Part shown: one piece after another, positions 1-64,000 of the stretch
Position numbering within the stretch: the first letter of the stretch is position 1
Layout of the letters: each line of letters begins with the position of its first letter
Assembly: GCF_024498195.1 (NCBI RefSeq)
Contig: NZ_CP101824.1
Coordinates: 1,364,001 to 1,428,000 of the forward strand
Length of the DNA: 64,000 bases
Reading direction: 5' to 3'
Origin: Halovivax cerinus
GTDB taxonomy: Archaea; Halobacteriota; Halobacteria; Halobacteriales; Natrialbaceae
The notes under the pieces: model-generated
The model's input: only the letters and a program-made list of their open reading frames with translations
Told to the model about the DNA's origin: nothing
Database searches by the model: none
Translations under genes and position numbers: made by a program

Positions 1-170
1 ACCGATCGTCCCTCGTCGCCGGTCGCCGACCGATGACCAAGCGGTGTGGGGTAGGTCACACCGAGGCATAATCAGGGTTTCTGCAGGGGCAGTCGGGGCG
101 TCGAATCCGTCTGGATACGCGGCGACGGAGTGTCGTCCGGTGACGTCGCGGGGTGTCGCCCAGGTCGACG

Positions 171-1958
171 TCAGTCGCGTCGGTCGTCGCGCAGGTCGGC
201 GGTGGCGTCGCGGTCGAGTTCACCGTCGGCCGAGACGACGACGCCGTAGTCCGCGCGGGCGGCCTCGGGCGAGACGTAGCCGTCGACGACGTCCTCGCGA
301 ACGGCCTCGGGGTCGCGGTCGAGCGGGTCGCCGTAGCCGCCTCCGCCGCCGGAACGGTTCGAGAGTACCTCACCCGGCTCGAACGAGCCGCGCATCATGC
401 CGACCCACTCCTTGTCGTCGTCCGGGTAGTCGTCGTTGTTGTCCGCGAAGAGCTGTACCCGGTCGCCGGCGTCGGGACCGTCTTCGCCGAGGTCGAGCGC
501 GACCACGTTCTTCGCGCCGGCCTCGCCGCCCTCGAGACCCCAGCCCTCGGTCTTCGTCTTCTTGGTGATCGTTAGGGCATCCGTCGGGTGGGTGAAGCGG
601 TAGTCCCGGCGGATGCCGAGGCCGCCGCGCTTTCGCCCGGGGCCGCCCGAATCCTGCCGGAGGGAGAGTTCGTCGAACTCGACGGGCGCCTTGTTCTCGA
701 AGACCTCGATCGGGATGTTCCGGACCATCGTCTGGACGTAGTGCATCAGCGCGTTCGGGCCGTCTCGCTCGCCCGTCGCGCCCCAGCCGACGGCCTCGTT
801 GTTCGCCTCGACGAACGATCGGCCCGTCTCGGGGTCCTCCCCGTAGAGCATCACGCTGGCGACGTCGCCGCCGGTGCTCGCCGGGATGCGATCGGGCATC
901 CCCTTCGCGAGCGCCTTGAACGCGACGTCGACGGCGAGTATCGACGCCCAGAGCGTGTACGTCGGCGCGGGATACTGGGCGTTGAAGAGGTTCCCCTCGG
1001 GCGCGACGATCTCGACCGGCTCGTAGTGGCCGTGGTTCGCCGTCTCCTCGGGCGTCGTCAGCGTCTTCAGACAGAACTTGCAGATCGCCTCCGTGCGCCC
1101 GTAGGGGACGTTGATCGGGCCGGTCACCGCGTCGGACGACCCCGAGAAGTCGAAGGCGATGTCGTCGCCGTCGATCGTCACCTCGATCTCGATCCTGACG
1201 AGGTCGTCGGTGATGCCGTCGTTGTCGACGTAGTCGACCGCGGACCAGGTCCCGTCGGGGAGTGCCGCGACCCCCTCGCGGGCCCGCGTCTCCCCGTGGT
1301 CGACGATTCTGTCGACGGCCGTCTCGACCGTCTCCGTCCCGTACTTCTCGTGGAGGCCGCGCAGGCGCTCGGCACCGGTGCGCAGGGCGGCGATCTGGGC
1401 GTTGAGGTCGCCGATCACCTTGTCGGGGATGCGGGAGTTGAAGCGAATGATGTCGAGGATCTCCTCGTCGGGCTCGCCGCCCTTGTAGACCTTCGTCCCC
1501 GGGAAGATGACGCCCTCCTGGTGCATGTTCGTCGAGTCGAGGACGTAGCCCTCGTCCTTCGCCCCCAGGTCGAGCCAGTGGGCCCGGCTCGCGGTGTAGC
1601 CGACCAGCTCGTCGTCCAGGAAGACGGGCGCGAACAGGCACACGTCGAGCGTGTGCGAGGAGTTCCAGTACGGGTAGTTGAGCACGATGACGTCGCCCGG
1701 CTCCAGATTCTCCTCACCGACGTGCTCGACACCCTTGCGGACGCTGACGTCGTTCGCCCCCAGGAAGAGCGAGAGGCCGGGCGAGTCGGCCAGGAGGCGC
1801 AGGTCGGCGTCGTACATCGAGAGGCCGAAGTCGAAGATCTCGTAGATGATCGTGTTGTACGCCGTCCGCGTGAGCGTCCGTTGCATCTCCGTCGCGGCGG
1901 AGTTCAGGTAGTTGCGGACGACGGCCACCGTCGCCGGATCGACGTCGGCGCCCGTCAT
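171..1958 (-). CDS. hyuB: Hydantoinase/oxoprolinase B subunit, second copy
   Basis: Homologue of the B subunit of ATP-dependent N-methylhydantoinase / 5-oxoprolinase, which with the A subunit opens a cyclic amide ring in the cytoplasm. The 595-residue protein has the family's glycine-rich C-terminal signature SNRSGGGGGYGDPLDRDP and the conserved RQDSGGPG block. I chose the ATG at 1958 because a GGAGGTG ribosome site (1967-1973) lies 8 bases upstream and homology starts there; an open extension to 2057 is repetitive and probably non-coding. It is the last gene of the minus-strand run hyuA, hyuB, M24 peptidase, hyuB. It is clearly paralogous to the gene at 3621-5429, and the last ~190 bases are almost identical between the two. 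Which ring compound is cleaved cannot be read from the sequence. Confidence 0.9.
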   Translation of the reverse strand: MTGADVDPATVAVVRNYLNSAATEMQRTLTRTAYNTIIYEIFDFGLSMYDADLRLLADSPGLSLFLGANDVSVRKGVEHVGEENLEPGDVIVLNYPYWNSSHTLDVCLFAPVFLDDELVGYTASRAHWLDLGAKDEGYVLDSTNMHQEGVIFPGTKVYKGGEPDEEILDIIRFNSRIPDKVIGDLNAQIAALRTGAERLRGLHEKYGTETVETAVDRIVDHGETRAREGVAALPDGTWSAVDYVDNDGITDDLVRIEIEVTIDGDDIAFDFSGSSDAVTGPINVPYGRTEAICKFCLKTLTTPEETANHGHYEPVEIVAPEGNLFNAQYPAPTYTLWASILAVDVAFKALAKGMPDRIPASTGGDVASVMLYGEDPETGRSFVEANNEAVGWGATGERDGPNALMHYVQTMVRNIPIEVFENKAPVEFDELSLRQDSGGPGRKRGGLGIRRDYRFTHPTDALTITKKTKTEGWGLEGGEAGAKNVVALDLGEDGPDAGDRVQLFADNNDDYPDDDKEWVGMMRGSFEPGEVLSNRSGGGGGYGDPLDRDPEAVREDVVDGYVSPEAARADYGVVVSADGELDRDATADLRDDRRD

Positions 1959-1966
1959 CGTGATCG

Positions 1967-1973
1967 CACCTCC
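1967..1973 (-). promoter_or_regulatory. Ribosome binding site of second hyuB
   Basis: GGAGGTG on the minus strand, 8 bases before the ATG at 1958. It decides the start against the longer open frame. Confidence 0.7.
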
Positions 1974-1980
1974 ACTGTGG

Positions 1981-2055
1981 AGACCGAACCGCGCGAGACG
2001 GAGGCCGGGCCGCGCGAGACTGAGACCGAACCGCGCGAGGCGGCGACCGGGCCAC
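1981..2055. repeat. 21-bp tandem repeat, ~3.5 copies
   Basis: The unit agaccgaaccgcgcgagacgg is repeated with a few substitutions, starting at 1981, 2002, 2023 and (partial) 2044. It lies in the gap just before the second hyuB. Confidence 0.75.
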
Positions 2056-2184
2056 ATGCGAGATCGTCGGTACGACCTTCGACGGGTCGCCGTCGAATCG
2101 GTTCGCCGCCGCTCGGGTGCGAATCGGTCGCGTGACCGTCGTCTATCGCCGGTACGTGACGACCACCTGTCGTCGGTGTCGTCT

Positions 2185-2257
2185 CTCTCATCGGTGTGGT
2201 ATCAAGATCTCTCATCTGTGTGCTATCGAGGTCTCTCTCATCTGTGTGCTGTCAGGG
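2185..2257. repeat. 24-bp tandem repeat, 3 copies
   Basis: Three copies of ctctcatctgtgtgctatcg plus four variable bases start at 2185, 2209 and 2235, with a 2-base insertion before the third. The last copy runs over the stop codon of the M24 peptidase gene (2252-2254), so the duplication touches the coding end. Confidence 0.75.
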
Positions 2258-3364
2258 CGTCTCCCACGTACGCGGGCTGTGATTCAATCGGTCGCAGCCG
2301 TCCTCGGTGACGACGACGATGTCCTCGATGCGGACCCCGTACTCCCCCTCGAGGTAGATCCCCGGCTCGACGCTGTGGACCATCCCCGGTTCGAGGACCT
2401 GGTCGTTGCCCGCGACGATGTACGGCGCCTCGTGGACGTCGAGGCCGAGGCCGTGCCCCGTCCGGTGGATGAATCGCTCGCCGTAGCCCGCTTCCTCGAC
2501 GACCGACCGCGCCGCCGCGTCGACAGCGCCGGCCGTGACGCCGGGCTCGACGGCGTCGATCGCCGCCTCGAGCGCCTCGCGGACGATACCGTGGACCGCG
2601 GCGTATCCCTCCGGCGGATCGCCGCCGAAGACCATCGTCCGGGTCTGATCGCCCGGATAGCCGTCGACGGTCGTCCCGAAGTCGAGGACGACCGGCTCGC
2701 CCGCCTCGATCGTCCGATCCCCGTGCCGGTGGTGGGGCAGGGCGCCGTTCGGACCGGAGCCGACGACGGGTTCGAACGAGACGCCGTCGCCGCCCCGCGA
2801 CGCGAGTTCGTCGCGGATCCGGTCGGCGAGTTCCGTCTCGGTCATCCCGACCGCGTCGGCACCCAGCGCGCGGACGGCCTCCGACGCCGCGTCGGAGACC
2901 CGTCCGGCCTCGCGAAGCGCCGCGAGTTCGGTCTCGTCCTTCGTAATTCGCAGGTCGTCTATCACCTCGCTCGCCAGACCGAACGACGCGTCGGGCAGGG
3001 CCTCTTGCAGGTCGAGGCTGAACTGCGCGAACATGCGGTCGTCGAGTAGCACCTCGCCGCCGTCGACGCCGAGGCGGTCGAGGACGTCGCAGACGACGGC
3101 CATCGGATCGTCGCCGTCGTCCCAGGTGTCGACGTCGTCTACGTACGTCGCGGCGACGATCTGGTCTGCGTACATCGTCGGCGCGACGAGGGCGAACCCG
3201 GTCGGCGTCACGAACGCGAACAGGTGGCGTTCGCCGGGCTCCTCGGAGAACCCGGTGAGGTAGTAGAGGTTCGAACTCGGGAACAGGACCAGTGCGTCTA
3301 CCTCCCGGTCGGCGAGGGCGTCCTGACAGCGGTGCAAGCGGTCTTCGAACGTCGTGGGTTGCAT
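2252..3364 (-). CDS. M24 family metallopeptidase (Xaa-Pro peptidase/prolidase-like)
   Basis: The 370-residue protein has a creatinase-type N-terminal domain and a C-terminal M24 'pita-bread' domain. All five metal ligands are visible: the two Asp in VLDFG and GDQTRT, the His in TGHGLGLDVHE, the Glu in SVEPG and the Glu in RIED. It should therefore be a working dinuclear metallohydrolase and not a metal-free creatinase. The ATG at 3364 is preferred because homology starts at MQPTTFEDRL; an upstream extension to 3439 is low-complexity. It lies between the two hyuB genes in the same orientation. This suggests it hydrolyses an amide or imide bond in the product of the ring-opening enzyme, but prolidase or ectoine-hydrolase-like roles are also possible. 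Confidence 0.85.
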   Translation of the reverse strand: MQPTTFEDRLHRCQDALADREVDALVLFPSSNLYYLTGFSEEPGERHLFAFVTPTGFALVAPTMYADQIVAATYVDDVDTWDDGDDPMAVVCDVLDRLGVDGGEVLLDDRMFAQFSLDLQEALPDASFGLASEVIDDLRITKDETELAALREAGRVSDAASEAVRALGADAVGMTETELADRIRDELASRGGDGVSFEPVVGSGPNGALPHHRHGDRTIEAGEPVVLDFGTTVDGYPGDQTRTMVFGGDPPEGYAAVHGIVREALEAAIDAVEPGVTAGAVDAAARSVVEEAGYGERFIHRTGHGLGLDVHEAPYIVAGNDQVLEPGMVHSVEPGIYLEGEYGVRIEDIVVVTEDGCDRLNHSPRTWETP

Positions 3365-3390
3365 GGTAAAGCGATCGTGCGTGGGTCCGT

Positions 3391-3480
3391 CGAGCGGTCG
3401 GTTCGGGTTCGTGCGAGCGGTCGTGTGTCGGTCTGTCACGCCCGGTTCGTCGAACGGTCGTGTGTGGGTTGATCGAACGG
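3391..3480. repeat. Degenerate 23-bp repeats
   Basis: cgagcggtcg recurs at 3391 and 3414, and cgaacggtcg or its start at 3451 and 3474, both pairs 23 bases apart. They lie in the 256-base gap between hyuB and the M24 gene. Confidence 0.45.
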
Positions 3481-3620
3481 ATCGAACCGGTCGCGGTCGG
3501 TCGTAGTGGGGTGTGGTCGGGCAGTTCCGGCGTCCGTCTACGGTCGGTCACCGTGGAGCCGTCGTCGGGTACTCCCGGGTACCTCTGGGTGGGTTTCCGA
3601 GGGGGTGTCCCCGGATCTCC

Positions 3621-5429
3621 TCAGTCGCGTCGCTCGTCGCGCAGGTCGGCGGTGGCGTCGCGGTCGAGTTCGCCGTCGGCCGAGACGACGACGCCGTAGT
3701 CCTCGCGGGCGGCCTCGGGTGAGACGTAGCCGTCGACGACGTCCTCGCGGACGGACTCGGGATCGCGGTCGAGCGGGTCGCCGTAGCCACCTCCGCCGCC
3801 GGAGCGGTTCGAGATGATCTCGCCCGGTTCGAAGGAGCCGCGGAACATGCCCGCGTACTTCAGGTCGTCGTCGGCCGCGTCGTAGAGTTCGTCGTTGTCG
3901 ACGAGGATCTGGACACGCTCTTCCCAGCCGTCGTCGAGGTCGAGCGCGACCACGTTCTTCGCGCCGGCCTCGCCGCCCTCCATGCCCCAGCCCTCGGTCT
4001 TCGTCTTCTGGATGATCGAGAGGCCGCCCGTCGGGTGGGTGAAGCGGTAGTCGCGTTGGATGCCGAGTCCGCCGCGGTTTTCGCCCGGCCCGCCAGAATC
4101 CTGCCGGAGGGAGAGCTCGTCGAACTCGATGGGCGCTTTGTTCTCGAAGACCTCGATCGGGATGTTCCGGACCATGGACTCGGCGATGTGCATCAGCGCG
4201 TTCGGACCGTCGCGGACGTCGTTCGCACCCCAGCCGACGCCCTCGTTCAACGCCTCGACGAACTGCCGACCCGTCTCCGGGTCCTCGCCGTAGAGCATGA
4301 TGTCACAGAGGTCGCCGCCCGAGCTCGCAGAGACGCGCTCGGGAACGGCCTGCGCGAGCGCCTCGTAGATGACGTCGACGGCGAGGAAGGCCGTCCAGAG
4401 GGTGAACGTCGGCGCCGGGTACTCCGGGTGGAAGAGGTTGCCCGGCGGCACCTCCAGGGACAGCGGCGCGTACTGGCCCTCGTTCGAGTCCTCCTCCGGC
4501 GTCGTGATGCTCTTGAACGCCAGCTTCGCGAGCGTCTGGCTCATCCCGAGCGGGACGTTGAGCGGGGCGTCGACCTGATCGGACGAGCCCGAGAGATCGA
4601 CCGTGAACGCCTCGCCGTCGATGGTGACTTCGGCCTCGACCCGGATGAGATCGTCCGGATCGGACGTGATCCCGTCGGCGAAACCGACCGCGCTCCAGGT
4701 GCCGTCGGGCAACTCGGCGACGGCCTCGCGTGCCGACCGCTCGCCGTGATCGATGATCGAATCGATGGCGGTCTCGACCGTCTCCGTCCCGTACTTCTCG
4801 TGGACGCCGCGCAGGCGCTCGGCGCCGGTTCGCAGGGCGGCGATCTGGGCGTTGAGGTCGCCCAGCACCTTGTCGGGGATACGGGAGTTGAAGCGAATGA
4901 TGTCGAGGATCTCCTCGTCGGGCTCGCCGCCCTTGTAGACCTTCGTCCCCGGGAAGACGAGCCCCTCCTGGTGGACGTCCGTCGAGTCGAGGACGTAGCC
5001 GTCGTCCTTCGCGCCGAGGTCGAGCCAGTGGGCCCGACTCGCGGTGTAGCCGACGAGTTCACCCTCGAGGAACACCGGCATGAACACCAGCACGTCGAGG
5101 GTGTGCGTCGAACTCCAGTAGGGGTAGTTACACAGGATCACGTCGCCGGGCTCGAACTCCGCTTCGTCCAGGTGCTCGATGGTCCGGCGGAGGCCGTAGT
5201 CGTTCGCACCGAGGAACATCGAGAGGCCCGGTGAGTCCGCGATCAGGCGCTTGTCGGCGTCGTACATCGAGATCCCGAAGTCCAAGATCTCGTAGACGAT
5301 CGTGTTGTACGCCGTCCTGATGAGGGTGCGCTGCATCTCCGTCGCCGCAGACGTCAGGTAGTTCCGGATGACCTCGACGGTCGCCCCGTCGACGTCGTTC
5401 GGGGATCCGGCGGTGTTCGTGGCGCTCAC
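3621..5429 (-). CDS. hyuB: Hydantoinase/oxoprolinase B subunit, first copy
   Basis: The 602-residue B subunit partners the A subunit directly upstream. It has the RQDSGGPG block and the glycine-rich end SNRSGGGGGYGDPLDRDP. The start is a GTG at 5427-5429 that overlaps the TGA of hyuA (GTGA, 4 bases), so the two are translationally coupled; this copy is the likely obligate partner of HyuA. It shares most motifs with the second copy at 171-1958 at roughly two-thirds identity by eye, rising to about 95% at the DNA level over the final ~190 bases. Family members hydrolyse hydantoins, 5-oxoproline or related lactams at the cost of ATP. Confidence 0.92.
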   Translation of the reverse strand: MSATNTAGSPNDVDGATVEVIRNYLTSAATEMQRTLIRTAYNTIVYEILDFGISMYDADKRLIADSPGLSMFLGANDYGLRRTIEHLDEAEFEPGDVILCNYPYWSSTHTLDVLVFMPVFLEGELVGYTASRAHWLDLGAKDDGYVLDSTDVHQEGLVFPGTKVYKGGEPDEEILDIIRFNSRIPDKVLGDLNAQIAALRTGAERLRGVHEKYGTETVETAIDSIIDHGERSAREAVAELPDGTWSAVGFADGITSDPDDLIRVEAEVTIDGEAFTVDLSGSSDQVDAPLNVPLGMSQTLAKLAFKSITTPEEDSNEGQYAPLSLEVPPGNLFHPEYPAPTFTLWTAFLAVDVIYEALAQAVPERVSASSGGDLCDIMLYGEDPETGRQFVEALNEGVGWGANDVRDGPNALMHIAESMVRNIPIEVFENKAPIEFDELSLRQDSGGPGENRGGLGIQRDYRFTHPTGGLSIIQKTKTEGWGMEGGEAGAKNVVALDLDDGWEERVQILVDNDELYDAADDDLKYAGMFRGSFEPGEIISNRSGGGGGYGDPLDRDPESVREDVVDGYVSPEAAREDYGVVVSADGELDRDATADLRDERRD

Positions 5430-7471
5430 GCGTCATCGACCTCGCTGAGCAGGATGTGGCCGTAGTCGTCGATCGTCGCGGTCTGGTCCGAGTGGTAGAC
5501 GATGGTCGTCGTCGGCTCCTGGATGATGGCCGGACCCGGCAGTTCGTGTCCGGGCCGAAGTTGCTCGCGCTCGTAGACGTCGAACGGCACCTCCTCGCGC
5601 TCGGCGAAGCAGTACGCCTGGCGCGTCCCGACGGGGTCGACTGTGGGCTCGTCGGCGGGTTCCTGGGCCTCGATCGACGGCTTGTCGTTCTCGCCGATGG
5701 CGCGAACGCGCAGGTGGACGACCTCCGGCGGGTCGTCCATCGTGTGGCCGTAGCGCGACTCGTGGCGCGCCTCGAATCGGTCGCCGAGTTCGTCGAGGCT
5801 TTCGACGTCGTTCGCGTCGACCTCGACGGTGTGCTCCTGGCCGAGGTAGCGCATCTCGACGAACCGTTCGAGGGTTCGCTCGTCGTCTCCGAACCCTTCA
5901 GAACCGAGGGTCTCGGCGCCCTCGGTCTCGAGCTCGGCGAACTGGGCGTCGAACTCGTCGTAGTCCAGTTCGTCGAGGACGGTGATCGAGGTCTGGGCGA
6001 GGTCGTAGACCACGTCGGCCATGAGCATGCCCCAGGCGGAGAAGACCGACGGGGCGTGCGGGATGAGGACCTCCTTCGCGCCGATCTCTCGGGCCAGCAG
6101 CGGGACGAACAGCGATCCCGCGCCGCCGTAGGAGACCATGGTGAAGTCGCGCGGGTCGAGGCCCTTCTCGACGGTGATCTCGCGGATCGCACCGACGGTG
6201 TTGGCGAGCGTCACGTCGAAGACGCCGCGGGACGCCTCGTTCACCGACATGTCGAGCGGGTCGGCGAGGTGCTCTCGGATCCCGTCGACCGCGCTGGTCT
6301 GATCGAGGTCCATGTCGCCGCCGAGGAACGCGGCCGGGTCCATGTAGCCGAGCGCGACGGCGGCGTCGGTCACGGTGGGCTCCGTTCCCCCGCGCCCGTA
6401 GCAGATCGGACCCGGGTCGGCGCCGGCGCTCTTGGGCCCGACCTTGAGGAACTCACCGTCGTGCCAGGCGATCGAGCCGCCGCCGGCGCCGATCGTCCGG
6501 ATGTCGTAGACCGGGATCATCATCGGCATGTGCCCGAGCGAGGAGTCGTACTCGACGGCCGGCGAGCCGTCTTCGATGACGCAGGCGTCGAGGCTGGTCC
6601 CGCCCATGTCGACGGCGATCAGGTTGTCTCGATCGGTGACGTCGCCGACGTGTGAGGCTCCGATGAGGCCGCCGGCCGGTCCGGACAGGATCGTGTGGAC
6701 CGGTGCGGTCGTCGCGTTCTCGGCGGTCAGCGTGCCGCCGCCCGAGCGCGTGATGAAGAACGAGCCGTCGAAGCCGTCCTCCCGTAGCGCCCCGTCGAGT
6801 CGGTCGACGTAGGACTCGAAGATCGGCTTGATGTACGAGTCGAGGACGGCCGTACTCGTCCGCTCGTACTCGCGGTACTCGCCCGTGATGTCGGAAGACA
6901 GCGACAGGCTCACGTCGGGCACTTCGTCGCGGATGATCTCGGCCGCCTTCCGTTCGTGCACGCCGTTCCGGTAGGAGTGTAAGAAGCAGATCGCGATCGA
7001 CTCGACGTCACGTTCACGGACGAGTTCGCGGGCGGCCTCGCGGACCGCGTCCTCGTCCAGTGGTTCCGTCACCTCGCCGTTGGCGTCGATCCGACCGGGA
7101 ACGCCGATTCGGCGACGGCGGGGGACGATGAGGTCGGGCTTCTCGTAGCGGATGTCGTACATCGACTCGCGCTGGACGTTCGTTCGGCCGATCTCGAAGA
7201 CGTCGCGGAAGCCCTCGTTCGTGATGATCCCCGTCCGGGCACCCTCCCGCTCTAGGAACGCGTTGATCCCGAGCGTCGTTCCGTGGACGAACGCCTCGGT
7301 CTCGTCGAGGTCGGCACCCACCTTGTCGATGGCGTCGAGGACGCCGTCTTTCGGCTGATCGGGTGTCGTCGAGGCCTTCTCGACGGTGATGTCCCCGGTC
7401 TCTCTGTCGAACGTGATCGAATCGACGAACGTCCCGCCGATGTCCACTGCTAAGCGGTCTTGCAGCTCCAT
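5426..7471 (-). CDS. hyuA: Hydantoinase/oxoprolinase A subunit
   Basis: The 681-residue A subunit supplies the ATP-binding (ASKHA-like) half of the ring-opening enzyme. The N-terminal domain begins RLAVDIGGTFVDS, and the central domain has LIAVDMGGTSLDACVIEDG, both phosphate-binding glycine motifs. The catalytic middle contains IGAGGGSIAW and DPGPICYGRGG, as expected in this family. The ATG at 7471 gives the usual N-terminus; a TTG 15 bases upstream is in frame but less likely. Only one A subunit serves two B subunits in this window. The short upstream gap and absent Shine-Dalgarno sequence fit a leaderless message. Confidence 0.92.
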   Translation of the reverse strand: MELQDRLAVDIGGTFVDSITFDRETGDITVEKASTTPDQPKDGVLDAIDKVGADLDETEAFVHGTTLGINAFLEREGARTGIITNEGFRDVFEIGRTNVQRESMYDIRYEKPDLIVPRRRRIGVPGRIDANGEVTEPLDEDAVREAARELVRERDVESIAICFLHSYRNGVHERKAAEIIRDEVPDVSLSLSSDITGEYREYERTSTAVLDSYIKPIFESYVDRLDGALREDGFDGSFFITRSGGGTLTAENATTAPVHTILSGPAGGLIGASHVGDVTDRDNLIAVDMGGTSLDACVIEDGSPAVEYDSSLGHMPMMIPVYDIRTIGAGGGSIAWHDGEFLKVGPKSAGADPGPICYGRGGTEPTVTDAAVALGYMDPAAFLGGDMDLDQTSAVDGIREHLADPLDMSVNEASRGVFDVTLANTVGAIREITVEKGLDPRDFTMVSYGGAGSLFVPLLAREIGAKEVLIPHAPSVFSAWGMLMADVVYDLAQTSITVLDELDYDEFDAQFAELETEGAETLGSEGFGDDERTLERFVEMRYLGQEHTVEVDANDVESLDELGDRFEARHESRYGHTMDDPPEVVHLRVRAIGENDKPSIEAQEPADEPTVDPVGTRQAYCFAEREEVPFDVYEREQLRPGHELPGPAIIQEPTTTIVYHSDQTATIDDYGHILLSEVDDA

Positions 7472-7596
7472 GCATATAGGTTGCAAAGCGCAATCAAAAA
7501 CGTTCGGATTCCAGCAGGGGACCGCTCCTGACGGCCATCGACGCCGTCACCGACTCCCGCTCGACTCGACGCCCGCGAGGCGCCTACTCGCCGCGA

Positions 7597-9012
7597 TCAC
7601 CGGTCGTCGCGGCTTCGCGGTCGTCCGCCCGGACGGATCCGACGGTTGTAGTGACCAGCCGGACCCCGTCCCCTGGGCCCGCGTGCCTCCGCCGCGGACA
7701 CGTCTACCGTGTAGGCGCCGGTGAGACTGTCGCTGACGAAGACGAAGTCGCGCTCTGTGGCGTGGACGGCCTCCCAGGCGAACGGCGGCGACGTGATCCC
7801 GACCCGGTTCGGATCGGGGTCGAGCGAGTCGGCCCCAGCGACGGTGGCGAATCGCTCCGTCGGCGTCGGCTCGCGCGGCTCGGTGAGGTTGCACACCCAG
7901 GCGCCCTGGCGGTACCCGCCGTCTACGAGCAGCGTCTCGTCGCCGCTCGACACGACGTCGTGGAAGTGCGTCGTCCACCAGAACCGCTCTTCCTCACCCA
8001 TCGGGCGGGCGTCGGGCGCGTGGGTGAAACCGATCGGTTCCGGCTTTTCGAGCGATCCCCGATCCCAGCCGACGTCGAAGACGTGTTTGCCGCCCGGGAT
8101 TCCCGTCCGGCGCTCGTCGCCGACGACGAGGAGGTCGCGAGTCGGATCGTAGTCTACCTGGTGGCAGGTCTCGAAGCCGGGTTCGCCGAGTGCGGCGTAG
8201 TCCGGCTGCGGTCCGTACGCGAACCGGCCGCGCTCCGTGGGTACGTACGGATTGGCCGCGTCGTAGACGACGACCCCCTCGTCGGGTCCCACCGCGTACG
8301 CGGCGTAGAGCATCTCCCTATCTGGGTCGTAGGTGAGGTCGTGCGTCCCGCCGCTGGTCCCGGCTCGACCGACGAGTTCGGGTGACCCGGGTGCGCTCAC
8401 GTCCACCACCAGGACGCCGGCGTCGGCCGCCGGGTGGTGATCGACGAGGTAGAGCACGGGTTCCGCTGGCTGGGCGACGAATCGGTGGACGCCCACGTTC
8501 GGCGTCTCGAACACTGTGACGACCCGCGGTTCGGTCGGCGTTCCCTCGCGCCACCCGCAGTCGACGACTTCGATTCCCTTGGTCGTCCCCTCCAGGGATC
8601 GGTAGTACAGCCCCGCGCGATGGGCGTCGAAGCCGACCGCGTTCGTCCGGGTGCCGTCAGCGGTGGCGTCGAGTTCGTGGACGACGGTCGGCGACCCCGG
8701 CTCCGCGAGGTCGACCAGCGTGCTCGCGACCGCGCTCGACTCGGTCGGGAAGCCACCCAGGAGGCCCCACTCGGCGTCGGGCGAGAGCGCCGCGGCGGTG
8801 TAGAACGACGGATTGGAACCGATCGCGTGGCCGAGCGGCTCGATCCGACCGGGGACGCCCGCCCCGGATCGTGCGTGCGAGGTGTCGCCGGAGGCGTCGC
8901 CCGATTCGCCGTCGGTCGACCCGCTGTCGCCGGAACTGGCGCGCTCTCCGCATCCGGCCAGCGAGAACGCGGTCAGTCCCGACCCGGCGGCGAGCACCTG
9001 GCGTCGATACAT
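7597..9012 (-). CDS. Tat-type lipoprotein with LVIVD-like beta-propeller repeats
   Basis: The 471-residue secreted lipoprotein begins MYRRQVLAAGSGLTAFSLAGC. The twin arginine plus lipobox ending in Cys21 suggests Tat export and lipid anchoring outside the membrane. A Ser/Gly/Asp-rich linker (about 22-50) is followed by repeated blades with the pattern VLVVDVSAPGSPELVGRAG and VVVYDAANPYVPTERGRF, typical of LVIVD propellers. The start at 9012 is chosen because it puts the signal peptide at the N-terminus; an open extension to 9057 has no signal. It lies upstream of hyuA in the same orientation after a 125-base gap. Function unknown: ligand binding or an extracellular enzyme are possible. Confidence 0.8.
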   Translation of the reverse strand: MYRRQVLAAGSGLTAFSLAGCGERASSGDSGSTDGESGDASGDTSHARSGAGVPGRIEPLGHAIGSNPSFYTAAALSPDAEWGLLGGFPTESSAVASTLVDLAEPGSPTVVHELDATADGTRTNAVGFDAHRAGLYYRSLEGTTKGIEVVDCGWREGTPTEPRVVTVFETPNVGVHRFVAQPAEPVLYLVDHHPAADAGVLVVDVSAPGSPELVGRAGTSGGTHDLTYDPDREMLYAAYAVGPDEGVVVYDAANPYVPTERGRFAYGPQPDYAALGEPGFETCHQVDYDPTRDLLVVGDERRTGIPGGKHVFDVGWDRGSLEKPEPIGFTHAPDARPMGEEERFWWTTHFHDVVSSGDETLLVDGGYRQGAWVCNLTEPREPTPTERFATVAGADSLDPDPNRVGITSPPFAWEAVHATERDFVFVSDSLTGAYTVDVSAAEARGPRGRGPAGHYNRRIRPGGRPRSRDDR

Positions 9013-9159
9013 CGGTGTGCCGTTCCGTAGGCGGGCGGATAAACGTAGGTGCTCCACCGACCGGACGGAGAGGCCCGGGAATCGTGTTCTTTCCTCGCCT
9101 TTCGAGTCCGTTACCTGTCACAAATGTTCTTGATCCTCTTCGGTCCAGAAATACACGAG

Positions 9160-10338
9160 ATGCTATCCGAGAACCGGCTCACCGAGCGACTCGAGGCGGA
9201 CGACGTCGACGTCGTCGTCACGTCCTCTCCCGAGAACGTGTTCTACCTGTCGGGTCTGGAGAGTCTTTCGCAGGACCTCCTCGGCGAACGCGCGTTCGCG
9301 ATCCGAACCGCCGACGGCGGCGATCCGATCGTCGTCCTCCCGGCGGTCGACGCGAGTATCGTCGCCGACACCGGACTCGAGTACGAGGCGGTCTACACCT
9401 ACGGCTCGTTCTACCTGTACGAGAGCGACGGAATGCGGGACATCGACCGAACCGTCCAGGCGCTCAAGAACGAGCGAAATCTCGAGGGGCCCGTAGACGC
9501 CTTGCTGGCGGCGCTCGACTCACTCGTCGAGGGGGACGACGCCGTCGCGATCGAGCGAAGCGGGTTCGACGCCGACGAGTACGGGCGCGTGACCGACGCG
9601 CTCGACGTCGACGAGATCCGGCCGGCGGCGCCCATCTGCCGCGATCTGCGGCGGGTGAAGTCGACCGAGGAGCAGCGGCGACTCCGCCGGTCGGTCGAGA
9701 TCAATCAGGCGTCGATCCGGGCGGCGATCGAGACCGTCGAAGCGGGGATGACCGAGCGAGAACTCGCCTCGCGTTACCAGCAAGAACTGGTCTCGCGGGG
9801 CGCCGAGCCGCTCTTTACCGTGATCGGGTTCGGTCCCCACGGGGCGTATCCCCACGCCGTTCCCGGCGACCGCGAACTCGAACCGGGCGACCTCGTCCGC
9901 TTCGACGTCGGCTGTACCTACGAGAACTACGCCTCTGACATCGCCCGCACGTTCGCCTTCGAGCGCGCCACCGACGTACAGCGCCGGAAGTACGACGTCC
10001 TGAACCGGAGCATGGATCGGTCGATCGACCTCCTCGAAGACGGCGCGACGACGACGGCGGTGTTCGACGGGACGATCGAATTCGTCCGCACCGAGGGCGC
10101 CGACGTGTTCGAGTCGTTCGACCGGAACCACTTCGGTCACGGCATCGGGATCGAGGTCTACGATCCGCCGACGATCGATCGAGCGACGAATCGGATCCAC
10201 GCCGGGATGGTGCTGTGCGTGGAACCGCCGTACTACCAGCTCGGTATGGGCGGGATCCAGGTCGAAGACGAAGTCGTCGTCACCGAAGACGGCGTGACCA
10301 GACTGAGCGACTGCCCCGACACCCTCCGCGTGATCTGA
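9160..10338 (+). CDS. M24 family metallopeptidase (second, Xaa-Pro type)
   Basis: The 392-residue M24 protein has a creatinase-like N-terminal domain and a C-terminal catalytic domain. Metal ligands are present: Asp in VRFDVG and ASDIART, His in HFGHGIGIEVYD, Glu in CVEPP and in QVEDEVVV. I took MLSENRLTERLEADD at 9160 as the start because family members begin about there; an in-frame ATG at 9124 adds a hydrophobic stretch and cannot be excluded. It is only distantly similar to the M24 protein at 2252-3364. It is divergent from the lipoprotein gene and convergent with the PLP enzyme downstream. Confidence 0.82.
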   Translation: MLSENRLTERLEADDVDVVVTSSPENVFYLSGLESLSQDLLGERAFAIRTADGGDPIVVLPAVDASIVADTGLEYEAVYTYGSFYLYESDGMRDIDRTVQALKNERNLEGPVDALLAALDSLVEGDDAVAIERSGFDADEYGRVTDALDVDEIRPAAPICRDLRRVKSTEEQRRLRRSVEINQASIRAAIETVEAGMTERELASRYQQELVSRGAEPLFTVIGFGPHGAYPHAVPGDRELEPGDLVRFDVGCTYENYASDIARTFAFERATDVQRRKYDVLNRSMDRSIDLLEDGATTTAVFDGTIEFVRTEGADVFESFDRNHFGHGIGIEVYDPPTIDRATNRIHAGMVLCVEPPYYQLGMGGIQVEDEVVVTEDGVTRLSDCPDTLRVI

Positions 10339-10347
10339 TCGGTCGTT

Positions 10348-10419
10348 GGCAGCGGTACGAAACGGCCGTCAATGGCGGTACGAGACGGTCGTCAATGGCA
10401 GTACGAGACGGCCGTCCGG
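10348..10419. repeat. 23-bp tandem repeat, 3 copies
   Basis: Copies of ggcggtacgagacggtcgtc plus aat lie directly after the M24 stop codon. The first carries a 3-base insertion (agc) and the third ends in cgg. Confidence 0.7.
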
Positions 10420-10547
10420 GCGGGCGCTCGTTCACAGTACAACTCGACTTCTTCCCGCGACTGGAACGAGCAAGTTACTCGTGAGCGAGCGTGATACCGT
10501 ACAGATCCGGAGTCCCGGCGCGCTACCAGAAAGCGGATGGCGTCGCG

Positions 10548-11813
10548 CTACTCGAGCTCGATCTCGTAGTGCTCGGCGAGCGCGCTGCGGAGCTGGTCGA
10601 CCTCGGGGTCGATCGTCGGGACGGACGGGAGGCGTTCGGCCGTCATCTCGGTGTCTTTCAGGCCGGTCGAGGTACTCATCGCCACGACCGTCTCGTCCTC
10701 GTCGATCGTCCCGTCCTCGACGAGCGCCTTGAGGCCGGCCACGGCGGCCACCGACGACGCTTCGGCGTACATGCCGGTCGACGACCCGAGCAGGCGCTGG
10801 GCGTCTCGAAGCTGTTCGTCGTCGGTGACGACGGCCGTTCCACCCGACTCACGCAGGGCGGTGAGTCCCTGGTAGGTGCTCACCCCGGCGCCGATCGAGA
10901 ACGCGATCGTCTCGTCGGTGTCGACGGGTTCGACGCGATCGAGACCACGATCCAGCGCGTTCTTGAGCGGCCCGTACGGCTCCACGGCGGCCAGCTTCGG
11001 GAGTCGGTCGATGAACCCCAGTTCGTGGAGGTCGACGAACCCCCGCCAGATGCCGCTGAGGCCGTCGGCGTAGGCCGTCGGCTGGACGATCCAGTCGGGA
11101 ACGGACCAGTCGAGATCGGCGCAGAGCTCGTAGGCGATCGACTTGTAGCCCTCGATCCCGTAGAAGTTGCTCCCGACCGGTGGGAACACGTAGTTCCCGG
11201 TCGGGTACCAGTCGAACGCGTCGATGCACTTGCGCATGATCGTCCAGCGATCGTCGTGCGTCGGCGTGGCGATCACGCTCGCACCGTAGACCTGCATCAG
11301 GGTCTTCATCGTCTCGGGGACGTCTGGGATCGTGAAGATGACGCACTCGATCCCCGAGCGGGCGGCGTAAGCGGCGATCGACGCGCCGTGATTCCCAGTC
11401 GAGGCGATCGTGACCACCTCGGCGTCGGTCGCCTTCGCGTGGGACAGCGCGACCGCGCTCAGTCGATCTTTGTACGACCACGTGGGGTTCTGGCTCTCGT
11501 CTTTGAGGTACAGGTTCGAGACGCCGCAGGCGTCGGCGACGCCTGGTGTCTCGACGAGCGGCGTCGCCCCTTCGCCGATCGAGACGGCGGCCGCCTCGTC
11601 GACGGGGAGCAATTCGGGATACGCCCAGACGCCGCCGTCGCGATCGCCGAACGCCTCGCGCGAGAGGTCCGCGCGGAGCGCCTCGTAGTCGTACACGGGC
11701 GCGAGGTTCGACGTGAAGTCCTCGGTCCGGCACGCTGGGCAGCCGTCGAACGTCGGCTGGTCGGGGAACGTTTCGCCGCAGTTCAAACACCGGAGTCCGT
11801 CTATGTATGTCAT
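10548..11813 (-). CDS. Threonine synthase-like PLP enzyme
   Basis: The 421-residue fold-type II PLP enzyme has an N-terminal zinc ribbon (LRCLNCGETF and GCPACR) typical of archaeal threonine synthases. The PLP lysine sits in PTWSYKDR, followed by the phosphate/substrate loop ASTGNHGAS. Threonine synthase converts O-phosphohomoserine to threonine. The active-site sequence differs from the common PTGSFKDR, so a related activity (a cysteate-synthase or threonine-dehydratase-like paralogue) is possible. It ends convergently with the second M24 gene and follows the LLM pair on the same strand with a 13-base gap (11814-11826), suggesting one transcript. Confidence 0.75.
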   Translation of the reverse strand: MTYIDGLRCLNCGETFPDQPTFDGCPACRTEDFTSNLAPVYDYEALRADLSREAFGDRDGGVWAYPELLPVDEAAAVSIGEGATPLVETPGVADACGVSNLYLKDESQNPTWSYKDRLSAVALSHAKATDAEVVTIASTGNHGASIAAYAARSGIECVIFTIPDVPETMKTLMQVYGASVIATPTHDDRWTIMRKCIDAFDWYPTGNYVFPPVGSNFYGIEGYKSIAYELCADLDWSVPDWIVQPTAYADGLSGIWRGFVDLHELGFIDRLPKLAAVEPYGPLKNALDRGLDRVEPVDTDETIAFSIGAGVSTYQGLTALRESGGTAVVTDDEQLRDAQRLLGSSTGMYAEASSVAAVAGLKALVEDGTIDEDETVVAMSTSTGLKDTEMTAERLPSVPTIDPEVDQLRSALAEHYEIELE

Positions 11814-11826
11814 ACCAGTACCCCTC

Positions 11827-12840
11827 TCACTCGAAACTCGGCATGACGGTGTCTGCGAACACCGATAACTGTTCGTGAAGTTCCTCGACGTCGTTCGCGG
11901 CGAAGATGATCGCGGGGAAGTGATCGACGCCGAGGTCGTGGTACCGTTGCAGCGACTCGATGAGTTCGTCGGGCGACCCGATCAGGTTCTGCTCGACGAG
12001 GTCGTCGAGCGACTGGTCTTTGAGCGTCGACCCGGAGAGCGATTTCAGGTGTTCGAACACCTGTGACTCACGGAAGGACTCGCGGGCCCGGTCCCCGTCG
12101 CGGTCGACCGCGGCGATGAGCTGCGGGGCGACGTCGATCTCGTCCGGATCGCGGTCGTACTCTGCACAGAGCTCGTCTAGGTCCTCGAGACGCGCTTCGA
12201 CCTCGTCCGGCGTCAGCCCGGCGGGGAGCCACCCCTGCCCGTGGCGGACGGCGCGTTTCATCGCGTTCGGGTGGTTGCCGCCCACGTACAGCGGGAACGG
12301 CTCCTGGACCGGTTTCGGGTGGAGGTCGACGTCCTCGTACGCGACGAACTCGCCGTCGTAACTGGCCGCTCCCGGCGTGAAGAGCTGGGCGAGGGCCTCG
12401 ACGGATTCGTCCATGATTCGCCCGCGGCTCAGCGACACGTCCGGGTGGACCGCGTCGAACTCCTCGCGGTAGGCGCCGACGCCGGTCCCGAGCACGACGC
12501 GGCCGTCGGAGAACTGATCGAGCGTGATGGCCTGCTTGGCCACCCAGACGGGATCGCGAAGCGGCAGGACGGTCACCGCCGTGTTGAGTTCGATCTCCGA
12601 GGTCTTCGCCGCGACGTACGAGAAGGTGTTGAAGACGTCGTAGTATCGCGGGTCGGTGTCCCACTCCGCTTTCACGTAGTCCTGCGTGATGATGTGGTCG
12701 TTGCCGCCGATCGAGTCGAACCCGAGCGACTCAGCCTCGACGGCCAGCTCGACGAGATTGTCCGTATCGGAGAATGGGACCGGATACATCAGGCCTTCCA
12801 TCCCGGTCGGAAACGCCACGCCGAATCGCGAATCGCTCAT
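11827..12840 (-). CDS. LLM-class (luciferase-like) oxidoreductase
   Basis: The 337-residue TIM-barrel protein belongs to the luciferase-like monooxygenase family, which in archaea often uses coenzyme F420 or FMN. Characteristic blocks are FDSIGGNDHI, the VTVLPLRDPVWVAKQAITLD segment and GRVVLGTGVGAYREEFDA. The start at 12840 is supported by a GGAGGTG ribosome site 7-9 bases upstream and by overlap of its ATG with the TGA of the upstream LLM gene (ATGA). The open extension to 12972 is arginine-rich and non-coding. With its neighbour it may form a two-component or paired oxygenase/dehydrogenase; the substrate is unknown. Confidence 0.85.
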   Translation of the reverse strand: MSDSRFGVAFPTGMEGLMYPVPFSDTDNLVELAVEAESLGFDSIGGNDHIITQDYVKAEWDTDPRYYDVFNTFSYVAAKTSEIELNTAVTVLPLRDPVWVAKQAITLDQFSDGRVVLGTGVGAYREEFDAVHPDVSLSRGRIMDESVEALAQLFTPGAASYDGEFVAYEDVDLHPKPVQEPFPLYVGGNHPNAMKRAVRHGQGWLPAGLTPDEVEARLEDLDELCAEYDRDPDEIDVAPQLIAAVDRDGDRARESFRESQVFEHLKSLSGSTLKDQSLDDLVEQNLIGSPDELIESLQRYHDLGVDHFPAIIFAANDVEELHEQLSVFADTVMPSFE

Positions 12841-13850
12841 GCGCACACCTCCACGACGTCGTCGGAGAACTGTCGAAGGTTTTCGCCGGTGTCGTTCTCC
12901 TCGTTGGCGAACGAGAGGACGGCGATGTGGTCGACGCCGGCGTCGACGAGCCGTTCGACGTGGGCCCGACACTGGTCGGGCGTCCCGGCGATCGAGAACT
13001 GTTCGACGATGTCCCGAGAGACGGTATCGCGCAGGGTCGAGGGGGAGACGTCGTCGACGTCACCGAGCGATTTGATCGCCTCCGCGTCGTCCGGCTCGAC
13101 GCCGATCGACTCGAGCGTTCCCGTTGGAACGGCCTGGACGATGCGGGCGACGAGCGGTGCGACGGCATCGAGCGCGGCGTCGCGATCGGTGGCGATCGAG
13201 AGGAACGCCCAGCACACGACGTCGAGGTCGTCGACCGAACGCGAGCCGTGCGCGGCGCCGATCTCGATGCGCTCCATCGCGTACTCCATCCCCGCGACGG
13301 AGGTGAGACCGGCGCCAGCGATCACGCCGTCGCCGACGTGGCCGCCGAGGCTCAAAATCTGTGGCCCGCGGCCGGCGACGTAGATCGGAACCGTCCGATC
13401 CGGGGCGACGTCGAGGCTGACGTCGTGAAGCTCGAACGCCTCGCACTCCGTCGTCACCGATTCGCCGTCCTGCAGTCGTCGGATCACGTCCACTGCGGTT
13501 CGGACCGTCTCGATCGCGTGTTCCTGGTCGATGCCGATCGGGTCGAGGGCCATCGGCGAACCGGCTCCCAGTCCGAGGAACGCCCGCCCGTCCGAGAGCT
13601 CGTCGATCGTGGCGATGGCGGCGGCGGTAAACGCCGGGTTTCGCGTGTACGGATTCGTCACACCGGTTGCCAGGCCCACCGAGTCGGTGTGCTCGCCGGC
13701 CAGCGCGAGCTGGGCGTACGTGTTCCGGTAGAACCGCTCGTCGGAGATGAACACGTTCTCGTAGTGCGTGTCCGCCTCGAGCGTCTGCACGGTCGAGACC
13801 AGCTCGTCCCGGTCCGCCTCGTTCAACAGTGCCGCGCTTACCGTTACCAT
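12837..13850 (-). CDS. LLM-class (luciferase-like) oxidoreductase
   Basis: A second 337-residue luciferase-like protein, with LATGVTNPYTRNPAFTAAAI and GRAFLGLGAGSP as family blocks. It starts at the ATG at 13850 and its stop overlaps the next LLM gene by 4 bases, so the two are coupled. Its GVTNPYTRNP motif resembles F420-dependent methylene-H4MPT-reductase-like members, which favours F420 as cofactor (inference). It is the first gene of the minus-strand run LLM, LLM, PLP enzyme and is divergent from the NCS1 permease. The shared 218-base gap (13851-14068) is AT-rich and holds both promoters. Confidence 0.85.
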   Translation of the reverse strand: MVTVSAALLNEADRDELVSTVQTLEADTHYENVFISDERFYRNTYAQLALAGEHTDSVGLATGVTNPYTRNPAFTAAAIATIDELSDGRAFLGLGAGSPMALDPIGIDQEHAIETVRTAVDVIRRLQDGESVTTECEAFELHDVSLDVAPDRTVPIYVAGRGPQILSLGGHVGDGVIAGAGLTSVAGMEYAMERIEIGAAHGSRSVDDLDVVCWAFLSIATDRDAALDAVAPLVARIVQAVPTGTLESIGVEPDDAEAIKSLGDVDDVSPSTLRDTVSRDIVEQFSIAGTPDQCRAHVERLVDAGVDHIAVLSFANEENDTGENLRQFSDDVVEVCA

Positions 13851-14068
13851 GTCGGTATCACTGACACACTGTTTCGGCGGTTCCTATATAGATCATGGTG
13901 GTGATGGAAAACATATCTGGGTATTGGGCATTTTCTACAGAAGTCGACGTTTCGTCTCTGATAGTTCTGAAAAGGTTGCCCTGATCTGTTCAACATATCG
14001 TCAATATTCGCATACGGAAACTTTCACTATTCGTGAGATATATATGGGTGCGGTGTGCGAGGGGAACC

Positions 14069-15403
14069 ATGAGTGACGGTGGCACAAAACACGGCGGTGA
14101 GGCAGCACTCGAACAGGATGGCGACGTGCTCGAAGTACGTGAGGACTATCCGACGGAACCGGTTCCGGAGGAGGAACGACGTCACTGGTTCGCGACGCTG
14201 ACCGTCTGGGCGGGGTGGACGATCAGCATCACGGCGTTCCTCGTTGGCGGCCTCGTCGGCGGCGGGCTTCCGGTCCAGGAGGCCGTCCCCGCGATCTTCG
14301 TCGGCAACATCGTTCTCGCCGTCGTCGGCGCGCTCATCGGATACATCGGGATGAAGACCGGCCTGTCGACGTACATGCTCGCCCAGCTGGTGTTCGGAAA
14401 GTACGGCTCGATCGCCGTCTCCATCGTGATCGGTATCTTCGCGATGGGCTTCGTCGGCGTGTTCGCCGGCGCGACCGGCAACTTCATCACCGGACAGTTC
14501 AGCATGATTCCGGTGTGGCTCGGCGCGGGCGTGTTCGTCGTCGGCGTCGTCGGAACGGCGCTCTACGGCTTCCTCGGTCTCGAGTACCTGAGCCGGGTCG
14601 CCGTTCCGGGACTCTGGATCCTCGCGTTACTCTCGCTCTTTATGGTCCACGGCGAAATCGATGGCGGCCTCGGCGCGGTCGGCGGGCTCGAACCGGCCAA
14701 CAGTCAGACGTTCGCGTTCGGGGTCACGATGGCCATCTCCGTCTGGATCACTGGCGCGTCGATCACGGCCGACATCGGCCGATACGCGAAGAACAAGTGG
14801 CACGTCCTCCTCGGTGCGTTCGGCGGCTGGATCCTGGGTGCGACGCTGCTCGAATCCGTGAGCGCGGTCGCCGCGCTCGGCGTCGGCGAGGGCGACCTGG
14901 TCCAGGTCATGATCGACCTCGGACTCTTCTGGCCCGCGCTGTTCATCTTCCTCGCCGCGATGTGGACGACGGCCGACAACAACCTCTACAGCTTCTCGCT
15001 CGCGCTGACCAGCCTGACCGACGTCCTCGGTCGCCGCGACTTCTTCAGCAAGGAGGTCTGGGTCGTCATCGGCGGCGTCCTCGTCTGGATCGGCGCGGTC
15101 GCCGGCCTGTACTCGCAGTTCCAGAGCTTCCTCACGACCGTCGCGATCGCGGCGCCGCCGATGGCGGGCATCCTCATCGCCCGATTCTACCTGCTCGGCT
15201 ACGTCAAGAAGTCCGCCGACGAGATCTACGCCGACATCAAGCGCGGTGAGAAGGCTATCAGCGTCGGCGCGGTCGTCGCCTGGATCGCCGCGAGCCTCTT
15301 CGCGTACTTCGTCCAGTGGGGCTCGCCAGCGGTGAACAGCCTCGTCCTCTCGATGGTGCTCTACACGGGTCTCTTCCTGGTTCTTCCCGAGGAGTATCGC
15401 TGA
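14069..15403 (+). CDS. NCS1 family permease (cytosine/hydantoin transporter type)
   Basis: The 444-residue integral membrane transporter has about 12 hydrophobic helices and a soluble N-terminus of about 45 residues. The first helix begins TVWAGWTISITAFLVGGLVGGG. Similar proteins include CodB (cytosine permease) and Mhp1 (hydantoin permease), which import the base or ring with sodium or protons. The ATG at 14069 has GAGGGG just upstream and a TATA-like gatatatat about 30 bases upstream; a longer frame from 14033 lacks these. Given the hydantoinase genes in the window, uptake of a pyrimidine or hydantoin-like ring is the natural guess. It is divergent from the LLM pair. Confidence 0.85.
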   Translation: MSDGGTKHGGEAALEQDGDVLEVREDYPTEPVPEEERRHWFATLTVWAGWTISITAFLVGGLVGGGLPVQEAVPAIFVGNIVLAVVGALIGYIGMKTGLSTYMLAQLVFGKYGSIAVSIVIGIFAMGFVGVFAGATGNFITGQFSMIPVWLGAGVFVVGVVGTALYGFLGLEYLSRVAVPGLWILALLSLFMVHGEIDGGLGAVGGLEPANSQTFAFGVTMAISVWITGASITADIGRYAKNKWHVLLGAFGGWILGATLLESVSAVAALGVGEGDLVQVMIDLGLFWPALFIFLAAMWTTADNNLYSFSLALTSLTDVLGRRDFFSKEVWVVIGGVLVWIGAVAGLYSQFQSFLTTVAIAAPPMAGILIARFYLLGYVKKSADEIYADIKRGEKAISVGAVVAWIAASLFAYFVQWGSPAVNSLVLSMVLYTGLFLVLPEEYR

Positions 15404-15529
15404 CGCGACCGTCGACGTCGTTTTTCTTTTTTCGTTCGTCGCTGCGATCGATCCGATGAACTGTCGTTGCATCGACTCGGCGAACATTCGACGCGATCGC
15501 CCCGGGCCGTTCGGCCGGTCCGGTCGTAT

Positions 15530-15718
15530 CCGAGCGGTGTACGTATCTCGATTTGGCGACCAGCAACGGATGTGCGAAACGCGTACCTCATCGGCGCGGG
15601 CCACTCCGCGTACGGGTCGTTCCCCGGGGAGAGCTTTCGGTCACTGTGCAGAGTAGGTAGATGGCTGGGGCAAGCGACCAGGGCGAGGGCTACCAAGCTG
15701 AGCGCAACTGCTGCGTGA
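15530..15718 (+). pseudogene. Truncated duplicate of the thiolase promoter and 5' end
   Basis: Bases 15530-15647 match 16556-16673 with 9 mismatches in 118 by my count (about 92%). The copy includes the TATA-like region, a GTG start (15572) and the first ~26 codons (MRNAYLIGAGHSAYGSF). The frame then runs into unrelated sequence and stops at 15718. Two early codons differ from the intact gene (Asp to Asn, Gln to His), consistent with decay. It may still be transcribed because its promoter is preserved. Confidence 0.8.
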
Positions 15719-15734
15719 ATACCCTGTACGAAAT

Positions 15735-15743
15735 CTTTATACT
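15735..15743 (+). promoter_or_regulatory. TATA box of the broken lipoprotein gene
   Basis: ctttatact, centred about 27 bases before the GTG at 15766, fits a leaderless archaeal promoter. The sequence around it is AT-rich. Confidence 0.5.
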
Positions 15744-15765
15744 ATTAAACCATTACTCATAATAT

Positions 15766-16234
15766 GTGGGCCGCACTAGAATATTAGTATTGGTCATCGT
15801 TTCTGTGGCCCTTCTACCTATGGCTGGCTGCGTAGAAACGAACGGGTTTGAAGACTACGAGTACTCGGTCTCGACGAGTGATCCCCACACTGGGGCTATC
15901 TTCGGCGACGTAACGAAAGCAACGATCCATCAATCTTCGGGGGCATACCTATGCACACGTCGAGGTGGCGAACGGTGTCGACGAGTCGCTGGTCGACTCG
16001 AGTGGGAACTGGTCAGTTCCGGACGGGAATGCGACAGTTATCAAGGTAGAAGAAGTTCGGACTACCAGTGAAACACCGGAAATCCTGTTCAGTTACGAAA
16101 TTACTCCTGACGCTCCTGGCTGGAACGGCAATTTCGACGCTCCGTCCGACAGCGACGAGGAACGGTATCTGTTGCGTGCGACAGCGGACGACAGAACGAT
16201 CGACGCCGTAGAGATAACGATACGGAAGACGTGA
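15766..16234 (+). pseudogene. Secreted lipoprotein gene, frameshifted at a G5 run
   Basis: A GTG start at 15766 opens MGRTRILVLVIVSVALLPMA followed by GCVE: a signal peptide and lipobox with Cys22. At the run of five G (15939-15943) the frame is lost. The other frame continues with GHTYAHVEVANGVDESLVDS and ends at 16234 with a sensible acidic, beta-rich sequence (EEVRTTSETPEILFSYEITP). With four G the gene would encode one continuous protein of about 155 residues. Either the gene is inactivated by a single-base insertion or this is a homopolymer sequencing error. Its base composition is lower in GC than the flanks. Function unknown. Confidence 0.75.
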
Positions 16235-16555
16235 CAACCTTTTCGGGGCGGAACCGTCTGTATCGGGAATGAGCGGCGCGCTCGTACGCTCCACGGCTGG
16301 TCAGGATTGTCGGCAGCTGAGCTATCGTATCGGACCGCCGGCGCCTCCAGGCGCCCACGTCGTGACGATTCGCGTCAACCGACACGCACTCACAGACAGA
16401 ACCCTCCATCGGGAGAATCGTCGAGGCGTCGTCGCGGAATTTCGAGGACAACGCCTCGCGCGTCGGTGTGGGTAGGATGTCTGTGTGATATCGATCGCAG
16501 TGCGATACCGACCGTCGCCGTGACCGATCCGAAACGCCGTCTGATCGCCCGTCCC
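16235..16555. other. Intergenic, no gene recognised
   Basis: 321 bases between the broken lipoprotein gene and the duplicated thiolase promoter. Open frames here have no recognisable protein character. Confidence 0.5.
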
Positions 16556-16566
16556 CCGAGCGGTGT

Positions 16567-16574
16567 ACTTATCT
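16567..16574 (+). promoter_or_regulatory. TATA-like box of the thiolase gene
   Basis: acttatct lies about 27 bases before the GTG at 16598. The duplicated copy has acgtatct at 15541-15548 in the same position. Confidence 0.5.
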
Positions 16575-16597
16575 CGATTTGGCGACCAGCAACGGGT

Positions 16598-17827
16598 GTG
16601 CGAGACGCGTATCTCATCGGCGCGGGCCAGTCCGCGTACGGGTCGTTCCCCGGAGAGAGCTACCGGTCGCTGTTCGAGACGGCCTTCGAGGCCGCGGTGG
16701 ACAGCGTCCCCGAGGGAATCGAACCGGGCGACGTCGACGAGGCGGTCGTCGGCACGCTCAGCGTCGGCGGTCGCCAGCTCGGCCTCTCCGGGCCGGCGGT
16801 GACCGAACACGTCGGACTCGACGGCGTCCCGACCACGCGGGTGGAGAACGCCTGTGCCGCGAGCGGCTACGCGGTCAGGCAGGCCGTCCAGGCGGTCAAA
16901 TCGGGGATGGCCGACGTCGTCCTCGCGGGCGGATTCGAGATCATGACCGACACGAGCTCGGACGCCACGAAGTACTGGCTCGGCGTCTCAGGCGAGACGG
17001 AGTGGGAGCGCCTGTCGGGGACCACGTTCTCCGGCGTCTACGCCCAGATGGCGTCGGCCCACATGGACGCTCACGGCACGACTCGCGAACAGCTCTCGCG
17101 GGTCGCCGTGAAGAATCACGCGAACGGGGCGAAGAACCCGCACGCCCAGCTCGGCTTCGAGTGCTCGCTGGAAGATGCCCAGGACGCGCCGGTCGTCGCC
17201 GACCCGCTGACCCTCTATCACTGCTGTCCGACCACCGACGGGGCGGCCTGCGCCCTGATCGCCAGCGAGGACGCGGTGAGCGAGTTCACGGACGACCCGA
17301 TCCGGGTCGCCGGCGTCGGTGCCGGCAGCGACAGCGTCGGGCTCTTCCAGCGCGACACCTACACGGGGATCCCCGCGAGCCGGCGGGCGGCCGAGACGGC
17401 CTACGAGATGGCCGGCGTCGGCCCCGACGACCTCGACTTCGCGGAGGTTCACGACTGTTTCGCTATCGCCGAACTGCTGGCCTACGAGGACCTCGGCTTC
17501 TGCGACCCTGGCGAGGCCGGCGAGCTGATCGAGTCCGGACGGACCGAGATCGACGGCGATCTCCCGGTCAACACTTCCGGCGGCCTGAAGTCGAAGGGCC
17601 ACCCGATCGGCGCGACGGGCGCGGGCCAGGTCGTCGAGGTCTTCAAGCAGCTCACCGGAAACGCGGGCGATCGCCAACTCGACGATCCCGTTCGCGGGCT
17701 CACCCACAACGTCGGCGGGAGCGGCGGGGCGGCCGTCGTCCACGTATTCGAGCGCGAGGAGCGCAGCTCCTCGGAGCGGTCGAACGGACGCAGTCCGCGA
17801 GAATCGGAAGCGGAGGTGAGGGCCTGA
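16598..17827 (+). CDS. Thiolase family protein (acetyl-CoA acetyltransferase/SCP-x type)
   Basis: The 409-residue thiolase has its acyl-accepting Cys86 in VENACAASG, His285 in EVHDCFAIAE and His335 in KSKGHPIGATGAGQ, the expected catalytic set of the archaeal/SCP-x thiolases. These enzymes condense or cleave acyl-CoA units. I chose the GTG at 16598 because the protein begins MRDAYLIGAGQSAYG as in family members and a TATA-like box lies 27 bases upstream; the longer open frame from 16307 is not conserved. Its stop overlaps the start of the HMGS/DUF35 protein (TGATG), so the two probably form a complex. A truncated copy of its first codons lies about 1 kb upstream. Confidence 0.9.
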   Translation: MRDAYLIGAGQSAYGSFPGESYRSLFETAFEAAVDSVPEGIEPGDVDEAVVGTLSVGGRQLGLSGPAVTEHVGLDGVPTTRVENACAASGYAVRQAVQAVKSGMADVVLAGGFEIMTDTSSDATKYWLGVSGETEWERLSGTTFSGVYAQMASAHMDAHGTTREQLSRVAVKNHANGAKNPHAQLGFECSLEDAQDAPVVADPLTLYHCCPTTDGAACALIASEDAVSEFTDDPIRVAGVGAGSDSVGLFQRDTYTGIPASRRAAETAYEMAGVGPDDLDFAEVHDCFAIAELLAYEDLGFCDPGEAGELIESGRTEIDGDLPVNTSGGLKSKGHPIGATGAGQVVEVFKQLTGNAGDRQLDDPVRGLTHNVGGSGGAAVVHVFEREERSSSERSNGRSPRESEAEVRA

Positions 17828-19401
17828 TGGCGGCACCCGGAACGGCCGATACGTCGATCGCCATCGAAGCCGCCGGCGCCTACGCGCCCCGATTCCGGAT
17901 CACGGCCGACGCGTTTCGCGAGGCCTGGGGCCAGTTCCAGGCCGCCGGCGTCTCCGAGACGGCGGTCCCCGCGGCCGACGAGGACGCCCTGACGATGGGG
18001 TACGAGGCCGCTACCCGCGCGCTCGGCGCCGGGGACCTCGACGGAACCGACGTCTCCTGGCTCGGCTTCGCGACGACGACCCCGCCGATCGAGGAGGGCG
18101 ACCTGACGGCCCGACTGGGTACGATGGTCGGCCTCCCGGACGACGCGACTCGGCAGTTCTTCGGCGGGAGCACCCGGGCCGGCACTCGCGCCCTCTGGGC
18201 CGCGATGGATGCCGTCGCGGCGGGCGGCGGGCGTGCACTGGTCGTCGCGGCCGACGCGCCGCAGGGCGAGCCGGACGACGCGATCGACCACGCCGCCGGC
18301 GCGGGCGCCGCGGCGTTCGTCGTCGCCGCCGACGGGCCCGCCGCGATCGTCGACCGCGCCGAGTACGCCGCCCCCTATCCGGGGACGCGATTCCGCGAAC
18401 GCGGCGCGGAGACGACCGACGGCCTCGGCGTCACGACGTACGACCGGCAGGCGTTTCGTGAGACGGTCGGCGGGGCGGTGGACGGGCTCGAGATAGCCTC
18501 GGGCGGTGACGACGCCGCGGCGGACGCGGATGGCGACGCCGCGTCGGGCGCCGAGACGGCCACGACGTACGCCGCCGCCGCGATCCAGGCACCCGACGGC
18601 AAACTCCCCTACCGCGTGGCCGACGCGGCGGGCGTGAGTACGGACACGATCCAGACGGCCGCGACGGTCCACGACCTCGGCGACCTCGGGGCCGCGAGCG
18701 TCCCGGTCTCACTGGCGAGCGCGCTCGCCGACGGCCACGAGTCGATCCTCGCGGTCTCGCACGGGAGCGGCGCCGGCGCGGACGCCCTCGCGATCGACGC
18801 CGACGGGGACGTTCCGACCGAACTCGCGCTCGCCGGCGACGACCCACTCTCGTACGCCGAGTACCTCCGCCAGCGCGGGGTCGTTACCTCGGGCCCGCCG
18901 TCGGGCGGCGGCGCGTACGTCAGCGTGCCCACCTGGCGACGATCGATCCCCCAGCGGTACCGCCTCGAAGCCGGCCGCTGCCGCGAGTGCGGGGCGGTGT
19001 CGTTCCCGCCGTCGGGCGCCTGCCGTGACTGCGGTGCCCGCGCCGGGTACGATCGGTTCGAACTCCCTGGAACGGGCACCGTCGAGGCCGTGACGACGAT
19101 ATCACAGGGCGGCGCCCCGCCCGAATTCGCCGAGGAACAGGCGCGCTCGGGCGACTACGCCGCCGCCATCGTCGCGCTGGACGTGGGTGACGGGGTCGAC
19201 CCGGGCGACGGAGGCGACGCGAACGGAACGCCGGCGTCCGCGACCGATGGGTTCGAAACGGTCAGCGTGCCGGCGATGGGTACCGAGGCGGAGCCGGGCG
19301 CGTTCACCGTCGGCGACCGCGTCGAGACGACGATCCGCCGTATCTACACGCAGGAAGGCGTCACCCGGTACGGGTTCAAGGTGAGACCCGCGACGGAGTG
19401 A
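17827..19401 (+). CDS. HMG-CoA-synthase-like domain fused to DUF35 zinc-ribbon/OB-fold
   Basis: The 524-residue two-part protein has a thiolase-fold condensing domain (about 10-345) ending in the GSGAGADAL loop. After a linker comes a DUF35-type zinc ribbon with Cys385, Cys388, Cys399 and Cys402, then an OB-fold (to ~520) with a low-complexity insert (~455-475). In archaea DUF35 proteins bridge acetoacetyl-CoA thiolase and HMG-CoA synthase so that intermediates are channelled. In the condensing domain the place of the catalytic Cys (usually ACYGG) reads QFFGGST (110-116), so the nucleophile appears lost. The protein may therefore be a structural or substrate-binding partner of the overlapping thiolase. 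Confidence 0.8.
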   Translation: MAAPGTADTSIAIEAAGAYAPRFRITADAFREAWGQFQAAGVSETAVPAADEDALTMGYEAATRALGAGDLDGTDVSWLGFATTTPPIEEGDLTARLGTMVGLPDDATRQFFGGSTRAGTRALWAAMDAVAAGGGRALVVAADAPQGEPDDAIDHAAGAGAAAFVVAADGPAAIVDRAEYAAPYPGTRFRERGAETTDGLGVTTYDRQAFRETVGGAVDGLEIASGGDDAAADADGDAASGAETATTYAAAAIQAPDGKLPYRVADAAGVSTDTIQTAATVHDLGDLGAASVPVSLASALADGHESILAVSHGSGAGADALAIDADGDVPTELALAGDDPLSYAEYLRQRGVVTSGPPSGGGAYVSVPTWRRSIPQRYRLEAGRCRECGAVSFPPSGACRDCGARAGYDRFELPGTGTVEAVTTISQGGAPPEFAEEQARSGDYAAAIVALDVGDGVDPGDGGDANGTPASATDGFETVSVPAMGTEAEPGAFTVGDRVETTIRRIYTQEGVTRYGFKVRPATE

Positions 19402-19437
19402 ACTCGGACTTGCGACGGAGTGAGCCGGCCGGAGCGG

Positions 19438-20454
19438 CTACTCCCGTCGCAGAACGGCCCAGGTGAGGATCGAGAGCGGGACGACGACGGCAGCGGGTCC
19501 GACGACGGGGATCGAGTCGCTTCCGCCGTCGTCTCCGGTGCCATCCGGGTCGGATGGCTGCTGGGGCGTCCCGTCGGCGTCCGTTCCGTCATCGGACCCG
19601 TCCCCGTCGCCCGTGTCGCGTCCGGTCTCGCTCTCGTTTCCGTCGGTCCCGTCGCCGCCCGAGCCGTCGGTTTCGGTTCCTGATTCGTTCTCGTCGCCCG
19701 GATCCTCGCCACCCGGATCACCGCCGCCCGGATTCGAGCCACCGTCGGAGACCGACAGTGTCGTTCCGTCGCTCACGCCGACGACGTTCGGTTCGCCCAT
19801 GACGGTGCCGGATCCCTGTGCGGCGGCGTAGAGCTGGTAGTCGCCGGGATCCAGACCGTCGATCGTCGCCTCGTACGTCCCGTCGCCGGTCTCCGTCGCG
19901 GTGACGCGCTCGGTGCTGTCGCCGTTCCAGATGGCCACTTCGACCGCCTGGGGGGTCGTACCATCGATCGAACTCGTCTCGACGGTGGCCGTGGCCGTCT
20001 CGTTCATCTCGACAGATCCGGGTGCCTGCAGCGTCACGGAGACGCCCTCCATCACGAGCGGTTTCACGTCGACGACGTCGCCGTCGGCGTGGAGGACGAG
20101 GGCGTACGTGCCGGCGTCGAATCCCGACATGTCGAGGCTCTCGGTCTGGGGACCGGAGCCGTACTCCGTGCGGACGACCTCGTTTTCGTTTCTGTACACG
20201 TCGAGGACGTACGACGAGTCGTCGGGGACCTGAATCGACGCCGCCACCGTGTCGCCGACCGGCGCCGTCGCGATCGAGTCGATCGTGAACGTGGAGCCTT
20301 CGATAGTGACGGTTCGCGACGGGGTGTCGGTCTCGGAGTCGGTCGAGACGGCGTACTCACTCGCGGCGACGCCAGAGAGAGCCACGGTGGCGAGGACGGT
20401 GACGACGAGTAAGCAGCCGACGATTGGGCGGAGGGTGCGTGGGCGTTCGATCAT
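19438..20454 (-). CDS. Secreted, C-terminally anchored protein
   Basis: The 338-residue surface protein has an N-terminal signal (hydrophobic stretch about residues 11-30 ending SGVAAS). Beta-rich Ig-like domains follow (about 45-215, including GDGTYEATIDGLDPGDYQLY), then a long Gly/Asp/Ser/Thr-rich linker (about 225-310). A C-terminal hydrophobic helix (VVGPAAVVVPLSILTWAVL) ends in RRE. This layout resembles sorting-signal proteins, though the tail lacks a clear PGF motif. It is convergent with the HMGS/DUF35 gene and divergent from the PGF-CTERM protein gene. Exact role unknown; adhesion or an envelope role is a guess. Confidence 0.7.
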   Translation of the reverse strand: MIERPRTLRPIVGCLLVVTVLATVALSGVAASEYAVSTDSETDTPSRTVTIEGSTFTIDSIATAPVGDTVAASIQVPDDSSYVLDVYRNENEVVRTEYGSGPQTESLDMSGFDAGTYALVLHADGDVVDVKPLVMEGVSVTLQAPGSVEMNETATATVETSSIDGTTPQAVEVAIWNGDSTERVTATETGDGTYEATIDGLDPGDYQLYAAAQGSGTVMGEPNVVGVSDGTTLSVSDGGSNPGGGDPGGEDPGDENESGTETDGSGGDGTDGNESETGRDTGDGDGSDDGTDADGTPQQPSDPDGTGDDGGSDSIPVVGPAAVVVPLSILTWAVLRRE

Positions 20455-20764
20455 GGGAGGGCGGGGATTCGCTACTGGTCGTCCGTCACGTCGTCTACGC
20501 AGTAATTCTTTCGGTTAGGGTCGAACCGACGCGAAAGACCGACCTGACGGTCTCGTGAGAATCACGCGGACGGTGGTCGGCCTGGTCTCCGCACACCGCC
20601 GTGAGCTCGCTGAACACTCCGAGCAAAAGCATTCATGGTGCAGTCATATCACTATTATGTCTGGTTGGTGCTATCGTACATGACGACGAACGTCGCCACA
20701 GACGAACGTCTCGTCGCGACTTTCGGGGGAAACCTATAAGTTGAGTTGGTGAAATATCCTCTCT
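20455..20764. other. Divergent promoter region between two secreted-protein genes
   Basis: 310 bases. A TATA-like cctataagt at 20733-20741 lies 28 bases before the ATG at 20765. Nothing else recognised. Confidence 0.45.
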
Positions 20765-22690
20765 ATGGTACGGATCGTACTCGCGATTGCGGCACTTCTT
20801 GTCATGGCCCCCATCGCCGGCGTGGCGGGTGCTGTCACGGCCCCCGCGGCGGCGGGCGACGTGGGTCCCCAGGGGGCACAATCTTCAGATATCATCGACA
20901 CACCGACCGAGAACATCAGCGTGTGGGAACATACGCCATTCACGCTGCGCGCCGACGCGGAGGCCGGCGCGACGACGGTGGATAACCAACAATTACGGGT
21001 CCAACCCCACGGCAGCGAACAAGGGACCCAGCTCGACTACCCGAAACTCGCCGTCTACGACAACGAATCGGCGATCCCGATTGCGTTCAACGGATCGTCG
21101 ACTCACGACATCTCACAGTTCGAGAATAAAAACGCGACCGTCGTCTTCGGCAAGTTCACCGGCGATTCGGACACGAACACGTCTGCCCTGCCGTCGACGA
21201 TGTCAGCGTTCGAGACGTTCCTCAGTTCGAACGGTATCGACGAACTGAACGGTAACGTCACGTTCGCCGAAGGGGGATCACCCACGATTACTGACACCGG
21301 CTTCTCCGGCGAGTTCACGCCCGCAGAAGACGGTCCGTTCGGTGACGGCGTCGGTCAGTACGTCGTCTTCGCGGCCGTCAACGAGACCAGTGACACGGCG
21401 CCGGAAATGGTGACCGACGAGAACCTCACGCCGAGCGGCGATACCGTCATCGTCGGCGCCGAGGCGCTCACCGTCCAGGATACGAACTCGGAGACCACGC
21501 ACGTCGACGGGAGCGAACCTGGCGACGACGTCACCTTCGACGCCGATGCGATGGTCGGCGCGGACGGCAGCGTCCACCACACGATCGCCCTCTATCACGA
21601 GGAGACGTTCGCCCAGTCCGGAACGTTGATCAACCTCACCGCGCCGCTCGACGCCGACTTCTCCACGGACGACGTCTCCGTCGAACCGGAACTCTCCGGT
21701 GTGAACGGGAACGTTACGCTCCAGAACGTCGACTGGCTCGAGGGCGCGTCGGCGTCCACGACCGGGTCGAGCACCGACGTGGTCAGTTACCTCGGCGCGC
21801 AATCCGACGCCGCCGCGACCGAGGAGGGGACCCTCCTCGACGGCGCCGCCGTAACGAAAGTCGCGGGTAACGTCTCGGAGGAGCTCACGGTCGAGACCCG
21901 CGGTAACTGGACCGAGGGTGACTACCGCTGGATCCACGTCGCCGGGACCGACGGTGGCGAACTCGCCACCGACACGGGAACGGTCACCATCGAGGAGTCG
22001 GGTGGCGGCGGTGGCATCCCGCCGGCGCCGCCGGGTGGCGGCGGTGACGCGGACATCTCGCTCACCGACACTGGCGTGTCGACGACGTCCGCCGATCTCG
22101 GCGAGTCCTACGAGATCACCGCGACGTACGAGAACACCGGCGACGCCTCCGGGTCGCACGTCGCCGAACTCACGCGCGACGGGTCCACCGTCGAGACGAA
22201 AGTCGTCTCCCTCGACGCCGGCGAGACGACGACCGTGACGTTCAGTGACTCGCGAGATAGTGCGGGGACGTACGACTACGCCGTCGACGGGACGAGCGCC
22301 GGGTCCGTCGTCGTCGGCGGCGAGGCCTCGTTCGCGGTCAGTGATGCAGCCGTCAGCGACACCGACGTGGACGTCGGCGACACCGTCACCGTGACGGCGA
22401 CCGTCGAGAACACCGGCGCGACCGACGGCACCTACACCGCGGAACTGCGCGTCGACGGCTCGGTGGAGGACACCACCGAGATCACGCTCGGCGCCGGCGA
22501 GTCCGGCACGGTCACCTTCGAGTACGCCTTCGCCGACACGGGCACCTACGACGTGTCCGTCGGCGACGCGTCGGCCGGCACCGTCGAGGTCAGCGAGGCC
22601 GGCGGCGACGGCATCCCCGGCTTCGGACCGCTCGCCGCGCTCGTCGCGATGGCGGCGACGCTCGCGGTCGCACGCCGCCGGGCGAACTAA
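20765..22690 (+). CDS. PGF-CTERM surface protein with CARDB-like domains
   Basis: The 641-residue secreted protein begins with a signal peptide (VRIVLAIAALLVMAPIAGVA). A large N-terminal region (about 35-415) resembles haloarchaeal BGTF surface proteins. A glycine-rich hinge (about 416-430) leads to two CARDB-like beta domains (about 433-515 and 525-605) with the repeated pattern YENTGDASGSH / VENTGATDGTY. The tail GIPGFGPLAALVAMAATLAV plus RRRAN is a classical PGF-CTERM signal, known to be processed by archaeosortase A with lipid attachment. Many N-glycosylation sequons (NxS/T) are present. It probably belongs to the cell envelope. Confidence 0.85.
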   Translation: MVRIVLAIAALLVMAPIAGVAGAVTAPAAAGDVGPQGAQSSDIIDTPTENISVWEHTPFTLRADAEAGATTVDNQQLRVQPHGSEQGTQLDYPKLAVYDNESAIPIAFNGSSTHDISQFENKNATVVFGKFTGDSDTNTSALPSTMSAFETFLSSNGIDELNGNVTFAEGGSPTITDTGFSGEFTPAEDGPFGDGVGQYVVFAAVNETSDTAPEMVTDENLTPSGDTVIVGAEALTVQDTNSETTHVDGSEPGDDVTFDADAMVGADGSVHHTIALYHEETFAQSGTLINLTAPLDADFSTDDVSVEPELSGVNGNVTLQNVDWLEGASASTTGSSTDVVSYLGAQSDAAATEEGTLLDGAAVTKVAGNVSEELTVETRGNWTEGDYRWIHVAGTDGGELATDTGTVTIEESGGGGGIPPAPPGGGGDADISLTDTGVSTTSADLGESYEITATYENTGDASGSHVAELTRDGSTVETKVVSLDAGETTTVTFSDSRDSAGTYDYAVDGTSAGSVVVGGEASFAVSDAAVSDTDVDVGDTVTVTATVENTGATDGTYTAELRVDGSVEDTTEITLGAGESGTVTFEYAFADTGTYDVSVGDASAGTVEVSEAGGDGIPGFGPLAALVAMAATLAVARRRAN

Positions 22691-22867
22691 CCGACCGGTT
22701 GCCGATACGCCGGTCTCCCTTCGAACGAGCCTGACGGACTATTCTTCCGACAGACGTAGCGTCCCGTTCTATCGGCCCGACGAACCACGCTATCGCGCCA
22801 GACGTCTCGTTCGACCCCGACCGACGAGCCACCGACTGCGACCCGTCGACGGGTCGCCGTCAACACC

Positions 22868-22876
22868 ATTATATCC
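22868..22876 (+). promoter_or_regulatory. TATA box of the ABC cassette
   Basis: attatatcc, about 27 bases upstream of the ATG at 22898, suggests a leaderless start for the three-gene operon. Confidence 0.55.
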
Positions 22877-22897
22877 TCGCCGCACCCGTTTCGACGC

Positions 22898-23722
22898 ATG
22901 CACGGTGAAGCGAGCGCGTCGTCGGGCGACCCGCTCGTCGACGCCACGGCCGTCAGCCGGACCTACACGCGCGACCGGCGCTCGCTCGCGTCGATCCTCC
23001 CGTGGCGCGAGGCGCCGCCACGGCCGACGGTTCGCGCGCTACAGTCCGTCTCCCTGTCGATCTCTCGAGGGGAGGTGGTCGGTGTCGCCGGCCCGAGCGG
23101 CAGCGGCAAGTCGACGCTGCTCGAGATCGTCGCCGGCCTCCGGCTCCCCGACGCGGGTTCGGTCGTCGTCGACGGGATCTCCCTGGCGGACCTGTCCCCC
23201 CGTGAGCGCGCCCGTCACCGGTTGCGACGGGTCGGCTTCGTCTTTCAGGACTTTCGACTGCTCGAGTCGTACTCGGCACAGACGAACGTGGCGATACCGC
23301 TCGTCGAACTCGGCGTGGCGCGACGCGACCGACGCGAACGGGCGCGGTCGCTCCTCTCCGACGTCGGACTCGGGGATCGGACCGACCACCGACCCGGCGC
23401 GCTCTCCGGGGGCGAACGCCAGCGGGTCGCGATCGCCCGCGCGCTCGTCACCGAACCCGCGATCGTCGTCGCCGACGAACCGACCGGCGAACTCGACGTG
23501 GAATCGGGTCGACGCGTCCGCGCGATCCTGCGCGAGGTCGCCGCGGATCGCGCCGTCGTAATCGCCTCGCACGACCGCGAGACGCTGGCCGACTGCGATC
23601 GCGTCGTCCGATTGCGCGATGGCCGCCGCGTCGACGACGCGGAGCAGCCGCCGGCCGGTCCGGAGGGAGAGCCGGCGCCGGCCCGCACGTCCGCGGAGAC
23701 CGGTGATTCGGGGGGCGCCTGA
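22898..23722 (+). CDS. ABC transporter ATP-binding protein (MacB/LolD type)
   Basis: The 274-residue ATPase has Walker A GPSGSGKST (65-73), Q-loop VFQDFRLLES, signature LSGGERQRVAIARA (169-182) and Walker B AIVVADEPTGELD. It belongs to the MacB/LolD-like group that powers FtsX-type permeases for export or extraction of lipoproteins and other envelope substrates. Its stop overlaps the start of the first permease gene (TGATG), and a second permease follows, so the three form one transporter. The C-terminal ~35 residues are Pro/Gly/Asp-rich and probably disordered. The substrate is not deducible. Confidence 0.92.
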   Translation: MHGEASASSGDPLVDATAVSRTYTRDRRSLASILPWREAPPRPTVRALQSVSLSISRGEVVGVAGPSGSGKSTLLEIVAGLRLPDAGSVVVDGISLADLSPRERARHRLRRVGFVFQDFRLLESYSAQTNVAIPLVELGVARRDRRERARSLLSDVGLGDRTDHRPGALSGGERQRVAIARALVTEPAIVVADEPTGELDVESGRRVRAILREVAADRAVVIASHDRETLADCDRVVRLRDGRRVDDAEQPPAGPEGEPAPARTSAETGDSGGA

Positions 23723-24906
23723 TGGATCGGCCGGACCGACGTGGTCGCCTCCGACGAACCGTCGGCTGGCTCGGACTCGTCGGCACGCGATTCAGGACGC
23801 GGGCGACCGCGACCGCCCCGGGACGCATCGGCGCCAGCGTCGCGGGAGTGGCCGTCGCAGTGGGCCTGTTGCTCGTCGTCACCGGGCTCGCGCTGGGCAT
23901 GGTCGCCCCGGCGTCCGGATTCGGCGGTGACGAGTACTGGATCACCCCCGAGACCGACGCCGACTCGCCGCTCGTGAGCGCGGGCGACCCGCAGTTCGGC
24001 AGCGCCACCGAGGCCACAGAGCGCATCCGGGGGATGGACGGTGTCGAGTCAGTCTCCCCGGTCCTGATCGACCACCTCGTGGTCGAGACGGTCAGGGGCG
24101 AGCGCACCCGTGTCATCGTCGTCGGCGTCGATCCGGAGGCCGACATCGACGTCTACGGCCTCTCCCCGTCCGCGATCGACTCGCCGTCCGACGTCGTCGT
24201 CTCGGCGGGCACCGCGTCCACGCTCGACGTCGAGCCCGACGACTCGCTCGCGCTCGCCGATTACGACCGGACCGTCACCGTCGCCGGCGTCGACGAAGGA
24301 TCCGGCCCGGCCGTCGCCGCGCCGACACTGCTCGTCGACCTCGCGACGCTCCAGTCGCTCACCGGCGCCGACGAACACGACGCCGCCGATCGGTTCGTCG
24401 TCGAGGGGTCGAGCGGCATCGAGTCCGACCTGGCGACGGTCTACGACCGCTCGACCGTCTCCACCGGCTCCGGGCTGGCCGCCGATCGCCTGTTCGCCGC
24501 CGACCTCCCGCTCGCGTTGTCGCTCGCCGCGCTCCTGGTCAGCGTCCTTGTCGGAACGCTCTTCGTGGCCGTCGTGACTGCGATGGAGGTGGCCGCCGAC
24601 CGCGAGGTGCTCGCGACGCTGTCGGCGATCGGCATCCCTCGGCGGCGCCGAATCGGCCTCTACGCCGGCCAGTCGATGCTCGTGTCGCTCTCCGGGGGTG
24701 TCGTCGGTGCCGCTCTCGGTCTCGGCGGAATCGCACTGGCGAATCGGGCGTCGTCCGCACTCGTCGAGGTGACCGGCCCCATCGTCGCCCACCCGCTACT
24801 CGTCCCGTACGGACTCGGTGCGTCGTTCGTCGTCGGCGTCGTCTCGATCCCGGTCGTCTGGGTGACCGTCCACCGCGTCGAAGCGGAGGTGCGTCCCAGT
24901 GGCTGA
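23722..24906 (+). CDS. ABC transporter permease (FtsX/MacB-like), first
   Basis: The 394-residue permease has one N-terminal helix (about residues 36-62), a large extracytoplasmic domain (about 65-260) and three C-terminal helices. The FtsX core reads LLVSVLVGTLFVAVVTAMEV, followed by a coupling segment with IGIPRRRRIGLY. It overlaps the ATPase gene by one base and its own end overlaps the next permease gene by 8 bases. With the second permease it presumably makes a heterodimeric membrane unit. Confidence 0.88.
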   Translation: MDRPDRRGRLRRTVGWLGLVGTRFRTRATATAPGRIGASVAGVAVAVGLLLVVTGLALGMVAPASGFGGDEYWITPETDADSPLVSAGDPQFGSATEATERIRGMDGVESVSPVLIDHLVVETVRGERTRVIVVGVDPEADIDVYGLSPSAIDSPSDVVVSAGTASTLDVEPDDSLALADYDRTVTVAGVDEGSGPAVAAPTLLVDLATLQSLTGADEHDAADRFVVEGSSGIESDLATVYDRSTVSTGSGLAADRLFAADLPLALSLAALLVSVLVGTLFVAVVTAMEVAADREVLATLSAIGIPRRRRIGLYAGQSMLVSLSGGVVGAALGLGGIALANRASSALVEVTGPIVAHPLLVPYGLGASFVVGVVSIPVVWVTVHRVEAEVRPSG

Positions 24907-26284
24907 CGGATCGAACCCGGCCGACGGCGGGAGGCCGGGGTCGGACGACGGCGCGGGCGGCGACCGTTCCGGGCGCGACCGTAGCGACGAGCGTGATACG
25001 GTCGGGAACGGCGACCGTTCCGGGCGCGAACCCGCCAACCGTGGCGGCCCCGGCGGGGACGTACCCGCGAACGCGAGACTGGGGGCTCGATCCGTCGCGG
25101 TCGTCGGACTCGCCGTCGATGCCCTCCGGTACGAGCGACTGCGGAGCACTGCGGCGATCGTCGGCGTGGCGCTCGCCGTCGTGTCGATCGTCCTGCTGGG
25201 CGGTGCGGGGGCGGGCGTCCTCGAGACGGGCCAGTCGCAGTTCGACGCGGCGGATCGCGACCTCTGGATCACCGGCGAGTCGGTCGGCCTGACGACGGCC
25301 GGGGGCGGCGGGCTGGAGCCGACGATCCAGGACGCACACACCCTCTCCGCCGCCCTCGAGGGGCGAGACGACGTCCGGAACGCGGTCCCGATGGGCTTTC
25401 AGACCCTCTACGTGGGGACGGAGCCCGACGAACTGGACACCGTCGTCGCCTCCGGCGTGCCCGGCGGCGGCTCGTCCGTCTCGATCGAGGCGGGATCGGG
25501 ATTCACCGGGTCCGACACGCACTACGCGAACGGGACTTACGAGGGTCCACGAACCGGCCAGGCGATCGTCGACGGCCGGATGGCGGAGCGATTGAACCTC
25601 TCCGTCGGCGACACGATCTACGTCGGCGGCTCGATCGCCTCCGCGCGCGAGACGACGTACGAGGTAGTGGGGGTCTCCGATACCTTCGCGTCGTTCCTCG
25701 GAACGTCCACGGTGACCATCCGCCTGAGCGAACTGCAGTCGCTCACCGGCGGCGCGGGCACGGACGACGCGACGCTACTCACGGTGACCGTCGCCGACGG
25801 CGCGGACCCGGAGGCGGTCGAACGGGCGATCGAGTCCGAGTACCCCGAGTACGAGGTTCGAACGAACGACGAACAGCTCCGTGCCATCGTGGGCGACCAG
25901 GCGGCCGTCCTCGTCGGCGCCGGCGTCCTCGTCGTCCTCGCGGTGGTGACGGGCGCGGCGCTCTCGATCACCCTGTTCGCGCTCTCGGTGTATCAGCACC
26001 GCCGGGCCTACCGAACCCTCGCGGCGATCGGCGTCTCCCGCCGGACGATCGTCGGCGTCGTCGCCATCCGAGGGCTGCTGCTGGGCGTACTCGGGTGGCT
26101 CGTCGGGGCTGCACTGTCGGTGCCGGCGATCCGCGGGTTGAACGCGGTCGTGTCGTGGGTCGTCGGGTACGACGGTCTGGTGGTCGCGACGCCGCTCGCG
26201 GTCGCCGTCGCCGCGGTCGTCGCGATCGGTATCGGGACGCTCGCCGCGACCGTCGCCGCGTGGCGACTCCCGCGCGTTGCGTAA
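24899..26284 (+). CDS. ABC transporter permease (FtsX/MacB-like), second
   Basis: The 461-residue permease begins with a GTG (24899) inside the end of the previous gene. A disordered acidic N-terminal segment (about 1-60) precedes the first helix (STAAIVGVALAVVSIVLLGG). A large external domain (about 100-320) and three C-terminal helices follow, with a coupling motif IGVSRRTIVGVV. Topology matches the first permease, so the two are probably partners. It ends 135 bases from the convergent DUF5518 gene. Confidence 0.88.
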   Translation: MADGSNPADGGRPGSDDGAGGDRSGRDRSDERDTVGNGDRSGREPANRGGPGGDVPANARLGARSVAVVGLAVDALRYERLRSTAAIVGVALAVVSIVLLGGAGAGVLETGQSQFDAADRDLWITGESVGLTTAGGGGLEPTIQDAHTLSAALEGRDDVRNAVPMGFQTLYVGTEPDELDTVVASGVPGGGSSVSIEAGSGFTGSDTHYANGTYEGPRTGQAIVDGRMAERLNLSVGDTIYVGGSIASARETTYEVVGVSDTFASFLGTSTVTIRLSELQSLTGGAGTDDATLLTVTVADGADPEAVERAIESEYPEYEVRTNDEQLRAIVGDQAAVLVGAGVLVVLAVVTGAALSITLFALSVYQHRRAYRTLAAIGVSRRTIVGVVAIRGLLLGVLGWLVGAALSVPAIRGLNAVVSWVVGYDGLVVATPLAVAVAAVVAIGIGTLAATVAAWRLPRVA

Positions 26285-26289
26285 CGATC

Positions 26290-26372
26290 GGTGCCCCTCG
26301 CCGTATCTGGCGTCCACTGCCGAGTGTGGGTCCCTCGCCGGAATGGGCGTCTGCCGCCGAGTGCGTGTCCCA
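26290..26372. repeat. ~36-bp imperfect tandem duplication
   Basis: ccctcgccg followed by ggcgtc and tgccgagtg recurs about 36 bases later (ccctcgccgg, gggcgtctgccgccgagtg). It lies between two convergent genes. Confidence 0.5.
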
Positions 26373-26418
26373 CGTCACCGCCCTGCGTCTGTCACCGTGT
26401 CTCCTCAGCCCGCTCCGG

Positions 26419-26811
26419 TCACATCTCCTGCGCGACGTATTGGCCGAGGAGGGCGCCGACGATGCTCAACCCGACGGTGTAGACGGCGGTGATCGTCAGC
26501 GCGACCAAGAGGAAGCCGCCGAAGACCAGCACCGACTCCCCCGGCGCGAAGCCTAGCAGAATCACCGTGACGAACAGTCCGAAGAGGGCTATCGGCACGA
26601 GCATGACGAGCCCGGCGATGGCACCGACCGTCAGTGCGTCGCTGCTCTCACCGAGTTCCAGGTAGCCGGCGACCGCACCACCCAGCAGCGGCGACCCGGG
26701 GACGAACGAGAGGAAGATACCGACGACGCCGCCGAACAGCGCGTTTACGCCGGTACCGAAGTCGTACTCGTGGGCGGGAGCGCCCGCCGGCGCGTGCGAG
26801 TCGGAGACCAT
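26419..26811 (-). CDS. DUF5518-like small membrane protein
   Basis: The 130-residue protein has four hydrophobic segments (about 24-42, 57-75, 78-96 and 100-125) rich in Gly and Ala, including AVAGYLELGESSDALTVGAI. This topology and the GGxVAGYL pattern are typical of the haloarchaeal DUF5518 family of unknown function. The ATG at 26811 (MVSDSHAPAG) is preferred over one nine codons upstream because homology begins after it. It stands alone between the ABC operon and the MoxR cluster. Confidence 0.75.
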   Translation of the reverse strand: MVSDSHAPAGAPAHEYDFGTGVNALFGGVVGIFLSFVPGSPLLGGAVAGYLELGESSDALTVGAIAGLVMLVPIALFGLFVTVILLGFAPGESVLVFGGFLLVALTITAVYTVGLSIVGALLGQYVAQEM

Positions 26812-27117
26812 GCGGAGCCCTTCCGACTCATCGCGCAAAACAGTTGGGATTCCTATGGGTGGGTCGCGACCGAGGCGCCGGTCGGATCGATTCGTCCGAC
26901 GCCGCAGATGTGCCCTCCTCGGTGCGCTCGCGCCCTCCGGCAGTTTCGTCCACCCTGGCAGTCTCGCACTCCCAGGTGATCGTTCACTCTGTCGGCCTCC
27001 TCCCCGGGTTCGAACTGGACGCCGTCACCGAACCGACGGGGCGCAGTCGGGCGATTCGGACCGGACCCGCCAGCGCCGGGCGACAGGTTTACGGTCGTTC
27101 TCGACCGACCACCGCCA
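26812..27117. other. Intergenic, divergent promoter region
   Basis: 306 bases between the DUF5518 gene and the small membrane protein at 27118. A weak TATA-like tttacg lies near 27090. No gene recognised. Confidence 0.4.
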
Positions 27118-27399
27118 ATGGCAACGCAGCGCCGGATGCGGTTCGTCCACGGCAACCTGGCCTGGTTGCTCGCGACCGCGCTCGCGCTCGCCCTCCTCGA
27201 CGCCCTCTCGTACGAACTCTTCTTCGTCTGTGCGCTCATCGGCCTGCTCGTCGTCACGGAACTGACGGCGCCGGTGTCGGTCTCGCCGGCCTGGCGCCGC
27301 CGCCTGCGCTGGCTCATCGCGGCCGGCCTGCTCGGGTTCGCCGCCGTGGTGGCCAAACGGATCGTCGAAATCCTGCCGCCGGAGGTGCTTCCCTGGTGA
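27118..27399 (+). CDS. Small membrane protein of the MoxR cluster
   Basis: The 93-residue protein has three predicted hydrophobic helices (about 14-30, 32-48 and 66-83) and ends IVEILPPEVLPW. It overlaps the following DUF4350-like gene by 4 bases (GTGA), so it is the first gene of a three-gene unit with DUF4350 and MoxR. No function can be named; the context suggests membrane assembly or maturation partners of the MoxR system. Confidence 0.65.
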   Translation: MATQRRMRFVHGNLAWLLATALALALLDALSYELFFVCALIGLLVVTELTAPVSVSPAWRRRLRWLIAAGLLGFAAVVAKRIVEILPPEVLPW

Positions 27400-28551
27400 G
27401 TTCCCGGGATCGGGACCCGTCGGACGACCCGGTCGCGACGGGCGTCGTCGGTCGCCTCGTCCGCGGCGACGTGGCCTGGCCCCGCGTGCTACTCGGGGCG
27501 GTACTCGTCGCCCTGGTCGTCGCCCTGCTCGCCCTCGGGGCGACGTCGACGTCTGCGTTCGGCATCTACAATCCCGCCTGGGACGGTACGTCGGAGTTCC
27601 GCCAGTCGGTCGCGGCCGAGGAGGGGACGGACCTCACGGTCGTCCGGGACGCAGCGGCGTACGACTCGCTCGACCCCGACGAGACGGTGGCGTTCGTGTC
27701 GGCGCCCGACGAATCCTATACAGGCGACGACGCGGCGCGCGTCCGCGAGTTCGTCGAGACCGGCGGCACGCTGGTCGTCTCCGAGAACTTCGCGTCGCCC
27801 GGGAACGACCTGCTCTCTGCCGTCGGAGCGGAGAGCCGCGTCGACGGCCGGCTCCTCCGCGACGAGCGTGCGTACGCGAACGGCCCGGCGATGCCGATCG
27901 CCACGAACGTGACCGATTCGGCGGCGACCGGCGGGGCCTCGCAGCTCTCGCTCAACTACGCGACGGCCGTCGACCCGGGCTCGAACGCGACCGTCCTCGC
28001 GCGAACGAGTCCGTACGCGTACCTGGGCGACGCGGACGCGAACCTCTCGGCCGTCGAACTGGACTCCTACCCCGTCGCGGCCGTCGAGTCGGTCGGCGAG
28101 GGATCGGTGGTGACCGTCGGCGACCCCAGCATCGCGATCAACGCCATGATCGACGAACCCGACAACCGGGCGTTCCTCACGGGACTCTCCGACGATGCCG
28201 ACACCGTGGTCGTCGACGTCTCGCACGCCGAACGCCTGCCGCCGCTTCGGGCGGCCGTCCTGACGATCCGGGCGTCGCCTGCCCTCGGTCTCGGCCTCGG
28301 CCTCGTCGGTATCGCGGCGATCGCCGGCGCGGCCACCCGCCGCCCCTGGCTGTGGCTTCGCTCGCGTCTCCCGTCCCGCCGGCGTCCGTCCGCAGACGCC
28401 GCAGACCGTGCGCTCTCTGCGGTCGGCGACGAGGAGGCGATCGCGGCCGCCCGCGCCGAGGCCCTCCGCGAGCGCCACCCCGACTGGGACGCCGAGCGCG
28501 TCCAGCGCGTCATAACAGCGCTTAACCGGACCCGGCGGAATGAGAGAGACG

Positions 28552-28559
<8 letters not shown>
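27396..28559 (+). CDS. DUF4350-type membrane protein
   Basis: The 387-residue protein has one N-terminal helix (LLGAVLVALVVALLALGA, about 32-50) and an external Rossmann-like DUF4350 domain (about 55-285) with VREFVETGGTLVVSENFASP. A second helix (LGLGLGLVGIAAIAGA) and a short cytoplasmic tail end in helical REEs of the form RHPDWDAERVQRVITALNR. The GTG at 27396 overlaps the previous stop. DUF4350 proteins are regular neighbours of MoxR ATPases in archaea and bacteria; the glutamine-amidotransferase-like domain may sense or bind a ligand. The stop overlaps the MoxR start region. Confidence 0.82.
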
Positions 28560-29550
<991 letters not shown>

Positions 29551-29625
29551 ACGGTTCTCGACACTCGGTCCGTCAATCTCGCCCGTTCCTGCCACGTATT
29601 CGTCTTGTTCGGCCGTTCTCAGGGA

Positions 29626-30660
29626 TCAGTAGTCCGTTCCGTCCCAGTGTACCGTGACGAGCCAGTCGGCCCGGTCGTCGCCGGGGCTGACCGAGCACTC
29701 GACCGGTCGGGTCAGTGCCGTCGCCAGGCCGACGGCGAGAACCGAGGGGATCGGGTGGTCGAACCGGTCGAGGGGGCCGAAGGCCGCGTCGGAGACGGCG
29801 ACGGTGACGCGCCCGCCCGTCCCATTGGCGGACGCGTCGATCGACGCGTCGGCGTGGCGGGCGAGTTCGAACTGGGTGACGACAGCGTCGGCGAGGTGCG
29901 TCGCCACCCCCGCGTCCGAACCGGGGTCGTCGACGGCGGCGTCGGCGAACGCGGCGTAGAGGTCGGCTCCCGTCGGCTCTACGAGGAGCCCGCGGGCGTC
30001 CGCGTCGGTGACGATCGGTCCCGACTGGCCCTCGGGGAGCTCGTGGGCGGCGAGTTGCGGGACGTACAGTCGCGGGCCGCGTCCCGACCGGTCGGGCAGG
30101 TAGTATCGTTCCTCCCGGAGCCCGAGTTCGTCGACGAGGGCCGCGTGATTCGACGCGAGGGCGGCGTAGACGCGCTCGCCGGTCGAGGCGGCGACGAACC
30201 GCTCCGGCGTCACGTAGTACGTGAGGAGGCCGCCGAAGAGGCCGATCGCCCCGATCACCACCAGGACCTCCCGGCCGGCGGGGACGACGAGACCCGCGAG
30301 GGCCGCGGCCGCCCCGAGGAGCCCGAGACCGGCCGCCGTCCGCCGGTACCGTGATCGTCGGGCGCGGGCGTACTCGCGGCGCAGGCGGCGGTTCTCCTCG
30401 GTCAGCAGCTCGACCTGGGCGGCCAGCGTCTCGGCGGGCGCGTCGGCCAGCTCGGTGGGGTCACCGCCTGCCGTCGCGCCATCGCCGTCGGTGCGTCGGG
30501 CACCGCCAGTATCGGTGGTGTCGCCCGGGTCTGTCCGTTCACCGTCCTCCCTGGGTCCACCCGGCGCGTCGTCTGCCGGCGCCTGTTGGGTGTCCGTCTC
30601 GTCCGGTCTCGTGTGCGCACCCGTCGATTCGTCGTGTCCGCTCGTTCGTCGGTCGCTCAT
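29626..30660 (-). CDS. Membrane protein with N-terminal coiled coil
   Basis: The 344-residue protein has an acidic, disordered N-terminus (1-70) and a coiled coil (about 75-105, LAAQVELLTEENRRLRREYA). Two close helices follow (about 110-127 and 132-150), then a C-terminal soluble domain of about 190 residues. It occurs at the end of the minus-strand run DUF58, DUF7519-like, this gene. Its start overlaps the stop of the previous gene by 4 bases. The family has no assigned function; co-location suggests it belongs to the MoxR/DUF58 assembly. Confidence 0.7.
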   Translation of the reverse strand: MSDRRTSGHDESTGAHTRPDETDTQQAPADDAPGGPREDGERTDPGDTTDTGGARRTDGDGATAGGDPTELADAPAETLAAQVELLTEENRRLRREYARARRSRYRRTAAGLGLLGAAAALAGLVVPAGREVLVVIGAIGLFGGLLTYYVTPERFVAASTGERVYAALASNHAALVDELGLREERYYLPDRSGRGPRLYVPQLAAHELPEGQSGPIVTDADARGLLVEPTGADLYAAFADAAVDDPGSDAGVATHLADAVVTQFELARHADASIDASANGTGGRVTVAVSDAAFGPLDRFDHPIPSVLAVGLATALTRPVECSVSPGDDRADWLVTVHWDGTDY

Positions 30661-31232
30661 GATCTCGTCCCTCCGTCCGAGTCGCCGCCGTCCGGTTCGT
30701 CGCGTCGCCCGACGGCTCCTGTGGGCGCCCCGCCGTGGTCCACTCCGCCGTCACCGACCAGTCCGAACCGGACGAGCTGGTAGCGGTGGACGGCGTATCC
30801 GATCGCAGCCAGGGTCAGCAGGACCGCCACGCCGGCACCCCAGAGGGGCAGGACCGCGAGCGCGCCAGCGGCGACGAGGCCGGTAACCGCCACCGTCACC
30901 GCCGCGGCGCCGACGGCGGCCCGGGTGTTCGGCCGCGCGGCCAGATCGGCCAGGAGGACGGCCAGGAAGCCACCCTCCGCGACGAGCACCGTGCGGGGAG
31001 CGAGGTCGGCGGGACCGAGCGCGAGCAGGCCCACGTGGCCCACCGCGATGGCGTACGGCGCCGGGGCGAGGAGCCAGGTGCCGGCGGCCGCCGCCGCGAC
31101 GGCGAGCCCGACGACGGGGCCGCTCGCAGCGACGAGGGCGACCCCGAGGGCGACCGTCGCGACGATTCCGGGCAGACCCGGTCCCGTCCGATCGCGGGAT
31201 CCGGAGACGAGGGCCGACAGGGTCCCCGTCAC
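30657..31232 (-). CDS. DUF7519-like multi-helix membrane protein
   Basis: The 191-residue, very hydrophobic protein has about six helices (starting GLPGIVATVALGVALVAA) and an acidic tail. It starts with a GTG at 31232 that overlaps the DUF58 stop (GTGA) and it overlaps the next gene by 4 bases, so the three genes are coupled. Such small integral proteins are regularly encoded beside haloarchaeal DUF58 genes. Function unknown. Confidence 0.7.
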   Translation of the reverse strand: MTGTLSALVSGSRDRTGPGLPGIVATVALGVALVAASGPVVGLAVAAAAAGTWLLAPAPYAIAVGHVGLLALGPADLAPRTVLVAEGGFLAVLLADLAARPNTRAAVGAAAVTVAVTGLVAAGALAVLPLWGAGVAVLLTLAAIGYAVHRYQLVRFGLVGDGGVDHGGAPTGAVGRRDEPDGGDSDGGTRS

Positions 31233-32998
31233 CGCCGATCACCATCCTCGGGAGTGTCGCCGCCACGCGCTCGCGGTTCGTCCTGGTTCGTCGTGCGCCC
31301 GGTTCGGTCACGCGATTCGCCTCGATCCGTCGTGCGCCCGGTGTCCTCCCGCGTTCCGCCCCGGTCCCGCGTTCCGCCCCGCTCCCGCGTCCGCCCAGCC
31401 TCGAGGACCGTCGCGAGCCGGTCGGCCGGTCCGACCTCGAGCGCCCTGACGCCCGGCTGTCGGGCGAGTCGTCGTCGGAACGCGTCGAAGTCGGCGTAGC
31501 GCTCGTACGCCCGGTCCGCGTCCGCGAGCCCGCCGGGCTCGTAGAGGACTCGCGGCGCGATGGCGACGAGCACCTCGCTGCCGCGGGACCGGGCGGCGGC
31601 GACGGTCTCGCGCAACTCGGCCCGGGCGGCGTCGTCGGTCAGGACGACCGTCCACGGCGTCCCGGACTCGCGGGCGAGCAGCTCGTCGACGGCTGCGAAC
31701 AGCGGCTCCGACGCGACGCGCTCGACGTACGCGCCGCGGTCCGCGTAGAACGGCGCGAGCGTCCGCGAGAACGCGTCGTCTCCGCCGAGGGACGCGCCCG
31801 CCGCCCGGGCGTCCGCCGCGGTGGTCGAGCGACGTTCGGGCGCGTCCGGCGACGGCTCGCCCGCGGTGCCGGTCGCCCCTCGTGCGTGCGGCGTCGAACC
31901 CGCAGCCGCCGCAGCGGTGGGCGATACGCCGCCCGTTCCGCCGTCGGGTTCGGTGGCCCCTCGGCCGCCACGGATGGTCGAGGCACCCTCGCCCGCCGCG
32001 GGTGGCTCCGTCGCCTCCTCGGTCCGGGTGGGATCGGCGGACGGCGCCCGTGCTTCGATCGTCTCTACCTCCAGGAGGGCGCGTCGCACCTGCACGCCGG
32101 CCTCCGTCGCGGCGCTCACCGGGATCCGCGTCCGGACGCCTCCGTCACCGACCGTGACGAGACCGACCGGATCGCCGAGTCGACGCGCGCTCGCGGCGAT
32201 CGCGAGGCCCACGTCCGCTATGTGTGCGAGCGGTGTCTCGCCTCGCGGTCCGACGGCGAGCGAGCGGCGCGCGTCGACGACGATCGCGGTTCGGCGGTCC
32301 GTCTCGGACTCGAACTCTCTGACGTGCGGGGCGTCGAGCCTGGCCGTGGCCTTCCAGTCGATCCGGCGGACGTCGTCACCGGCGGTGTACTCGCGGACCT
32401 CGGCGGGTTCGAGGCCGGACCCGGCGGCGCCGGTGCCGTGCTCGCCGGCGCCGAGCGCAAACCGCTCGCCACCCTCGCCGACGTGGACGGCGCGCGGTCC
32501 GTCGGGTTCGACGGTGACGGTCGGACGATCGTCGGCCGAGAGTGTCTCGCGGAACCAGCCGTCGGACACGTCGATCGTCACCGGGTCGAAGCGGTGGCGG
32601 CCCGCGACGGGCCACGTCACGGCGGTCGACGCCGAGGCGCGGTCCGTTTCCGCGTCGAGGTCGATCGCGAGGGGCTCCGCCGCACGCGTGGCCGTCGGGA
32701 GCCCAGCGCCGATCGACAGGTCACTGCCGTCGGGAACACCCGCGTCGTCGGCGACCGCTTCCAGGTGAACGTACTCGGTCTCGTTCGTTCTGACGCCCGT
32801 GCGTTCTGGGACCTGCCCGACGGTGAGGCGCTCGGTCGTCCGCGAGAGCGTCGCGACGAACGCGAACTGCCGTCCGACGAGCCACGCGCCGATCAGGGCC
32901 GCGCCAGCGAGCCCCACCGGCCGGCCGAGGGCGACCCCGAAGGCGACGGCGAACGCCGCGAGGGCGCCGACCGCGCGCGATTGCCGGACGAAGTGCAT
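31229..32998 (-). CDS. DUF58 domain protein, MoxR partner
   Basis: The 589-residue protein has two N-terminal helices (about 9-55), a beta-rich segment and then the DUF58 hallmark REYTAGDDVRRIDWKATARL. The distal part forms a VWA-like domain (RTAIVVDARRSLAVG). A low-complexity insert of about 90 residues interrupts the second half. The C-terminus has Arg/Gly/Thr repeats (RERGGTRDRGGTRED) with no obvious fold. The ATG at 32998 (MHFVRQSRAVG) is preferred over a GTG at 33067. DUF58 proteins work with MoxR ATPases. Confidence 0.85.
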   Translation of the reverse strand: MHFVRQSRAVGALAAFAVAFGVALGRPVGLAGAALIGAWLVGRQFAFVATLSRTTERLTVGQVPERTGVRTNETEYVHLEAVADDAGVPDGSDLSIGAGLPTATRAAEPLAIDLDAETDRASASTAVTWPVAGRHRFDPVTIDVSDGWFRETLSADDRPTVTVEPDGPRAVHVGEGGERFALGAGEHGTGAAGSGLEPAEVREYTAGDDVRRIDWKATARLDAPHVREFESETDRRTAIVVDARRSLAVGPRGETPLAHIADVGLAIAASARRLGDPVGLVTVGDGGVRTRIPVSAATEAGVQVRRALLEVETIEARAPSADPTRTEEATEPPAAGEGASTIRGGRGATEPDGGTGGVSPTAAAAAGSTPHARGATGTAGEPSPDAPERRSTTAADARAAGASLGGDDAFSRTLAPFYADRGAYVERVASEPLFAAVDELLARESGTPWTVVLTDDAARAELRETVAAARSRGSEVLVAIAPRVLYEPGGLADADRAYERYADFDAFRRRLARQPGVRALEVGPADRLATVLEAGRTRERGGTRDRGGTREDTGRTTDRGESRDRTGRTTNQDEPRARGGDTPEDGDRR

Positions 32999-33138
32999 AC
33001 CCGGTGAAACCGGTGGCACGGTGTTGAAACTACTGGTTCCCACGGCGCCACCGTCACCTATTTTCACTATCTTTCTAATAGAAACATATTGGTGGCCTGA
33101 GCGGACAGATTTATGCGAGTTGTGGCATAGGTGTCGGT

Positions 33139-35457
33139 GTGTACGGTACCGCCGCTTCGACCCGGGTGCTCCATCCGGTGATGGGTCTCGTCTTGGTGTG
33201 CGCGCTGCTCGCCGGTTCCGGAGCGGCCGCGACGGTGCCAGGCGATGCCGCCGGTTCCGCCAGCGTTGCGGCCACCCCCGCGTCGGCTGTCGAGGCGGAT
33301 GCCTGGTACGAACGCGACTCGCCAGGCGAACTCCGTTCGACGGATCCGACGGCCGCCGTCGCGGCCCAGGTCGACAACGAGTCGACGTCCCGTCACCAGG
33401 ACCCGTCGAGGTACGACGAAGGCGGCGACCAGGAGGCGCTGGCGAGCTGGTTCGAACGGCGATTCGCCGATCGTCTCGGCGACAGCGCGGTCGAACTGAG
33501 CGAGGGCCAGTACGATCTCGCGAGCGACGCCATCGGTGAGTCGTTCCAGGACCAGTTCGGTGAGTACGTCGATGTGGCCGGCGAGACCGGCCGCGAAGAA
33601 CGGGCCGAGCGGATCGAATCTACACGCGACGCACAACAGAACCTGACCGAGGCCCGTCGAGAGTACGAGGAGACGCGACAGCGCTACGAACGGGCCCGGG
33701 ATGCGGGCGAGGAGGAGCGGGCCAGGGAACTCGCCCGGGAACTCGAGACTCTCTCGCGAAACATAAACGAATCGAGCGCGACGGTGGTGGACAACTACCG
33801 GTGGGTACAGAACGAAACGGGAACGGACCTTCAGGAACCGCTAGCAGTGATAGAGGCCGTCAACCGGGAGGTTCAGTCGACGCAAGCGTCCATCCGCGAC
33901 GCCGAGTTCGAGGAAACGCGACTGTCGGTCCGCCGGACCGACGGCGGCGGACCGATATCGTTCGTCGATCCGATGCGTGTGACCGGGACGCTTTCCACTG
34001 CTGCCGGCGAACCGATCGGCGACGAGCGGATCCGACTCGCCGTCGGTAACCGGGTTCTTCGGCAAACGTCGAACGCTGACGGATCGTTCTCGATCACCTA
34101 TCGTCCGCTCACGATCCCCGCGTCGACGGAGGCGATCCGGTTCGCGTACGCGCCGCCGACTGCGTCCACCTACCTGGGCTCGTCGACATCGATTCCGGTG
34201 TCCGTCGAACCGGTCGAGGCGACGGTCGATCCGCCGACCGTCGACGCTTCGTCGGTCGCCTTCGGCGACGAAGTAGGGGTGGGAAGCGCGGTGACGGTCG
34301 ACGGCGAGCCTGTCGGCAGCCTCCCGGTCGCGGTTCGAATCGGCGATCGAACGCTTGCGACCGGCGAAACCGCGCCGAACGGAAGCCTGTCCGGAGCCGT
34401 TTCGATTCCGGCGACCATTCCCGACGGCGAGCGCGAACTGACGGTGGCGTTTCCGGCGGACGGTCGCGCCATTCGTGCCGCGTCGGCGTCGACGCCTCTC
34501 TCCGTCGTTGAAACGTCGTCCTCGCTGTCGGTCTCGGCGCGCCGGACCGGGTCCGGCGACATCGCTTTGAACGGCTCGCTCACCGCGGCCGGGACGGGCG
34601 TCGCCGGACGGTCGATTTCGATCAGCGTCGGCGAGGAGACGGTCACGACTGCGACGACGGGTTCGAACGGGGATTTCGAGACGCGTCTACCGCTCGACGC
34701 CGCGAGCGAACGCTCGGTGACGGCAACGTTCGACGGTTCCGGAACGAATCTCGAACCCGCCCGGGCGAGTACCGTCGTCGCCGCGTCGGGTAGTGGGGCG
34801 GACGGTGGGATCATTTCGGAGTGGCTGCTACCTATTGTCGCCGTCGGAGTCGTCGGGATCGCCACGGCTCTCGGCGGCCGGTGGTGGCTGCGCCGGCACG
34901 ATACCGCGGGCGACGGGGCCGCTGGCTCGATCGGCGTGGCCGATCCCGACGTTGCGACCCGAGCCACGGTCTCGACCCGTTCGGCACCGGAGACGCTGCT
35001 CTCGCGCGCGGCGGACGCGCTCGGCGACGGCCGGCCCGACGACGCGGTCCGGGCGGCCTACGTGGCCGTTCGTCGCCGGCTGGACGACGTCGACGACCGC
35101 ACACACTGGGAGTTCTACCGGGCGTACGCGGCGGCCGACGGTTCCGGCGACGCGGTCGGGCAGCCTGACGACGCTGACGACCGTTCGCACGACGCGGACG
35201 GGAGGGCCGGCGACGGATCCGGGGCGGACGACGGTGGGACCAGCGGCGAACCGATCGGCGCCGACGAACTCCGGACGCTCACGGCCGCGTACGAACGCGC
35301 CGCGTTCGGCCCGGAGTCGACGGATCGGCAGACGGCTGAACGGATCCTCTCCCGGGCGCGGGCGGCCTGTGACGTGGCTGGCGATACGGAACCGGGGTCG
35401 GGCGGATCGGCCGATCGCCATCTCGACGCGGGTTCGGTCGCGTCCGGCGACGACTGA
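33139..35457 (+). CDS. Large exported DUF4129-like protein
   Basis: The 772-residue protein has a signal peptide (about 12-35), a helical/coiled-coil region (about 85-245, rich in Glu, Arg and Gln, e.g. RREYEETRQRYERARDAGEE) and then three to four Ig-like beta domains (about 270-545). A membrane helix (about 555-575, LLPIVAVGVVGIATALGG) leads to a cytoplasmic DUF4129-type tail with RAADALGDGRPDDAVRAAYV and ERAAFGPE. DUF4129 proteins accompany MoxR/DUF58 systems. The GTG at 33139 has a TATA-like gatttatgc about 29 bases upstream; an in-frame ATG at 33181 is an alternative. It is divergent from the DUF58 gene. Confidence 0.82.
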   Translation: MYGTAASTRVLHPVMGLVLVCALLAGSGAAATVPGDAAGSASVAATPASAVEADAWYERDSPGELRSTDPTAAVAAQVDNESTSRHQDPSRYDEGGDQEALASWFERRFADRLGDSAVELSEGQYDLASDAIGESFQDQFGEYVDVAGETGREERAERIESTRDAQQNLTEARREYEETRQRYERARDAGEEERARELARELETLSRNINESSATVVDNYRWVQNETGTDLQEPLAVIEAVNREVQSTQASIRDAEFEETRLSVRRTDGGGPISFVDPMRVTGTLSTAAGEPIGDERIRLAVGNRVLRQTSNADGSFSITYRPLTIPASTEAIRFAYAPPTASTYLGSSTSIPVSVEPVEATVDPPTVDASSVAFGDEVGVGSAVTVDGEPVGSLPVAVRIGDRTLATGETAPNGSLSGAVSIPATIPDGERELTVAFPADGRAIRAASASTPLSVVETSSSLSVSARRTGSGDIALNGSLTAAGTGVAGRSISISVGEETVTTATTGSNGDFETRLPLDAASERSVTATFDGSGTNLEPARASTVVAASGSGADGGIISEWLLPIVAVGVVGIATALGGRWWLRRHDTAGDGAAGSIGVADPDVATRATVSTRSAPETLLSRAADALGDGRPDDAVRAAYVAVRRRLDDVDDRTHWEFYRAYAAADGSGDAVGQPDDADDRSHDADGRAGDGSGADDGGTSGEPIGADELRTLTAAYERAAFGPESTDRQTAERILSRARAACDVAGDTEPGSGGSADRHLDAGSVASGDD

Positions 35458-35553
35458 TTGGGTCGGCAGGCCGGTGATCGTGTCGCTACGCGGAAATCGA
35501 ATTGGCCGATCCCGCCGGCAGGCGGCCGGCGTTCCCGTCGCCGGACCGACTCA

Positions 35554-35562
35554 CTTTTATCG
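35554..35562 (+). promoter_or_regulatory. TATA box of the DUF1616 gene
   Basis: cttttatcg, about 28 bases before the ATG at 35586, marks a leaderless start and rules against the longer open frame. Confidence 0.55.
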
Positions 35563-35585
35563 CCGTCGGGGATAGCCAGGGACAG

Positions 35586-36770
35586 ATGGTGGACGCCCGA
35601 ACGCTCTGGCTGGTCCTTCCGCGACCGGTCCGGGAGCTACCGGCCGACCTGGCCGCGGTCGTGGTCCTCGTGGCGGCCGCGAACGTGGCCGCGCTCGCGC
35701 CGCTCGTCGACCAGACGCCGCTGCGGATCCCCCTCGGGCTCGTCCTCGTGCTCTTTCTCCCCGGGTACGCGTTCGTCGCGGCTCTGTTCCCCGAGGCTGG
35801 GGAGTCGCCGACCGCCGGGGTCGACGGAGCGAAAGGAGCGACGGAGGACACAAGTGTCTCCGACGACGCCGACGATCGTAGCGCCGGCGAATCGACGCCC
35901 GGAGAACCGGACGACGAAGACGCCACGTTCGTCCCCGGCGTCGATCGCGCCGGCATCGACGGCATCGAGCGCGTCGCCCTCTCGTTCGGGTTGAGCATCG
36001 CGATCAGCCCGCTGCTCGGCCTGGTGCTCAACTTCACGCCGTGGGGGATCCGCCTCGTGCCCATCGTCGTGACGCTGAGCGGTTTCACGCTGATCGCGGT
36101 CGTGGTCGGCGCCGTCAGGCGCTGGGACCTCCCGCCCGAGGAGCGATTCTACGTGCCCTACCGGGAGTGGTACACGGCCGCGCACGGCGAACTGTTCGAA
36201 CCCGAGACGCGCACCGACGCGGCGCTGAACGTCGCGCTCGCCCTGTCGGTCGTCCTCGCGGTCGGCGCGGTCGGCTTCGCCGTCCTCGTCCCGCCCCCGG
36301 GCGAGCAGTTCTCGGCGATCTACGTTCTCACCGAGGAGGACGACGGCGAGCTGGTGGCCGACGGCTACCCGGAAGAGCTGGTCGCCGGCGAGTCGGCGGA
36401 ACTCGTCGTCGGCGTGGACAACCACGAACACGAACGCACCGACTACGCGATCGTCCTGTTAGAACAGCAGGTACGCTTCGAGAACGCGACGACCGGCAAC
36501 CCGGTGAACGTCACCGCGAGCCCGAACGAGACGAACGTGACCGCCGTCGTGACGGCCCAGAACGAACTCGACCGCTTCGAGACGACCCTCTCGCACAACG
36601 AGAGCTGGCTCCATCCCCACCAGGTGACGCCCACGTACACGGGCGAGAACGTCCGTCTGGTGTGGCTGCTGTTCCCCGGCGGTGAGGTCCCGTCGGACCC
36701 CTCGATGGCCGACACCGAGTACTCGAATCACCTCTGGGTCGACGTTCGCGAAGCGGAGGACGGGCCGTAG
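35586..36770 (+). CDS. DUF1616 membrane protein
   Basis: The 394-residue protein has two helix pairs in its N-terminal half (VLVAAANVAALAPL, IPLGLVLVLFLPGYAFVAAL, then FGLSIAISPLLGLVLNFTPW and a fourth), one further helix (about 220-240) and a large external beta domain. The FLPGYAFVAALFP motif is characteristic of DUF1616. An acidic loop (about 77-115) separates the first helices. It is often associated with surface-glycan or cell-envelope loci in archaea; function unknown. The start follows a TATA-like box. It ends just before the tandem-repeat block. Confidence 0.82.
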   Translation: MVDARTLWLVLPRPVRELPADLAAVVVLVAAANVAALAPLVDQTPLRIPLGLVLVLFLPGYAFVAALFPEAGESPTAGVDGAKGATEDTSVSDDADDRSAGESTPGEPDDEDATFVPGVDRAGIDGIERVALSFGLSIAISPLLGLVLNFTPWGIRLVPIVVTLSGFTLIAVVVGAVRRWDLPPEERFYVPYREWYTAAHGELFEPETRTDAALNVALALSVVLAVGAVGFAVLVPPPGEQFSAIYVLTEEDDGELVADGYPEELVAGESAELVVGVDNHEHERTDYAIVLLEQQVRFENATTGNPVNVTASPNETNVTAVVTAQNELDRFETTLSHNESWLHPHQVTPTYTGENVRLVWLLFPGGEVPSDPSMADTEYSNHLWVDVREAEDGP

Positions 36771-36870
36771 GGTATCGGCGTCGATCGGCTCGCCCACAGG
36801 GAGGGTTCGATAGCGACCGCTCCGTTCGTACGAGCCCCTATCGACCGTCTCGTCCGTAGGACCCCGATCA

Positions 36871-37208
36871 CGACCGCCGTCTGCGGGCCGACGGTGACTG
36901 CCGTTTGTGGGCCCGACAGTGATCGCCGTTTGTGGACCGACGGTGATCGCCGTTTGTGGGCCCGACGGTGACTGCCGTTTGTGGGCCCGACAGTGATTGC
37001 CGTTTGTGGGCCGACGGTGACTGCCGTTTGTGGGCCGACGGTGACTGCCGTTTGTGGGCCCGACAGTGATTGCCGTTTGTGGGCCCGACAGTGATTGCCG
37101 TTTGTGGGCCCGACAGTGATCGCCGTTTGTGGGCCGACGGTGACTGCCGTTTGTGGGCCCGACAGTGATTGCCGTTTGTGGGCCCGACAGTGATTGCCGT
37201 TTGTGGGC
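36871..37208. repeat. 24/25-bp tandem repeat array, about 13-14 copies
   Basis: Units of gactgccgtttgtgggcccg plus acagt (25 bases) alternate with 24-base versions missing one C in the ggcccg run and with variants gat(t/c)gcc and acggt. The first unit (36871-36895) is degenerate and the last is truncated at 37208. There are no spacers, so it is not a CRISPR array. It sits between two convergent genes (stops at 36770 and 37387). The alternation of 24 and 25 bases shifts any reading frame, arguing against protein coding. Confidence 0.9.
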
Positions 37209-37386
37209 GTTCTCGTCAGATCTCGGCCGCGGTCTGTCCGGCGGCGTACCGGATCGTGATCGCCAGCGAGACCGACTGTGGTACGGTATCGAGAGCGCTC
37301 GGTGACGCGGGAGGCGATCTGCGTTCCGTCCGGGCGGATCACAGCAGTGCGAGGAGATCGCCTGCGGCGTCAGCCGCGGGAGTCCG

Positions 37387-40300
37387 TCACGCTCGTCCGA
37401 TGCGGGAGAGCGCGACTGCGAGTCCGACCAGCGCCGCCAGTACGCCGAAGCCGGGGACGGACGACCCGTCGCCGGCTCCCGTCTCGTCGCCGGCGGATTC
37501 GGTCCCGCCGGCCGCACCGTCGGAGCCGTCGGTGTCGTCCGCCGAACCGGTCGACTCGCTCACCTCGACGGTCCCGACGTCCTCCCCGGCGACCGCGACC
37601 TCGTGCGTCCCGGTCGTCTCGACGGCCGTCGAGAGCGTGACCGTCCGCGTCGCGCCTGCCTCGACGGTCACCTGCCGCGTCGTCGCGACCTCGCCGTCGA
37701 TCGCGAGGGGCAGATCGATCGTCCCGGCGGCGTCCCCGGCGTTCTCGACGGTGATCGTCACCGAGAGTTCGTCGCCGAGCGCGATGGCGTTCGTCGCGAG
37801 TCGGTGATCGACGATGGAGACGTCGGGTCCACCGGTCGATGGCGGCGGTGCCGGGAGCCCACCGCCGCTTTGCTCCGTCACCGACACGGTGTGTTCGACC
37901 CTGTCGTCGCCGCTCTCGACGGCCAGCGTGTAGTTGCCGGCGGTTTCGGGCGTCCAGGCGACGGTCGCGGTCGCGTTCTCGCCGCTGTCGAGCGCAACGC
38001 CGGTGTCGTCGGTCTCGTTACCGTCGACCAGGAGGGCGAGGGACTCGTTCGTCGGCTCCATTCCGACGTTCTCGGCGTGGACCGACAGCGAAACGGGTTC
38101 GCCGACGACGGGATCTGCGGTGACGTCGGCGACCGCGAGCCCGACGGTGGCCGGCGCCGGCGTGACCGACTCGACCGTTCTGGTCGTCGCCGTCGTGGCG
38201 GGATCGTCGTTGGGGACGGCCGGTTCGGCGACGATCCGGACGGTCTCGCCGACTGCGAGCGCGTCGTCGTCGAGGTGGAACCTGACCGACTCGAACGTGG
38301 TGTTCGACGCACCCGACGCGACCGCCGTCCTGTCGCTCGCGAGCGTGGTCGTCGCGGTGCCGTTCGCGCCGACGCGGACCGCTGACACCGTCATCTCGGT
38401 TCCGATCGGCCCGGCGTTCGAGACGAGCCCGCGAACGACGAGCCCGTCCGTGCGGTTCAGGACCGTGACGTCTTCGTGGACCGTGACCGCGGGTCGGTAC
38501 AGCCACGTCGTCCGGTTCCCGGCCTCCGCGACCGCGTCGGTCGCGAGCGACCGACCGGGTTGGATTTCGACCGTCTCGGGTGCCGTTCGATCGAGGTCGG
38601 CCGGGTCGACGGTCGCGTTCCACGTCGCCGTTCCGTCGACGGCCACGCGGTCGACGGTCGTCTCGGCGACGACTGCGTCGCCGTCGCGGATGGCGACCGG
38701 AACGTCGGTCGCGACGGCGCCGCCGTCGTTCGCGATATCGACCGCGATCGTTCCGTTCTCCGGATCCGCGACGGTGACCACGTCGACCGAGAGAGCCGGG
38801 CTGGCGACGCGGATGGTGGCGTCGGCGCCACGTTCGACCGCGGCGGCCTCCGTCGACCCGCCGCCGGTCGATGGGGACGACGCCGCTGTGTGCGCCCCGG
38901 TGGCGGTGCTCGGCGGTGGCGCGGCCTCGGTGCCGTCAATCGGCGTGGGCGCGGCCTCGGTGTCGGCGGTCGTCCCGGCCTCGACCGACAGATCGAATCG
39001 ACCCGACGCCGGCACCGGCACGTCGAACGTTCCGGTCGCCGTCGCGTCGGTTCGGATGGGGTCGACCGTCGACGTTCCGAGCGTCGTTCCGTTGCCAGCT
39101 TCGATGGTCACGTTCACCGGGGCCGTCCCGTTCAGGTCGCCGACGTTCGAGACGGTGTAGTCGATCGGGACGCGGTCACCGACGGTCGCGTCCGATGGGC
39201 CGTCCACCGAGAGCGCGTACCGTGGGCGGAACCGGTGCTCGTAGGCGAACACGTCGTTCGTCGCCGTCGCCGAGACGTTCGTGGCGGCGAAGGTGGTGAG
39301 GAACGTGCCGTCGTCAGTCAGCGCGGTCGCCGGGTACCAGACGGCGAGGTCGTCCGCCGGCGGCTCGGCGAACTGGTGATCGTCGATCCAGCCGTCCCCG
39401 CGGTCCAGCCGGTAGACGAGATCGTTCGCGCCGGTCCCGTTCAGGCGGGCCCGGTAGGTCAGGACCGTCTCGTTTCCGTTCGCATCGAGCGAGAGACCCG
39501 TGATGCCGGCGGTATCGTCGTCAGGACGGAGTCGGGACGCGTTTCCGGCTCGACCCTCGACGAGTCGCGGTTCGGTGACGTTGCCTTCGACCCAGGCGAC
39601 TCGCTCGCCAGCGGTCGCCAGGTCGGAGACGCTCGCCGCCGGGTAGCTGTTCCGTTCGACCACGGCGTCGTCGACGCTGGCACGCTCGACCGCCGTTGCC
39701 CCGTCGTCGGTGGCGACGTACGCGAGCGACGCGTTCGGACTTTCGGGGGCGGGACCCACTGCCGGTGTGCGGGCGTTCGCTATCGTGTCCAGACGAGTCG
39801 CGGCCCCGTCGGTGCCGATCGACGCGACGGCGACGTCGGTCCCGGTGACGGTCGTCTCGTTCGTCCCGACGTCGGCGAGCTCGTCTCGCGCCCAGGCCAG
39901 GGTCCACCCGTCGCCGGTCCAGGCGACCGTCGGCGAGCGATCTCGCGTGCTCGCGTTCTCCAGCACGGTCGGGTCACTCCAGGTCTGGCCGTCGGAGACG
40001 GCGTAAGCGATCTCGTAGTCGTCGAACGCCTCGGCGGGATCGTCGAACGACTCGAGCGGCGTGTCGATTCGTGTCCAGGCGGCGAGGAGGCGACCGTCGT
40101 CGGACGCCGCGAGCACCGGCCGGCGATCGTGGACGGTGTTGTCGGTGAGCCACGTCTGCGGCCCCCACTCACCGTCGTCGCGGGTTCGGATCGCGATGTC
40201 CTGGCCATCGGCGACTGATTTGTTCGCCGCCTGTCGGCTCCAGGCGAGGCTGACAGTGCCGTTCGTCGCGGCGATCGCCGGCTGTCCGTCCTCCAGACTC

Positions 40301-42870
40301 CGGTTCGTGAGACGGACGAAGCGGCCGGTTCGGCCGGCCGACGGCGACAGTTCGGCCGTCGCGGCGAGCGCGCTCCCGCGCTCGTCGACGCTCGGCACGC
40401 CGGGGGCGGGAACCGATCCGTGTCGCGTCGGCAGTCGCCAGTCGGCCTCGTCCGCCGTGGTGGCGACGGCGAGCGAGGACGTGCCCGAACCGAGCGAGTG
40501 GTTGTACGGACCGACGGTGAAGTCGACGAGCTCCTTGCCGCTCATCTTCGCCCAGCCGTTGCCCTCGACCCAGACCTCGCCGCTGAGATTTCGCTCCGGC
40601 GTGCCGACGTCGAAACTGCCCTCGAGCCCGCCGGTGGCGCTCACGCCGACGCTGCCACCCGGAGCGGGTGTCTGTGTCCCGACCGTGAGGGAGGCTCCCG
40701 GCGTGACGGTCCCGTTCTGGAAAGCGAACGTCTCGTTGAACTCGCCCTCCATCGCGAGCGACGGGGTGACCGTCGTCTCGACGCCGATGGGATCGAAGTA
40801 CGGCGGGTCCACTTGCATCGGCGGGCCGACCTGCGCGGAGAGGCTCGCCTCCGCTCGCGCGGACGCCCGGACGAACTGGAGGCGCTCCTCGAACGTCGCG
40901 TCGGCCGAGACGTCCGCCTCGAAGCCGTATCCCATCAGATCGGTCGAGAAGCCGCCGCTCCCGTAGCCGGTCGCCCGACGGGTGTAGCTGTCGTACTCGA
41001 CTCCGACTGTGGGACCGCCGGTGAACTGCGGCGCGGACGCGTCGAGCGGGACACCCCCGATCGAGAAGTCGTAGGACAGGTCGAACGGCCTGTAGGCCAT
41101 GTCTATCGTCCCGTTGTCGACGCCCATCGACACGCCGCTACCCCCGTGAACGAGCCAGGTCATCCACTCGGGAACCGGCTGCACCGGGACGTACCGTCTG
41201 GCGGTGTAGTTGTTCCCGCTCTCGTTGACGGCCGTGACCGTCAGGTGGTTCGACGCGCTCAGATTGCCGAGGTCGAACTCGGCCGCGTACGTCTCTGCCG
41301 TCTGCGGGACCGTGACCGTCTCGTTTCCGAGGTCGAACCGAACGTGATCGAATTGGGTTCCGTCCTCGAACGTGGCCGTGAACGTCTCGGTGTAGTTGAC
41401 CGAGGCGAGCGGGACGCCGCCCGTTTCACGGGTGATGGATTCGACCCCGCCGCTCGACGCCGAGACGACGACTTCGCGGGTGTAAGTTCGCCCGTCGACG
41501 TGGAGCGTCACCGGGTAGGTGCCGGCCTCCTCGTAGACGTGCGCGACGCGCTTTCCCACCGCCGCCTCCCCGTCGCCGAACTCCCAGTAGTGGCGATCGC
41601 CGTCCCGACCGGCGAAGGAGACCGCCGTCCACGAACTGGGCGACTTCGGTCCGTAGGTGAACCCGAGCGCCGTCCGGGGTTCGACGTCCGTCTCCACCTG
41701 AACCGTCCCGGCGGTCGGGTCGTCGAGGCGGGTCGAGCCGACGCGCTCGCCGTCGAACCGGACGACGACGTCCAGGTAGTCGTCACTGCGGAACGTAGAC
41801 GGCTGCTGTACGTCGAAGGTCCGCGTCGTCCCGTTCGCGTCGGTGACGGTCCGGTGCCAGGTCGTCCCCTCGTCCGAGACCAGTTCGACTGTCGCACCGG
41901 GGAACGCCGTCTCGCCGTCGTCCAGCAGCACCGAGACGTCGATCGGGACGGTGTCCGGAACCGTGATCGTCTCCGAGTGCGTGGTGTCGGCCTCGACCGA
42001 GACGCTCTTCGAACCGACGAACGCGTCTTCGACGAAGGCCTCGACGGTGTAGGTCTCGCCGCTCGGCAGGTCTTCTATCGTGTGTGGGAGCGGGATACCG
42101 TTTGTGTTCCGACCCGAGTACTTCCCGAGGCGGTCGCCGCTCTCGTTGGAGACGACGATCTCGCTCAGGGTCTCCACGCTCGTCCCGTCGCGGGTGACGT
42201 CCAGTTCGATGTCCCCTGGCGGCTGAGAGAGCACGGTGACCGTCTTGGGCTCCGTCCGTCCGTTCGGTCCCGTCCCGACGAGTTCAGTCGACTCGCCCGT
42301 CTCGAGCCCGAGGTCGTCCGAGACGTGTGCGAAGAAGGAGACGATCTCCCTGTCCGAACCGATATCCGACTTGCACTTCTCAAATCCGCCGGATCCTGTC
42401 TCCCGGAAGCAGAACTCACCACCCGGTGAGGCCGAGACGTTTAGCACCACGGTGATGGTGTCGTCCACGGTCGGGTCCGAATCCGGGGGATAGTCCCAGA
42501 ACACGGAGTCGGCCGCGGGTTCGGTCCCGCTGGTGGTGTTCGCAGTTCCGACAGTAGTCCGTCGGCGGTCCCGGATCGGCGTCGTCTCGCGGTCAGCCGT
42601 GTCGCCACCAGTCGACGCAGCGGCCGGTGACGTCGGCCACGCGGTCGCTGGCGATCCGTCGATCGACACGGTCGATCCCCGGATGGGCCCGGAGACCCCC
42701 GCCGTCGTTGGCGCTCCGATTCCGGACTGGTCCACGTCCGAACCCGGAACGGTGCTTCCCGATATCCCGTCGCCCCCGGCGCCGACCCCGCCGGCGAGAC
42801 CGCCGATGGCGACCACGGCGACGATCACGAACAGTACCGCACGCTCGGCGCGAACGCCCTCCCGTAGCAT
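37387..42870 (-). CDS. Giant PGF-CTERM surface protein with PKD and CARDB domains
   Basis: The 1827-residue exported protein has a signal helix (about 10-32). A PKD domain follows (about 410-475, HYWEFGDGEAAVGKRVAHVY). The middle part contains propeller-like repeats (about 857-1190) that carry motifs such as SPTVAWTGDGWTLAWARDE. Several CARDB-like domains (about 1220-1770) share the pattern YTVSNVGDLNGT or VTVENAGDAAGT. The tail SSVPGFGVLAALVGLAVALS is a PGF-CTERM signal for archaeosortase processing. Sequons are abundant. A TATA-like box lies about 30 bases upstream of the ATG at 42870. It is probably an envelope-anchored binding or structural protein. Confidence 0.85.
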   Translation of the reverse strand: MLREGVRAERAVLFVIVAVVAIGGLAGGVGAGGDGISGSTVPGSDVDQSGIGAPTTAGVSGPIRGSTVSIDGSPATAWPTSPAAASTGGDTADRETTPIRDRRRTTVGTANTTSGTEPAADSVFWDYPPDSDPTVDDTITVVLNVSASPGGEFCFRETGSGGFEKCKSDIGSDREIVSFFAHVSDDLGLETGESTELVGTGPNGRTEPKTVTVLSQPPGDIELDVTRDGTSVETLSEIVVSNESGDRLGKYSGRNTNGIPLPHTIEDLPSGETYTVEAFVEDAFVGSKSVSVEADTTHSETITVPDTVPIDVSVLLDDGETAFPGATVELVSDEGTTWHRTVTDANGTTRTFDVQQPSTFRSDDYLDVVVRFDGERVGSTRLDDPTAGTVQVETDVEPRTALGFTYGPKSPSSWTAVSFAGRDGDRHYWEFGDGEAAVGKRVAHVYEEAGTYPVTLHVDGRTYTREVVVSASSGGVESITRETGGVPLASVNYTETFTATFEDGTQFDHVRFDLGNETVTVPQTAETYAAEFDLGNLSASNHLTVTAVNESGNNYTARRYVPVQPVPEWMTWLVHGGSGVSMGVDNGTIDMAYRPFDLSYDFSIGGVPLDASAPQFTGGPTVGVEYDSYTRRATGYGSGGFSTDLMGYGFEADVSADATFEERLQFVRASARAEASLSAQVGPPMQVDPPYFDPIGVETTVTPSLAMEGEFNETFAFQNGTVTPGASLTVGTQTPAPGGSVGVSATGGLEGSFDVGTPERNLSGEVWVEGNGWAKMSGKELVDFTVGPYNHSLGSGTSSLAVATTADEADWRLPTRHGSVPAPGVPSVDERGSALAATAELSPSAGRTGRFVRLTNRSLEDGQPAIAATNGTVSLAWSRQAANKSVADGQDIAIRTRDDGEWGPQTWLTDNTVHDRRPVLAASDDGRLLAAWTRIDTPLESFDDPAEAFDDYEIAYAVSDGQTWSDPTVLENASTRDRSPTVAWTGDGWTLAWARDELADVGTNETTVTGTDVAVASIGTDGAATRLDTIANARTPAVGPAPESPNASLAYVATDDGATAVERASVDDAVVERNSYPAASVSDLATAGERVAWVEGNVTEPRLVEGRAGNASRLRPDDDTAGITGLSLDANGNETVLTYRARLNGTGANDLVYRLDRGDGWIDDHQFAEPPADDLAVWYPATALTDDGTFLTTFAATNVSATATNDVFAYEHRFRPRYALSVDGPSDATVGDRVPIDYTVSNVGDLNGTAPVNVTIEAGNGTTLGTSTVDPIRTDATATGTFDVPVPASGRFDLSVEAGTTADTEAAPTPIDGTEAAPPPSTATGAHTAASSPSTGGGSTEAAAVERGADATIRVASPALSVDVVTVADPENGTIAVDIANDGGAVATDVPVAIRDGDAVVAETTVDRVAVDGTATWNATVDPADLDRTAPETVEIQPGRSLATDAVAEAGNRTTWLYRPAVTVHEDVTVLNRTDGLVVRGLVSNAGPIGTEMTVSAVRVGANGTATTTLASDRTAVASGASNTTFESVRFHLDDDALAVGETVRIVAEPAVPNDDPATTATTRTVESVTPAPATVGLAVADVTADPVVGEPVSLSVHAENVGMEPTNESLALLVDGNETDDTGVALDSGENATATVAWTPETAGNYTLAVESGDDRVEHTVSVTEQSGGGLPAPPPSTGGPDVSIVDHRLATNAIALGDELSVTITVENAGDAAGTIDLPLAIDGEVATTRQVTVEAGATRTVTLSTAVETTGTHEVAVAGEDVGTVEVSESTGSADDTDGSDGAAGGTESAGDETGAGDGSSVPGFGVLAALVGLAVALSRIGRA

Positions 42871-43287
42871 CAGATAGTGACACTCTTACCTCCTACCGTT
42901 ATATATCGATACTGGCCGGTTCGCCGCGAGATTTGCCTCAGGCGGCCGTTCAGGCGACCGTTGGGAATTCCGATGGGCTATTTTTCTCGTGTTTCGCGTC
43001 ACACGTCGGTACGACACCGTGTCGAGTTTTCGAGCGGCAACTGATCGCGTCCGTCGTCCGAGCGGATTCGTATCGTGCCGCGAGATGCAGTCTGCCGGTC
43101 GAGCACGGACGCATCCGACGGAGACGGGTGTCGATCCGCTCGTGATCCCCGCTCCGTCGTCATCCGTCGTCGATGCGAGGCCGGTCATCCAGGTGGCAGG
43201 TACCGACCCACCGTCGTTCTCGTCGGTCGCCCGCAGATCGCTCGGGGTCCTGCTGTCGGTCGAGTGTCGTTGGCGAACCCGGTCGAC
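42871..43287. other. Intergenic with promoter of the giant surface protein
   Basis: 417 bases. ttatatatc at 42899-42907 is the probable TATA box of the minus-strand gene ending at 37387. Open frames in the rest show no recognisable protein. Confidence 0.45.
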
Positions 43288-43416
43288 TCAGTCGTCGGCC
43301 GAGTCGCCGGCCGTACGCCGCTCGGCGATGTGCTCCCAGATCTCCGTGCACCCGGCGCCATCGGGTAGTTCGTCCAGATGCTCCGTCGGACGGTCGTCGT
43401 CAGTATCGTTACTCAT
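43288..43416 (-). CDS. Small acidic protein, 42 residues
   Basis: A complete short gene with ATG at 43416 and TGA at 43288. The product contains DELPDGAGCTEIWEHIAERR within an Asp-rich sequence. Codon choice is GC-rich at third positions and a TATA-like gaatattc lies about 30 bases upstream. The central GCTEIWEH block looks conserved in type with other haloarchaeal micro-proteins I recall, but I cannot name a function. It is divergent from the TrmB-type regulator. Confidence 0.6.
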   Translation of the reverse strand: MSNDTDDDRPTEHLDELPDGAGCTEIWEHIAERRTAGDSADD

Positions 43417-43607
43417 ATTCCTAGTAACTCCCATTCACTCGTGGAGTATGAATATTCTGGTTACACGTCCACCACCGTCCGGATCGGACACCCGCGGGTC
43501 ACCGTCCGAGTCGCCGGCTCGGTCCGCTCCTCGAATGCGCTGTCGCCCCGTCGCCGGCGTCGTTCGTTCGACCGCTGTCGTGGACCTCGCGGCCGGCGAC
43601 TCGCACA

Positions 43608-43616
43608 CTTTTATGT
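43608..43616 (+). promoter_or_regulatory. TATA box of the TrmB-type regulator
   Basis: cttttatgt, 27 bases before the ATG at 43639; it favours this start over longer open frames. Confidence 0.55.
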
Positions 43617-43638
43617 CCGGTCCGACGAAGGCCCGAGC

Positions 43639-44496
43639 ATGGAACGGCCCGATACGGAGTCTCTCCTCTCTACGCTCGGATTGAAGGAGTACGAGGCGAC
43701 TGCCCTGGAACACCTGATCGAGTTCGGGCGAACGACGGCGCCGACGATCGCCGACGCGACCGGCATCCCCAAGGCCAGGGTGTACGACGTGCTCGAATCG
43801 CTCGCCGAGACGGGCTTCATCGAGATCATCCCCGGTCGGCCGAAGGAGTACCAGCCGAAACCGCCCGAGACGATCCTCGAACGCGCGATCGAGAACCATC
43901 GTCAGCGGTTCGTATCGGAGCGAGAGACCATCGAATCCATCCGCGAGGACTTCCTGGCGCAGTTCGAGCCGCTGTTCGAATCGGCGAGCAGCTCGGTCTC
44001 CCCCACCGAGGAACTCTTCCACGTGGTCGACGTCGGGACGCCGAGCGAAACCGAGACGCGCCGGCTCTACCACGACGCCGCGGACGCGGTGTACGTCCTC
44101 ACGAAGAGCTTCGAGTATCTCGATAGCGTCGAACCCGCTCTCAGGGACGCGCTCGATTCGGGCGTGTCCGTCTCCGTCCTCTTTCTCGATCCGTCGCACT
44201 TGTCCGCCGACAACCGGGCCGTCCAGCGCGACATCGTCGAGCGCATCGACGCGACGTACCCCGAGATCGCGTACCGTTACAGCACGCACAAGCTCCCCTG
44301 GCGCGGGACGTTCGCCGATCCGAGCATGGACTACGACTCGGGCGACGCCGTCTTGCTCGTCGAGGACCCGGACTTGCCGCTGCACCAGCGCCAGGCGGCG
44401 CTCACGGACAACGGCGCGTTCATCGCCGGCCTCAAGCGCCACTTCGACCTCATCTGGGGGTACGACAGCACCGTGGAGCCATCGGACGACGAGTGA
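43639..44496 (+). CDS. TrmB family transcriptional regulator
   Basis: The 285-residue regulator has an N-terminal winged helix (about 8-75) with LSTLGLKEYEATALEHLIEF and ATGIPKARVYDVLESL, the TrmB signature. A short coiled coil (about 80-110) leads to a C-terminal TrmB-like effector domain that in relatives binds sugars or related ligands. TrmB proteins bind DNA at sugar or metabolic promoters and repress or activate them. Its own targets are not visible; the giant surface protein, the 42-residue protein or the sugar genes downstream are candidates. Confidence 0.88.
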   Translation: MERPDTESLLSTLGLKEYEATALEHLIEFGRTTAPTIADATGIPKARVYDVLESLAETGFIEIIPGRPKEYQPKPPETILERAIENHRQRFVSERETIESIREDFLAQFEPLFESASSSVSPTEELFHVVDVGTPSETETRRLYHDAADAVYVLTKSFEYLDSVEPALRDALDSGVSVSVLFLDPSHLSADNRAVQRDIVERIDATYPEIAYRYSTHKLPWRGTFADPSMDYDSGDAVLLVEDPDLPLHQRQAALTDNGAFIAGLKRHFDLIWGYDSTVEPSDDE

Positions 44497-44506
44497 TCGA
44501 CGGGGC

Positions 44507-44547
44507 TCGCTCCGTTCTCGAACGCGGGTCGCTCCGTTCTCGACGGG
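44507..44547. repeat. 22-bp tandem duplication
   Basis: tcgctccgttctcgaacgcg starts at 44507 and recurs with changes at 44529, directly after the regulator gene. Confidence 0.55.
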
Positions 44548-44636
44548 CCACTCCGCATCCGAATCGATTTCAATCCGTTCCCGAATCGGGTTCCGCGTCC
44601 GTGAATCGGTCCTCGTGTTCGTCCGAACCGATCTCG

Positions 44637-45332
44637 CTACGCGTCCGATTCGATCCGAGCGCGCTGCTCGCGGAGGAACTCGATCACTGCGTCGATCTCC
44701 CGTTCGGGAACAGTTCGCCGTTCGAACACCCCCTTGAACGCGTCCGCGAAATTCTCGCCGGTGAGTCGTTCGAGGACGATCTCGATGCGATCGGCGAGTT
44801 TCTCGGGGGCGCCGCGGTGGAGGTGGCTGGCGACCCGGTCGAAATCCGCACTCGTTGCGAGTGCGACTAGATCACGGGTGTCAGCTCGGCGACCGCTGTG
44901 GAGTTTCAGCGCGAATAGCAACTCCCGCTCCGGAATTTTCGCACGTATCGGGCGGACGGTTCGAAGTTCCTCGCTAACGGCGTGTTGTAGCAGGTACCGA
45001 TAGGACCACTCGGCTTCGGTCTGTCGACAGCCGAGGACGTCGACCATCGCGTCGACGTGAACGGGGTTCCCGACGTCTTTCTCGTACCGAACGGTCCGAC
45101 CGTCGTACAGCGCGTTTCGCTCGAAGTCGGCGATGTTCTCGTACCCGCAGTCGGCGAGCAGTGACGTGTAGTCGTCCACCACTCGGCCGGGAACGACGAG
45201 GTCGACGTCGGTCGTGAACCGCTGGTCGAACGCTGCGATCGCCCAACCGCCGACCAGTACGTACGGCAGATCGGCATCGATGATGGTCTCCAGCGTCTCA
45301 AGCAACGCCGCTTCGCGGTCGCCCACACTCAT
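44637..45332 (-). CDS. AbiEii-like nucleotidyltransferase toxin
   Basis: The 231-residue protein has the minimal nucleotidyltransferase motif VGGWAIAAFDQRFTTDVDLV (residues 27-46), with GGW at 28-30 and the metal pair Asp42/Asp44. A downstream ALKLHSGRRADTRDLVALA motif matches the AbiEii/AbiGii pattern K...R.xDxxDL. These enzymes act as toxins of type IV toxin-antitoxin systems and can give abortive phage defence. Its ATG overlaps the TGA of the upstream gene (ATGA), so the pair is coupled. The C-terminal half is helical. It could also be a housekeeping nucleotidyltransferase, but the gene pair supports a toxin. Confidence 0.75.
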   Translation of the reverse strand: MSVGDREAALLETLETIIDADLPYVLVGGWAIAAFDQRFTTDVDLVVPGRVVDDYTSLLADCGYENIADFERNALYDGRTVRYEKDVGNPVHVDAMVDVLGCRQTEAEWSYRYLLQHAVSEELRTVRPIRAKIPERELLFALKLHSGRRADTRDLVALATSADFDRVASHLHRGAPEKLADRIEIVLERLTGENFADAFKGVFERRTVPEREIDAVIEFLREQRARIESDA

Positions 45333-46003
45333 GGTCGGAGGCAGGGATCCTCGTGAGAGGCATCGACGTCGAGGTCGTACGCTTCGGCGAGTTGTTCCAG
45401 CGCGGGTTCGTAATTCACCCGGTAGTCCAGCATGTGATCGACCGTCTCTGCCAGTGGGACGACCGGATACCCGTCGACCCACTCGCGCGTCCAGTCGTCG
45501 GAGTGTGGGAACAACACGTACGAGATGCTCGCGTCGAACTCGGCCGGGTCCGGACGCGTCTCGATCGTACTCGGTATCCCGAACTCGTCGAAGAACGCCG
45601 TCCATCGACCGACGTCTCGCTCGTCGACGCGAACGAATATGGGATAGTCGTCGGGCCCGCGAGCGATTTGATAGCCGCCGTTCGTCCAGACGTACACGGC
45701 GTCGATCTTCGTGTACGCGAAGGGCAATCCAGAAAAGTGCGGCACGAGGTAGGCTTCGTCTCTCCCCGGCGCCGTCGAGCGGGAGATGGTGGCGACGAGG
45801 TCGTAGCACCGCTCCCTGACGGCGTAGTTTTCGACGTAGACACCGTCGTCCCGCCGGACGAATTCGGCGGATTCCAGGCGTTCGATCCAGTCGTACACCC
45901 AGGAGTAGGAGCCGTCGACTTTCTGCGCGATCCGTCGGATCGAGTCGCCCGGCCGAATCGACAGCAGTATCTTCGCGGCGGTCGCATCGACGTACTCCAG
46001 CAT
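45329..46003 (-). CDS. AbiEi-like winged-helix antitoxin/regulator
   Basis: The 224-residue protein has an N-terminal winged helix (about 5-65; IRRIAQKVDGSYSWVYDWIE is its recognition region). A C-terminal domain of about 150 residues contains YPIFVRVDERDVGRWTAFFD. It precedes the nucleotidyltransferase and overlaps it by 4 bases, exactly the order of AbiEi antitoxins that repress their own promoter. A TATA-like ctatattag (46029-46037) lies about 30 bases before its start, with an inverted repeat between them that could be the operator. Confidence 0.72.
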   Translation of the reverse strand: MLEYVDATAAKILLSIRPGDSIRRIAQKVDGSYSWVYDWIERLESAEFVRRDDGVYVENYAVRERCYDLVATISRSTAPGRDEAYLVPHFSGLPFAYTKIDAVYVWTNGGYQIARGPDDYPIFVRVDERDVGRWTAFFDEFGIPSTIETRPDPAEFDASISYVLFPHSDDWTREWVDGYPVVPLAETVDHMLDYRVNYEPALEQLAEAYDLDVDASHEDPCLRP

Positions 46004-46014
46004 GCGTGACTATC

Positions 46015-46025
46015 GGTATTGTACC
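46015..46025. promoter_or_regulatory. Possible operator of the AbiE-like operon
   Basis: ggta-ttg-tacc is an 11-base inverted repeat between the TATA-like box and the start codon at 46003, the place expected for autorepression. Inferred only from symmetry and position. Confidence 0.35.
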
Positions 46026-46028
46026 TAT

Positions 46029-46037
46029 CTATATTAG
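46029..46037 (-). promoter_or_regulatory. TATA box of the AbiE-like operon
   Basis: ctaatatag on the minus strand, about 30 bases upstream of the ATG at 46003. Confidence 0.5.
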
Positions 46038-46291
46038 CGTTACTCCGAGATATGGGGCGCAATTTCGGATATGTGGTGTAGAGTTATCGGTATAGAAATA
46101 TTCTCTGTGGCTGACTGGACCGACCGATCGCGACGGCTGGTCGCTTCAGTGAACGGCTTCGCCTGTAGAACGCGTGTCCGAGCGCGTAACGCGGTCGGCG
46201 TCGATATCCGCGGGCACGTCTCGGGGTTGCTGGCGGTTGGGTCCGGATCACGACTGCACATCCGCCGCCGGAGACCATCACAGCGACACGA

Positions 46292-46328
46292 GGAGCACGC
46301 CCACGGCTTCAGCCGTGAGAGGGTGTCA
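46292..46328 (+). mobile_element. Possible IS605/IS1341-type right-end remnant
   Basis: A perfect 7-bp stem cacggct/agccgtg with a 2-base loop (46302-46317) is followed by gagagggtgtca. This pairing of a gct-tc-agc hairpin with a terminal tgtca resembles the right ends of haloarchaeal IS200/IS605-IS1341 (TnpB) elements as I remember them. No transposase or TnpB gene is present. The tgtca end supplies the stop codon (46326-46328) of the minus-strand epimerase. A simple hairpin terminator is the alternative. Confidence 0.4.
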
Positions 46329-47291
46329 ACGCAACAGCCGTCGGATGCTTTCCTCGACGGTCTCTTCGGGTTCCCAGCCGAGGTCAGCGTGCGTGCGCGC
46401 GGTGTCGACGGTGAACGTCTCGACCATGGTCTCGCCGGAGCGGGGGTTCTCGACGAGTTCGATCGGCGGTTCGGTGCCGCGTTCCTCGCCGGCGATCCGC
46501 TGGACCGTCTCGGCGACGGCCATCACGCTGGGGTCCTCGTCGGAGGCGAGGGCGTATTTCGTGACGCCCGTCTCATCATCGTCGCGAGCTGCGAGGAGCG
46601 CCTCGGCGCTGTGGACGTACGCGCGGGCGATGTCTGTGACGTGGACGAAGTTGCGCGACTGCGTCCCGGGTTCGTAGACGGTGAGCGGTTCGCCGGCGAG
46701 CGCGCGATCGACGAAGAAGTTGATCACGGTCCCCTTCGAGACCGTCCGATCGCCGACCGTGTGTTCGCCGTAGAGGTTCGTCTTGAGGTAGACGTGCGCC
46801 GGGAAGGCGCCGTCGGCGAGCGTCTCGATCAGGCGCTCGCCTGCGACCTTCGAGCGGCCGTACCAGTTGAGCGGGTCGCGCGGCTGGTCGGTCGTGATGG
46901 GGAACGTCTCGGGATCGCCCATGACGGCCATGCTCGCCGGGAAGATGAGCGCGGCGCCGTTCCCGCGACACCACCAGGCGACGTCGCCGGTCGCGCCGAC
47001 GTTGACGTCGTAGGTCAGGTCGCGGCTCTCGTCGCAGTCGTCGACGCCGGAGATCGCCGCGAGGTGCGCGACGACGTCGGCGCCGTCTAACGCGGCCGCG
47101 AGGCGGTCCCCGTCGCGTATATCGACGTGCTCGACGGTGACGTCGCCGATCTCGCGGACGCGCCCGCGGTAGAAGTTGTCGAACGCGCTGATCTCCCAGT
47201 CGGGGTGGTGGCGCTGTAGCTCGCCGACCACGCGACTGCCGATGTACCCGGCGGCGCCGGTCACCGCGATTGTCGGGGTACCGTCGGTCAT
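46326..47291 (-). CDS. NAD-dependent epimerase/dehydratase
   Basis: The 321-residue short-chain (extended SDR) enzyme has the nucleotide motif VTGAAGYIGSRV near the N-terminus, the HLAAISG block, and catalytic Tyr/Lys in WYGRSKVAGE. C-terminal substrate blocks include SRNFVHVTDIARAYVHSAEA. Such enzymes modify NDP-sugars for surface glycans. It is the last of three minus-strand sugar genes. Its final codons (RRLLR) abut the possible insertion-sequence end, so the C-terminus may have been altered. The exact NDP-sugar cannot be named. Confidence 0.85.
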   Translation of the reverse strand: MTDGTPTIAVTGAAGYIGSRVVGELQRHHPDWEISAFDNFYRGRVREIGDVTVEHVDIRDGDRLAAALDGADVVAHLAAISGVDDCDESRDLTYDVNVGATGDVAWWCRGNGAALIFPASMAVMGDPETFPITTDQPRDPLNWYGRSKVAGERLIETLADGAFPAHVYLKTNLYGEHTVGDRTVSKGTVINFFVDRALAGEPLTVYEPGTQSRNFVHVTDIARAYVHSAEALLAARDDDETGVTKYALASDEDPSVMAVAETVQRIAGEERGTEPPIELVENPRSGETMVETFTVDTARTHADLGWEPEETVEESIRRLLR

Positions 47292-47320
47292 CGTCTCTCT
47301 CCGTGGGGTGTGGATCGCTG

Positions 47321-47425
47321 TCGTGTCATGGTCTGTCGTGTCGTGGTCCGTCGTGTGAGAGGTCGACGTGTCGTGGCCGGCCGTGTGAGGGGTCGACGAG
47401 TCGTCGTTCGTCGGTGCGTCGTCGG
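47321..47425. repeat. Degenerate tandem repeats between epimerase genes
   Basis: Variants of tcgtgtcgtggtccg recur every ~15 bases, and a 30-base period is visible between tcgtgtgagaggtcgacg (47351) and ccgtgtgaggggtcgacg (47381). No coding potential recognised. Confidence 0.5.
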
Positions 47426-47436
47426 TCGTCGACGTG

Positions 47437-48396
47437 TCATGGGTCCTCGTCGTGTGGTGGGGCGTCGTCTCGAAATCGGTCGGCGAGGTCGCGGATGCCC
47501 TCGCGGAGCGTCCACTCGGGCTCGAAGCCCGTCTCGGCCAGCCGTTCGAAGTTCACGTGGTAGGAGGGGCCGGGATCTTCGTCTTCCATGTAGGTGACGG
47601 CCAGGTCCGTATCGAGTTCCTTGCGGACGAGCGCGGCGATCGTCTCGATCCGGTAGTTGCCCTCGGCGCTCCCGACGTTGTAGACGCGGGCGTCCCACGC
47701 GTCGGGGTCGAGCGCGGCCTGCAGGTAGGCGCGCGCGGCGTCGCGGACGTGGACGAAGGGTCGCCAGTTCGAGCCGTCGCCGTAGACGGTCAGCGGCCGG
47801 TCGGTCAGCGCGCGGAAGACGAAGTGGTTGACGACCAGGTTGAAGCGGATGCCCGGCGCGTAGCCGTAGTTGGTACTCATCCGGAGTGCGGTCCCGGTGA
47901 ACGCGTCGCGGTCTACGTACGTCTCCAGGAGGCGCTCGCCGGCGACCTTGGTCTCCGCGTAGGGATTGAGCGGGTTCTGTTCGGTCGTCTCGTCGATGTC
48001 GGTCGCCGCCGCGCGGCCGTAGTTGTTACACGAGGAGGCGAAGACGACGCGGTCGACGGCGAACTTCTCCGCGGCGGTGAAGACGTTCTCGGTGCCGTCG
48101 CGGTTGACGGCGTGGGTCTCGTCGCGGCGGTCGTGCGTGCTCGCGGCGCCGGTGATCGCCGCGAGGTGGATCACGCGGTCGACGTCCCGCATCGCCTGCT
48201 CGACGTCGCCGTAGTTGCGCACGTCACCGCGGACGAACCGGAGCCCGTCGTCGAGCCTCGCGTCGAGGAGGTTGCGCGGCGACCCCGAGGCGAGCGAGTC
48301 GAGGACGGTCACCCGGGAGACGCGCGCGTCGGCCTGTAATCGGGGGACGAGGACACTCCCGATGTAGCCGCAGCCGCCGGTGACGAGGACGTGCAT
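47437..48396 (-). CDS. NAD-dependent epimerase/dehydratase
   Basis: The 319-residue extended SDR enzyme begins MHVLVTGGCGYIGSVLVPRL, has HLAAITGA, the SSCNNYG block and catalytic NPYAETKVAGE. The pattern RPLTVYGDGSNWRPFVHVRD is typical of NDP-sugar epimerases and dehydratases (GalE- or RmlB-like subfamilies). It stands 9 bases from the SQD1-like gene and is transcribed with it. Its role is to make or interconvert an NDP-sugar for the glycan locus. The product cannot be fixed from sequence alone. Confidence 0.87.
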   Translation of the reverse strand: MHVLVTGGCGYIGSVLVPRLQADARVSRVTVLDSLASGSPRNLLDARLDDGLRFVRGDVRNYGDVEQAMRDVDRVIHLAAITGAASTHDRRDETHAVNRDGTENVFTAAEKFAVDRVVFASSCNNYGRAAATDIDETTEQNPLNPYAETKVAGERLLETYVDRDAFTGTALRMSTNYGYAPGIRFNLVVNHFVFRALTDRPLTVYGDGSNWRPFVHVRDAARAYLQAALDPDAWDARVYNVGSAEGNYRIETIAALVRKELDTDLAVTYMEDEDPGPSYHVNFERLAETGFEPEWTLREGIRDLADRFRDDAPPHDEDP

Positions 48397-48405
48397 CGGC
48401 TCTCG

Positions 48406-49605
48406 TCAGTCCTCCGCCGTCGCCGTCTCGCCGTCCCAGTCGTCGAGGACGCCCGGCAGGAAGCGGTCCTCGTGGGCCGCGATCACGTCCTCGTAGTCGG
48501 TGAGGGTCCCGAGGACGTCGCGCATTCCCTCAGCGAAGGTGACCGACTGCTCGCCGATGAGGTCGGCGTAGCGGTCGTTCTCGATCTCCATCTTGTGGGT
48601 CTCGTCCTCGTCGCGCGGGTTCTCGAAGTGCTCGACGTCGACGTCCAGGTCGAACTCGTCGCCGACGTCCGCGATCGTCTCCGCGATCTCGACGATGCTG
48701 ATGGCGCGGGTGACCTGGTTGTAGACGGTGAGGTCGTCCGGTCGGTCGGCGGGATCGGCGAGGGCGAGCTGTGCGAGCCCCTCGACGGCGTCTTCGAGCG
48801 CGATGAACGGTTTGCGCTGCTCGCCTTTGCCGTAGACGGTCATCGGGTAGCCGGCGATCGCCTGGGCGGCGAAGCGGTGGGCGACGACGCCGAAGTAGTA
48901 GTCGAAGTCGAAGCGCGTCGCGAGGCGGGGATCTGCCGCGGTCTCGGGGGTCTCCGTCCCGTAGGTGATCGCGGTCCGAACGTCCGAGATCGGGATCCCG
49001 AACTGCGTGTGCGCCAGGCGCATGTTGGCCGCGTCGTGGCTCTTCGTGAGGTGGTACCACGAACCCGCCATCGCTGGGAAGGGCACCTCGTCGCGCTCAC
49101 CGCCGTTCTCCATCGTCGCACCGCCCTCCGGGATGGGGAACTCGGGCGCGCCGTAGACGCCCGTCGTCGTGGTCTCGACGAAGTGGGTGTCCGTCATGTC
49201 GTGTTCCTCGAGGCCCCAGAGCAGGTTCCGCGTGGCCTGCATGTTGTTGTGCTGGGTGTAGTTGGCCCGCTCGCCGTTGATCTGCGAGTAGGGCGCGGAG
49301 GGCTGGGCCGCGGCGTGGACGATCGTCTCGGGTTCGTGGACCGCGAGCAGTTCGTCGACGAACGATTTCTCGGAGAGGTCGCCCTCGACGAACGAGAGGT
49401 TCGCGAGGCCGTGGACCTCGCGTGCGGCCTCGAGGCGCTCGTCCATCGTCGCGATGGGGGTCGCACTCGTCGAGCCGACCTCCTCGACCCAGCGCCGCCG
49501 GGCGAGGTTGTCGACGAGAACGACGCGGTCGTCGGTTCGGTCCGCGATTCGAAGGGTGGTCGGCCACCCGAGGTAGCCGTCCGCACCGGTGAGGAGGATC
49601 GTCAT
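48406..49605 (-). CDS. UDP-sulfoquinovose synthase homologue (SQD1 family)
   Basis: The 399-residue extended SDR enzyme matches the SQD1/Agl3 family. It has GADGYLGWPTTLRI at residues 7-20, the QPSAPYSQING block, and catalytic Tyr184 and Lys188 in SWYHLTKSHDAANMR. The segments TRFDFDYYFG and PMTVYGKGEQRKPFIALED are family-specific. SQD1 makes UDP-sulfoquinovose from UDP-glucose and sulfite; Agl3 in Sulfolobus supplies this sugar for N-glycans. The family assignment is strong, but related members may act on other UDP-sugars. It is the first gene of the minus-strand sugar run. Confidence 0.85.
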   Translation of the reverse strand: MTILLTGADGYLGWPTTLRIADRTDDRVVLVDNLARRRWVEEVGSTSATPIATMDERLEAAREVHGLANLSFVEGDLSEKSFVDELLAVHEPETIVHAAAQPSAPYSQINGERANYTQHNNMQATRNLLWGLEEHDMTDTHFVETTTTGVYGAPEFPIPEGGATMENGGERDEVPFPAMAGSWYHLTKSHDAANMRLAHTQFGIPISDVRTAITYGTETPETAADPRLATRFDFDYYFGVVAHRFAAQAIAGYPMTVYGKGEQRKPFIALEDAVEGLAQLALADPADRPDDLTVYNQVTRAISIVEIAETIADVGDEFDLDVDVEHFENPRDEDETHKMEIENDRYADLIGEQSVTFAEGMRDVLGTLTDYEDVIAAHEDRFLPGVLDDWDGETATAED

Positions 49606-49824
49606 AGAGTTACTCAGTATGTGAATAACTAGGGGCGGGGAAAAAGGTTGCCGTCTCGTGAGCGTGACTGGTTCGAGCGGAGAAAGTGTGAGAATCGTGC
49701 GGAGGGGCCGTCAGACGGTCCTTCCCTCTGCTGGCGGTTGGTGGGCGGGCGACCGCTTCCCACCACACGAACTCGTGAGGAGGAGCCGTCGGATCGACGG
49801 TGTGGCGTCGTGTGGGACCGTCCG

Positions 49825-51480
49825 TCAGTCGAGCGTTCGGCGGACGCGCCGGGCGACCGTTCCGACGGCGGACTCGGCCGTTCGGAGGGCGCGCTCTTCG
49901 ATCGGCGACGAGAGGATCCGTTCCGCACAGAGGCACCCGGACGTCGCGTTGACACCCGCGCCGGGCCAGGTCGCCGCGCCACACGTGTAGAGGCCGTCGA
50001 CGGGGGTGGCGTACCGGGACCAGCCGGGGAACGGTCGCCAGAGGAAGTTCTGTCGGAAGTGGTGACTGCCGGCCACGCTGTCGCCGCCGACGAGGTTGGG
50101 ATTCCCGGCCTCCAGGTCGGCGGGCGAGAGCACGTCCCGCTCGCGGATCTGGTCTTCGAGCCCGGGGGCGTACGTTTCGAGGGCGTCGATCACGCGATCG
50201 GCCACCGGGTCGGCGGCGTCCGCCCAGTCGGTCGCGTCGATCTCGCCTGCGGCGTCGCCCTCGATCTCGGACGGCAGCGCCCTGACCTGCACCCAGAGGA
50301 CGTGTCCGTCGTCGGGGGTCCGGCTCTCGTCGACGGCCGTGGTCTGTCCGACGACGAGCATCGGCTCCGCGGGTATCACGCCGTTCTGGGCGTCGGTGTA
50401 CGTCTCCGCGAGTGTGTCGACGGACGGACCGACGTGGACGTACGCGAACTCCCGCAGGTCCGACCCGGCCGCCCAGTCGGGGCGCTCGTCCAGAGCGAGG
50501 TGGATCATCATCGTCCCGGGACCGTACTCGTAGCGATCGACGCGATCGGCGAACGACGCCGGGACGGCGTCCGCCTCGACCAGGTCACCGAACAGGACCG
50601 TCGGGGTCAGGTTCGCGACGACGGTCTCCGCGGTCTGGATTCGGTCGCCGTCGACCAGTTCGACGCCGGTGACGGCGCCGTCTCTCGTCTCGACGGCCGT
50701 CACCTCGGCGTCGGTTCGCACCTCGCCGCCGCGGGCCTCGACCAGCACCGCGAGCGACTCCGGGACGGCCGACGCGCCGCCTTCGGCGACGCTGATGCCT
50801 CCCTCCAGCGCCGAGAAGGACTCGAGGAACGGGAAGAGGGCGCCGCCAGAGACGTCCGGACCGAAGTCCAAGTGCAGCCCCCAGCAGGCCATCAGGGCCC
50901 TGGCCTCCGGCGTCTCGAAGTACGCCTCCCCCAGTTCGCGCGTCGAACTCAGCGGGATCTGGGCGAGATCAACCAGCCCTGACGGACCCTCCGATCGGAC
51001 GGCCTCGACGAGCGTCCGACCGGCGGCCAGCGACGGGAGCGCCTGGCCCATCAGGGGCGCGAGCGTCTCGGCGAAGCGCCCGAACTCGCCGCGGAGCGTC
51101 TCCCACCCCTCGGCGTCCCCCGCGGAGTGGGCGGCGAGTTCCTCGCGCGTCCGGTCTGTGTCCTGGTACACTCTGAGCGCCGTCCCGTCGGGGAAGACGG
51201 TGGCGAAGGGCTCGCTCGACGTGGCGAACGACAGGCCTTCCTCCTTTAGTTCCGCGCCGAAGTCCTCGTAGACGGCCGATCCGCGGAAGAGGTTCATGTT
51301 CGTCGCGTACGTGTCGTGGACGTAGCCCTCGACCGTGCGTTCCCCGCTGCGCGTCGCCCCGCCGAGGGTCTCGTTGCGCTCGAGCACGCAGACGTCCCGT
51401 CCCGCGTCCGCGAGGTACAGCGCGGCGACGAGGCCGTTGTGACCGCCGCCGACGATCACGTCGTCGTACGTTGGTACCAT
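49825..51480 (-). CDS. Phytoene-desaturase-like FAD oxidoreductase
   Basis: The 551-residue FAD-dependent amine-oxidase/phytoene-desaturase family protein has the N-terminal dinucleotide motif DDVIVGGGHNGLVAALYLAD and the following LERNETLGGATRSGE. The C-terminal FAD block reads DGLYTCGAATWPGAGVNATS. Relatives desaturate carotenoids or other isoprenoids, and some belong to the broader CrtI-like group of unclear role. I chose the ATG at 51480 because it places the GGG motif at the expected start. A TATA-like gcataaatt lies about 28 bases upstream (51504-51512). Confidence 0.85.
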   Translation of the reverse strand: MVPTYDDVIVGGGHNGLVAALYLADAGRDVCVLERNETLGGATRSGERTVEGYVHDTYATNMNLFRGSAVYEDFGAELKEEGLSFATSSEPFATVFPDGTALRVYQDTDRTREELAAHSAGDAEGWETLRGEFGRFAETLAPLMGQALPSLAAGRTLVEAVRSEGPSGLVDLAQIPLSSTRELGEAYFETPEARALMACWGLHLDFGPDVSGGALFPFLESFSALEGGISVAEGGASAVPESLAVLVEARGGEVRTDAEVTAVETRDGAVTGVELVDGDRIQTAETVVANLTPTVLFGDLVEADAVPASFADRVDRYEYGPGTMMIHLALDERPDWAAGSDLREFAYVHVGPSVDTLAETYTDAQNGVIPAEPMLVVGQTTAVDESRTPDDGHVLWVQVRALPSEIEGDAAGEIDATDWADAADPVADRVIDALETYAPGLEDQIRERDVLSPADLEAGNPNLVGGDSVAGSHHFRQNFLWRPFPGWSRYATPVDGLYTCGAATWPGAGVNATSGCLCAERILSSPIEERALRTAESAVGTVARRVRRTLD

Positions 51481-51836
51481 TTCACAGTGTGTTCGCAGGC
51501 CGCGCATAAATTCCTGCTGTCCCCGTGGCCGACGATGTCGACCCGTTCGCCAGGGATGCACTCGAACCGTACGTCCGGGGTGTGACGGCCCCGTGGACCG
51601 CGACTGTCTTCGACGCGTCAGCGGGTGCAGTGAGGCCGCGTACTGGCGACGGCCCGAAACTATAAATTCCATTTCTTATAAATTATTCGCCGTGACACTT
51701 TCGTGTACGACATCGAGATACGGACGTCCCGGCGGTGTGGCGGTCTGGTGACGAGTCCGGCGACGGTGATCGACGGGGAGGGCGGATCGCCCGGGGTCGA
51801 TCGCAGACTGTGGGCGGGAGACGAACGAGGTGCGGC
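51481..51836. other. Divergent promoter region, AT-rich patches
   Basis: 356 bases. Two TATA-like stretches (about 51660-51668 and 51677-51685) lie far from the plus-strand start at 51837, so that gene may have a long leader or another start. No gene recognised. Confidence 0.4.
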
Positions 51837-52649
51837 GTGACGACTCCGTTCGTCTTCCAGCTCGCCGGCGCACTGACGGACCTCCAGGGCTCGTTCGCCG
51901 ACCTCCCGCTCGACGGGCCCCGCGGGTGGCTCGTCGTCGCGGTGCTCGTCGTGTCCGTCCCCGTGGGCCCGTGGCTCCTTCGCCGGAGCGTCCGTCAGAT
52001 CGGGCACGGCTACGCGATGCTGGCGAACCGAGCGGTGGGCGCGGGCGAGGCCCATCAGGAGTCGGGCGTGGTCGAAGTCTCGGGGACGGCGGTCTCGCTC
52101 GGTGAGACCAGCACCGGGACGTACTCGAACGAGCCGACCCTCGTCCAGACCTGGCACCGGGTGCGCGAGGAAGAGCAAACCGACTCCGACGGCAACACGA
52201 CCACCTCGCGACGACGGCTCGGTGGCGGCTCCGACGCCCTCCCGTTCCTCGTCGAGGACGAAACCGGGTCGGTCGCCGTCGACCCCTCCGGCGCGACGCT
52301 GTCGCTGTCCGAGTCCCACTACCACCGCTCGCCCAGAGACGTCGACCACTACGAGGGTCACATCGCACCCGGCGATTCGGTCTACGTCTACGGCCAGCTC
52401 CGCGAAGCGGACGACCCGGCGCACGCGCCCGGGGAGCAGCGCACCTACATCGGCGCCGGCGACGAGGTGGGGGAGTTCGTCGTCTCCGACGGCGGCCAGC
52501 TGGGAACCGTGTTCGACTACTTCCTCTGGGGGACGCTGCTGGCGATCCTCGGACTCGGCCTGACCGTGCTCGTCCCACTGCTGCTCCTGTTCGCGGCGGA
52601 GGCCGCCTTCGGCATCCCGACGGCGTCGTGGCTCGTCGATCTCGCCTGA
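51837..52649 (+). CDS. GIDE-domain-like membrane protein
   Basis: The 270-residue protein has an N-terminal helix (GWLVVAVLVVSVPVGPWLL, about 30-48) and a soluble GIDE-like domain (about 75-220). It contains VQTWHRVREEEQ, PFLVEDETGSVAVDPSGA and GDSVYVYGQL. A C-terminal helix pair follows (LAILGLGLTVLVPLLLL). GIDE-type proteins have an E3-ligase-associated fold in eukaryotes, but the prokaryotic function is unknown. The start is a GTG at 51837. It stands alone, divergent from the phytoene-desaturase-like gene. Confidence 0.75.
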   Translation: MTTPFVFQLAGALTDLQGSFADLPLDGPRGWLVVAVLVVSVPVGPWLLRRSVRQIGHGYAMLANRAVGAGEAHQESGVVEVSGTAVSLGETSTGTYSNEPTLVQTWHRVREEEQTDSDGNTTTSRRRLGGGSDALPFLVEDETGSVAVDPSGATLSLSESHYHRSPRDVDHYEGHIAPGDSVYVYGQLREADDPAHAPGEQRTYIGAGDEVGEFVVSDGGQLGTVFDYFLWGTLLAILGLGLTVLVPLLLLFAAEAAFGIPTASWLVDLA

Positions 52650-52859
52650 GGCGTTCTCCGTCGTTCCTGATACAAGGTCGGCCGACACCGAACCGCGGAT
52701 GCCACTATCGGCTCACGGGAGGGACGTCAGTCAGCCTGATCGACTCGACGGCCGGTGCGTACGGGACTCCCCGGTTGGACGAGTCCGATCGTCGACGGAG
52801 CGACGGGTCGCGTGAATTGCGGCGGGATTCGGGCTGTAGGGCGGGCGATCGCGGACGTG

Positions 52860-53200
52860 GCGGCGTGGCGCCACCCGACGATGGGCTCGGTTGTCCCCCG
52901 AGACGCAGCAACCGAGACCGCCCGGTTCCGCGCTACTCGGTATTCGTCGACGACGGTCCCCGTTTCCTCGTCGATCGTTACGTGGCCGGCCCCGACGGCG
53001 TTGACTGCGCTATTCAATTCACAGCTCTCCTGCGTCACTTTCCTATCGAGGGTGAATCGATACCGCTTGCCGTCGGCCACGGCCTCGACGATCCCGTGTT
53101 CGAGGAGGGTATCGAGGTGTAAATCGAACGTCCCTGCCCGATCGACCGACGTGGGCGTGGTAAATCCATCCCAACGGTCCCAGGTGCTGTCTCTTCCTCT
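52860..53200 (-). pseudogene. Possible remnant of a winged-helix regulator
   Basis: On the minus strand one frame encodes RAGTFDLHLDTLLEHGIVEA and then RYRFTLDRKVTQESCELNSA, which looks like the middle of a haloarchaeal winged-helix protein. The flanking sequence in that frame is arginine-rich and unlike protein, and no proper start is visible. The rest of the 586-base gap (52650-53235) has nothing I recognise. Confidence 0.35.
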
Positions 53201-53235
53201 CGTACAGTTACCGGCGAACCGCCCTCCCGGACCCG

Positions 53236-53673
53236 CTACACACCTGTTTCGCGAAATCGAACGACGTCGATCTCGATCGGACACGATTCGAAATCGTCGT
53301 CGGCACCTGCGACGAGCGTCGCATCGCTCTCGCGGGCGAGCGCGACGCCGTGTGCGTCCGCAAACGAGATGTGGCCGCCCGCCTTCACTTCGGCGGCGAG
53401 GCGCCAGTCGGCTCGCTCGATCGTTACTCCCCACCGTTCGAGCGCACGGAGATCCCGATCGGCCGTACGAAGCGAATCCGTCGTCGGCTCGTCGTCGACT
53501 CCTTCGAATCGAGCGACGAGATAGCGCACTTCACCGGCGTTGGTCTCGGCCAGCAATCCGTCGACGGCTCCGTCACGGACCTCTCGAAGGTACCGTTCGA
53601 CGACGACCCGGCCCGGTTCGTCGTAGAGATACGCGATGATCGCTTCGGTGTCGAATACGTACGCGTCGCTCAT
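53236..53673 (-). CDS. vapC: PIN-domain toxin (VapC-like)
   Basis: The 145-residue PIN-domain ribonuclease keeps the acidic active-site set Asp8 (YVFDTEAIIAYL), Glu43 (LAETNAGEVRYL), Asp106 (SFADAHGVALA) and Asp125/126 (VAGADDDF). VapC toxins cleave RNA when freed from their antitoxin. It overlaps the AbrB-like antitoxin gene by 4 bases (ATGA) and follows it, the usual VapBC layout. Length is typical of the family. The target RNA is not deducible. Confidence 0.88.
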   Translation of the reverse strand: MSDAYVFDTEAIIAYLYDEPGRVVVERYLREVRDGAVDGLLAETNAGEVRYLVARFEGVDDEPTTDSLRTADRDLRALERWGVTIERADWRLAAEVKAGGHISFADAHGVALARESDATLVAGADDDFESCPIEIDVVRFRETGV

Positions 53674-53975
53674 TCGTCCGCTCCGTCGGTCGGTCGGAGC
53701 CGCTCGGAACGGGCTGCGTCACGCTGCTGTTCGTCGCGTTTCAGTTCGCGAACCCTGTCGAGTACCTCGCCGCGCTCGCGGTCCGCGTCGGCGTGGATCC
53801 CGCCCAATTCCTCGAGCGACGGTATCGGCTCGACGACGATACGGTCGTCTTCCTCGTAGATGAACACCTCGCCGGGAGCGTCGATCCCGAACTTCTCCCG
53901 CAGCGACTTCGGAATCGTCGCCTGTCCCTTCTGCGAGACGCGTACGACCTCTGGGTCCCGAGTACTACTCGACAT
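53670..53975 (-). CDS. vapB: AbrB/SpoVT-type antitoxin (VapB-like)
   Basis: The 101-residue protein has an N-terminal AbrB/SpoVT DNA-binding domain (about 10-52; VSQKGQATIPKSLREKFGID). An acidic helical tail (about 55-95) is where relatives bind and block the PIN toxin. It overlaps the toxin gene. The antitoxin or the complex usually represses its own promoter; a palindrome lies 6 bases before the start codon. It sits between a degraded regulator and a truncated epimerase gene. Confidence 0.85.
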   Translation of the reverse strand: MSSSTRDPEVVRVSQKGQATIPKSLREKFGIDAPGEVFIYEEDDRIVVEPIPSLEELGGIHADADRERGEVLDRVRELKRDEQQRDAARSERLRPTDGADE

Positions 53976-53981
53976 TATGTA

Positions 53982-53992
53982 TTGTACTACAA
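53982..53992. promoter_or_regulatory. Candidate vapBC operator palindrome
   Basis: ttgta-c-tacaa is an 11-base inverted repeat immediately upstream of the vapB start (53975). Its position suits autoregulation by an AbrB-type antitoxin; this is inferred from symmetry alone. Confidence 0.45.
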
Positions 53993-54020
53993 GACCATCG
54001 TATTACTATCTATCGCCGGA

Positions 54021-54533
54021 CGCCCCGTCTCGACGTACGGGACGCAGATGCTCCTGCGCGATCGGTACGCACAGCTGTGGCACGACCGCCACGGCGTCGC
54101 GACCGTTCCGCTTCGATACTGCAACATCTACGGGATGGACGTGGCGGGCGAGACACTGTGCGGCCTGCCGGGGACGTTCGTCAGACAACTGACGGCGGAC
54201 GGCTCGATCACCGTCTTCGGCGACGGCCGCCAGACCCGCGACTTCGTCCACGTCGACGACGTCGTCAGGGCGACCATCGGCGCCGCGACGACGCGACGGG
54301 TTGGTAAGGCGTACACCGTCGGGAGCGGGGAGTCGACTTCGGTGCGGACGGTGGCTCGACTCGTTCGCGACCACGTCGATCCCTCGGCCGAGATCGACTT
54401 CGACGAGGAGTACGACGGTGCGGTTCGAGACAGTCACGCCGATATCTCGAACGCTCGGGCGTGGCTCGACTTCGAACCGACGCGGTCGATCGAGGGGTGT
54501 CTTGGGGATCGGATAGCGGGGGTGTCTCGGTGA
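54021..54533 (+). pseudogene. Truncated NDP-sugar epimerase/dehydratase, C-terminal half
   Basis: From 54021 the frame encodes STYGTQMLLRDRYAQLW, then VPLRYCNIYG, SITVFGDGRQTRDFVHVDDV and a normal C-terminal part, all typical of the back half of extended SDR sugar enzymes. The N-terminal Rossmann half is missing, and the catalytic YxxxK reads YGTQM, so the lysine is lost. It starts right after the vapBC promoter, suggesting truncation by arrival of the TA pair or by deletion. It is unlikely to be active. Confidence 0.75.
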
Positions 54534-54997
54534 GTGATCGCTTCGGTTCCTGGGCCGGCAGCGCTCCGATGTACGACTGTGCGGACAGTGCTGGTGTACG
54601 TTCGCGGTAGCCGACGGACACCGACGGCGTCTCCGAGTAAACCCATTCGAACCGGGATTCGACTCTCACCGTTCGTTCATCTCGACCGCCCACCCAGCCG
54701 ATGACAACGGTCCTTTCCGCAAGAAATTTTCAACGGAGTGGACTTCTCAGATTGGCCGGTAACTATTTGACGATTTGGTGGTACGTTTCGACGAGAAACG
54801 AATCAAACTGCGAGTCCGTAGTAACCCGGACTGTGCGGGGGAGATTGCCGGCATCGGAAACTGAAATAAAGTTTGAGCCGGGGATGTGCCGTAAACGTCG
54901 TATATCTGTTCACCCGAAAGGTCAGATCCGATACCGATATACGGCTGGTGTGGTACCCTCCACACAACCGGACGCGACGGACCGGAGCTACTGACGG
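54534..54997. other. Gap before the glycan operon
   Basis: 464 bases, locally AT-rich (near 54740-54870). An inverted repeat gtgtgg/ccacac with a 6-base loop lies near 54950. Probably contains the operon promoter; no gene recognised with confidence. Confidence 0.4.
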
Positions 54998-55582
54998 ATG
55001 ACATCGGAGACCCCCTACGACGACACGTGTACGATCGACGACGGCGCGACGGTCGGATACAGCTACGATGAGGGAACGACACCCCCCGCGATCGGGGCGG
55101 AGACGACGATACGGGCGGGAACGATCGTCTACGACGACGTCGTCATGGGCGAGGGCTGCGCGACGGGACACTACGCCCTCGTTCGTGAACTGACCGAACT
55201 CGGCGACGACGTGCTCGTCGGAACGAACGCCGTGATCGATGGCCGGACGACGGTCGGCTCGCACGTGAGCATCCAGTCCGGCGTCTACGTCCCGTCGAAC
55301 ACGACGATCGGGAGCAACGTCTTCCTGGGACCGTACGCCGTGCTGACGAACGATCCGTACCCGATCCGGCAGGACGTCTCCCTCGAGGGCCCGACGCTCG
55401 AAGACGGCGTCTCCGTCGGCGCGAACGCGACGATCCTCCCCGGCGTGACCGTGGGTGAGGGGTCGTTCGTCGCCGCAGGCGCGATCGTCACCGAGGACGT
55501 GCCGCCGGAGACGCTGGCCGTCGGGACGCCGGCGACGCACCGCCCGCTCCCGGACTCGCTGCAACCCGGAAACGATATCTAA
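54998..55582 (+). CDS. Left-handed beta-helix acetyltransferase (WbpD/WlbB-like)
   Basis: The 194-residue acyltransferase is built of hexapeptide repeats of the form [IV]GxxxxI ([57 protein letters not shown]), giving a left-handed beta-helix. Relatives such as WbpD/WlbB N-acetylate the 3-amino group of UDP-2-acetamido-3-amino-2,3-dideoxyglucuronate. Gene order fits: it is followed by the aminotransferase, oxidoreductase and dehydrogenase of the same pathway. Its end overlaps the next start (TAATG). Without the context it could equally be a serine- or sugar-acetyltransferase. Confidence 0.85.
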
Positions 55583-56667
55583 TGATCTCTATCGCCGCAC
55601 CAACGATCAGCGCCGACGCACAGGAACGCGTTCGCGACGTCCTCGAGAGCGGGATGATCGCGGACGGAGAGACGGTCAGAACGTTCGAAGCCGAGTTCGC
55701 CTCGCTCTGCGAGACGTCACACGGGGTCGCGACCTCCAACGGGACGACCGCGATCGAGGCCACGCTGCGGGGCTTCGGCATCGGCGAGGGCGATACGGTG
55801 TTGACGACCCCCTTCTCGTTCGTCGCCACGGCGAACGCGATCCGCCTGGCCGGCGCCGAGCCAGTCTTCGCCGACATCGACCCCGAGACGTACACGCTCG
55901 ATCCGGACGCCGCCAGGGAGGTGGCCAACGAGACGGACGTCGACGCGATCTTGACCGTCCACCTCTACGGCCTGCCGAGCGAGATGGACGACCTGGTCGA
56001 CCTCGCCGAGGACCTCGACGTCCCGTTGATCGAGGACGCGGCGCAGGCCCACGGTGCGGCCTCCGACGGCCGGCGCGTCGGCTCGATCGGCGACGCCGCC
56101 TGCTTCTCCTTCTACCCGACGAAGAATATGACCACCGGCGAGGGCGGCATGGTGACGACCGATCGTGAGGACGTTTCCGAGCGTATTCGGTCGTTCATCA
56201 ACCACGGTCGCCAGGCGGGTGGCGGCGGATACGAACACGCCGCACTCGGGACCAACTATCGGATGACCAACGTCGCGGCGGCTATCGGCCTGTCGCAGCT
56301 AGAACGACTCCCCGACTTCACCGAACGGCGCCGGACGAACGCCGATCGGCTGACCGCGGGCCTTCGCGACGTACCGGGCGTGACGCCGCCCGTCGAACCC
56401 GACGGAATGCGTCACGTCTACCACCAGTACACGGTGCGGACGGCCGACCGGGACGCGCTGGCGTCACACCTGGAGGCGGAGGGCGTCGGATCGGGGATCT
56501 ACTACCCGACGGCGATCCACGAGCAGCCGGCGTACGACCACGTGACCCACTCGGCGCCCGTCGCGGAGCGAGCGGCCGCGGAGGTCCTCTCCCTGCCCGT
56601 CCACCCCGGCGTGGACGACGCGGACGTGGACCACATCCTGGAGGTGATCGAAGACTATGCAGCATGA
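55582..56667 (+). CDS. DegT/DnrJ/EryC1 sugar aminotransferase (WbpE-like)
   Basis: The 361-residue PLP enzyme of the DegT family has its PLP lysine at 181 (FYPTKNMTTGEGG), Asp152 in LIEDAAQAHGA and the ATSNGTTAIEA cofactor loop near 50. Family members aminate keto-sugars on nucleotides. In the WbpE branch the 3-keto group of UDP-2-acetamido-3-keto-glucuronate is aminated. It overlaps its upstream acetyltransferase by one base and the next gene by 11 bases. The pathway assignment rests on the gene neighbourhood. Confidence 0.9.
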   Translation: MISIAAPTISADAQERVRDVLESGMIADGETVRTFEAEFASLCETSHGVATSNGTTAIEATLRGFGIGEGDTVLTTPFSFVATANAIRLAGAEPVFADIDPETYTLDPDAAREVANETDVDAILTVHLYGLPSEMDDLVDLAEDLDVPLIEDAAQAHGAASDGRRVGSIGDAACFSFYPTKNMTTGEGGMVTTDREDVSERIRSFINHGRQAGGGGYEHAALGTNYRMTNVAAAIGLSQLERLPDFTERRRTNADRLTAGLRDVPGVTPPVEPDGMRHVYHQYTVRTADRDALASHLEAEGVGSGIYYPTAIHEQPAYDHVTHSAPVAERAAAEVLSLPVHPGVDDADVDHILEVIEDYAA

Positions 56668-57670
56668 CGCGAACGGACAGCTCGACGTCGGCGTTATCGG
56701 CGTCGGCTCGATGGGACAGCACCACGCGCGAGTATACGACGAGCTGCCGGGGACGACCCTCGTCGGCGTCACGGACGCCGACATGGACCGCGCCCGGGAG
56801 ATAGCCGACGAATACGGCACGCAGGCGTTCTCGCAGGAGGAATTACTGTCGCGCGTCGACGCCGTCTCGATCGTCGTCCCGACCAGGTACCACTTCGACG
56901 TCCTGGAGGAGGCGATCGAGGCCGGCGCCGCGCCGTTCGTCGAAAAACCCGTCCTCGGGACGCTCGACCAGTCCGAGGCGCTGACTCGGCTGGTCGACCG
57001 GACCGACCTCCCGGTACAGGTCGGCCACATCGAGCGATTCAACCCCGCCGTGACGACGCTGGCGCAGGTCATCGACGACCTCGACGTCGTGAGCATCCGG
57101 GCCCAGCGGCTCGGCCCGCCCCCGGAGCGCCGGATCGACGACAGCGCCGTCATGGACCTGATGATCCACGACATCGACGTCGTCTGCTCGCTGCTCGGCG
57201 AGTCGCCGCGCGAGGTCCACGGCGCCGGCGTCGACGGTAACCGCCACGCCTCCGCGCTCCTCTCGTTCGACGGCGGGACGATGGCGACCCTGATCGCGAG
57301 CCGCAAGACCCAGCGGAAGGTCCGAACGCTCGAGATCACCGCCGAGGACTGCTTCGTCGTGCTCGACTACATCGACCAGTCGATCGAGATCCACCGCAAC
57401 TCCGCGCCGGAGTACGTGAAGGACGAGGGCGGCGTGCGCTTCACCCACGAGAGCATCGTCGAGCGGCCGACGGTGACGAACGCCGAGCCGCTGCGCGAGG
57501 AGCTCGCGTCGTTCTGCCAGGTGGTCCGCGACGGCGGCGAGCCCGAGGTCACCGTCGAGGACGGCCTGCAGGCGCTCGCGGTGGCCCAGTGGATCGAGGA
57601 GTCCGCACGCGGGGGCAGCGAGTCCTCCGACTATCGGCCCCAGCCGGAGGTGCTCACCTCGGATGACTGA
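56657..57670 (+). CDS. Gfo/Idh/MocA oxidoreductase (WbpB-like)
   Basis: The 337-residue NAD(P)-dependent oxidoreductase has the N-terminal Rossmann motif VGVIGVGSMGQHHARVYDEL and the EKPVLGT motif with its conserved lysine. A C-terminal alpha/beta domain includes QVGHIERFNPAV and MDLMIHDIDVV, whose histidine is probably catalytic. WbpB-type members oxidise C3 of UDP-GlcNAcA. It overlaps the aminotransferase gene by 11 bases and the dehydrogenase gene by 8 bases. Confidence 0.88.
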   Translation: MQHDANGQLDVGVIGVGSMGQHHARVYDELPGTTLVGVTDADMDRAREIADEYGTQAFSQEELLSRVDAVSIVVPTRYHFDVLEEAIEAGAAPFVEKPVLGTLDQSEALTRLVDRTDLPVQVGHIERFNPAVTTLAQVIDDLDVVSIRAQRLGPPPERRIDDSAVMDLMIHDIDVVCSLLGESPREVHGAGVDGNRHASALLSFDGGTMATLIASRKTQRKVRTLEITAEDCFVVLDYIDQSIEIHRNSAPEYVKDEGGVRFTHESIVERPTVTNAEPLREELASFCQVVRDGGEPEVTVEDGLQALAVAQWIEESARGGSESSDYRPQPEVLTSDD

Positions 57671-59171
57671 ACGAGACGCCGGACGCGGTAGGGACGCCCG
57701 CGACGGCCGTTCGGATCGCGAAACGCGCGCCGACGGCAGCGACGCGCTCGCGGACAGGGGCGACGCGCTCGCGGACGGCGGCCGGGCCGTCTCGAAACCG
57801 GTGACGTCGCTGTACGGCTCGGACGCGGACGCGGCCGTCCAGCGGGCGTCGTTTCTTGACGGCGAAGTGCCCGTCGCGGTCTACGGCCTCGGGAAGATGG
57901 GCCTACCGCTGGCCGGCGTCTACGCCGAGACCTGCGGGAACGTCCTCGGGGCGGACGTCGATCCCGACGTCGTCGAGACGATTTCGGCGGGCGACTGTCA
58001 CGTCAAGCGCGAGCCCGGCCTCGCGGGGCTGGTCTCGGAGCTGGTCGGCGACGGGGCGCTGTCGGCGACAACGGAGCCCCGGGAGGCGGCCGCGGCGGCG
58101 TCGATCCACGTCGTGATCGTGCCGACGCCCATCACTGAGTCGCACGAACCCGATCTCTCCATACTGGACGCCGTGGTGGACGACATCGGTCGCGGGCTGT
58201 CCGCGGGCGATCAGGTGATAATCGAGTGTACGGTCCCGCCGCGAACGACCGAAGATCGCGTGTTGCCCGCACTGGAGGACGCGTCCGGGCTGGACCGCGG
58301 CGAGTTCGGCCTCGCGTTCTGTCCCGAGCGGACGTCGTCCGGGCGGGCGCTGGAGGACATCCGCGGAGCGTACCCGAAGGTCGTTGGCGGCGTCGACGCG
58401 GAGAGCACCCGCGTGGCGCGGCTGGTGTACGAGGAGATCAACGCGAAGGGCGTACTGTCGACGTCGGACGCGACCACCGCCGAGTGCGTGAAGGTCTTCG
58501 AGGGGCTGTACCGCGACGTCAACATCGCCCTGGCGAACGAACTCGGCCGGTACGCCGACGAGCTGGGCGTCGACGTCCGCGAGGCGATCGACGTCGCGAA
58601 CACCCAGCCGTTCTGCGACATCCACGACCCCGGCCCCGGCGTCGGCGGGCACTGCATCCCGTACTACCCGTACTTCCTGATCGAGCCGTTCGAGACGGAC
58701 TCGACGCTGCTGGAGACGGCCCGCGAGGTCAACGACTCGATGCCCGACTTTACGGTCGGGAAACTTCGCGAGGAGCTGGCCGCCAGGGGCGTGGCCCTGT
58801 CCGAGGCTTCGGTTGCGGTACTGGGGCTGACCTACCGTCCCGGCGTCGAGGAGATCCGCGCCTCGCCGTCGATCCCGATTTCGGCGCACCTGTCCGAGGC
58901 GGGGGCTGACGTCTACGGCGTCGATCCCCTGCTGGAAGACCACGAGGCGTTCGATCTGGAGCCCGTCGACCTGGACGAGCTGTCGTCGATCGGCGTGGAC
59001 GCCGCCGTCGTGGTGACGCCGCACGAGGAGTTCGACGCGATCGAGTGGGACTCGCTCGGCCGAAACGGTGACGGACCTCTGGTCGTGATAGACGGGCGAG
59101 ACACCCTCGAACCGAGCGCGATGCCGGCCGGGACCGCGGTGTACACGATCGGCACGGGGTCGGCCGAATGA
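57663..59171 (+). CDS. UDP-sugar 6-dehydrogenase (WbpA-like)
   Basis: The 502-residue UDP-glucose/GDP-mannose dehydrogenase family member has the NAD motif VYGLGKMGLPLAGVYAE (73-89). Catalytic features are Lys277 and Asn287 in ECVKVFEGLYRDVNIAL and nucleophile Cys331 in GPGVGGHCIPYYPY. WbpA/UDP-GlcNAc dehydrogenase oxidises the 6-hydroxyl to a uronic acid. The first ~45 residues are acidic and repetitive (DALADRGDALADGGR) and not part of the fold; a GTG at 57801 is a possible shorter start. It is the last of the four sugar-acid genes and is followed by the glycosyltransferase. Confidence 0.88.
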   Translation: MTERDAGRGRDARDGRSDRETRADGSDALADRGDALADGGRAVSKPVTSLYGSDADAAVQRASFLDGEVPVAVYGLGKMGLPLAGVYAETCGNVLGADVDPDVVETISAGDCHVKREPGLAGLVSELVGDGALSATTEPREAAAAASIHVVIVPTPITESHEPDLSILDAVVDDIGRGLSAGDQVIIECTVPPRTTEDRVLPALEDASGLDRGEFGLAFCPERTSSGRALEDIRGAYPKVVGGVDAESTRVARLVYEEINAKGVLSTSDATTAECVKVFEGLYRDVNIALANELGRYADELGVDVREAIDVANTQPFCDIHDPGPGVGGHCIPYYPYFLIEPFETDSTLLETAREVNDSMPDFTVGKLREELAARGVALSEASVAVLGLTYRPGVEEIRASPSIPISAHLSEAGADVYGVDPLLEDHEAFDLEPVDLDELSSIGVDAAVVVTPHEEFDAIEWDSLGRNGDGPLVVIDGRDTLEPSAMPAGTAVYTIGTGSAE

Positions 59172-59185
59172 GGGAAGACTGAGAC

Positions 59186-60349
59186 ATGTACAGGGATCAC
59201 ACGATCGGCGTCGTCGTCCCCGCCTACAACGAGGAGGGGTTCGTCGGCGAGGTGATCGAGACGCTGCCGGCGTACGTCGACCGGGCGTACGTCGTCGACG
59301 ACTGCTCGACCGACGGCACCTGGGACGAGATCCGGGAGACCGCCGAGCGAGTGAACGACGAGTCCGTGACGCTGCACTACCACGAGGCCGAGGCGATGGC
59401 CGACGGTGGGAGTCGGTCGGACGAGGGAAGTCGGACGGCCGACACGGACGCCCGGACCGACGGCGACGTCGAGACGGACGGCGGGATGACGATGACTCCC
59501 GGAGCGGCCGACGTGCAGCTTGCCCCTGACTCGCTGGAGGAGGTGTCGGTGTTCGACGACCGAATCGTCCCCATCCAGCACGAGGAAAATCGCGGGGTCG
59601 GCGGCGCGATCAAGACCGGCTACCTTCGCGCGCTCTCGGACGAGATCGACGTGACGGCCGTCATGGGCGGCGACGGCCAGATGGACCCCGACATTCTCTA
59701 CAAGTTCCTCGACCCGATCGTCGAGGACCGCGCCGACTACGCGAAGGGCAACCGACTTTTGTACAAGGACTTCCGCGAGGGGATGTCGACGTGGCGCTTC
59801 TTCGGCAACTCCATCCTGACGTTCCTGACGAAGATCTCGTCGGGCTACTGGAAGACGATGGACCCGCAGAACGGCTACACGGCCATCTCTCGCTACGCCC
59901 TGGAGAACGTCGGTATCGAGGACATGTACGAGTACTACGGCTACTGCAACGACTTGCTGGTGAAGCTGAACGCCAAGGGGATGCGGGTCGCGGACGTGGC
60001 CATGCCGGCGGTGTACGGCGACGAGGAGTCGAGCATCGAGTACTCCACGTACATCCGGAAGGTCTCGGGAATGCTGCTCGGGAACTTCCTCTGGCGGCTG
60101 AAAGTGAAGTACATGGTGCTGGATTTCCACCCCCTGGCGCTGTTTTACTTGCTCGGCGGGCTGACGGCAACCCTCGGTGCGCTCGGCGGGATGTGGTCGG
60201 TGTACCAGAAGGTCGTGATGAACAACCCGCTATTCATTCGGGCGACGTCGAGTCTCATGCTGTTCACCATGGGCAGCATGTTCATCATGTTCGCCATGCT
60301 GTTCGACATGCAGGTCAACGAGCCGAAAGAGGTGCAGGTGCGTGACTAG
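59186..60349 (+). CDS. Glycosyltransferase family 2 membrane protein
   Basis: The 387-residue GT-A glycosyltransferase has IGVVVPAYNEEGFVGEVI (residues 7-24), the nucleotide-sugar Asp pair VDDCSTDGTWDEI, and GGDGQMDPDILYKFLDP near 160. Two C-terminal helices (about 312-330 and 350-372) anchor it. Dolichol-phosphate mannosyltransferase-like proteins of this type charge lipid carriers in archaeal N-glycosylation. An acidic, repetitive insertion of about 50 residues (about 68-118) separates the first two motifs and is absent from normal family members. It overlaps the next gene by 8 bases. Confidence 0.87.
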   Translation: MYRDHTIGVVVPAYNEEGFVGEVIETLPAYVDRAYVVDDCSTDGTWDEIRETAERVNDESVTLHYHEAEAMADGGSRSDEGSRTADTDARTDGDVETDGGMTMTPGAADVQLAPDSLEEVSVFDDRIVPIQHEENRGVGGAIKTGYLRALSDEIDVTAVMGGDGQMDPDILYKFLDPIVEDRADYAKGNRLLYKDFREGMSTWRFFGNSILTFLTKISSGYWKTMDPQNGYTAISRYALENVGIEDMYEYYGYCNDLLVKLNAKGMRVADVAMPAVYGDEESSIEYSTYIRKVSGMLLGNFLWRLKVKYMVLDFHPLALFYLLGGLTATLGALGGMWSVYQKVVMNNPLFIRATSSLMLFTMGSMFIMFAMLFDMQVNEPKEVQVRD

Positions 60350-61115
60350 AGACTTTACGTACGAGATCTACGAGGAGCTACTGCAGGCGGGACTGGACGC
60401 AGGCTACGAGCACATCACCGTGCGGGAGTACCTGGACTCGGACGCGCTACCCGAGCGGTTCATCATCCACCGCCACGACGTCGATCGAAAGCCGGAGAAC
60501 TCGCTGGCGATGGCTCGGCTCGAAGCCGAGTACGATATCCCGAGTACGTACTACTTCAGAACGATCGACAAGACGTTTCAGCCGGAGCTGATTCGAGAGA
60601 TCGAGGATCTCGGGCACGAAATCGGCTACCACTACGAGGATATGGATCGGGTTGACGGAAACGTTGCAGAGGCGCACGCGTCGTTCGCGACGCACCTTGA
60701 ACGACTTCGAGAACACGCAACGATCGATACGGTGTGTATGCACGGGAACCCGTTGACGGCGCACGACAACCGTGACATGTGGACCGGCGATCGTGGGTTC
60801 GACGAGTACGGGCTACTCGGTGAAGCATACCTCTCGATGGACTTCGTCGACGTGACGTACTTTTCCGACACTGGTCGGACGTGGGAGGATGGAGATTTGA
60901 AGGTGAAAGATCATCCGGTCGGGGAGAGCAGTAAAACAGTAAGTGCCGATGGGACTGCGGAATTGATCGAACTGGTTGCTGAAGCACGCGTCCCCGGTCT
61001 TTGTTTGCTGTCTCACCCAAATCGCTGGGCGGAAACTACGCCCGAATACGTAACGGAGTACTCGAAGGACGCTGTAACGAACGTTGGTAAGCGGATGCTC
61101 AACCTCGTACGATGA
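60342..61115 (+). CDS. Polysaccharide-deacetylase-like protein
   Basis: The 257-residue protein has the metal-binding start IHRHDVDRKPENSLAMARLE, the helix EYDIPSTYYFR and the IGYHYED and MHGNPLTAHDN motifs of the polysaccharide deacetylase (NodB-like) superfamily. Such enzymes remove acetyl groups from sugars. It starts with a GTG overlapping the GT2 gene. Context places it in glycan modification. From here the base composition begins to fall, and the downstream genes are clearly more AT-rich. Confidence 0.75.
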   Translation: MTRDFTYEIYEELLQAGLDAGYEHITVREYLDSDALPERFIIHRHDVDRKPENSLAMARLEAEYDIPSTYYFRTIDKTFQPELIREIEDLGHEIGYHYEDMDRVDGNVAEAHASFATHLERLREHATIDTVCMHGNPLTAHDNRDMWTGDRGFDEYGLLGEAYLSMDFVDVTYFSDTGRTWEDGDLKVKDHPVGESSKTVSADGTAELIELVAEARVPGLCLLSHPNRWAETTPEYVTEYSKDAVTNVGKRMLNLVR

Positions 61116-62170
61116 ATATACTATTTGACGTAAACCACCCTGCACACGTCCATTTTTTCAAACACCCTATCTGGGAACTTGAAGAGTTGGGCCACAATTG
61201 CTTGGTGACGTCGAGGGAGAAGGATGTGACGGTCGAATTGTTAGATGAATACGATCTCGACCACCAGCCGCTTACGAGCCAAGGATCTGGGCTAGTATCT
61301 CTAGCGACGGAGTGGGCAATTAGGGGCGCAAAAATGGTCAATGTTGCGAGGAAGTTTTCCCCGGACGTCATCGTGAGCCGTCCTAATCCCGTTGCGGTTC
61401 ATACGGCATCTCTGTTTAGATGCCCAGTTATCCTATTTAGCGATAGCGACGTCTCTTCTGCTGGATCAGTCGTACAACAGGCAGTTCAGAAGACCTCGTA
61501 CCCGTTCGCCGATCTCATTTGTACTCCCAAATCTCTGAATTGGGATTTTGGTGAATCGCATTGTCGTCTCAACGGGTACTTTGAGCTCTCGTATCTCCAT
61601 CCCGATCGTTTTGAACCGAAGCCAGAACTGCTATCTGCTCATGGGATCGATCCCGAGTCACGTTTCTTTGTTCTCCGATTCATTTCATGGGAGGCGTATC
61701 ACGATGAGGACCAATCTGGACTATCGCGTTCGACGAAACAGCGTATGGTGGAGTACCTGAGTGATCTGGGGGATGTATACATCACAAGTGAAAGTGAATT
61801 GCCGGGTGAATTCGAACAATATAGACTTCCGTTGCCGCCGAGCGTAATCCACCACGCCCTATACTATGCAGATCTGTATGTCGGGGATTCCCAAACAATG
61901 GCTACCGAGGCAGCTATTCTCGGGACACCTACCGTTCGATCGAACTCGTTTGCCGGGGACGATGACATGTCCAACTTTATTGAACTTGAAGAAACGTATA
62001 AGCTCATGTATTCTACCCCAAACGAGAACGACGCACTAGATAGAATCATGGAATTAGCCGCGGACGAAGATGCGCCACGAGAGTGGTCCGAACGGCGTGC
62101 CAACTTAATCGAGGAAACTTCCGATATAACCGAAGATATCGTGTCAGCGATTCTAGAACGGGTCCGTTAG
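61112..62170 (+). CDS. DUF354 protein (UDP-GlcNAc 2-epimerase/GT-B-like)
   Basis: The 352-residue protein has the DUF354 start MNILFDVNHPAHVHFFKHPI and the SRPNPVAVHTASLF and DLYVGDSQTMATEAAILGTP segments. DUF354 is a two-Rossmann fold group related to UDP-GlcNAc 2-epimerase and GT-B glycosyltransferases; members are found in archaeal surface-glycan loci. It overlaps the deacetylase-like gene by 4 bases (ATGA) and converges with the CapA gene with a 4-base overlap of the stop codons. Codon usage is much less GC-rich than in genes upstream. Confidence 0.82.
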   Translation: MNILFDVNHPAHVHFFKHPIWELEELGHNCLVTSREKDVTVELLDEYDLDHQPLTSQGSGLVSLATEWAIRGAKMVNVARKFSPDVIVSRPNPVAVHTASLFRCPVILFSDSDVSSAGSVVQQAVQKTSYPFADLICTPKSLNWDFGESHCRLNGYFELSYLHPDRFEPKPELLSAHGIDPESRFFVLRFISWEAYHDEDQSGLSRSTKQRMVEYLSDLGDVYITSESELPGEFEQYRLPLPPSVIHHALYYADLYVGDSQTMATEAAILGTPTVRSNSFAGDDDMSNFIELEETYKLMYSTPNENDALDRIMELAADEDAPREWSERRANLIEETSDITEDIVSAILERVR

Positions 62171-63348
62171 TCAGAAAAGAACTCGTATAAGCGCTTGTTT
62201 GCGTCGATATCTGAATCGATCTTCGCTCGGATAGCTGTACGCAGAAATTTCACCATCCACCGAACACCGTTTTGCTTGAGTAAAAATAGGAGTATCCCCA
62301 GAACGTTCCACAGATTGTATACCAAGAGATTAGCTCCTAACGCGAACCGCCTCAGTAGTGGATGTCTCTCTATAACCCAACTAGAAACGGATAACCAGTC
62401 ATGGACTAGGTGATTTTTTACACCTGTTACTTCCTGGACGTCCCCGCGACCGGTCGTTTGATATACTGGGGTATGATCGAATGCTTGCTGTTGAGCATCG
62501 TAGGAGACGAGCAAAGATGTTCGTGCAGCAGCCGACCAGCGTTTTCTCGTAATTTTAGTAACGGGATGATATCGTTTCGTCTTATAACATACCTCATCTT
62601 CGGCTGTTTGGTACGCTACGGAAACTGGTGGTTGCATATCGAAGTCGGGAAAGAGGAAATTCCCTAGGGAAAAATACGCCCGATTGGCCCCCTGAGCTGT
62701 ATATCCCTGTATTCTATGTGGGTGACCACCGATTATTCCTGCCACTTGGGGGAGATCTAGGAGATTATGTGCTAACTGAATGCAATCGTTCGGGGGGATC
62801 CACGTATTTTCGATTCCCCAATGAACAAACAAGATAGCTTGAGTGTCTGAATCGAGTTTTCGGAGGTCGTCTTTTACCTTTTGCTCAGAGAGGGGATTCA
62901 CTCCTGGCGTCTCATCGGTAGCTACCTGTATCTTGTTGAGGGAAGGTGAATCATAGGCGCAATATCCGAGTAAAACGAGGCCATCAGCTACGCGATACGG
63001 TTCGGAAGCTTCTCGAATCGAACATCCTGCACCAAAACAATCGATGCCAGCAGCTTGAAGACGGGTGATTGTTTCACCGATTGCGTCGGAACCGAGATCT
63101 TGGACGTGGTTATTTGCCAAGCACACCGCATCTACACGTAGCTCTTTGAGGTACTCTATCGCGTCAGGGGGTGCGTGGAGAGTTGATTTTTGCTCGATCG
63201 GCTCGCCGATACCGATCGGGTGTTCGAGGTTAGCAATTCTAAGATCTGCATCGTGATATGTTGATGAATTCACCAGATCCGAAGGTTCGTCGTATAGAAG
63301 GGTCCCGCCTGCGAATAAATCGCCAACGAAGCAAATATGTCTATTCAT
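62167..63348 (-). CDS. CapA/PgsA-like capsule-type phosphoesterase
   Basis: The 393-residue protein has the CapA metallophosphatase motifs CFVGDLFAGG, ANLEHPIG, CLANNHVQDLGSDAI, LFVHWGIENTW, IIGGHPHRIQGY and FSLGNFLFPD. CapA proteins take part in capsular polymer synthesis or export in bacteria. In archaea the substrate is unknown. The C-terminal ~70 residues contain a hydrophobic helix (LLVYNLWNVLGILLFLL) not typical of all relatives. The start is the ATG at 63348; a TTG two codons upstream is possible. It is AT-rich, unlike genes before 61 kb. Confidence 0.85.
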   Translation of the reverse strand: MNRHICFVGDLFAGGTLLYDEPSDLVNSSTYHDADLRIANLEHPIGIGEPIEQKSTLHAPPDAIEYLKELRVDAVCLANNHVQDLGSDAIGETITRLQAAGIDCFGAGCSIREASEPYRVADGLVLLGYCAYDSPSLNKIQVATDETPGVNPLSEQKVKDDLRKLDSDTQAILFVHWGIENTWIPPNDCIQLAHNLLDLPQVAGIIGGHPHRIQGYTAQGANRAYFSLGNFLFPDFDMQPPVSVAYQTAEDEVCYKTKRYHPVTKITRKRWSAAARTSLLVSYDAQQQAFDHTPVYQTTGRGDVQEVTGVKNHLVHDWLSVSSWVIERHPLLRRFALGANLLVYNLWNVLGILLFLLKQNGVRWMVKFLRTAIRAKIDSDIDANKRLYEFFSD

Positions 63349-63428
63349 CTGCAACCAGGTTACTAGATGACTATTCGGATCGGTCCCATTAGTGTATTGA
63401 TTGCCCTACTTTCTCCGATCGGGGCACA

Positions 63429-64000
63429 ATGACTGCCATCGTCTGTAATTGCGCATACAACGGTCTCAGTATAATTCAGGAACTCGGCCGTCATGGGGTA
63501 GACGTTCACGCACTGGATAGCTTCAGGAATATTGGTACGACGAGCAAGTACGCGACCTTCCATAAGTGTCCTAACCCAACAACGGACGAGGAAGCATTCA
63601 TCGAATACCTTGAGGAACTTTGCACAGAATTCGACGATAAGCCGGTACTCATCCCGGCGAACGACCATTGGGCGAGTGCAATTGCCGCTAATAAGAACAC
63701 TCTATCTGAGCACTACCGCCCGTGTGTAGCCGATGGAGAAACGGTCGATCTCCTGCTCAACAAGCGGGACTTTGGCGATTGGGCTGCGGAACGGACGTAT
63801 CCAGTTCCGCGAACGTGGGATGGGACATCCGTTCAAAACGTATCGGACGACGCGTTTCCCCTTGCAGCGAAGCCGGGTGATGCTCGCTATGCCCCGGATA
63901 TGATGTTCCGATCAAAACTCGTCTCGTTCGTAAACTGGCTAACCGGTTCAAACACCGACGAAAGTTCCGTGGATGACGAGGAACTCCGGGAAAAGACGAA
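63429..64000 (+). CDS. ATP-grasp family protein, 3' truncated by the window
   Basis: The frame from ATG 63429 runs to the window edge without a stop (190 codons). It begins MTAIVCNCAYNGLSIIQELG and continues with VDVHALDSFRNIGTTSKYAT and DDKPVLIPANDHWASAI, typical of the N-terminal domain of carboxylate-amine ligase-type ATP-grasp proteins. AAKPGD near residue 140 marks the ATP-grasp lysine region. A stop at 63390 precedes the frame, so 63429 is the first start in this frame. It is transcribed divergently from capA. It probably acts in glycan or amino-acid ligation; the full gene lies beyond the window. Confidence 0.7.
   Translation, partial: MTAIVCNCAYNGLSIIQELGRHGVDVHALDSFRNIGTTSKYATFHKCPNPTTDEEAFIEYLEELCTEFDDKPVLIPANDHWASAIAANKNTLSEHYRPCVADGETVDLLLNKRDFGDWAAERTYPVPRTWDGTSVQNVSDDAFPLAAKPGDARYAPDMMFRSKLVSFVNWLTGSNTDESSVDDEELREKT

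Follow-up and report, generated by a model that had tools for sequence, protein, structure and literature searches.

A divergent AbiE/MenAT-like gene pair of haloarchaea: a probable toxin-antitoxin module

Introduction

The window analysed here, a stretch of 64,000 nucleotides from Halovivax cerinus, contains a gene for a winged-helix protein followed by one for a nucleotidyltransferase (NTase), and a first-pass annotation made from the sequence alone took the two for an AbiE-like toxin-antitoxin (TA) pair of type IV. This raises the question of what the pair is, and of what it does for the genomes that carry it. On the comparisons set out below, the pair is probably a TA module. The fuller account, that of an AbiE/MenAT-like two-gene module forming a divergent family of its own and serving mainly in plasmid maintenance, also seems likely. 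AbiE identity was right in part: architecture, gene order, overlap and NTase motifs agree with it, but the AbiEii match lies below the cut-off and a match to AbiEi profiles is absent. The label 'type IV', which means a toxin and antitoxin that work without contact, goes beyond what sequence can show. Nor are archaeal examples wholly as little studied as had been stated. The PygAT pair of Pyrococcus yayanosii is described as a functional TA system (PMC11375011, PMC5126054), and archaeal AbiE is covered by a 2026 survey (PMC12988326).

A gene pair conserved in haloarchaea

The two open reading frames (ORFs) at 44637-46003, their strand and the ATGA in which the stop codon of the winged-helix gene overlaps the start codon of the NTase gene are as originally annotated (Table 1). 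ORF length is weak evidence for genes in this case, since the DNA is GC-rich and holds many overlapping spurious ORFs. Both are nonetheless taken as real genes because many genomes conserve the two proteins jointly and their divergence covaries; the correlation of distances between the two proteins is 0.985 over 93 unique pairs, a figure inflated by shared ancestry. These 93 unique relatives also underlie the residue conservation given below. The four-base overlap is the commonest arrangement among them (48 of 93 pairs). No Rfam elements were found between 42.5 and 50 kb in the window.

Table 1. Features of the gene pair and its surroundings, in window coordinates.
Feature	Position	Strand	Basis and remarks
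Winged-helix protein gene	46003..45329	-	ORF, 224 aa; putative antitoxin and autorepressor
NTase gene	45332..44637	-	Sequence, 231 aa; putative toxin
ATGA, stop/start codon overlap, 4 bp	45329..45332	-	Sequence
Predicted DNA-binding winged-helix segment, about residues 10-57	45833..45976	-	Pfam HTH matches, model
C-terminal domain of partner, about residues 80-210, putative neutralising	45374..45766	-	Profile comparison with A7/A8-family partner
NTase motifs I/II GGWAIAAFDQRFTTDVD, residues 28-44	45201..45251	-	G29, R38, D42 and D44 invariant in 93/93
CRQT motif, family-specific, NTase residues 102-105	45018..45029	-	Invariant in 93/93
NTase motifs III/IV KLHSGRRADTRD, residues 143-154	44871..44906	-	Invariant residues given in text
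Promoter-proximal ATACCGATA site, candidate operator	46011..46019	-	-16..-8 from start codon
TATA-like TAATATA	46030..46036	-	Sequence; 27-33 bases ahead of start codon
Second ATACCGATA site	46085..46093	-	Where relatives have TATCTGTATAGAGATAAC-type sites
Pair-bearing segment, absent from G004 and G003	44497..46325 (bounds approximate)		BLAST alignment

Of 41 genomes in an initial set, 10 contained the NTase, which its partner adjoined in all cases except a fragment. A profile search then found the pair in 136 of 392 Halobacteria genomes, a patchy distribution. Named genomes yielded 80 loci; Halobacteria account for almost all of these, the outliers belonging to Thermoplasmata and Diapherotrites. 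A winged-helix gene lies directly upstream of nearly every NTase relative. Canonical AbiE, recognised by AbiEi_4 or AbiEi_1 together with strong AbiEii matches, is also found in haloarchaea but as a family separate from the window pair. Strong matches to it occur in about 27 of 194 genomes, so that the window family is the commoner of the two in the Halobacteria sample.

Fold and catalytic residues of the nucleotidyltransferase

Profile searches for AbiEi and AbiEii went against the original assignment: the NTase scores 17.6 bits against the Pfam AbiEii/DUF1814 profile (PF08843), below the cut-off of 22.5, and the partner has no match. The same profile matches 13 of 24 NTase relatives at E<=0.1 (best 2.3e-6). 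The AbiEii model of PADLOC matches the window NTase weakly, at 13.9 bits, and an NCBIfam search gave nothing useful. Further sub-threshold Pfam matches are to NTP_transf_5, DUF6036 and Aminoglyc_resit, the last at 17.1 bits against a cut-off of 21; the distant relative L071 scores 24.

The model of the NTase built from an alignment with 24 relatives has a pLDDT of 92.7. Its best PDB match in Foldseek is MenT1 of Mycobacterium tuberculosis (8an4, E 3e-8), which also heads a profile search of the PDB (E 2.7e-7). The top Foldseek ranks are MenT1, TglT/MenT3 and Helicobacter pylori JHP933. By model and profile the enzyme is nearest to MenT1, MenT3/TglT and proteins of the AbiEii family.

A different reading of the same matches is that the NTase is a beneficial enzyme, for example one that modifies an antibiotic or a metabolite, with the winged-helix protein as its local repressor. 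Aminoglyc_resit and NTP_transf_5 match 23 of 24 relatives, although mostly weakly, and ANT(2'')-Ia and LnuA are among the Foldseek matches. These last, however, are outranked by MenT1, TglT and JHP933, and some likeness to antibiotic NTases is to be expected, AbiEi too having antibiotic adenylyltransferases as structural neighbours (PMC7319586). A beneficial enzyme should moreover outlast the loss of its repressor, and intact NTases that lack the partner are essentially never seen (see below). We regard this reading as quite improbable.

The GG...TDVD and K..R..D..DL motifs singled out in the first-pass annotation are present and do not vary across the relatives. Measured against motifs I-IV of AbiEii as defined by Dy et al. 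(PMC3985639), the family has motifs I-III and, apparently, only part of motif IV. The signature of motifs I/II, hG[G/S]...DhD, is present with the Arg of motif II, at a GG-to-DxD spacing of x12, compared with x15 in AbiEii and x9-13 in pol beta. The motif III lysine has hydrophobic flanks (L-K143-L-H-S-x-R148). In motif IV, D151xxD154 is invariant, but the residue before it is A, T or P and never K/R. K143, H145, S146, R148, D151 and D154 are without variation in all 93 unique NTases.

The conserved residues also correspond to R76, S78, K189 and H191 of MenT3, residues that have been discussed for that enzyme and of which S78 is phosphorylated (PMC11375011). The position of S78 is taken by residue 40, two before the first catalytic Asp and either Ser or Thr in 93/93 unique relatives. 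By our alignment of the spacing, it would also be the position of T39, which is phosphorylated in MenT1 (PMC11375011). Fold, catalytic residues and a Ser/Thr two before the first catalytic Asp are thus all found in the NTase as they are in MenT.

The winged-helix partner

The partner of the NTase matches Pfam HTH_23 barely above the cut-off, and nothing else in it is recognisable. Neither the window protein nor any of 32 partner relatives has a match to an AbiEi family, among the families listed; no PADLOC model marked it as AbiEi, its matches there being weak ones of CARF/CasR type. The structure model (pLDDT 86) shows two domains, a winged helix at the N-terminus followed by an alpha/beta domain that has no Pfam match. 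In a Foldseek search with this model the winged helix dominated the matches, and neither AbiEi nor Rv2827c was among the best 50. The protein is of winged-helix type and has no HEPN match, which sets the pair apart from HEPN/MNT TA systems.

Haloarchaea have another pair of winged-helix protein and AbiEii-like NTase, here called A7/A8, and the profile of the window partner aligns with that of the A7/A8 partner at 95% probability across 167 columns spanning the HTH and the C-terminal domain. Against AbiEi of the canonical haloarchaeal kind, alignment is confined to the HTH (29% probability). This suggests that the partner belongs among the two-domain proteins that accompany AbiEii-like NTases, a grouping that stops short of AbiEi membership. 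By eye the C-terminal domain gave the impression of a degenerate copy of the NTase itself, but profile comparison assigned this a probability of only 0.8%.

Comparison with known systems

With AbiE (AbiEi/AbiEii, COG5340-COG2253, a type IV TA system; Dy et al. 2014) the pair shares an operon in which the winged-helix antitoxin comes first, NTase motifs I-III, an Arg four residues ahead of the first catalytic Asp, repeats at the promoter and a mobile or plasmid setting. It differs in the sub-cut-off score of the NTase, the GG-to-DxD spacing (12 rather than 15), the want of a basic residue just before DxxD and a partner that AbiEi profiles leave unmatched. Aligned with canonical AbiEii over 133 columns, the NTases of the window family have their motifs in register, at a low probability (25%). 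Canonical AbiE identity was rejected on the profile comparisons.

The MenAT systems of M. tuberculosis (MenT1, MenT3/TglT) provide the best structural and profile match of the NTase, and R-x-(S/T)-x-D-x-D and K-x-H are conserved, the phosphorylated Ser/Thr position included. Identity is nevertheless only 16-23%, MenA1 is unrelated and a partner of MenA3 type was not detected by sequence. The A7/A8 pair (L151, L152, L173-L178) resembles that of the window in its partner, as described, and its NTase passes the AbiEii cut-off, but the NTases of the two families align at motifs III/IV only and the A7/A8 pair is less common in the sample. PygAT, by its description, is likewise an archaeal two-gene pair of antitoxin and NTase, the latter of DUF1814 type, and is carried by a mobile island (PMC5126054, PMC11375011). 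A literature search for NTase TA systems on haloarchaeal plasmids found nothing specific.

The family has diverged beyond the reach of current models for AbiE detection, and is common in haloarchaea. PADLOC-based surveys may miss it because of the weak AbiEii match and a partner unmarked as AbiEi.

One-way dependence in the occurrence of the two genes

Both proteins were located by profile in 393 genomes of the phylum, and 18 questioned loci were read to confirm the calls. All but one of the 33 intact NTases have an intact partner upstream; the remaining one, in G590, has a divergent partner. The converse does not hold. Intact partners number 55, of which 32 accompany a full-length NTase, 6 an NTase remnant only, and 17 stand alone. 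This one-way dependence is the strongest new evidence obtained here and fits a toxin with its antitoxin, though it supports toxicity only indirectly.

The losses counted here are not independent of one another. On the partner tree the state changes between pair and loss at least 10 times, although well-supported branches force only 3, and NTase losses cluster in two lineages, those with TTGCACA- and GTTACC-type promoters. A binomial p of 3e-6 for one-sided loss is accordingly too small, since it treats the losses as independent. Outside the set of 393 genomes there is one exception: in Haloquadratum walsbyi J07HQW2 (L090) an intact NTase is left with the last 22 residues of the partner. This NTase may be silent, because the promoter of the pair has been lost as well.

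Solo winged-helix genes are common, so the winged-helix protein may have a role of its own. It could, in particular, be a regulator of the plasmid backbone, acting in replication or partition, with the NTase an optional accessory dependent on it, and the Orc1/Cdc6 or ParA genes near the pair on plasmids would agree with this. However, the promoter that contains the conserved sites is that of the module itself (see below), both genes are kept in chromosomal copies remote from replication genes, that of the window included, and the clade of the window (lineages I and II) keeps the pair in 25 of 26 sampled rows. A backbone regulator is thus very improbable. One clade of solo winged-helix genes (L188, L189, L191, L192, L195 and L202) has a common plasmid context in different haloarchaeal genomes; its members are candidate anti-addiction genes.

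Promoter and candidate operator sites

From the position of the TATA-like element the promoter would appear to be leaderless. In relatives something AT-rich likewise stands at this distance from the start codon. Their upstream regions fall into lineages with differing sites between this element and the start codon: GTTGCACA...TGTGCAAC, GTTACC...GGTAAC or, farther upstream, sites of TATCTCTATAGAGATA type. In most group I relatives, as in the window, ATACCGATA occupies -16..-8. The window has three copies of ATACCGATA compared with 0.10 expected, and 46085-46100 is its sole place within three mismatches of TATCTCTATAGAGATA (0.01 expected). These conserved repeats and palindromes are candidate sites for autorepression by the antitoxin.

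Across the relatives, whose sequences are related, promoter palindromes exceed those of shuffled sequences (Fisher p 0.001), while the best upstream palindrome of the window is no better than in shuffles (p=0.77). The inverted repeat GGTATTGTACC that the first-pass annotation had pointed to at 46015-46025 does exist, yet at least one such match occurs in 18 of 100 shuffled windows. Being at chance level and not kept by relatives, it was rejected as the operator; its GGTA...TACC overlaps the first ATACCGATA site by accident.

A possible mode of action

Taken as a TA module, the pair might work as follows. The NTase would be an enzyme of DNA-polymerase-beta type, harmful when unrestrained, that moves nucleotides from NTP to cellular RNA; by analogy with MenT1 these could be added to tRNA acceptor ends, so that translation stops. 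RNA or tRNA is offered as the target only tentatively. The winged-helix protein would repress the operon at the ATACCGATA sites around the promoter, and its C-terminal domain would neutralise the NTase. Neutralisation might proceed through NTP-dependent phosphorylation of Ser/Thr 40, as in MenT1/MenT3, although control through this residue, which again is argued by analogy, is somewhat doubtful.

In favour of a TA reading are the one-way dependence, the fold and profile nearest to MenT1, the invariant catalytic residues, the alignment of the partner with that of A7/A8, an operon with the putative antitoxin first and mostly with overlapping genes, the conserved promoter sites and the signs of horizontal spread given below. 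Several observations weigh against it, namely the sub-cut-off AbiEii score, the likeness to NTP_transf_5/Aminoglyc_resit, the partner without AbiEi match, the exception in H. walsbyi, the non-independence of the loss counts and the lack of a strong palindrome in the window promoter. Were the module confirmed, it would provide a testable NTase toxin for haloarchaea, a tool for work on plasmid stability and a comparison for the targets of MenT-like toxins in archaea.

Plasmid context and the chromosomal copy

Relatives are present in 59 plasmid records, annotated as 'hypothetical protein' or 'nucleotidyltransferase family protein'. Group I relatives, 93-100% identical across many genera, have a plasmid backbone in common with an Orc1/Cdc6 gene and an ArdC-like (anti-restriction) gene. 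Others adjoin ParA, and VapC (VapBC) or AbrB genes also occur nearby. The plasmid records, the identity within group I, the Orc1/Cdc6 or ParA neighbours and an empty site (see below) together point to horizontal spread.

AbiE systems are capable of abortive infection (Dy et al., PMC3985639) and the distribution of the family is patchy, as might be expected of a module that is primarily anti-viral. The neighbours are instead genes of plasmid replication and partition, VapBC and anti-restriction genes, a context which points to plasmid maintenance. Phage and viral contig collections contain no relative, which has weak bearing on host defence; carriage of the pair by viruses was rejected on the same result. 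A primarily anti-viral system is improbable, and any role of the pair in phage defence unlikely. The preferred reading is that the family mainly maintains haloarchaeal plasmids, the window carrying a copy acquired by the chromosome. A more elaborate version is rather unlikely: an unnamed archaeal branch of MenT/AbiEii type might serve as plasmid addiction modules, its NTase modifying tRNA or other RNA, while the many solo antitoxins would act in anti-addiction, so that such plasmids could be shed by their host or through a rival plasmid.

The window copy lies between a gene for a TrmB-type regulator and genes for sugar epimerases. Two congeneric relatives (G004 and G003) have these flanks side by side without the pair, and in G004 121 bp separate the aligned flanks compared with about 1.86 kb in the window. 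Could the window copy be a decaying passenger, at present inactive? It is solitary on the chromosome, the site that it occupies was recently gained, and its own genome also contains a winged-helix relic and, from a related pair, an NTase gene, both of them broken. On the other hand, both window ORFs are intact, every catalytic residue is kept and both promoter sites are present; decay is distinctly unlikely.

Of the two broken genes, the winged-helix relic (L179; G000:C1:830409-830612) is related to the window gene; next to it are an HTH gene of HVO_A0114-like type and one for a small protein, which may be another TA pair. The NTase comes from the genome's second AbiEii-like pair, one of a different family (L152; G000:C1:70131-70697), the winged-helix partner of which is intact at 204 aa. 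In this NTase motif I is lost (G to D), the reading frame is no longer kept and there is an internal stop.

A perfect hairpin, CACGGCTGAAGCCGTG (46302-46317, minus strand), stands next to the stop codon of the epimerase gene, where the inserted segment has its edge. Together with its surroundings, about 45 bp in all, it is found again with 82-88% identity, mostly in unannotated stretches of haloarchaeal plasmids, and the region is possibly an insertion-sequence end. Elsewhere in the window, a gene for a PIN-domain (VapC-like) protein (53236-53673, minus strand) lies within a polysaccharide/sugar-nucleotide cluster, and a predicted epimerase ORF (53793-54533, plus strand) matches the Epimerase profile in its C-terminal half only (137-240 of 240) and is possibly truncated.

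Follow-up and report, generated by a model that had tools for sequence, protein, structure and literature searches.

The closest described enzymes to the gene studied here are SQD1 of Arabidopsis (PDB 1I24, 1QRR and 1I2B) and Agl3 of Sulfolobus acidocaldarius, an SDR whose sugar is destined for an N-glycan. In the mutagenesis of Agl3, replacement of His95, Arg101, Met145, Tyr182 or Lys186 by alanine resulted in an inactive protein, and the E147A and Y148A variants retained 12 and 15% activity, respectively (PMC4388408). In the part of a review that gives sequence fingerprints, UDP-sulfoquinovose synthases are described by [ST]MG-xn-Yx3K and GalE by [ST]-xn-Yx3K (PMC8987622). Haloarchaeal relatives have also been described. 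The genome paper of Haloquadratum walsbyi named such a gene SqdB, described it as sharing an operon with two GalE homologs and assigned it to sulfolipid (PMC1544339), and the 2015 Agl3 paper placed the haloarchaeal enzymes in a cluster of their own (cluster IV; 36 identical residues instead of 64), its authors leaving undecided, where they discuss the clusters, whether these differ in mechanism (PMC4388408). The clade and its operon are thus already in print, and what is new here is the evidence from the residues and from the wider gene context.

The sulfonated aminosugar 6-sulfo-QuiN (sulfoquinovosamine) is 6-deoxy-6-sulfo-glucosamine. According to the passages that describe it, the S-layer N-glycan of Haloarcula hispanica contains 6-sulfo-QuiN in a trisaccharide (PMC9943897), and in the sources consulted the sugar is known from this one species only. 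Those passages name no synthase for it; the 2015 and 2020 Haloarcula papers that they cite may name one.

The SQD1-like protein and its active site

The gene lies at 48406..49605 on the minus strand of the window, by which we mean the whole 64,000-nucleotide stretch of Halovivax cerinus DNA that was analysed, and in the list of open reading frames it starts with ATG and encodes 399 aa. The original prediction held that the motifs GADGYLGW, QPSAPYS, YHLTKSHD and VYGKGEQRKPF match the SQD1/Agl3 family closely and that the protein is a UDP-sulfoquinovose synthase. All four motifs were found in the translation, and their counterparts in the alignment with SQD1 are GGDGYCGW, QRSAPYS, YHLSKVHD and VYGKGGQTRGY. 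A phmmer search of the PDB sequences returned SQD1 as the top match (E 4e-71, residues 3-349), a similarity well above chance, with the best non-SQD1 match at E 1e-4. The top fold match of the AlphaFold model, which has a mean pLDDT of 75.3, was likewise SQD1 (1QRR; 352 residues at rmsd 2.8, Z 38.0), ahead of the next fold family at Z 28.1. We drew no pocket geometry from this model because the pLDDT falls below 50 at residues 102-111, 149-168 and 170-182, which form part of the pocket. The homology to SQD1, the nearest solved relative, thus extends over most of the length of the protein. The NCBIfam cut-off for GalE was not reached (43 bits vs 262.3). In the 3.9-Mb single contig of its own genome, the protein had four further matches, all of them weak SDRs with an E of 5e-10 or worse. 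These results place the product of 48406-49605 among the NAD-dependent extended SDRs of the SQD1 family by both sequence and fold, which agrees with the original prediction as far as the broad family goes; its narrower assignment as a UDP-sulfoquinovose synthase fails the defining tests described below.

Hereafter, QP denotes the clade of the window protein and QR the SQD1/SqdB type, both named for the residue at the position of Arg101. Against NCBIfam NF041015 the window protein scored 344.5 bits, below the cut-off of 575, and four QR-type controls were below it too (328, 317, 458 and 507.5 bits); the score was therefore rejected as a test of membership.

Identity to SQD1 is just 31-32%. The two proteins have the catalytic Thr, Tyr and Lys, the GxDGYxGW NAD motif and the NPRxE segment in common, and the changes from SQD1 to the window protein are R101 to P, M107 to Q, L143-G144 to TT, M146 to T, Q209 to T and T262-R263 to RK. 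Compared with Agl3, the window protein retains the counterparts of three essential residues, namely His97, Tyr184 and Lys188, the last two forming the catalytic Y184-x3-K188 (YHLTK; 49042..49056, minus strand). However, some differences hit the other two: Pro102 (codon 49300..49302, minus strand) stands at the place of Arg101 of Agl3 and SQD1, and Thr148 in TTTGVYG (codon 49162..49164, minus strand) at that of Met145 of Agl3, which is Met146 of SQD1. Both places were identified from the alignments, and their coordinates were calculated from the start of the open reading frame. Agl3 itself has EQRSAP and GTMGEY, as read from the mutagenesis primers in its paper (PMC4388408).

These replacements are a property of the clade. 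Both Arg101 to Pro and Met145 to Thr were found in 80 of the 80 haloarchaeal loci listed, and in all 80 of them TTG stands in place of the [ST]MG fingerprint. When 100 QP rows, many of them near-copies, were compared with nine QR rows (SQD1, one archaeal gene and seven bacterial plasmid genes, including that of Loktanella), the Arg101 position was Pro in 100/100 and Arg in 9/9, respectively. At the Met145 position, the QP rows carried Thr in 99 cases and Met in one (L125), and the QR rows carried seven Met, one Leu and one Ile. The change at Met145 is hence not absolute in the QP clade, while the Pro occurs in every one of the 100 aligned rows. Under the thresholds chosen, 22 positions separated QP from QR, and 10 of them fall in four motif segments (window residues 100, 102 and 108; 145, 146 and 148; 211 and 212; 264 and 265), which we infer to line the active-site pocket, judging from the motifs rather than from a ligand-bound model. 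The Glu147 position is not diagnostic because Val, the residue in question, is also normal in several QR-type sequences. T147, Y184 and K188 were invariant in a 25-sequence alignment, in which the NPRxE segment was also kept. One QP sequence from outside that alignment, L134, which is among the 100 rows, has Arg instead of the catalytic Lys.

We also noted a third SQD1-like type in two loci, L140 (genome G010) and L141 (G278), with EISSAPYSM and TMGEMG in the former, EIPAAPYSM and TMGEYG in the latter, and Arg101 missing from both. In another haloarchaeal genome (G550), an intein-like insert sits inside the catalytic YHxxK of the gene at L157:3328-5592 (minus strand); it starts with CYDDETEIL, ends with CGN and carries a LAGLIDADG_3 domain, so that the SQD1-like frame is 755 aa long.

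Phylogeny and distribution of the QP clade

A phylogenetic tree was built with IQ-TREE from 47 rows, comprising 42 family rows picked for spread and five outgroup SDRs. In this tree, the QP clade (31 rows, support 97/89) was sister to a group that united SQD1/SqdB with two more rows (11 rows, support 100/96), and the SQD1/SqdB group alone had a support of 98/94; the root is tentative, given the long outgroup branches. The window protein therefore did not fall inside the SQD1/SqdB clade, in a tree from which Agl3 itself was absent. Nor did it group with non-sulfonate SDR subfamilies, the placement that the original prediction had named as its refutation, as far as the five outgroup SDRs represent them.

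All genomes in which the QP clade was met belong to the window's phylum. At E<=1e-50, relatives were found in 111 of 292 genomes of the class and in 45 of 77 genera. The lowest identity among these matches was 64%, compared with 33-41% for SQD1/SqdB types, and no SQD1/SqdB-type sequence was among them; this E limit could miss the most distant sqdB types, which come close to it. A phylum-wide draw yielded a match at E<=1e-15 in 40 of 392 genomes. The archaeal QR-type gene (locus L139, genome G188) comes from family f13, in which the other eight matching genomes carry the QP type. The gene of H. walsbyi, represented by a metagenome-assembled genome (L084), belongs to the QP clade and has the same three-gene order as the window; in print it is a UDP-sulfoquinovose synthase, whereas the residues and the context found here argue for another substrate.

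Gene context of the three-SDR module

In the window, the SQD1-like gene is followed after 9 bases by SDR2 (47437..48396, minus strand), an epimerase/dehydratase-type extended SDR of 319 aa, and after a further 145 bases by SDR3 (46326..47291, minus strand), a GalE-like extended SDR of 321 aa. This order is conserved. In the haloarchaeal locus set, which holds 80 of the 122 relatives found, relatives of both SDR2 and SDR3 lay downstream of the SQD1-like gene in 74 of the 80 loci by tblastn; when the best match per query was taken, all three genes were found in 77 loci and stood in identical order and strand in 76, the two counts differing in the labelling of places. Relative to the window, the median identity was 81% for the SQD1-like protein, 69% for SDR2 and 66% for SDR3. 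Both SDR partners were also present in 12 of 21 further loci, a set that includes three non-QP loci; in distant loci, the assignment of a gene to SDR2 or SDR3 is uncertain, as one gene can take either label. Relatives of SDR3 show S-M-A where the [ST]MG motif would be.

Convergent with the module is a gene for a TrmB-family regulator (43378..44496, plus strand; Pfam PF01978, TrmB domain at aa 97-164), whose true start probably lies downstream of the listed one. Among the 80 haloarchaeal loci listed, a TrmB-family gene was within about 8 kb of the module in 28 and GlmS in 22 (21 loci from 13 lineages at E<=1e-60). Of 17 deep QP loci (L129-L138 and L142-L148), 16 had TrmB, always on the upstream side and with no other queried gene between, and 9 had GlmS. 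In six of them (L132, L135, L142, L143, L146 and L147), a run on one strand comprises the SQD1-like gene, one or two SDRs, GlmU1, GlmU2 and GlmS, with a single SDR ahead of GlmU1 in L135. Both GlmU-type proteins of L132 exceeded the NCBIfam cut-off for archaeal GlmU, and its GlmS, truncated where the locus ends, scored 346.8 bits against a cut-off of 418. Within the window's genus, a genome with a 91% identical protein (L158) has TrmB, GlmS and GlmU after the module. L140, of the third type, also has GlmS, GlmU and TrmB.

GlmS, GlmU and TrmB were found in 0 of 8 QR-type loci; seven of these come from bacteria and the single archaeal locus, L139, spans just 8 kb, so that the contrast in GlmU/GlmS between QP and QR loci partly reflects archaea versus bacteria and locus length. 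The product of the SqdB-type gene of Loktanella (L152) belongs to the same superfamily and is of similar length to the window protein; however, it is of the QR/TMG type, glycosyltransferase and oxidoreductase genes follow its gene, and the 13-kb locus had no match to GlmU, GlmS or TrmB. Taken together, the recurrent partners of the QP module, that is, two epimerase-type SDRs, TrmB and GlmU/GlmS, point to aminosugars. An STT3-like gene was near the module in 10 of the 80 haloarchaeal loci listed (4 lineages), and an AglM-type UDP-glucose dehydrogenase in 16.

The original prediction had placed the gene in a glycan locus and linked it to a uronic acid operon. Genes for a hexapeptide acetyltransferase, a DegT aminotransferase, a UDP-GlcNAc 3-dehydrogenase-like protein and a UDP-sugar dehydrogenase do lie at 54998-59171 (plus strand), and their predicted products suggest a 2,3-diamino-uronate route. 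This link to the operon was not borne out: when six proteins from 54998-62170 were searched for in 82 loci (40% identity, E<=1e-40), the sugar-nucleotide dehydrogenase was found in two and the other five in none, and the operon was rejected as conserved context. A wider link with uronic-acid genes may nevertheless hold, given the AglM-type dehydrogenase noted above. A carotenoid-type FAD oxidoreductase gene at 49825-51462 was likewise rejected as a member of the unit, related genes being found in 0/80 and 0/82 loci, and a sigma-70-type promoter scan was set aside because it says little for an archaeon. At the border of the glycan genes there is a pair encoding a PIN-domain (toxin-like) protein and a MazE-type antitoxin-like protein (53236-53975, minus strand). 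An epimerase remnant (53793-54533, plus strand) matches the 240-position Epimerase profile just from position 137 to 240. The 1827-aa product of 37387-42870 (minus strand), which has CARDB and PKD repeats, is probably located on the cell surface.

Proposed substrate and product

We propose that the SQD1-like protein would convert UDP-GlcNAc or UDP-GlcN, together with sulfite, to UDP-sulfoquinovosamine for the S-layer N-glycan, a reading to which we give an even chance. The reaction would follow the chemistry of SQD1, in which C4 is oxidised, the C6 hydroxyl is lost, sulfite adds to the 5,6-ene and re-reduction follows. Its substrate would be UDP-GlcNAc or UDP-GlcN rather than UDP-glucose and its product UDP-6-sulfo-quinovosamine, possibly with the N-acetyl group still on. 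SDR2 and SDR3 may provide partner sugars such as UDP-galactose, or epimerise them, and the sulfonated aminosugar would then be incorporated in the S-layer N-glycan. We infer what SDR2 and SDR3 do, as well as the substrate, the use of sulfite and the product, and take the chemistry of Agl3 and the trisaccharide of H. hispanica from print. Half of this reaction, 5,6-dehydration of a UDP-HexNAc, has a precedent in TunA, a UDP-GlcNAc 5,6-dehydratase, which differs, in the account of the review, in its TCE acid/base motif and in having no sulfite addition (PMC8987622).

The case for this reading centres on H. hispanica, with which we identified genome G394 from a 100% match over 2965 bases and from coordinates as in pHH400. 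Its SQD1-like gene encodes a protein of 82.7% identity to that of the window, with QPSAPYS, TTTGVYG and YHATK. A QR-type query (E<=1e-6) hit this gene at E 6e-77 and, weakly, SDR2 at E 1e-8, and no other SQD1-family gene was found in H. hispanica by this search. The next gene, 48 bases past SDR3, has a 777-aa product that carries STT3 and AglB_L1 domains; GlmS is on the opposite strand, about 7.5 kb past SDR3, and a partial GlmU-type match was seen at the end of the fetched stretch. Across Haloarcula, the gene was present in 31 of 32 genomes, the one with no match being 58% complete. To our knowledge, SQD1-type sulfite addition is the sole route to sulfonated hexoses. The SQD1-like protein of H. 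hispanica is the best candidate for the 6-sulfo-QuiN synthase because no other SQD1-family protein was found in that species, its gene lies beside an STT3-type gene, and many of its relatives have GlmU/GlmS genes beside theirs. For the bis-PMP derivative of Hex2-sulfoquinovosamine we calculated a mass of 898.30, which fits the reported m/z of 898; the alternatives were calculated at 899.29 for sulfoquinovose, 940.31 for the N-acetylated sugar and 914.30 for a glucosamine O-sulfate. Against the proposal, the amine of the reported 6-sulfo-QuiN is free, and its formula is shared by an O-sulfated 6-deoxyhexosamine.

The main counter-evidence is the replaced Arg and Met. If the enzyme makes a sulfonated glucosamine, the changes in the pocket would reflect the different substrate; since two residues essential in Agl3 are replaced in nearly the whole clade, the handling of sulfite may instead have been lost. 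The frequencies of the STT3-like gene and of GlmS in the 80 loci (10 and 22) also tell against the proposal, as do the distance and opposite strand of GlmS in H. hispanica, the single species from which 6-sulfo-QuiN is reported, and the window's own genome, whose two full glmS genes are both far from the module. Inspection of neighbour clusters by eye pointed to no sulfite-supply gene.

An ordinary nucleotide-sugar SDR that has no sulfonate chemistry, such as an epimerase, dehydratase or reductase that oxidises C4 of a UDP-HexNAc as part of the three-SDR module, therefore stays a strong rival, because Agl3 needs Arg101 and Met145; we regard this alternative as possible, if on the improbable side. 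In place of these residues (Arg101 throughout and Met145 in all rows but one), the clade carries QP, TTGVYG and R-x4-YG, which are common in plain epimerases. The GalE fingerprint, given in the review as [ST]xnYx3K alone (PMC8987622), is satisfied by the window protein, and a linkage to GlmU/GlmS would suit any UDP-HexNAc pathway. SQD1 is, however, clearly nearer than any epimerase in both fold and sequence (Z 38 vs 28; E 4e-71 vs 1e-4), and H. hispanica needs an enzyme for 6-sulfo-QuiN, for which its sole SQD1-family protein found is of the QP type. A true UDP-sulfoquinovose synthase, which would use UDP-glucose and sulfite as implied by the SqdB name given in H. walsbyi (PMC1544339) and by the treatment of cluster IV in the Agl3 paper (PMC4388408), in the parts of these papers that deal with the gene, is a weaker rival, and we consider it unlikely. 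Membership in the SQD1 family by homology favours it, and two QR-type proteins, L152 and L153, score no higher on NF041015 (328 and 317 vs 344.5 bits). Against it stand Pro at Arg101, Thr at Met145, the missing [ST]MG, the position in a sister clade and the GlmU/GlmS context, together with the report that the glycan of H. hispanica contains 6-sulfo-QuiN, not sulfoquinovose, as the passages on it state (PMC9943897). On the basis of the residues and the wider gene context, the QP-clade enzyme is probably not a UDP-glucose enzyme, and the label of UDP-sulfoquinovose synthase should be avoided for the gene. The idea of a sulfonated sugar on surface glycans, also part of the original prediction, survives as plausible, and the assignment to UDP-sulfoquinovose synthase was not supported.

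Haloferax volcanii bears on the argument from H. hispanica. A methyl-sulfoquinovose glycan has been described there (PMC8241124, PMC9263693, in the passages on this glycan), and a further source states, where it mentions the species, that it is without an Agl3 homolog (PMC4245038). A sulfonated sugar may thus need no SQD1-family gene, or the assignment of the glycan errs; an alternative route of sulfonation, if real, would weaken the H. hispanica argument. For Archaeoglobus, considered as a second case, the literature passages are silent on a sulfonated sugar in its glycan.

More tentatively, and as a proposal that we hold to be somewhat short of probable, a sulfonated-aminosugar pathway may be ancestral to the phylum, in which a TrmB-linked set of GlmS, two GlmU-type proteins and three SDRs would lead from fructose-6-phosphate towards UDP-sulfoquinovosamine. 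The SQD1-like enzyme would then found a family of sulfonate synthases specific for UDP-GlcNAc/GlcN, with a rebuilt pocket, and more than one third of haloarchaea would make the sugar for their surface glycans with a gene labelled as sulfoquinovose-making. The UDP-sulfoquinovosamine reading would supply a candidate gene for the orphan sugar of the H. hispanica S-layer and would correct a label in print since 2006, as SqdB of H. walsbyi, and carried as 'cluster IV' in 2015. If it is true, sulfonated sugars would be common in haloarchaea, with relatives of the gene in 111 of the 292 genomes.
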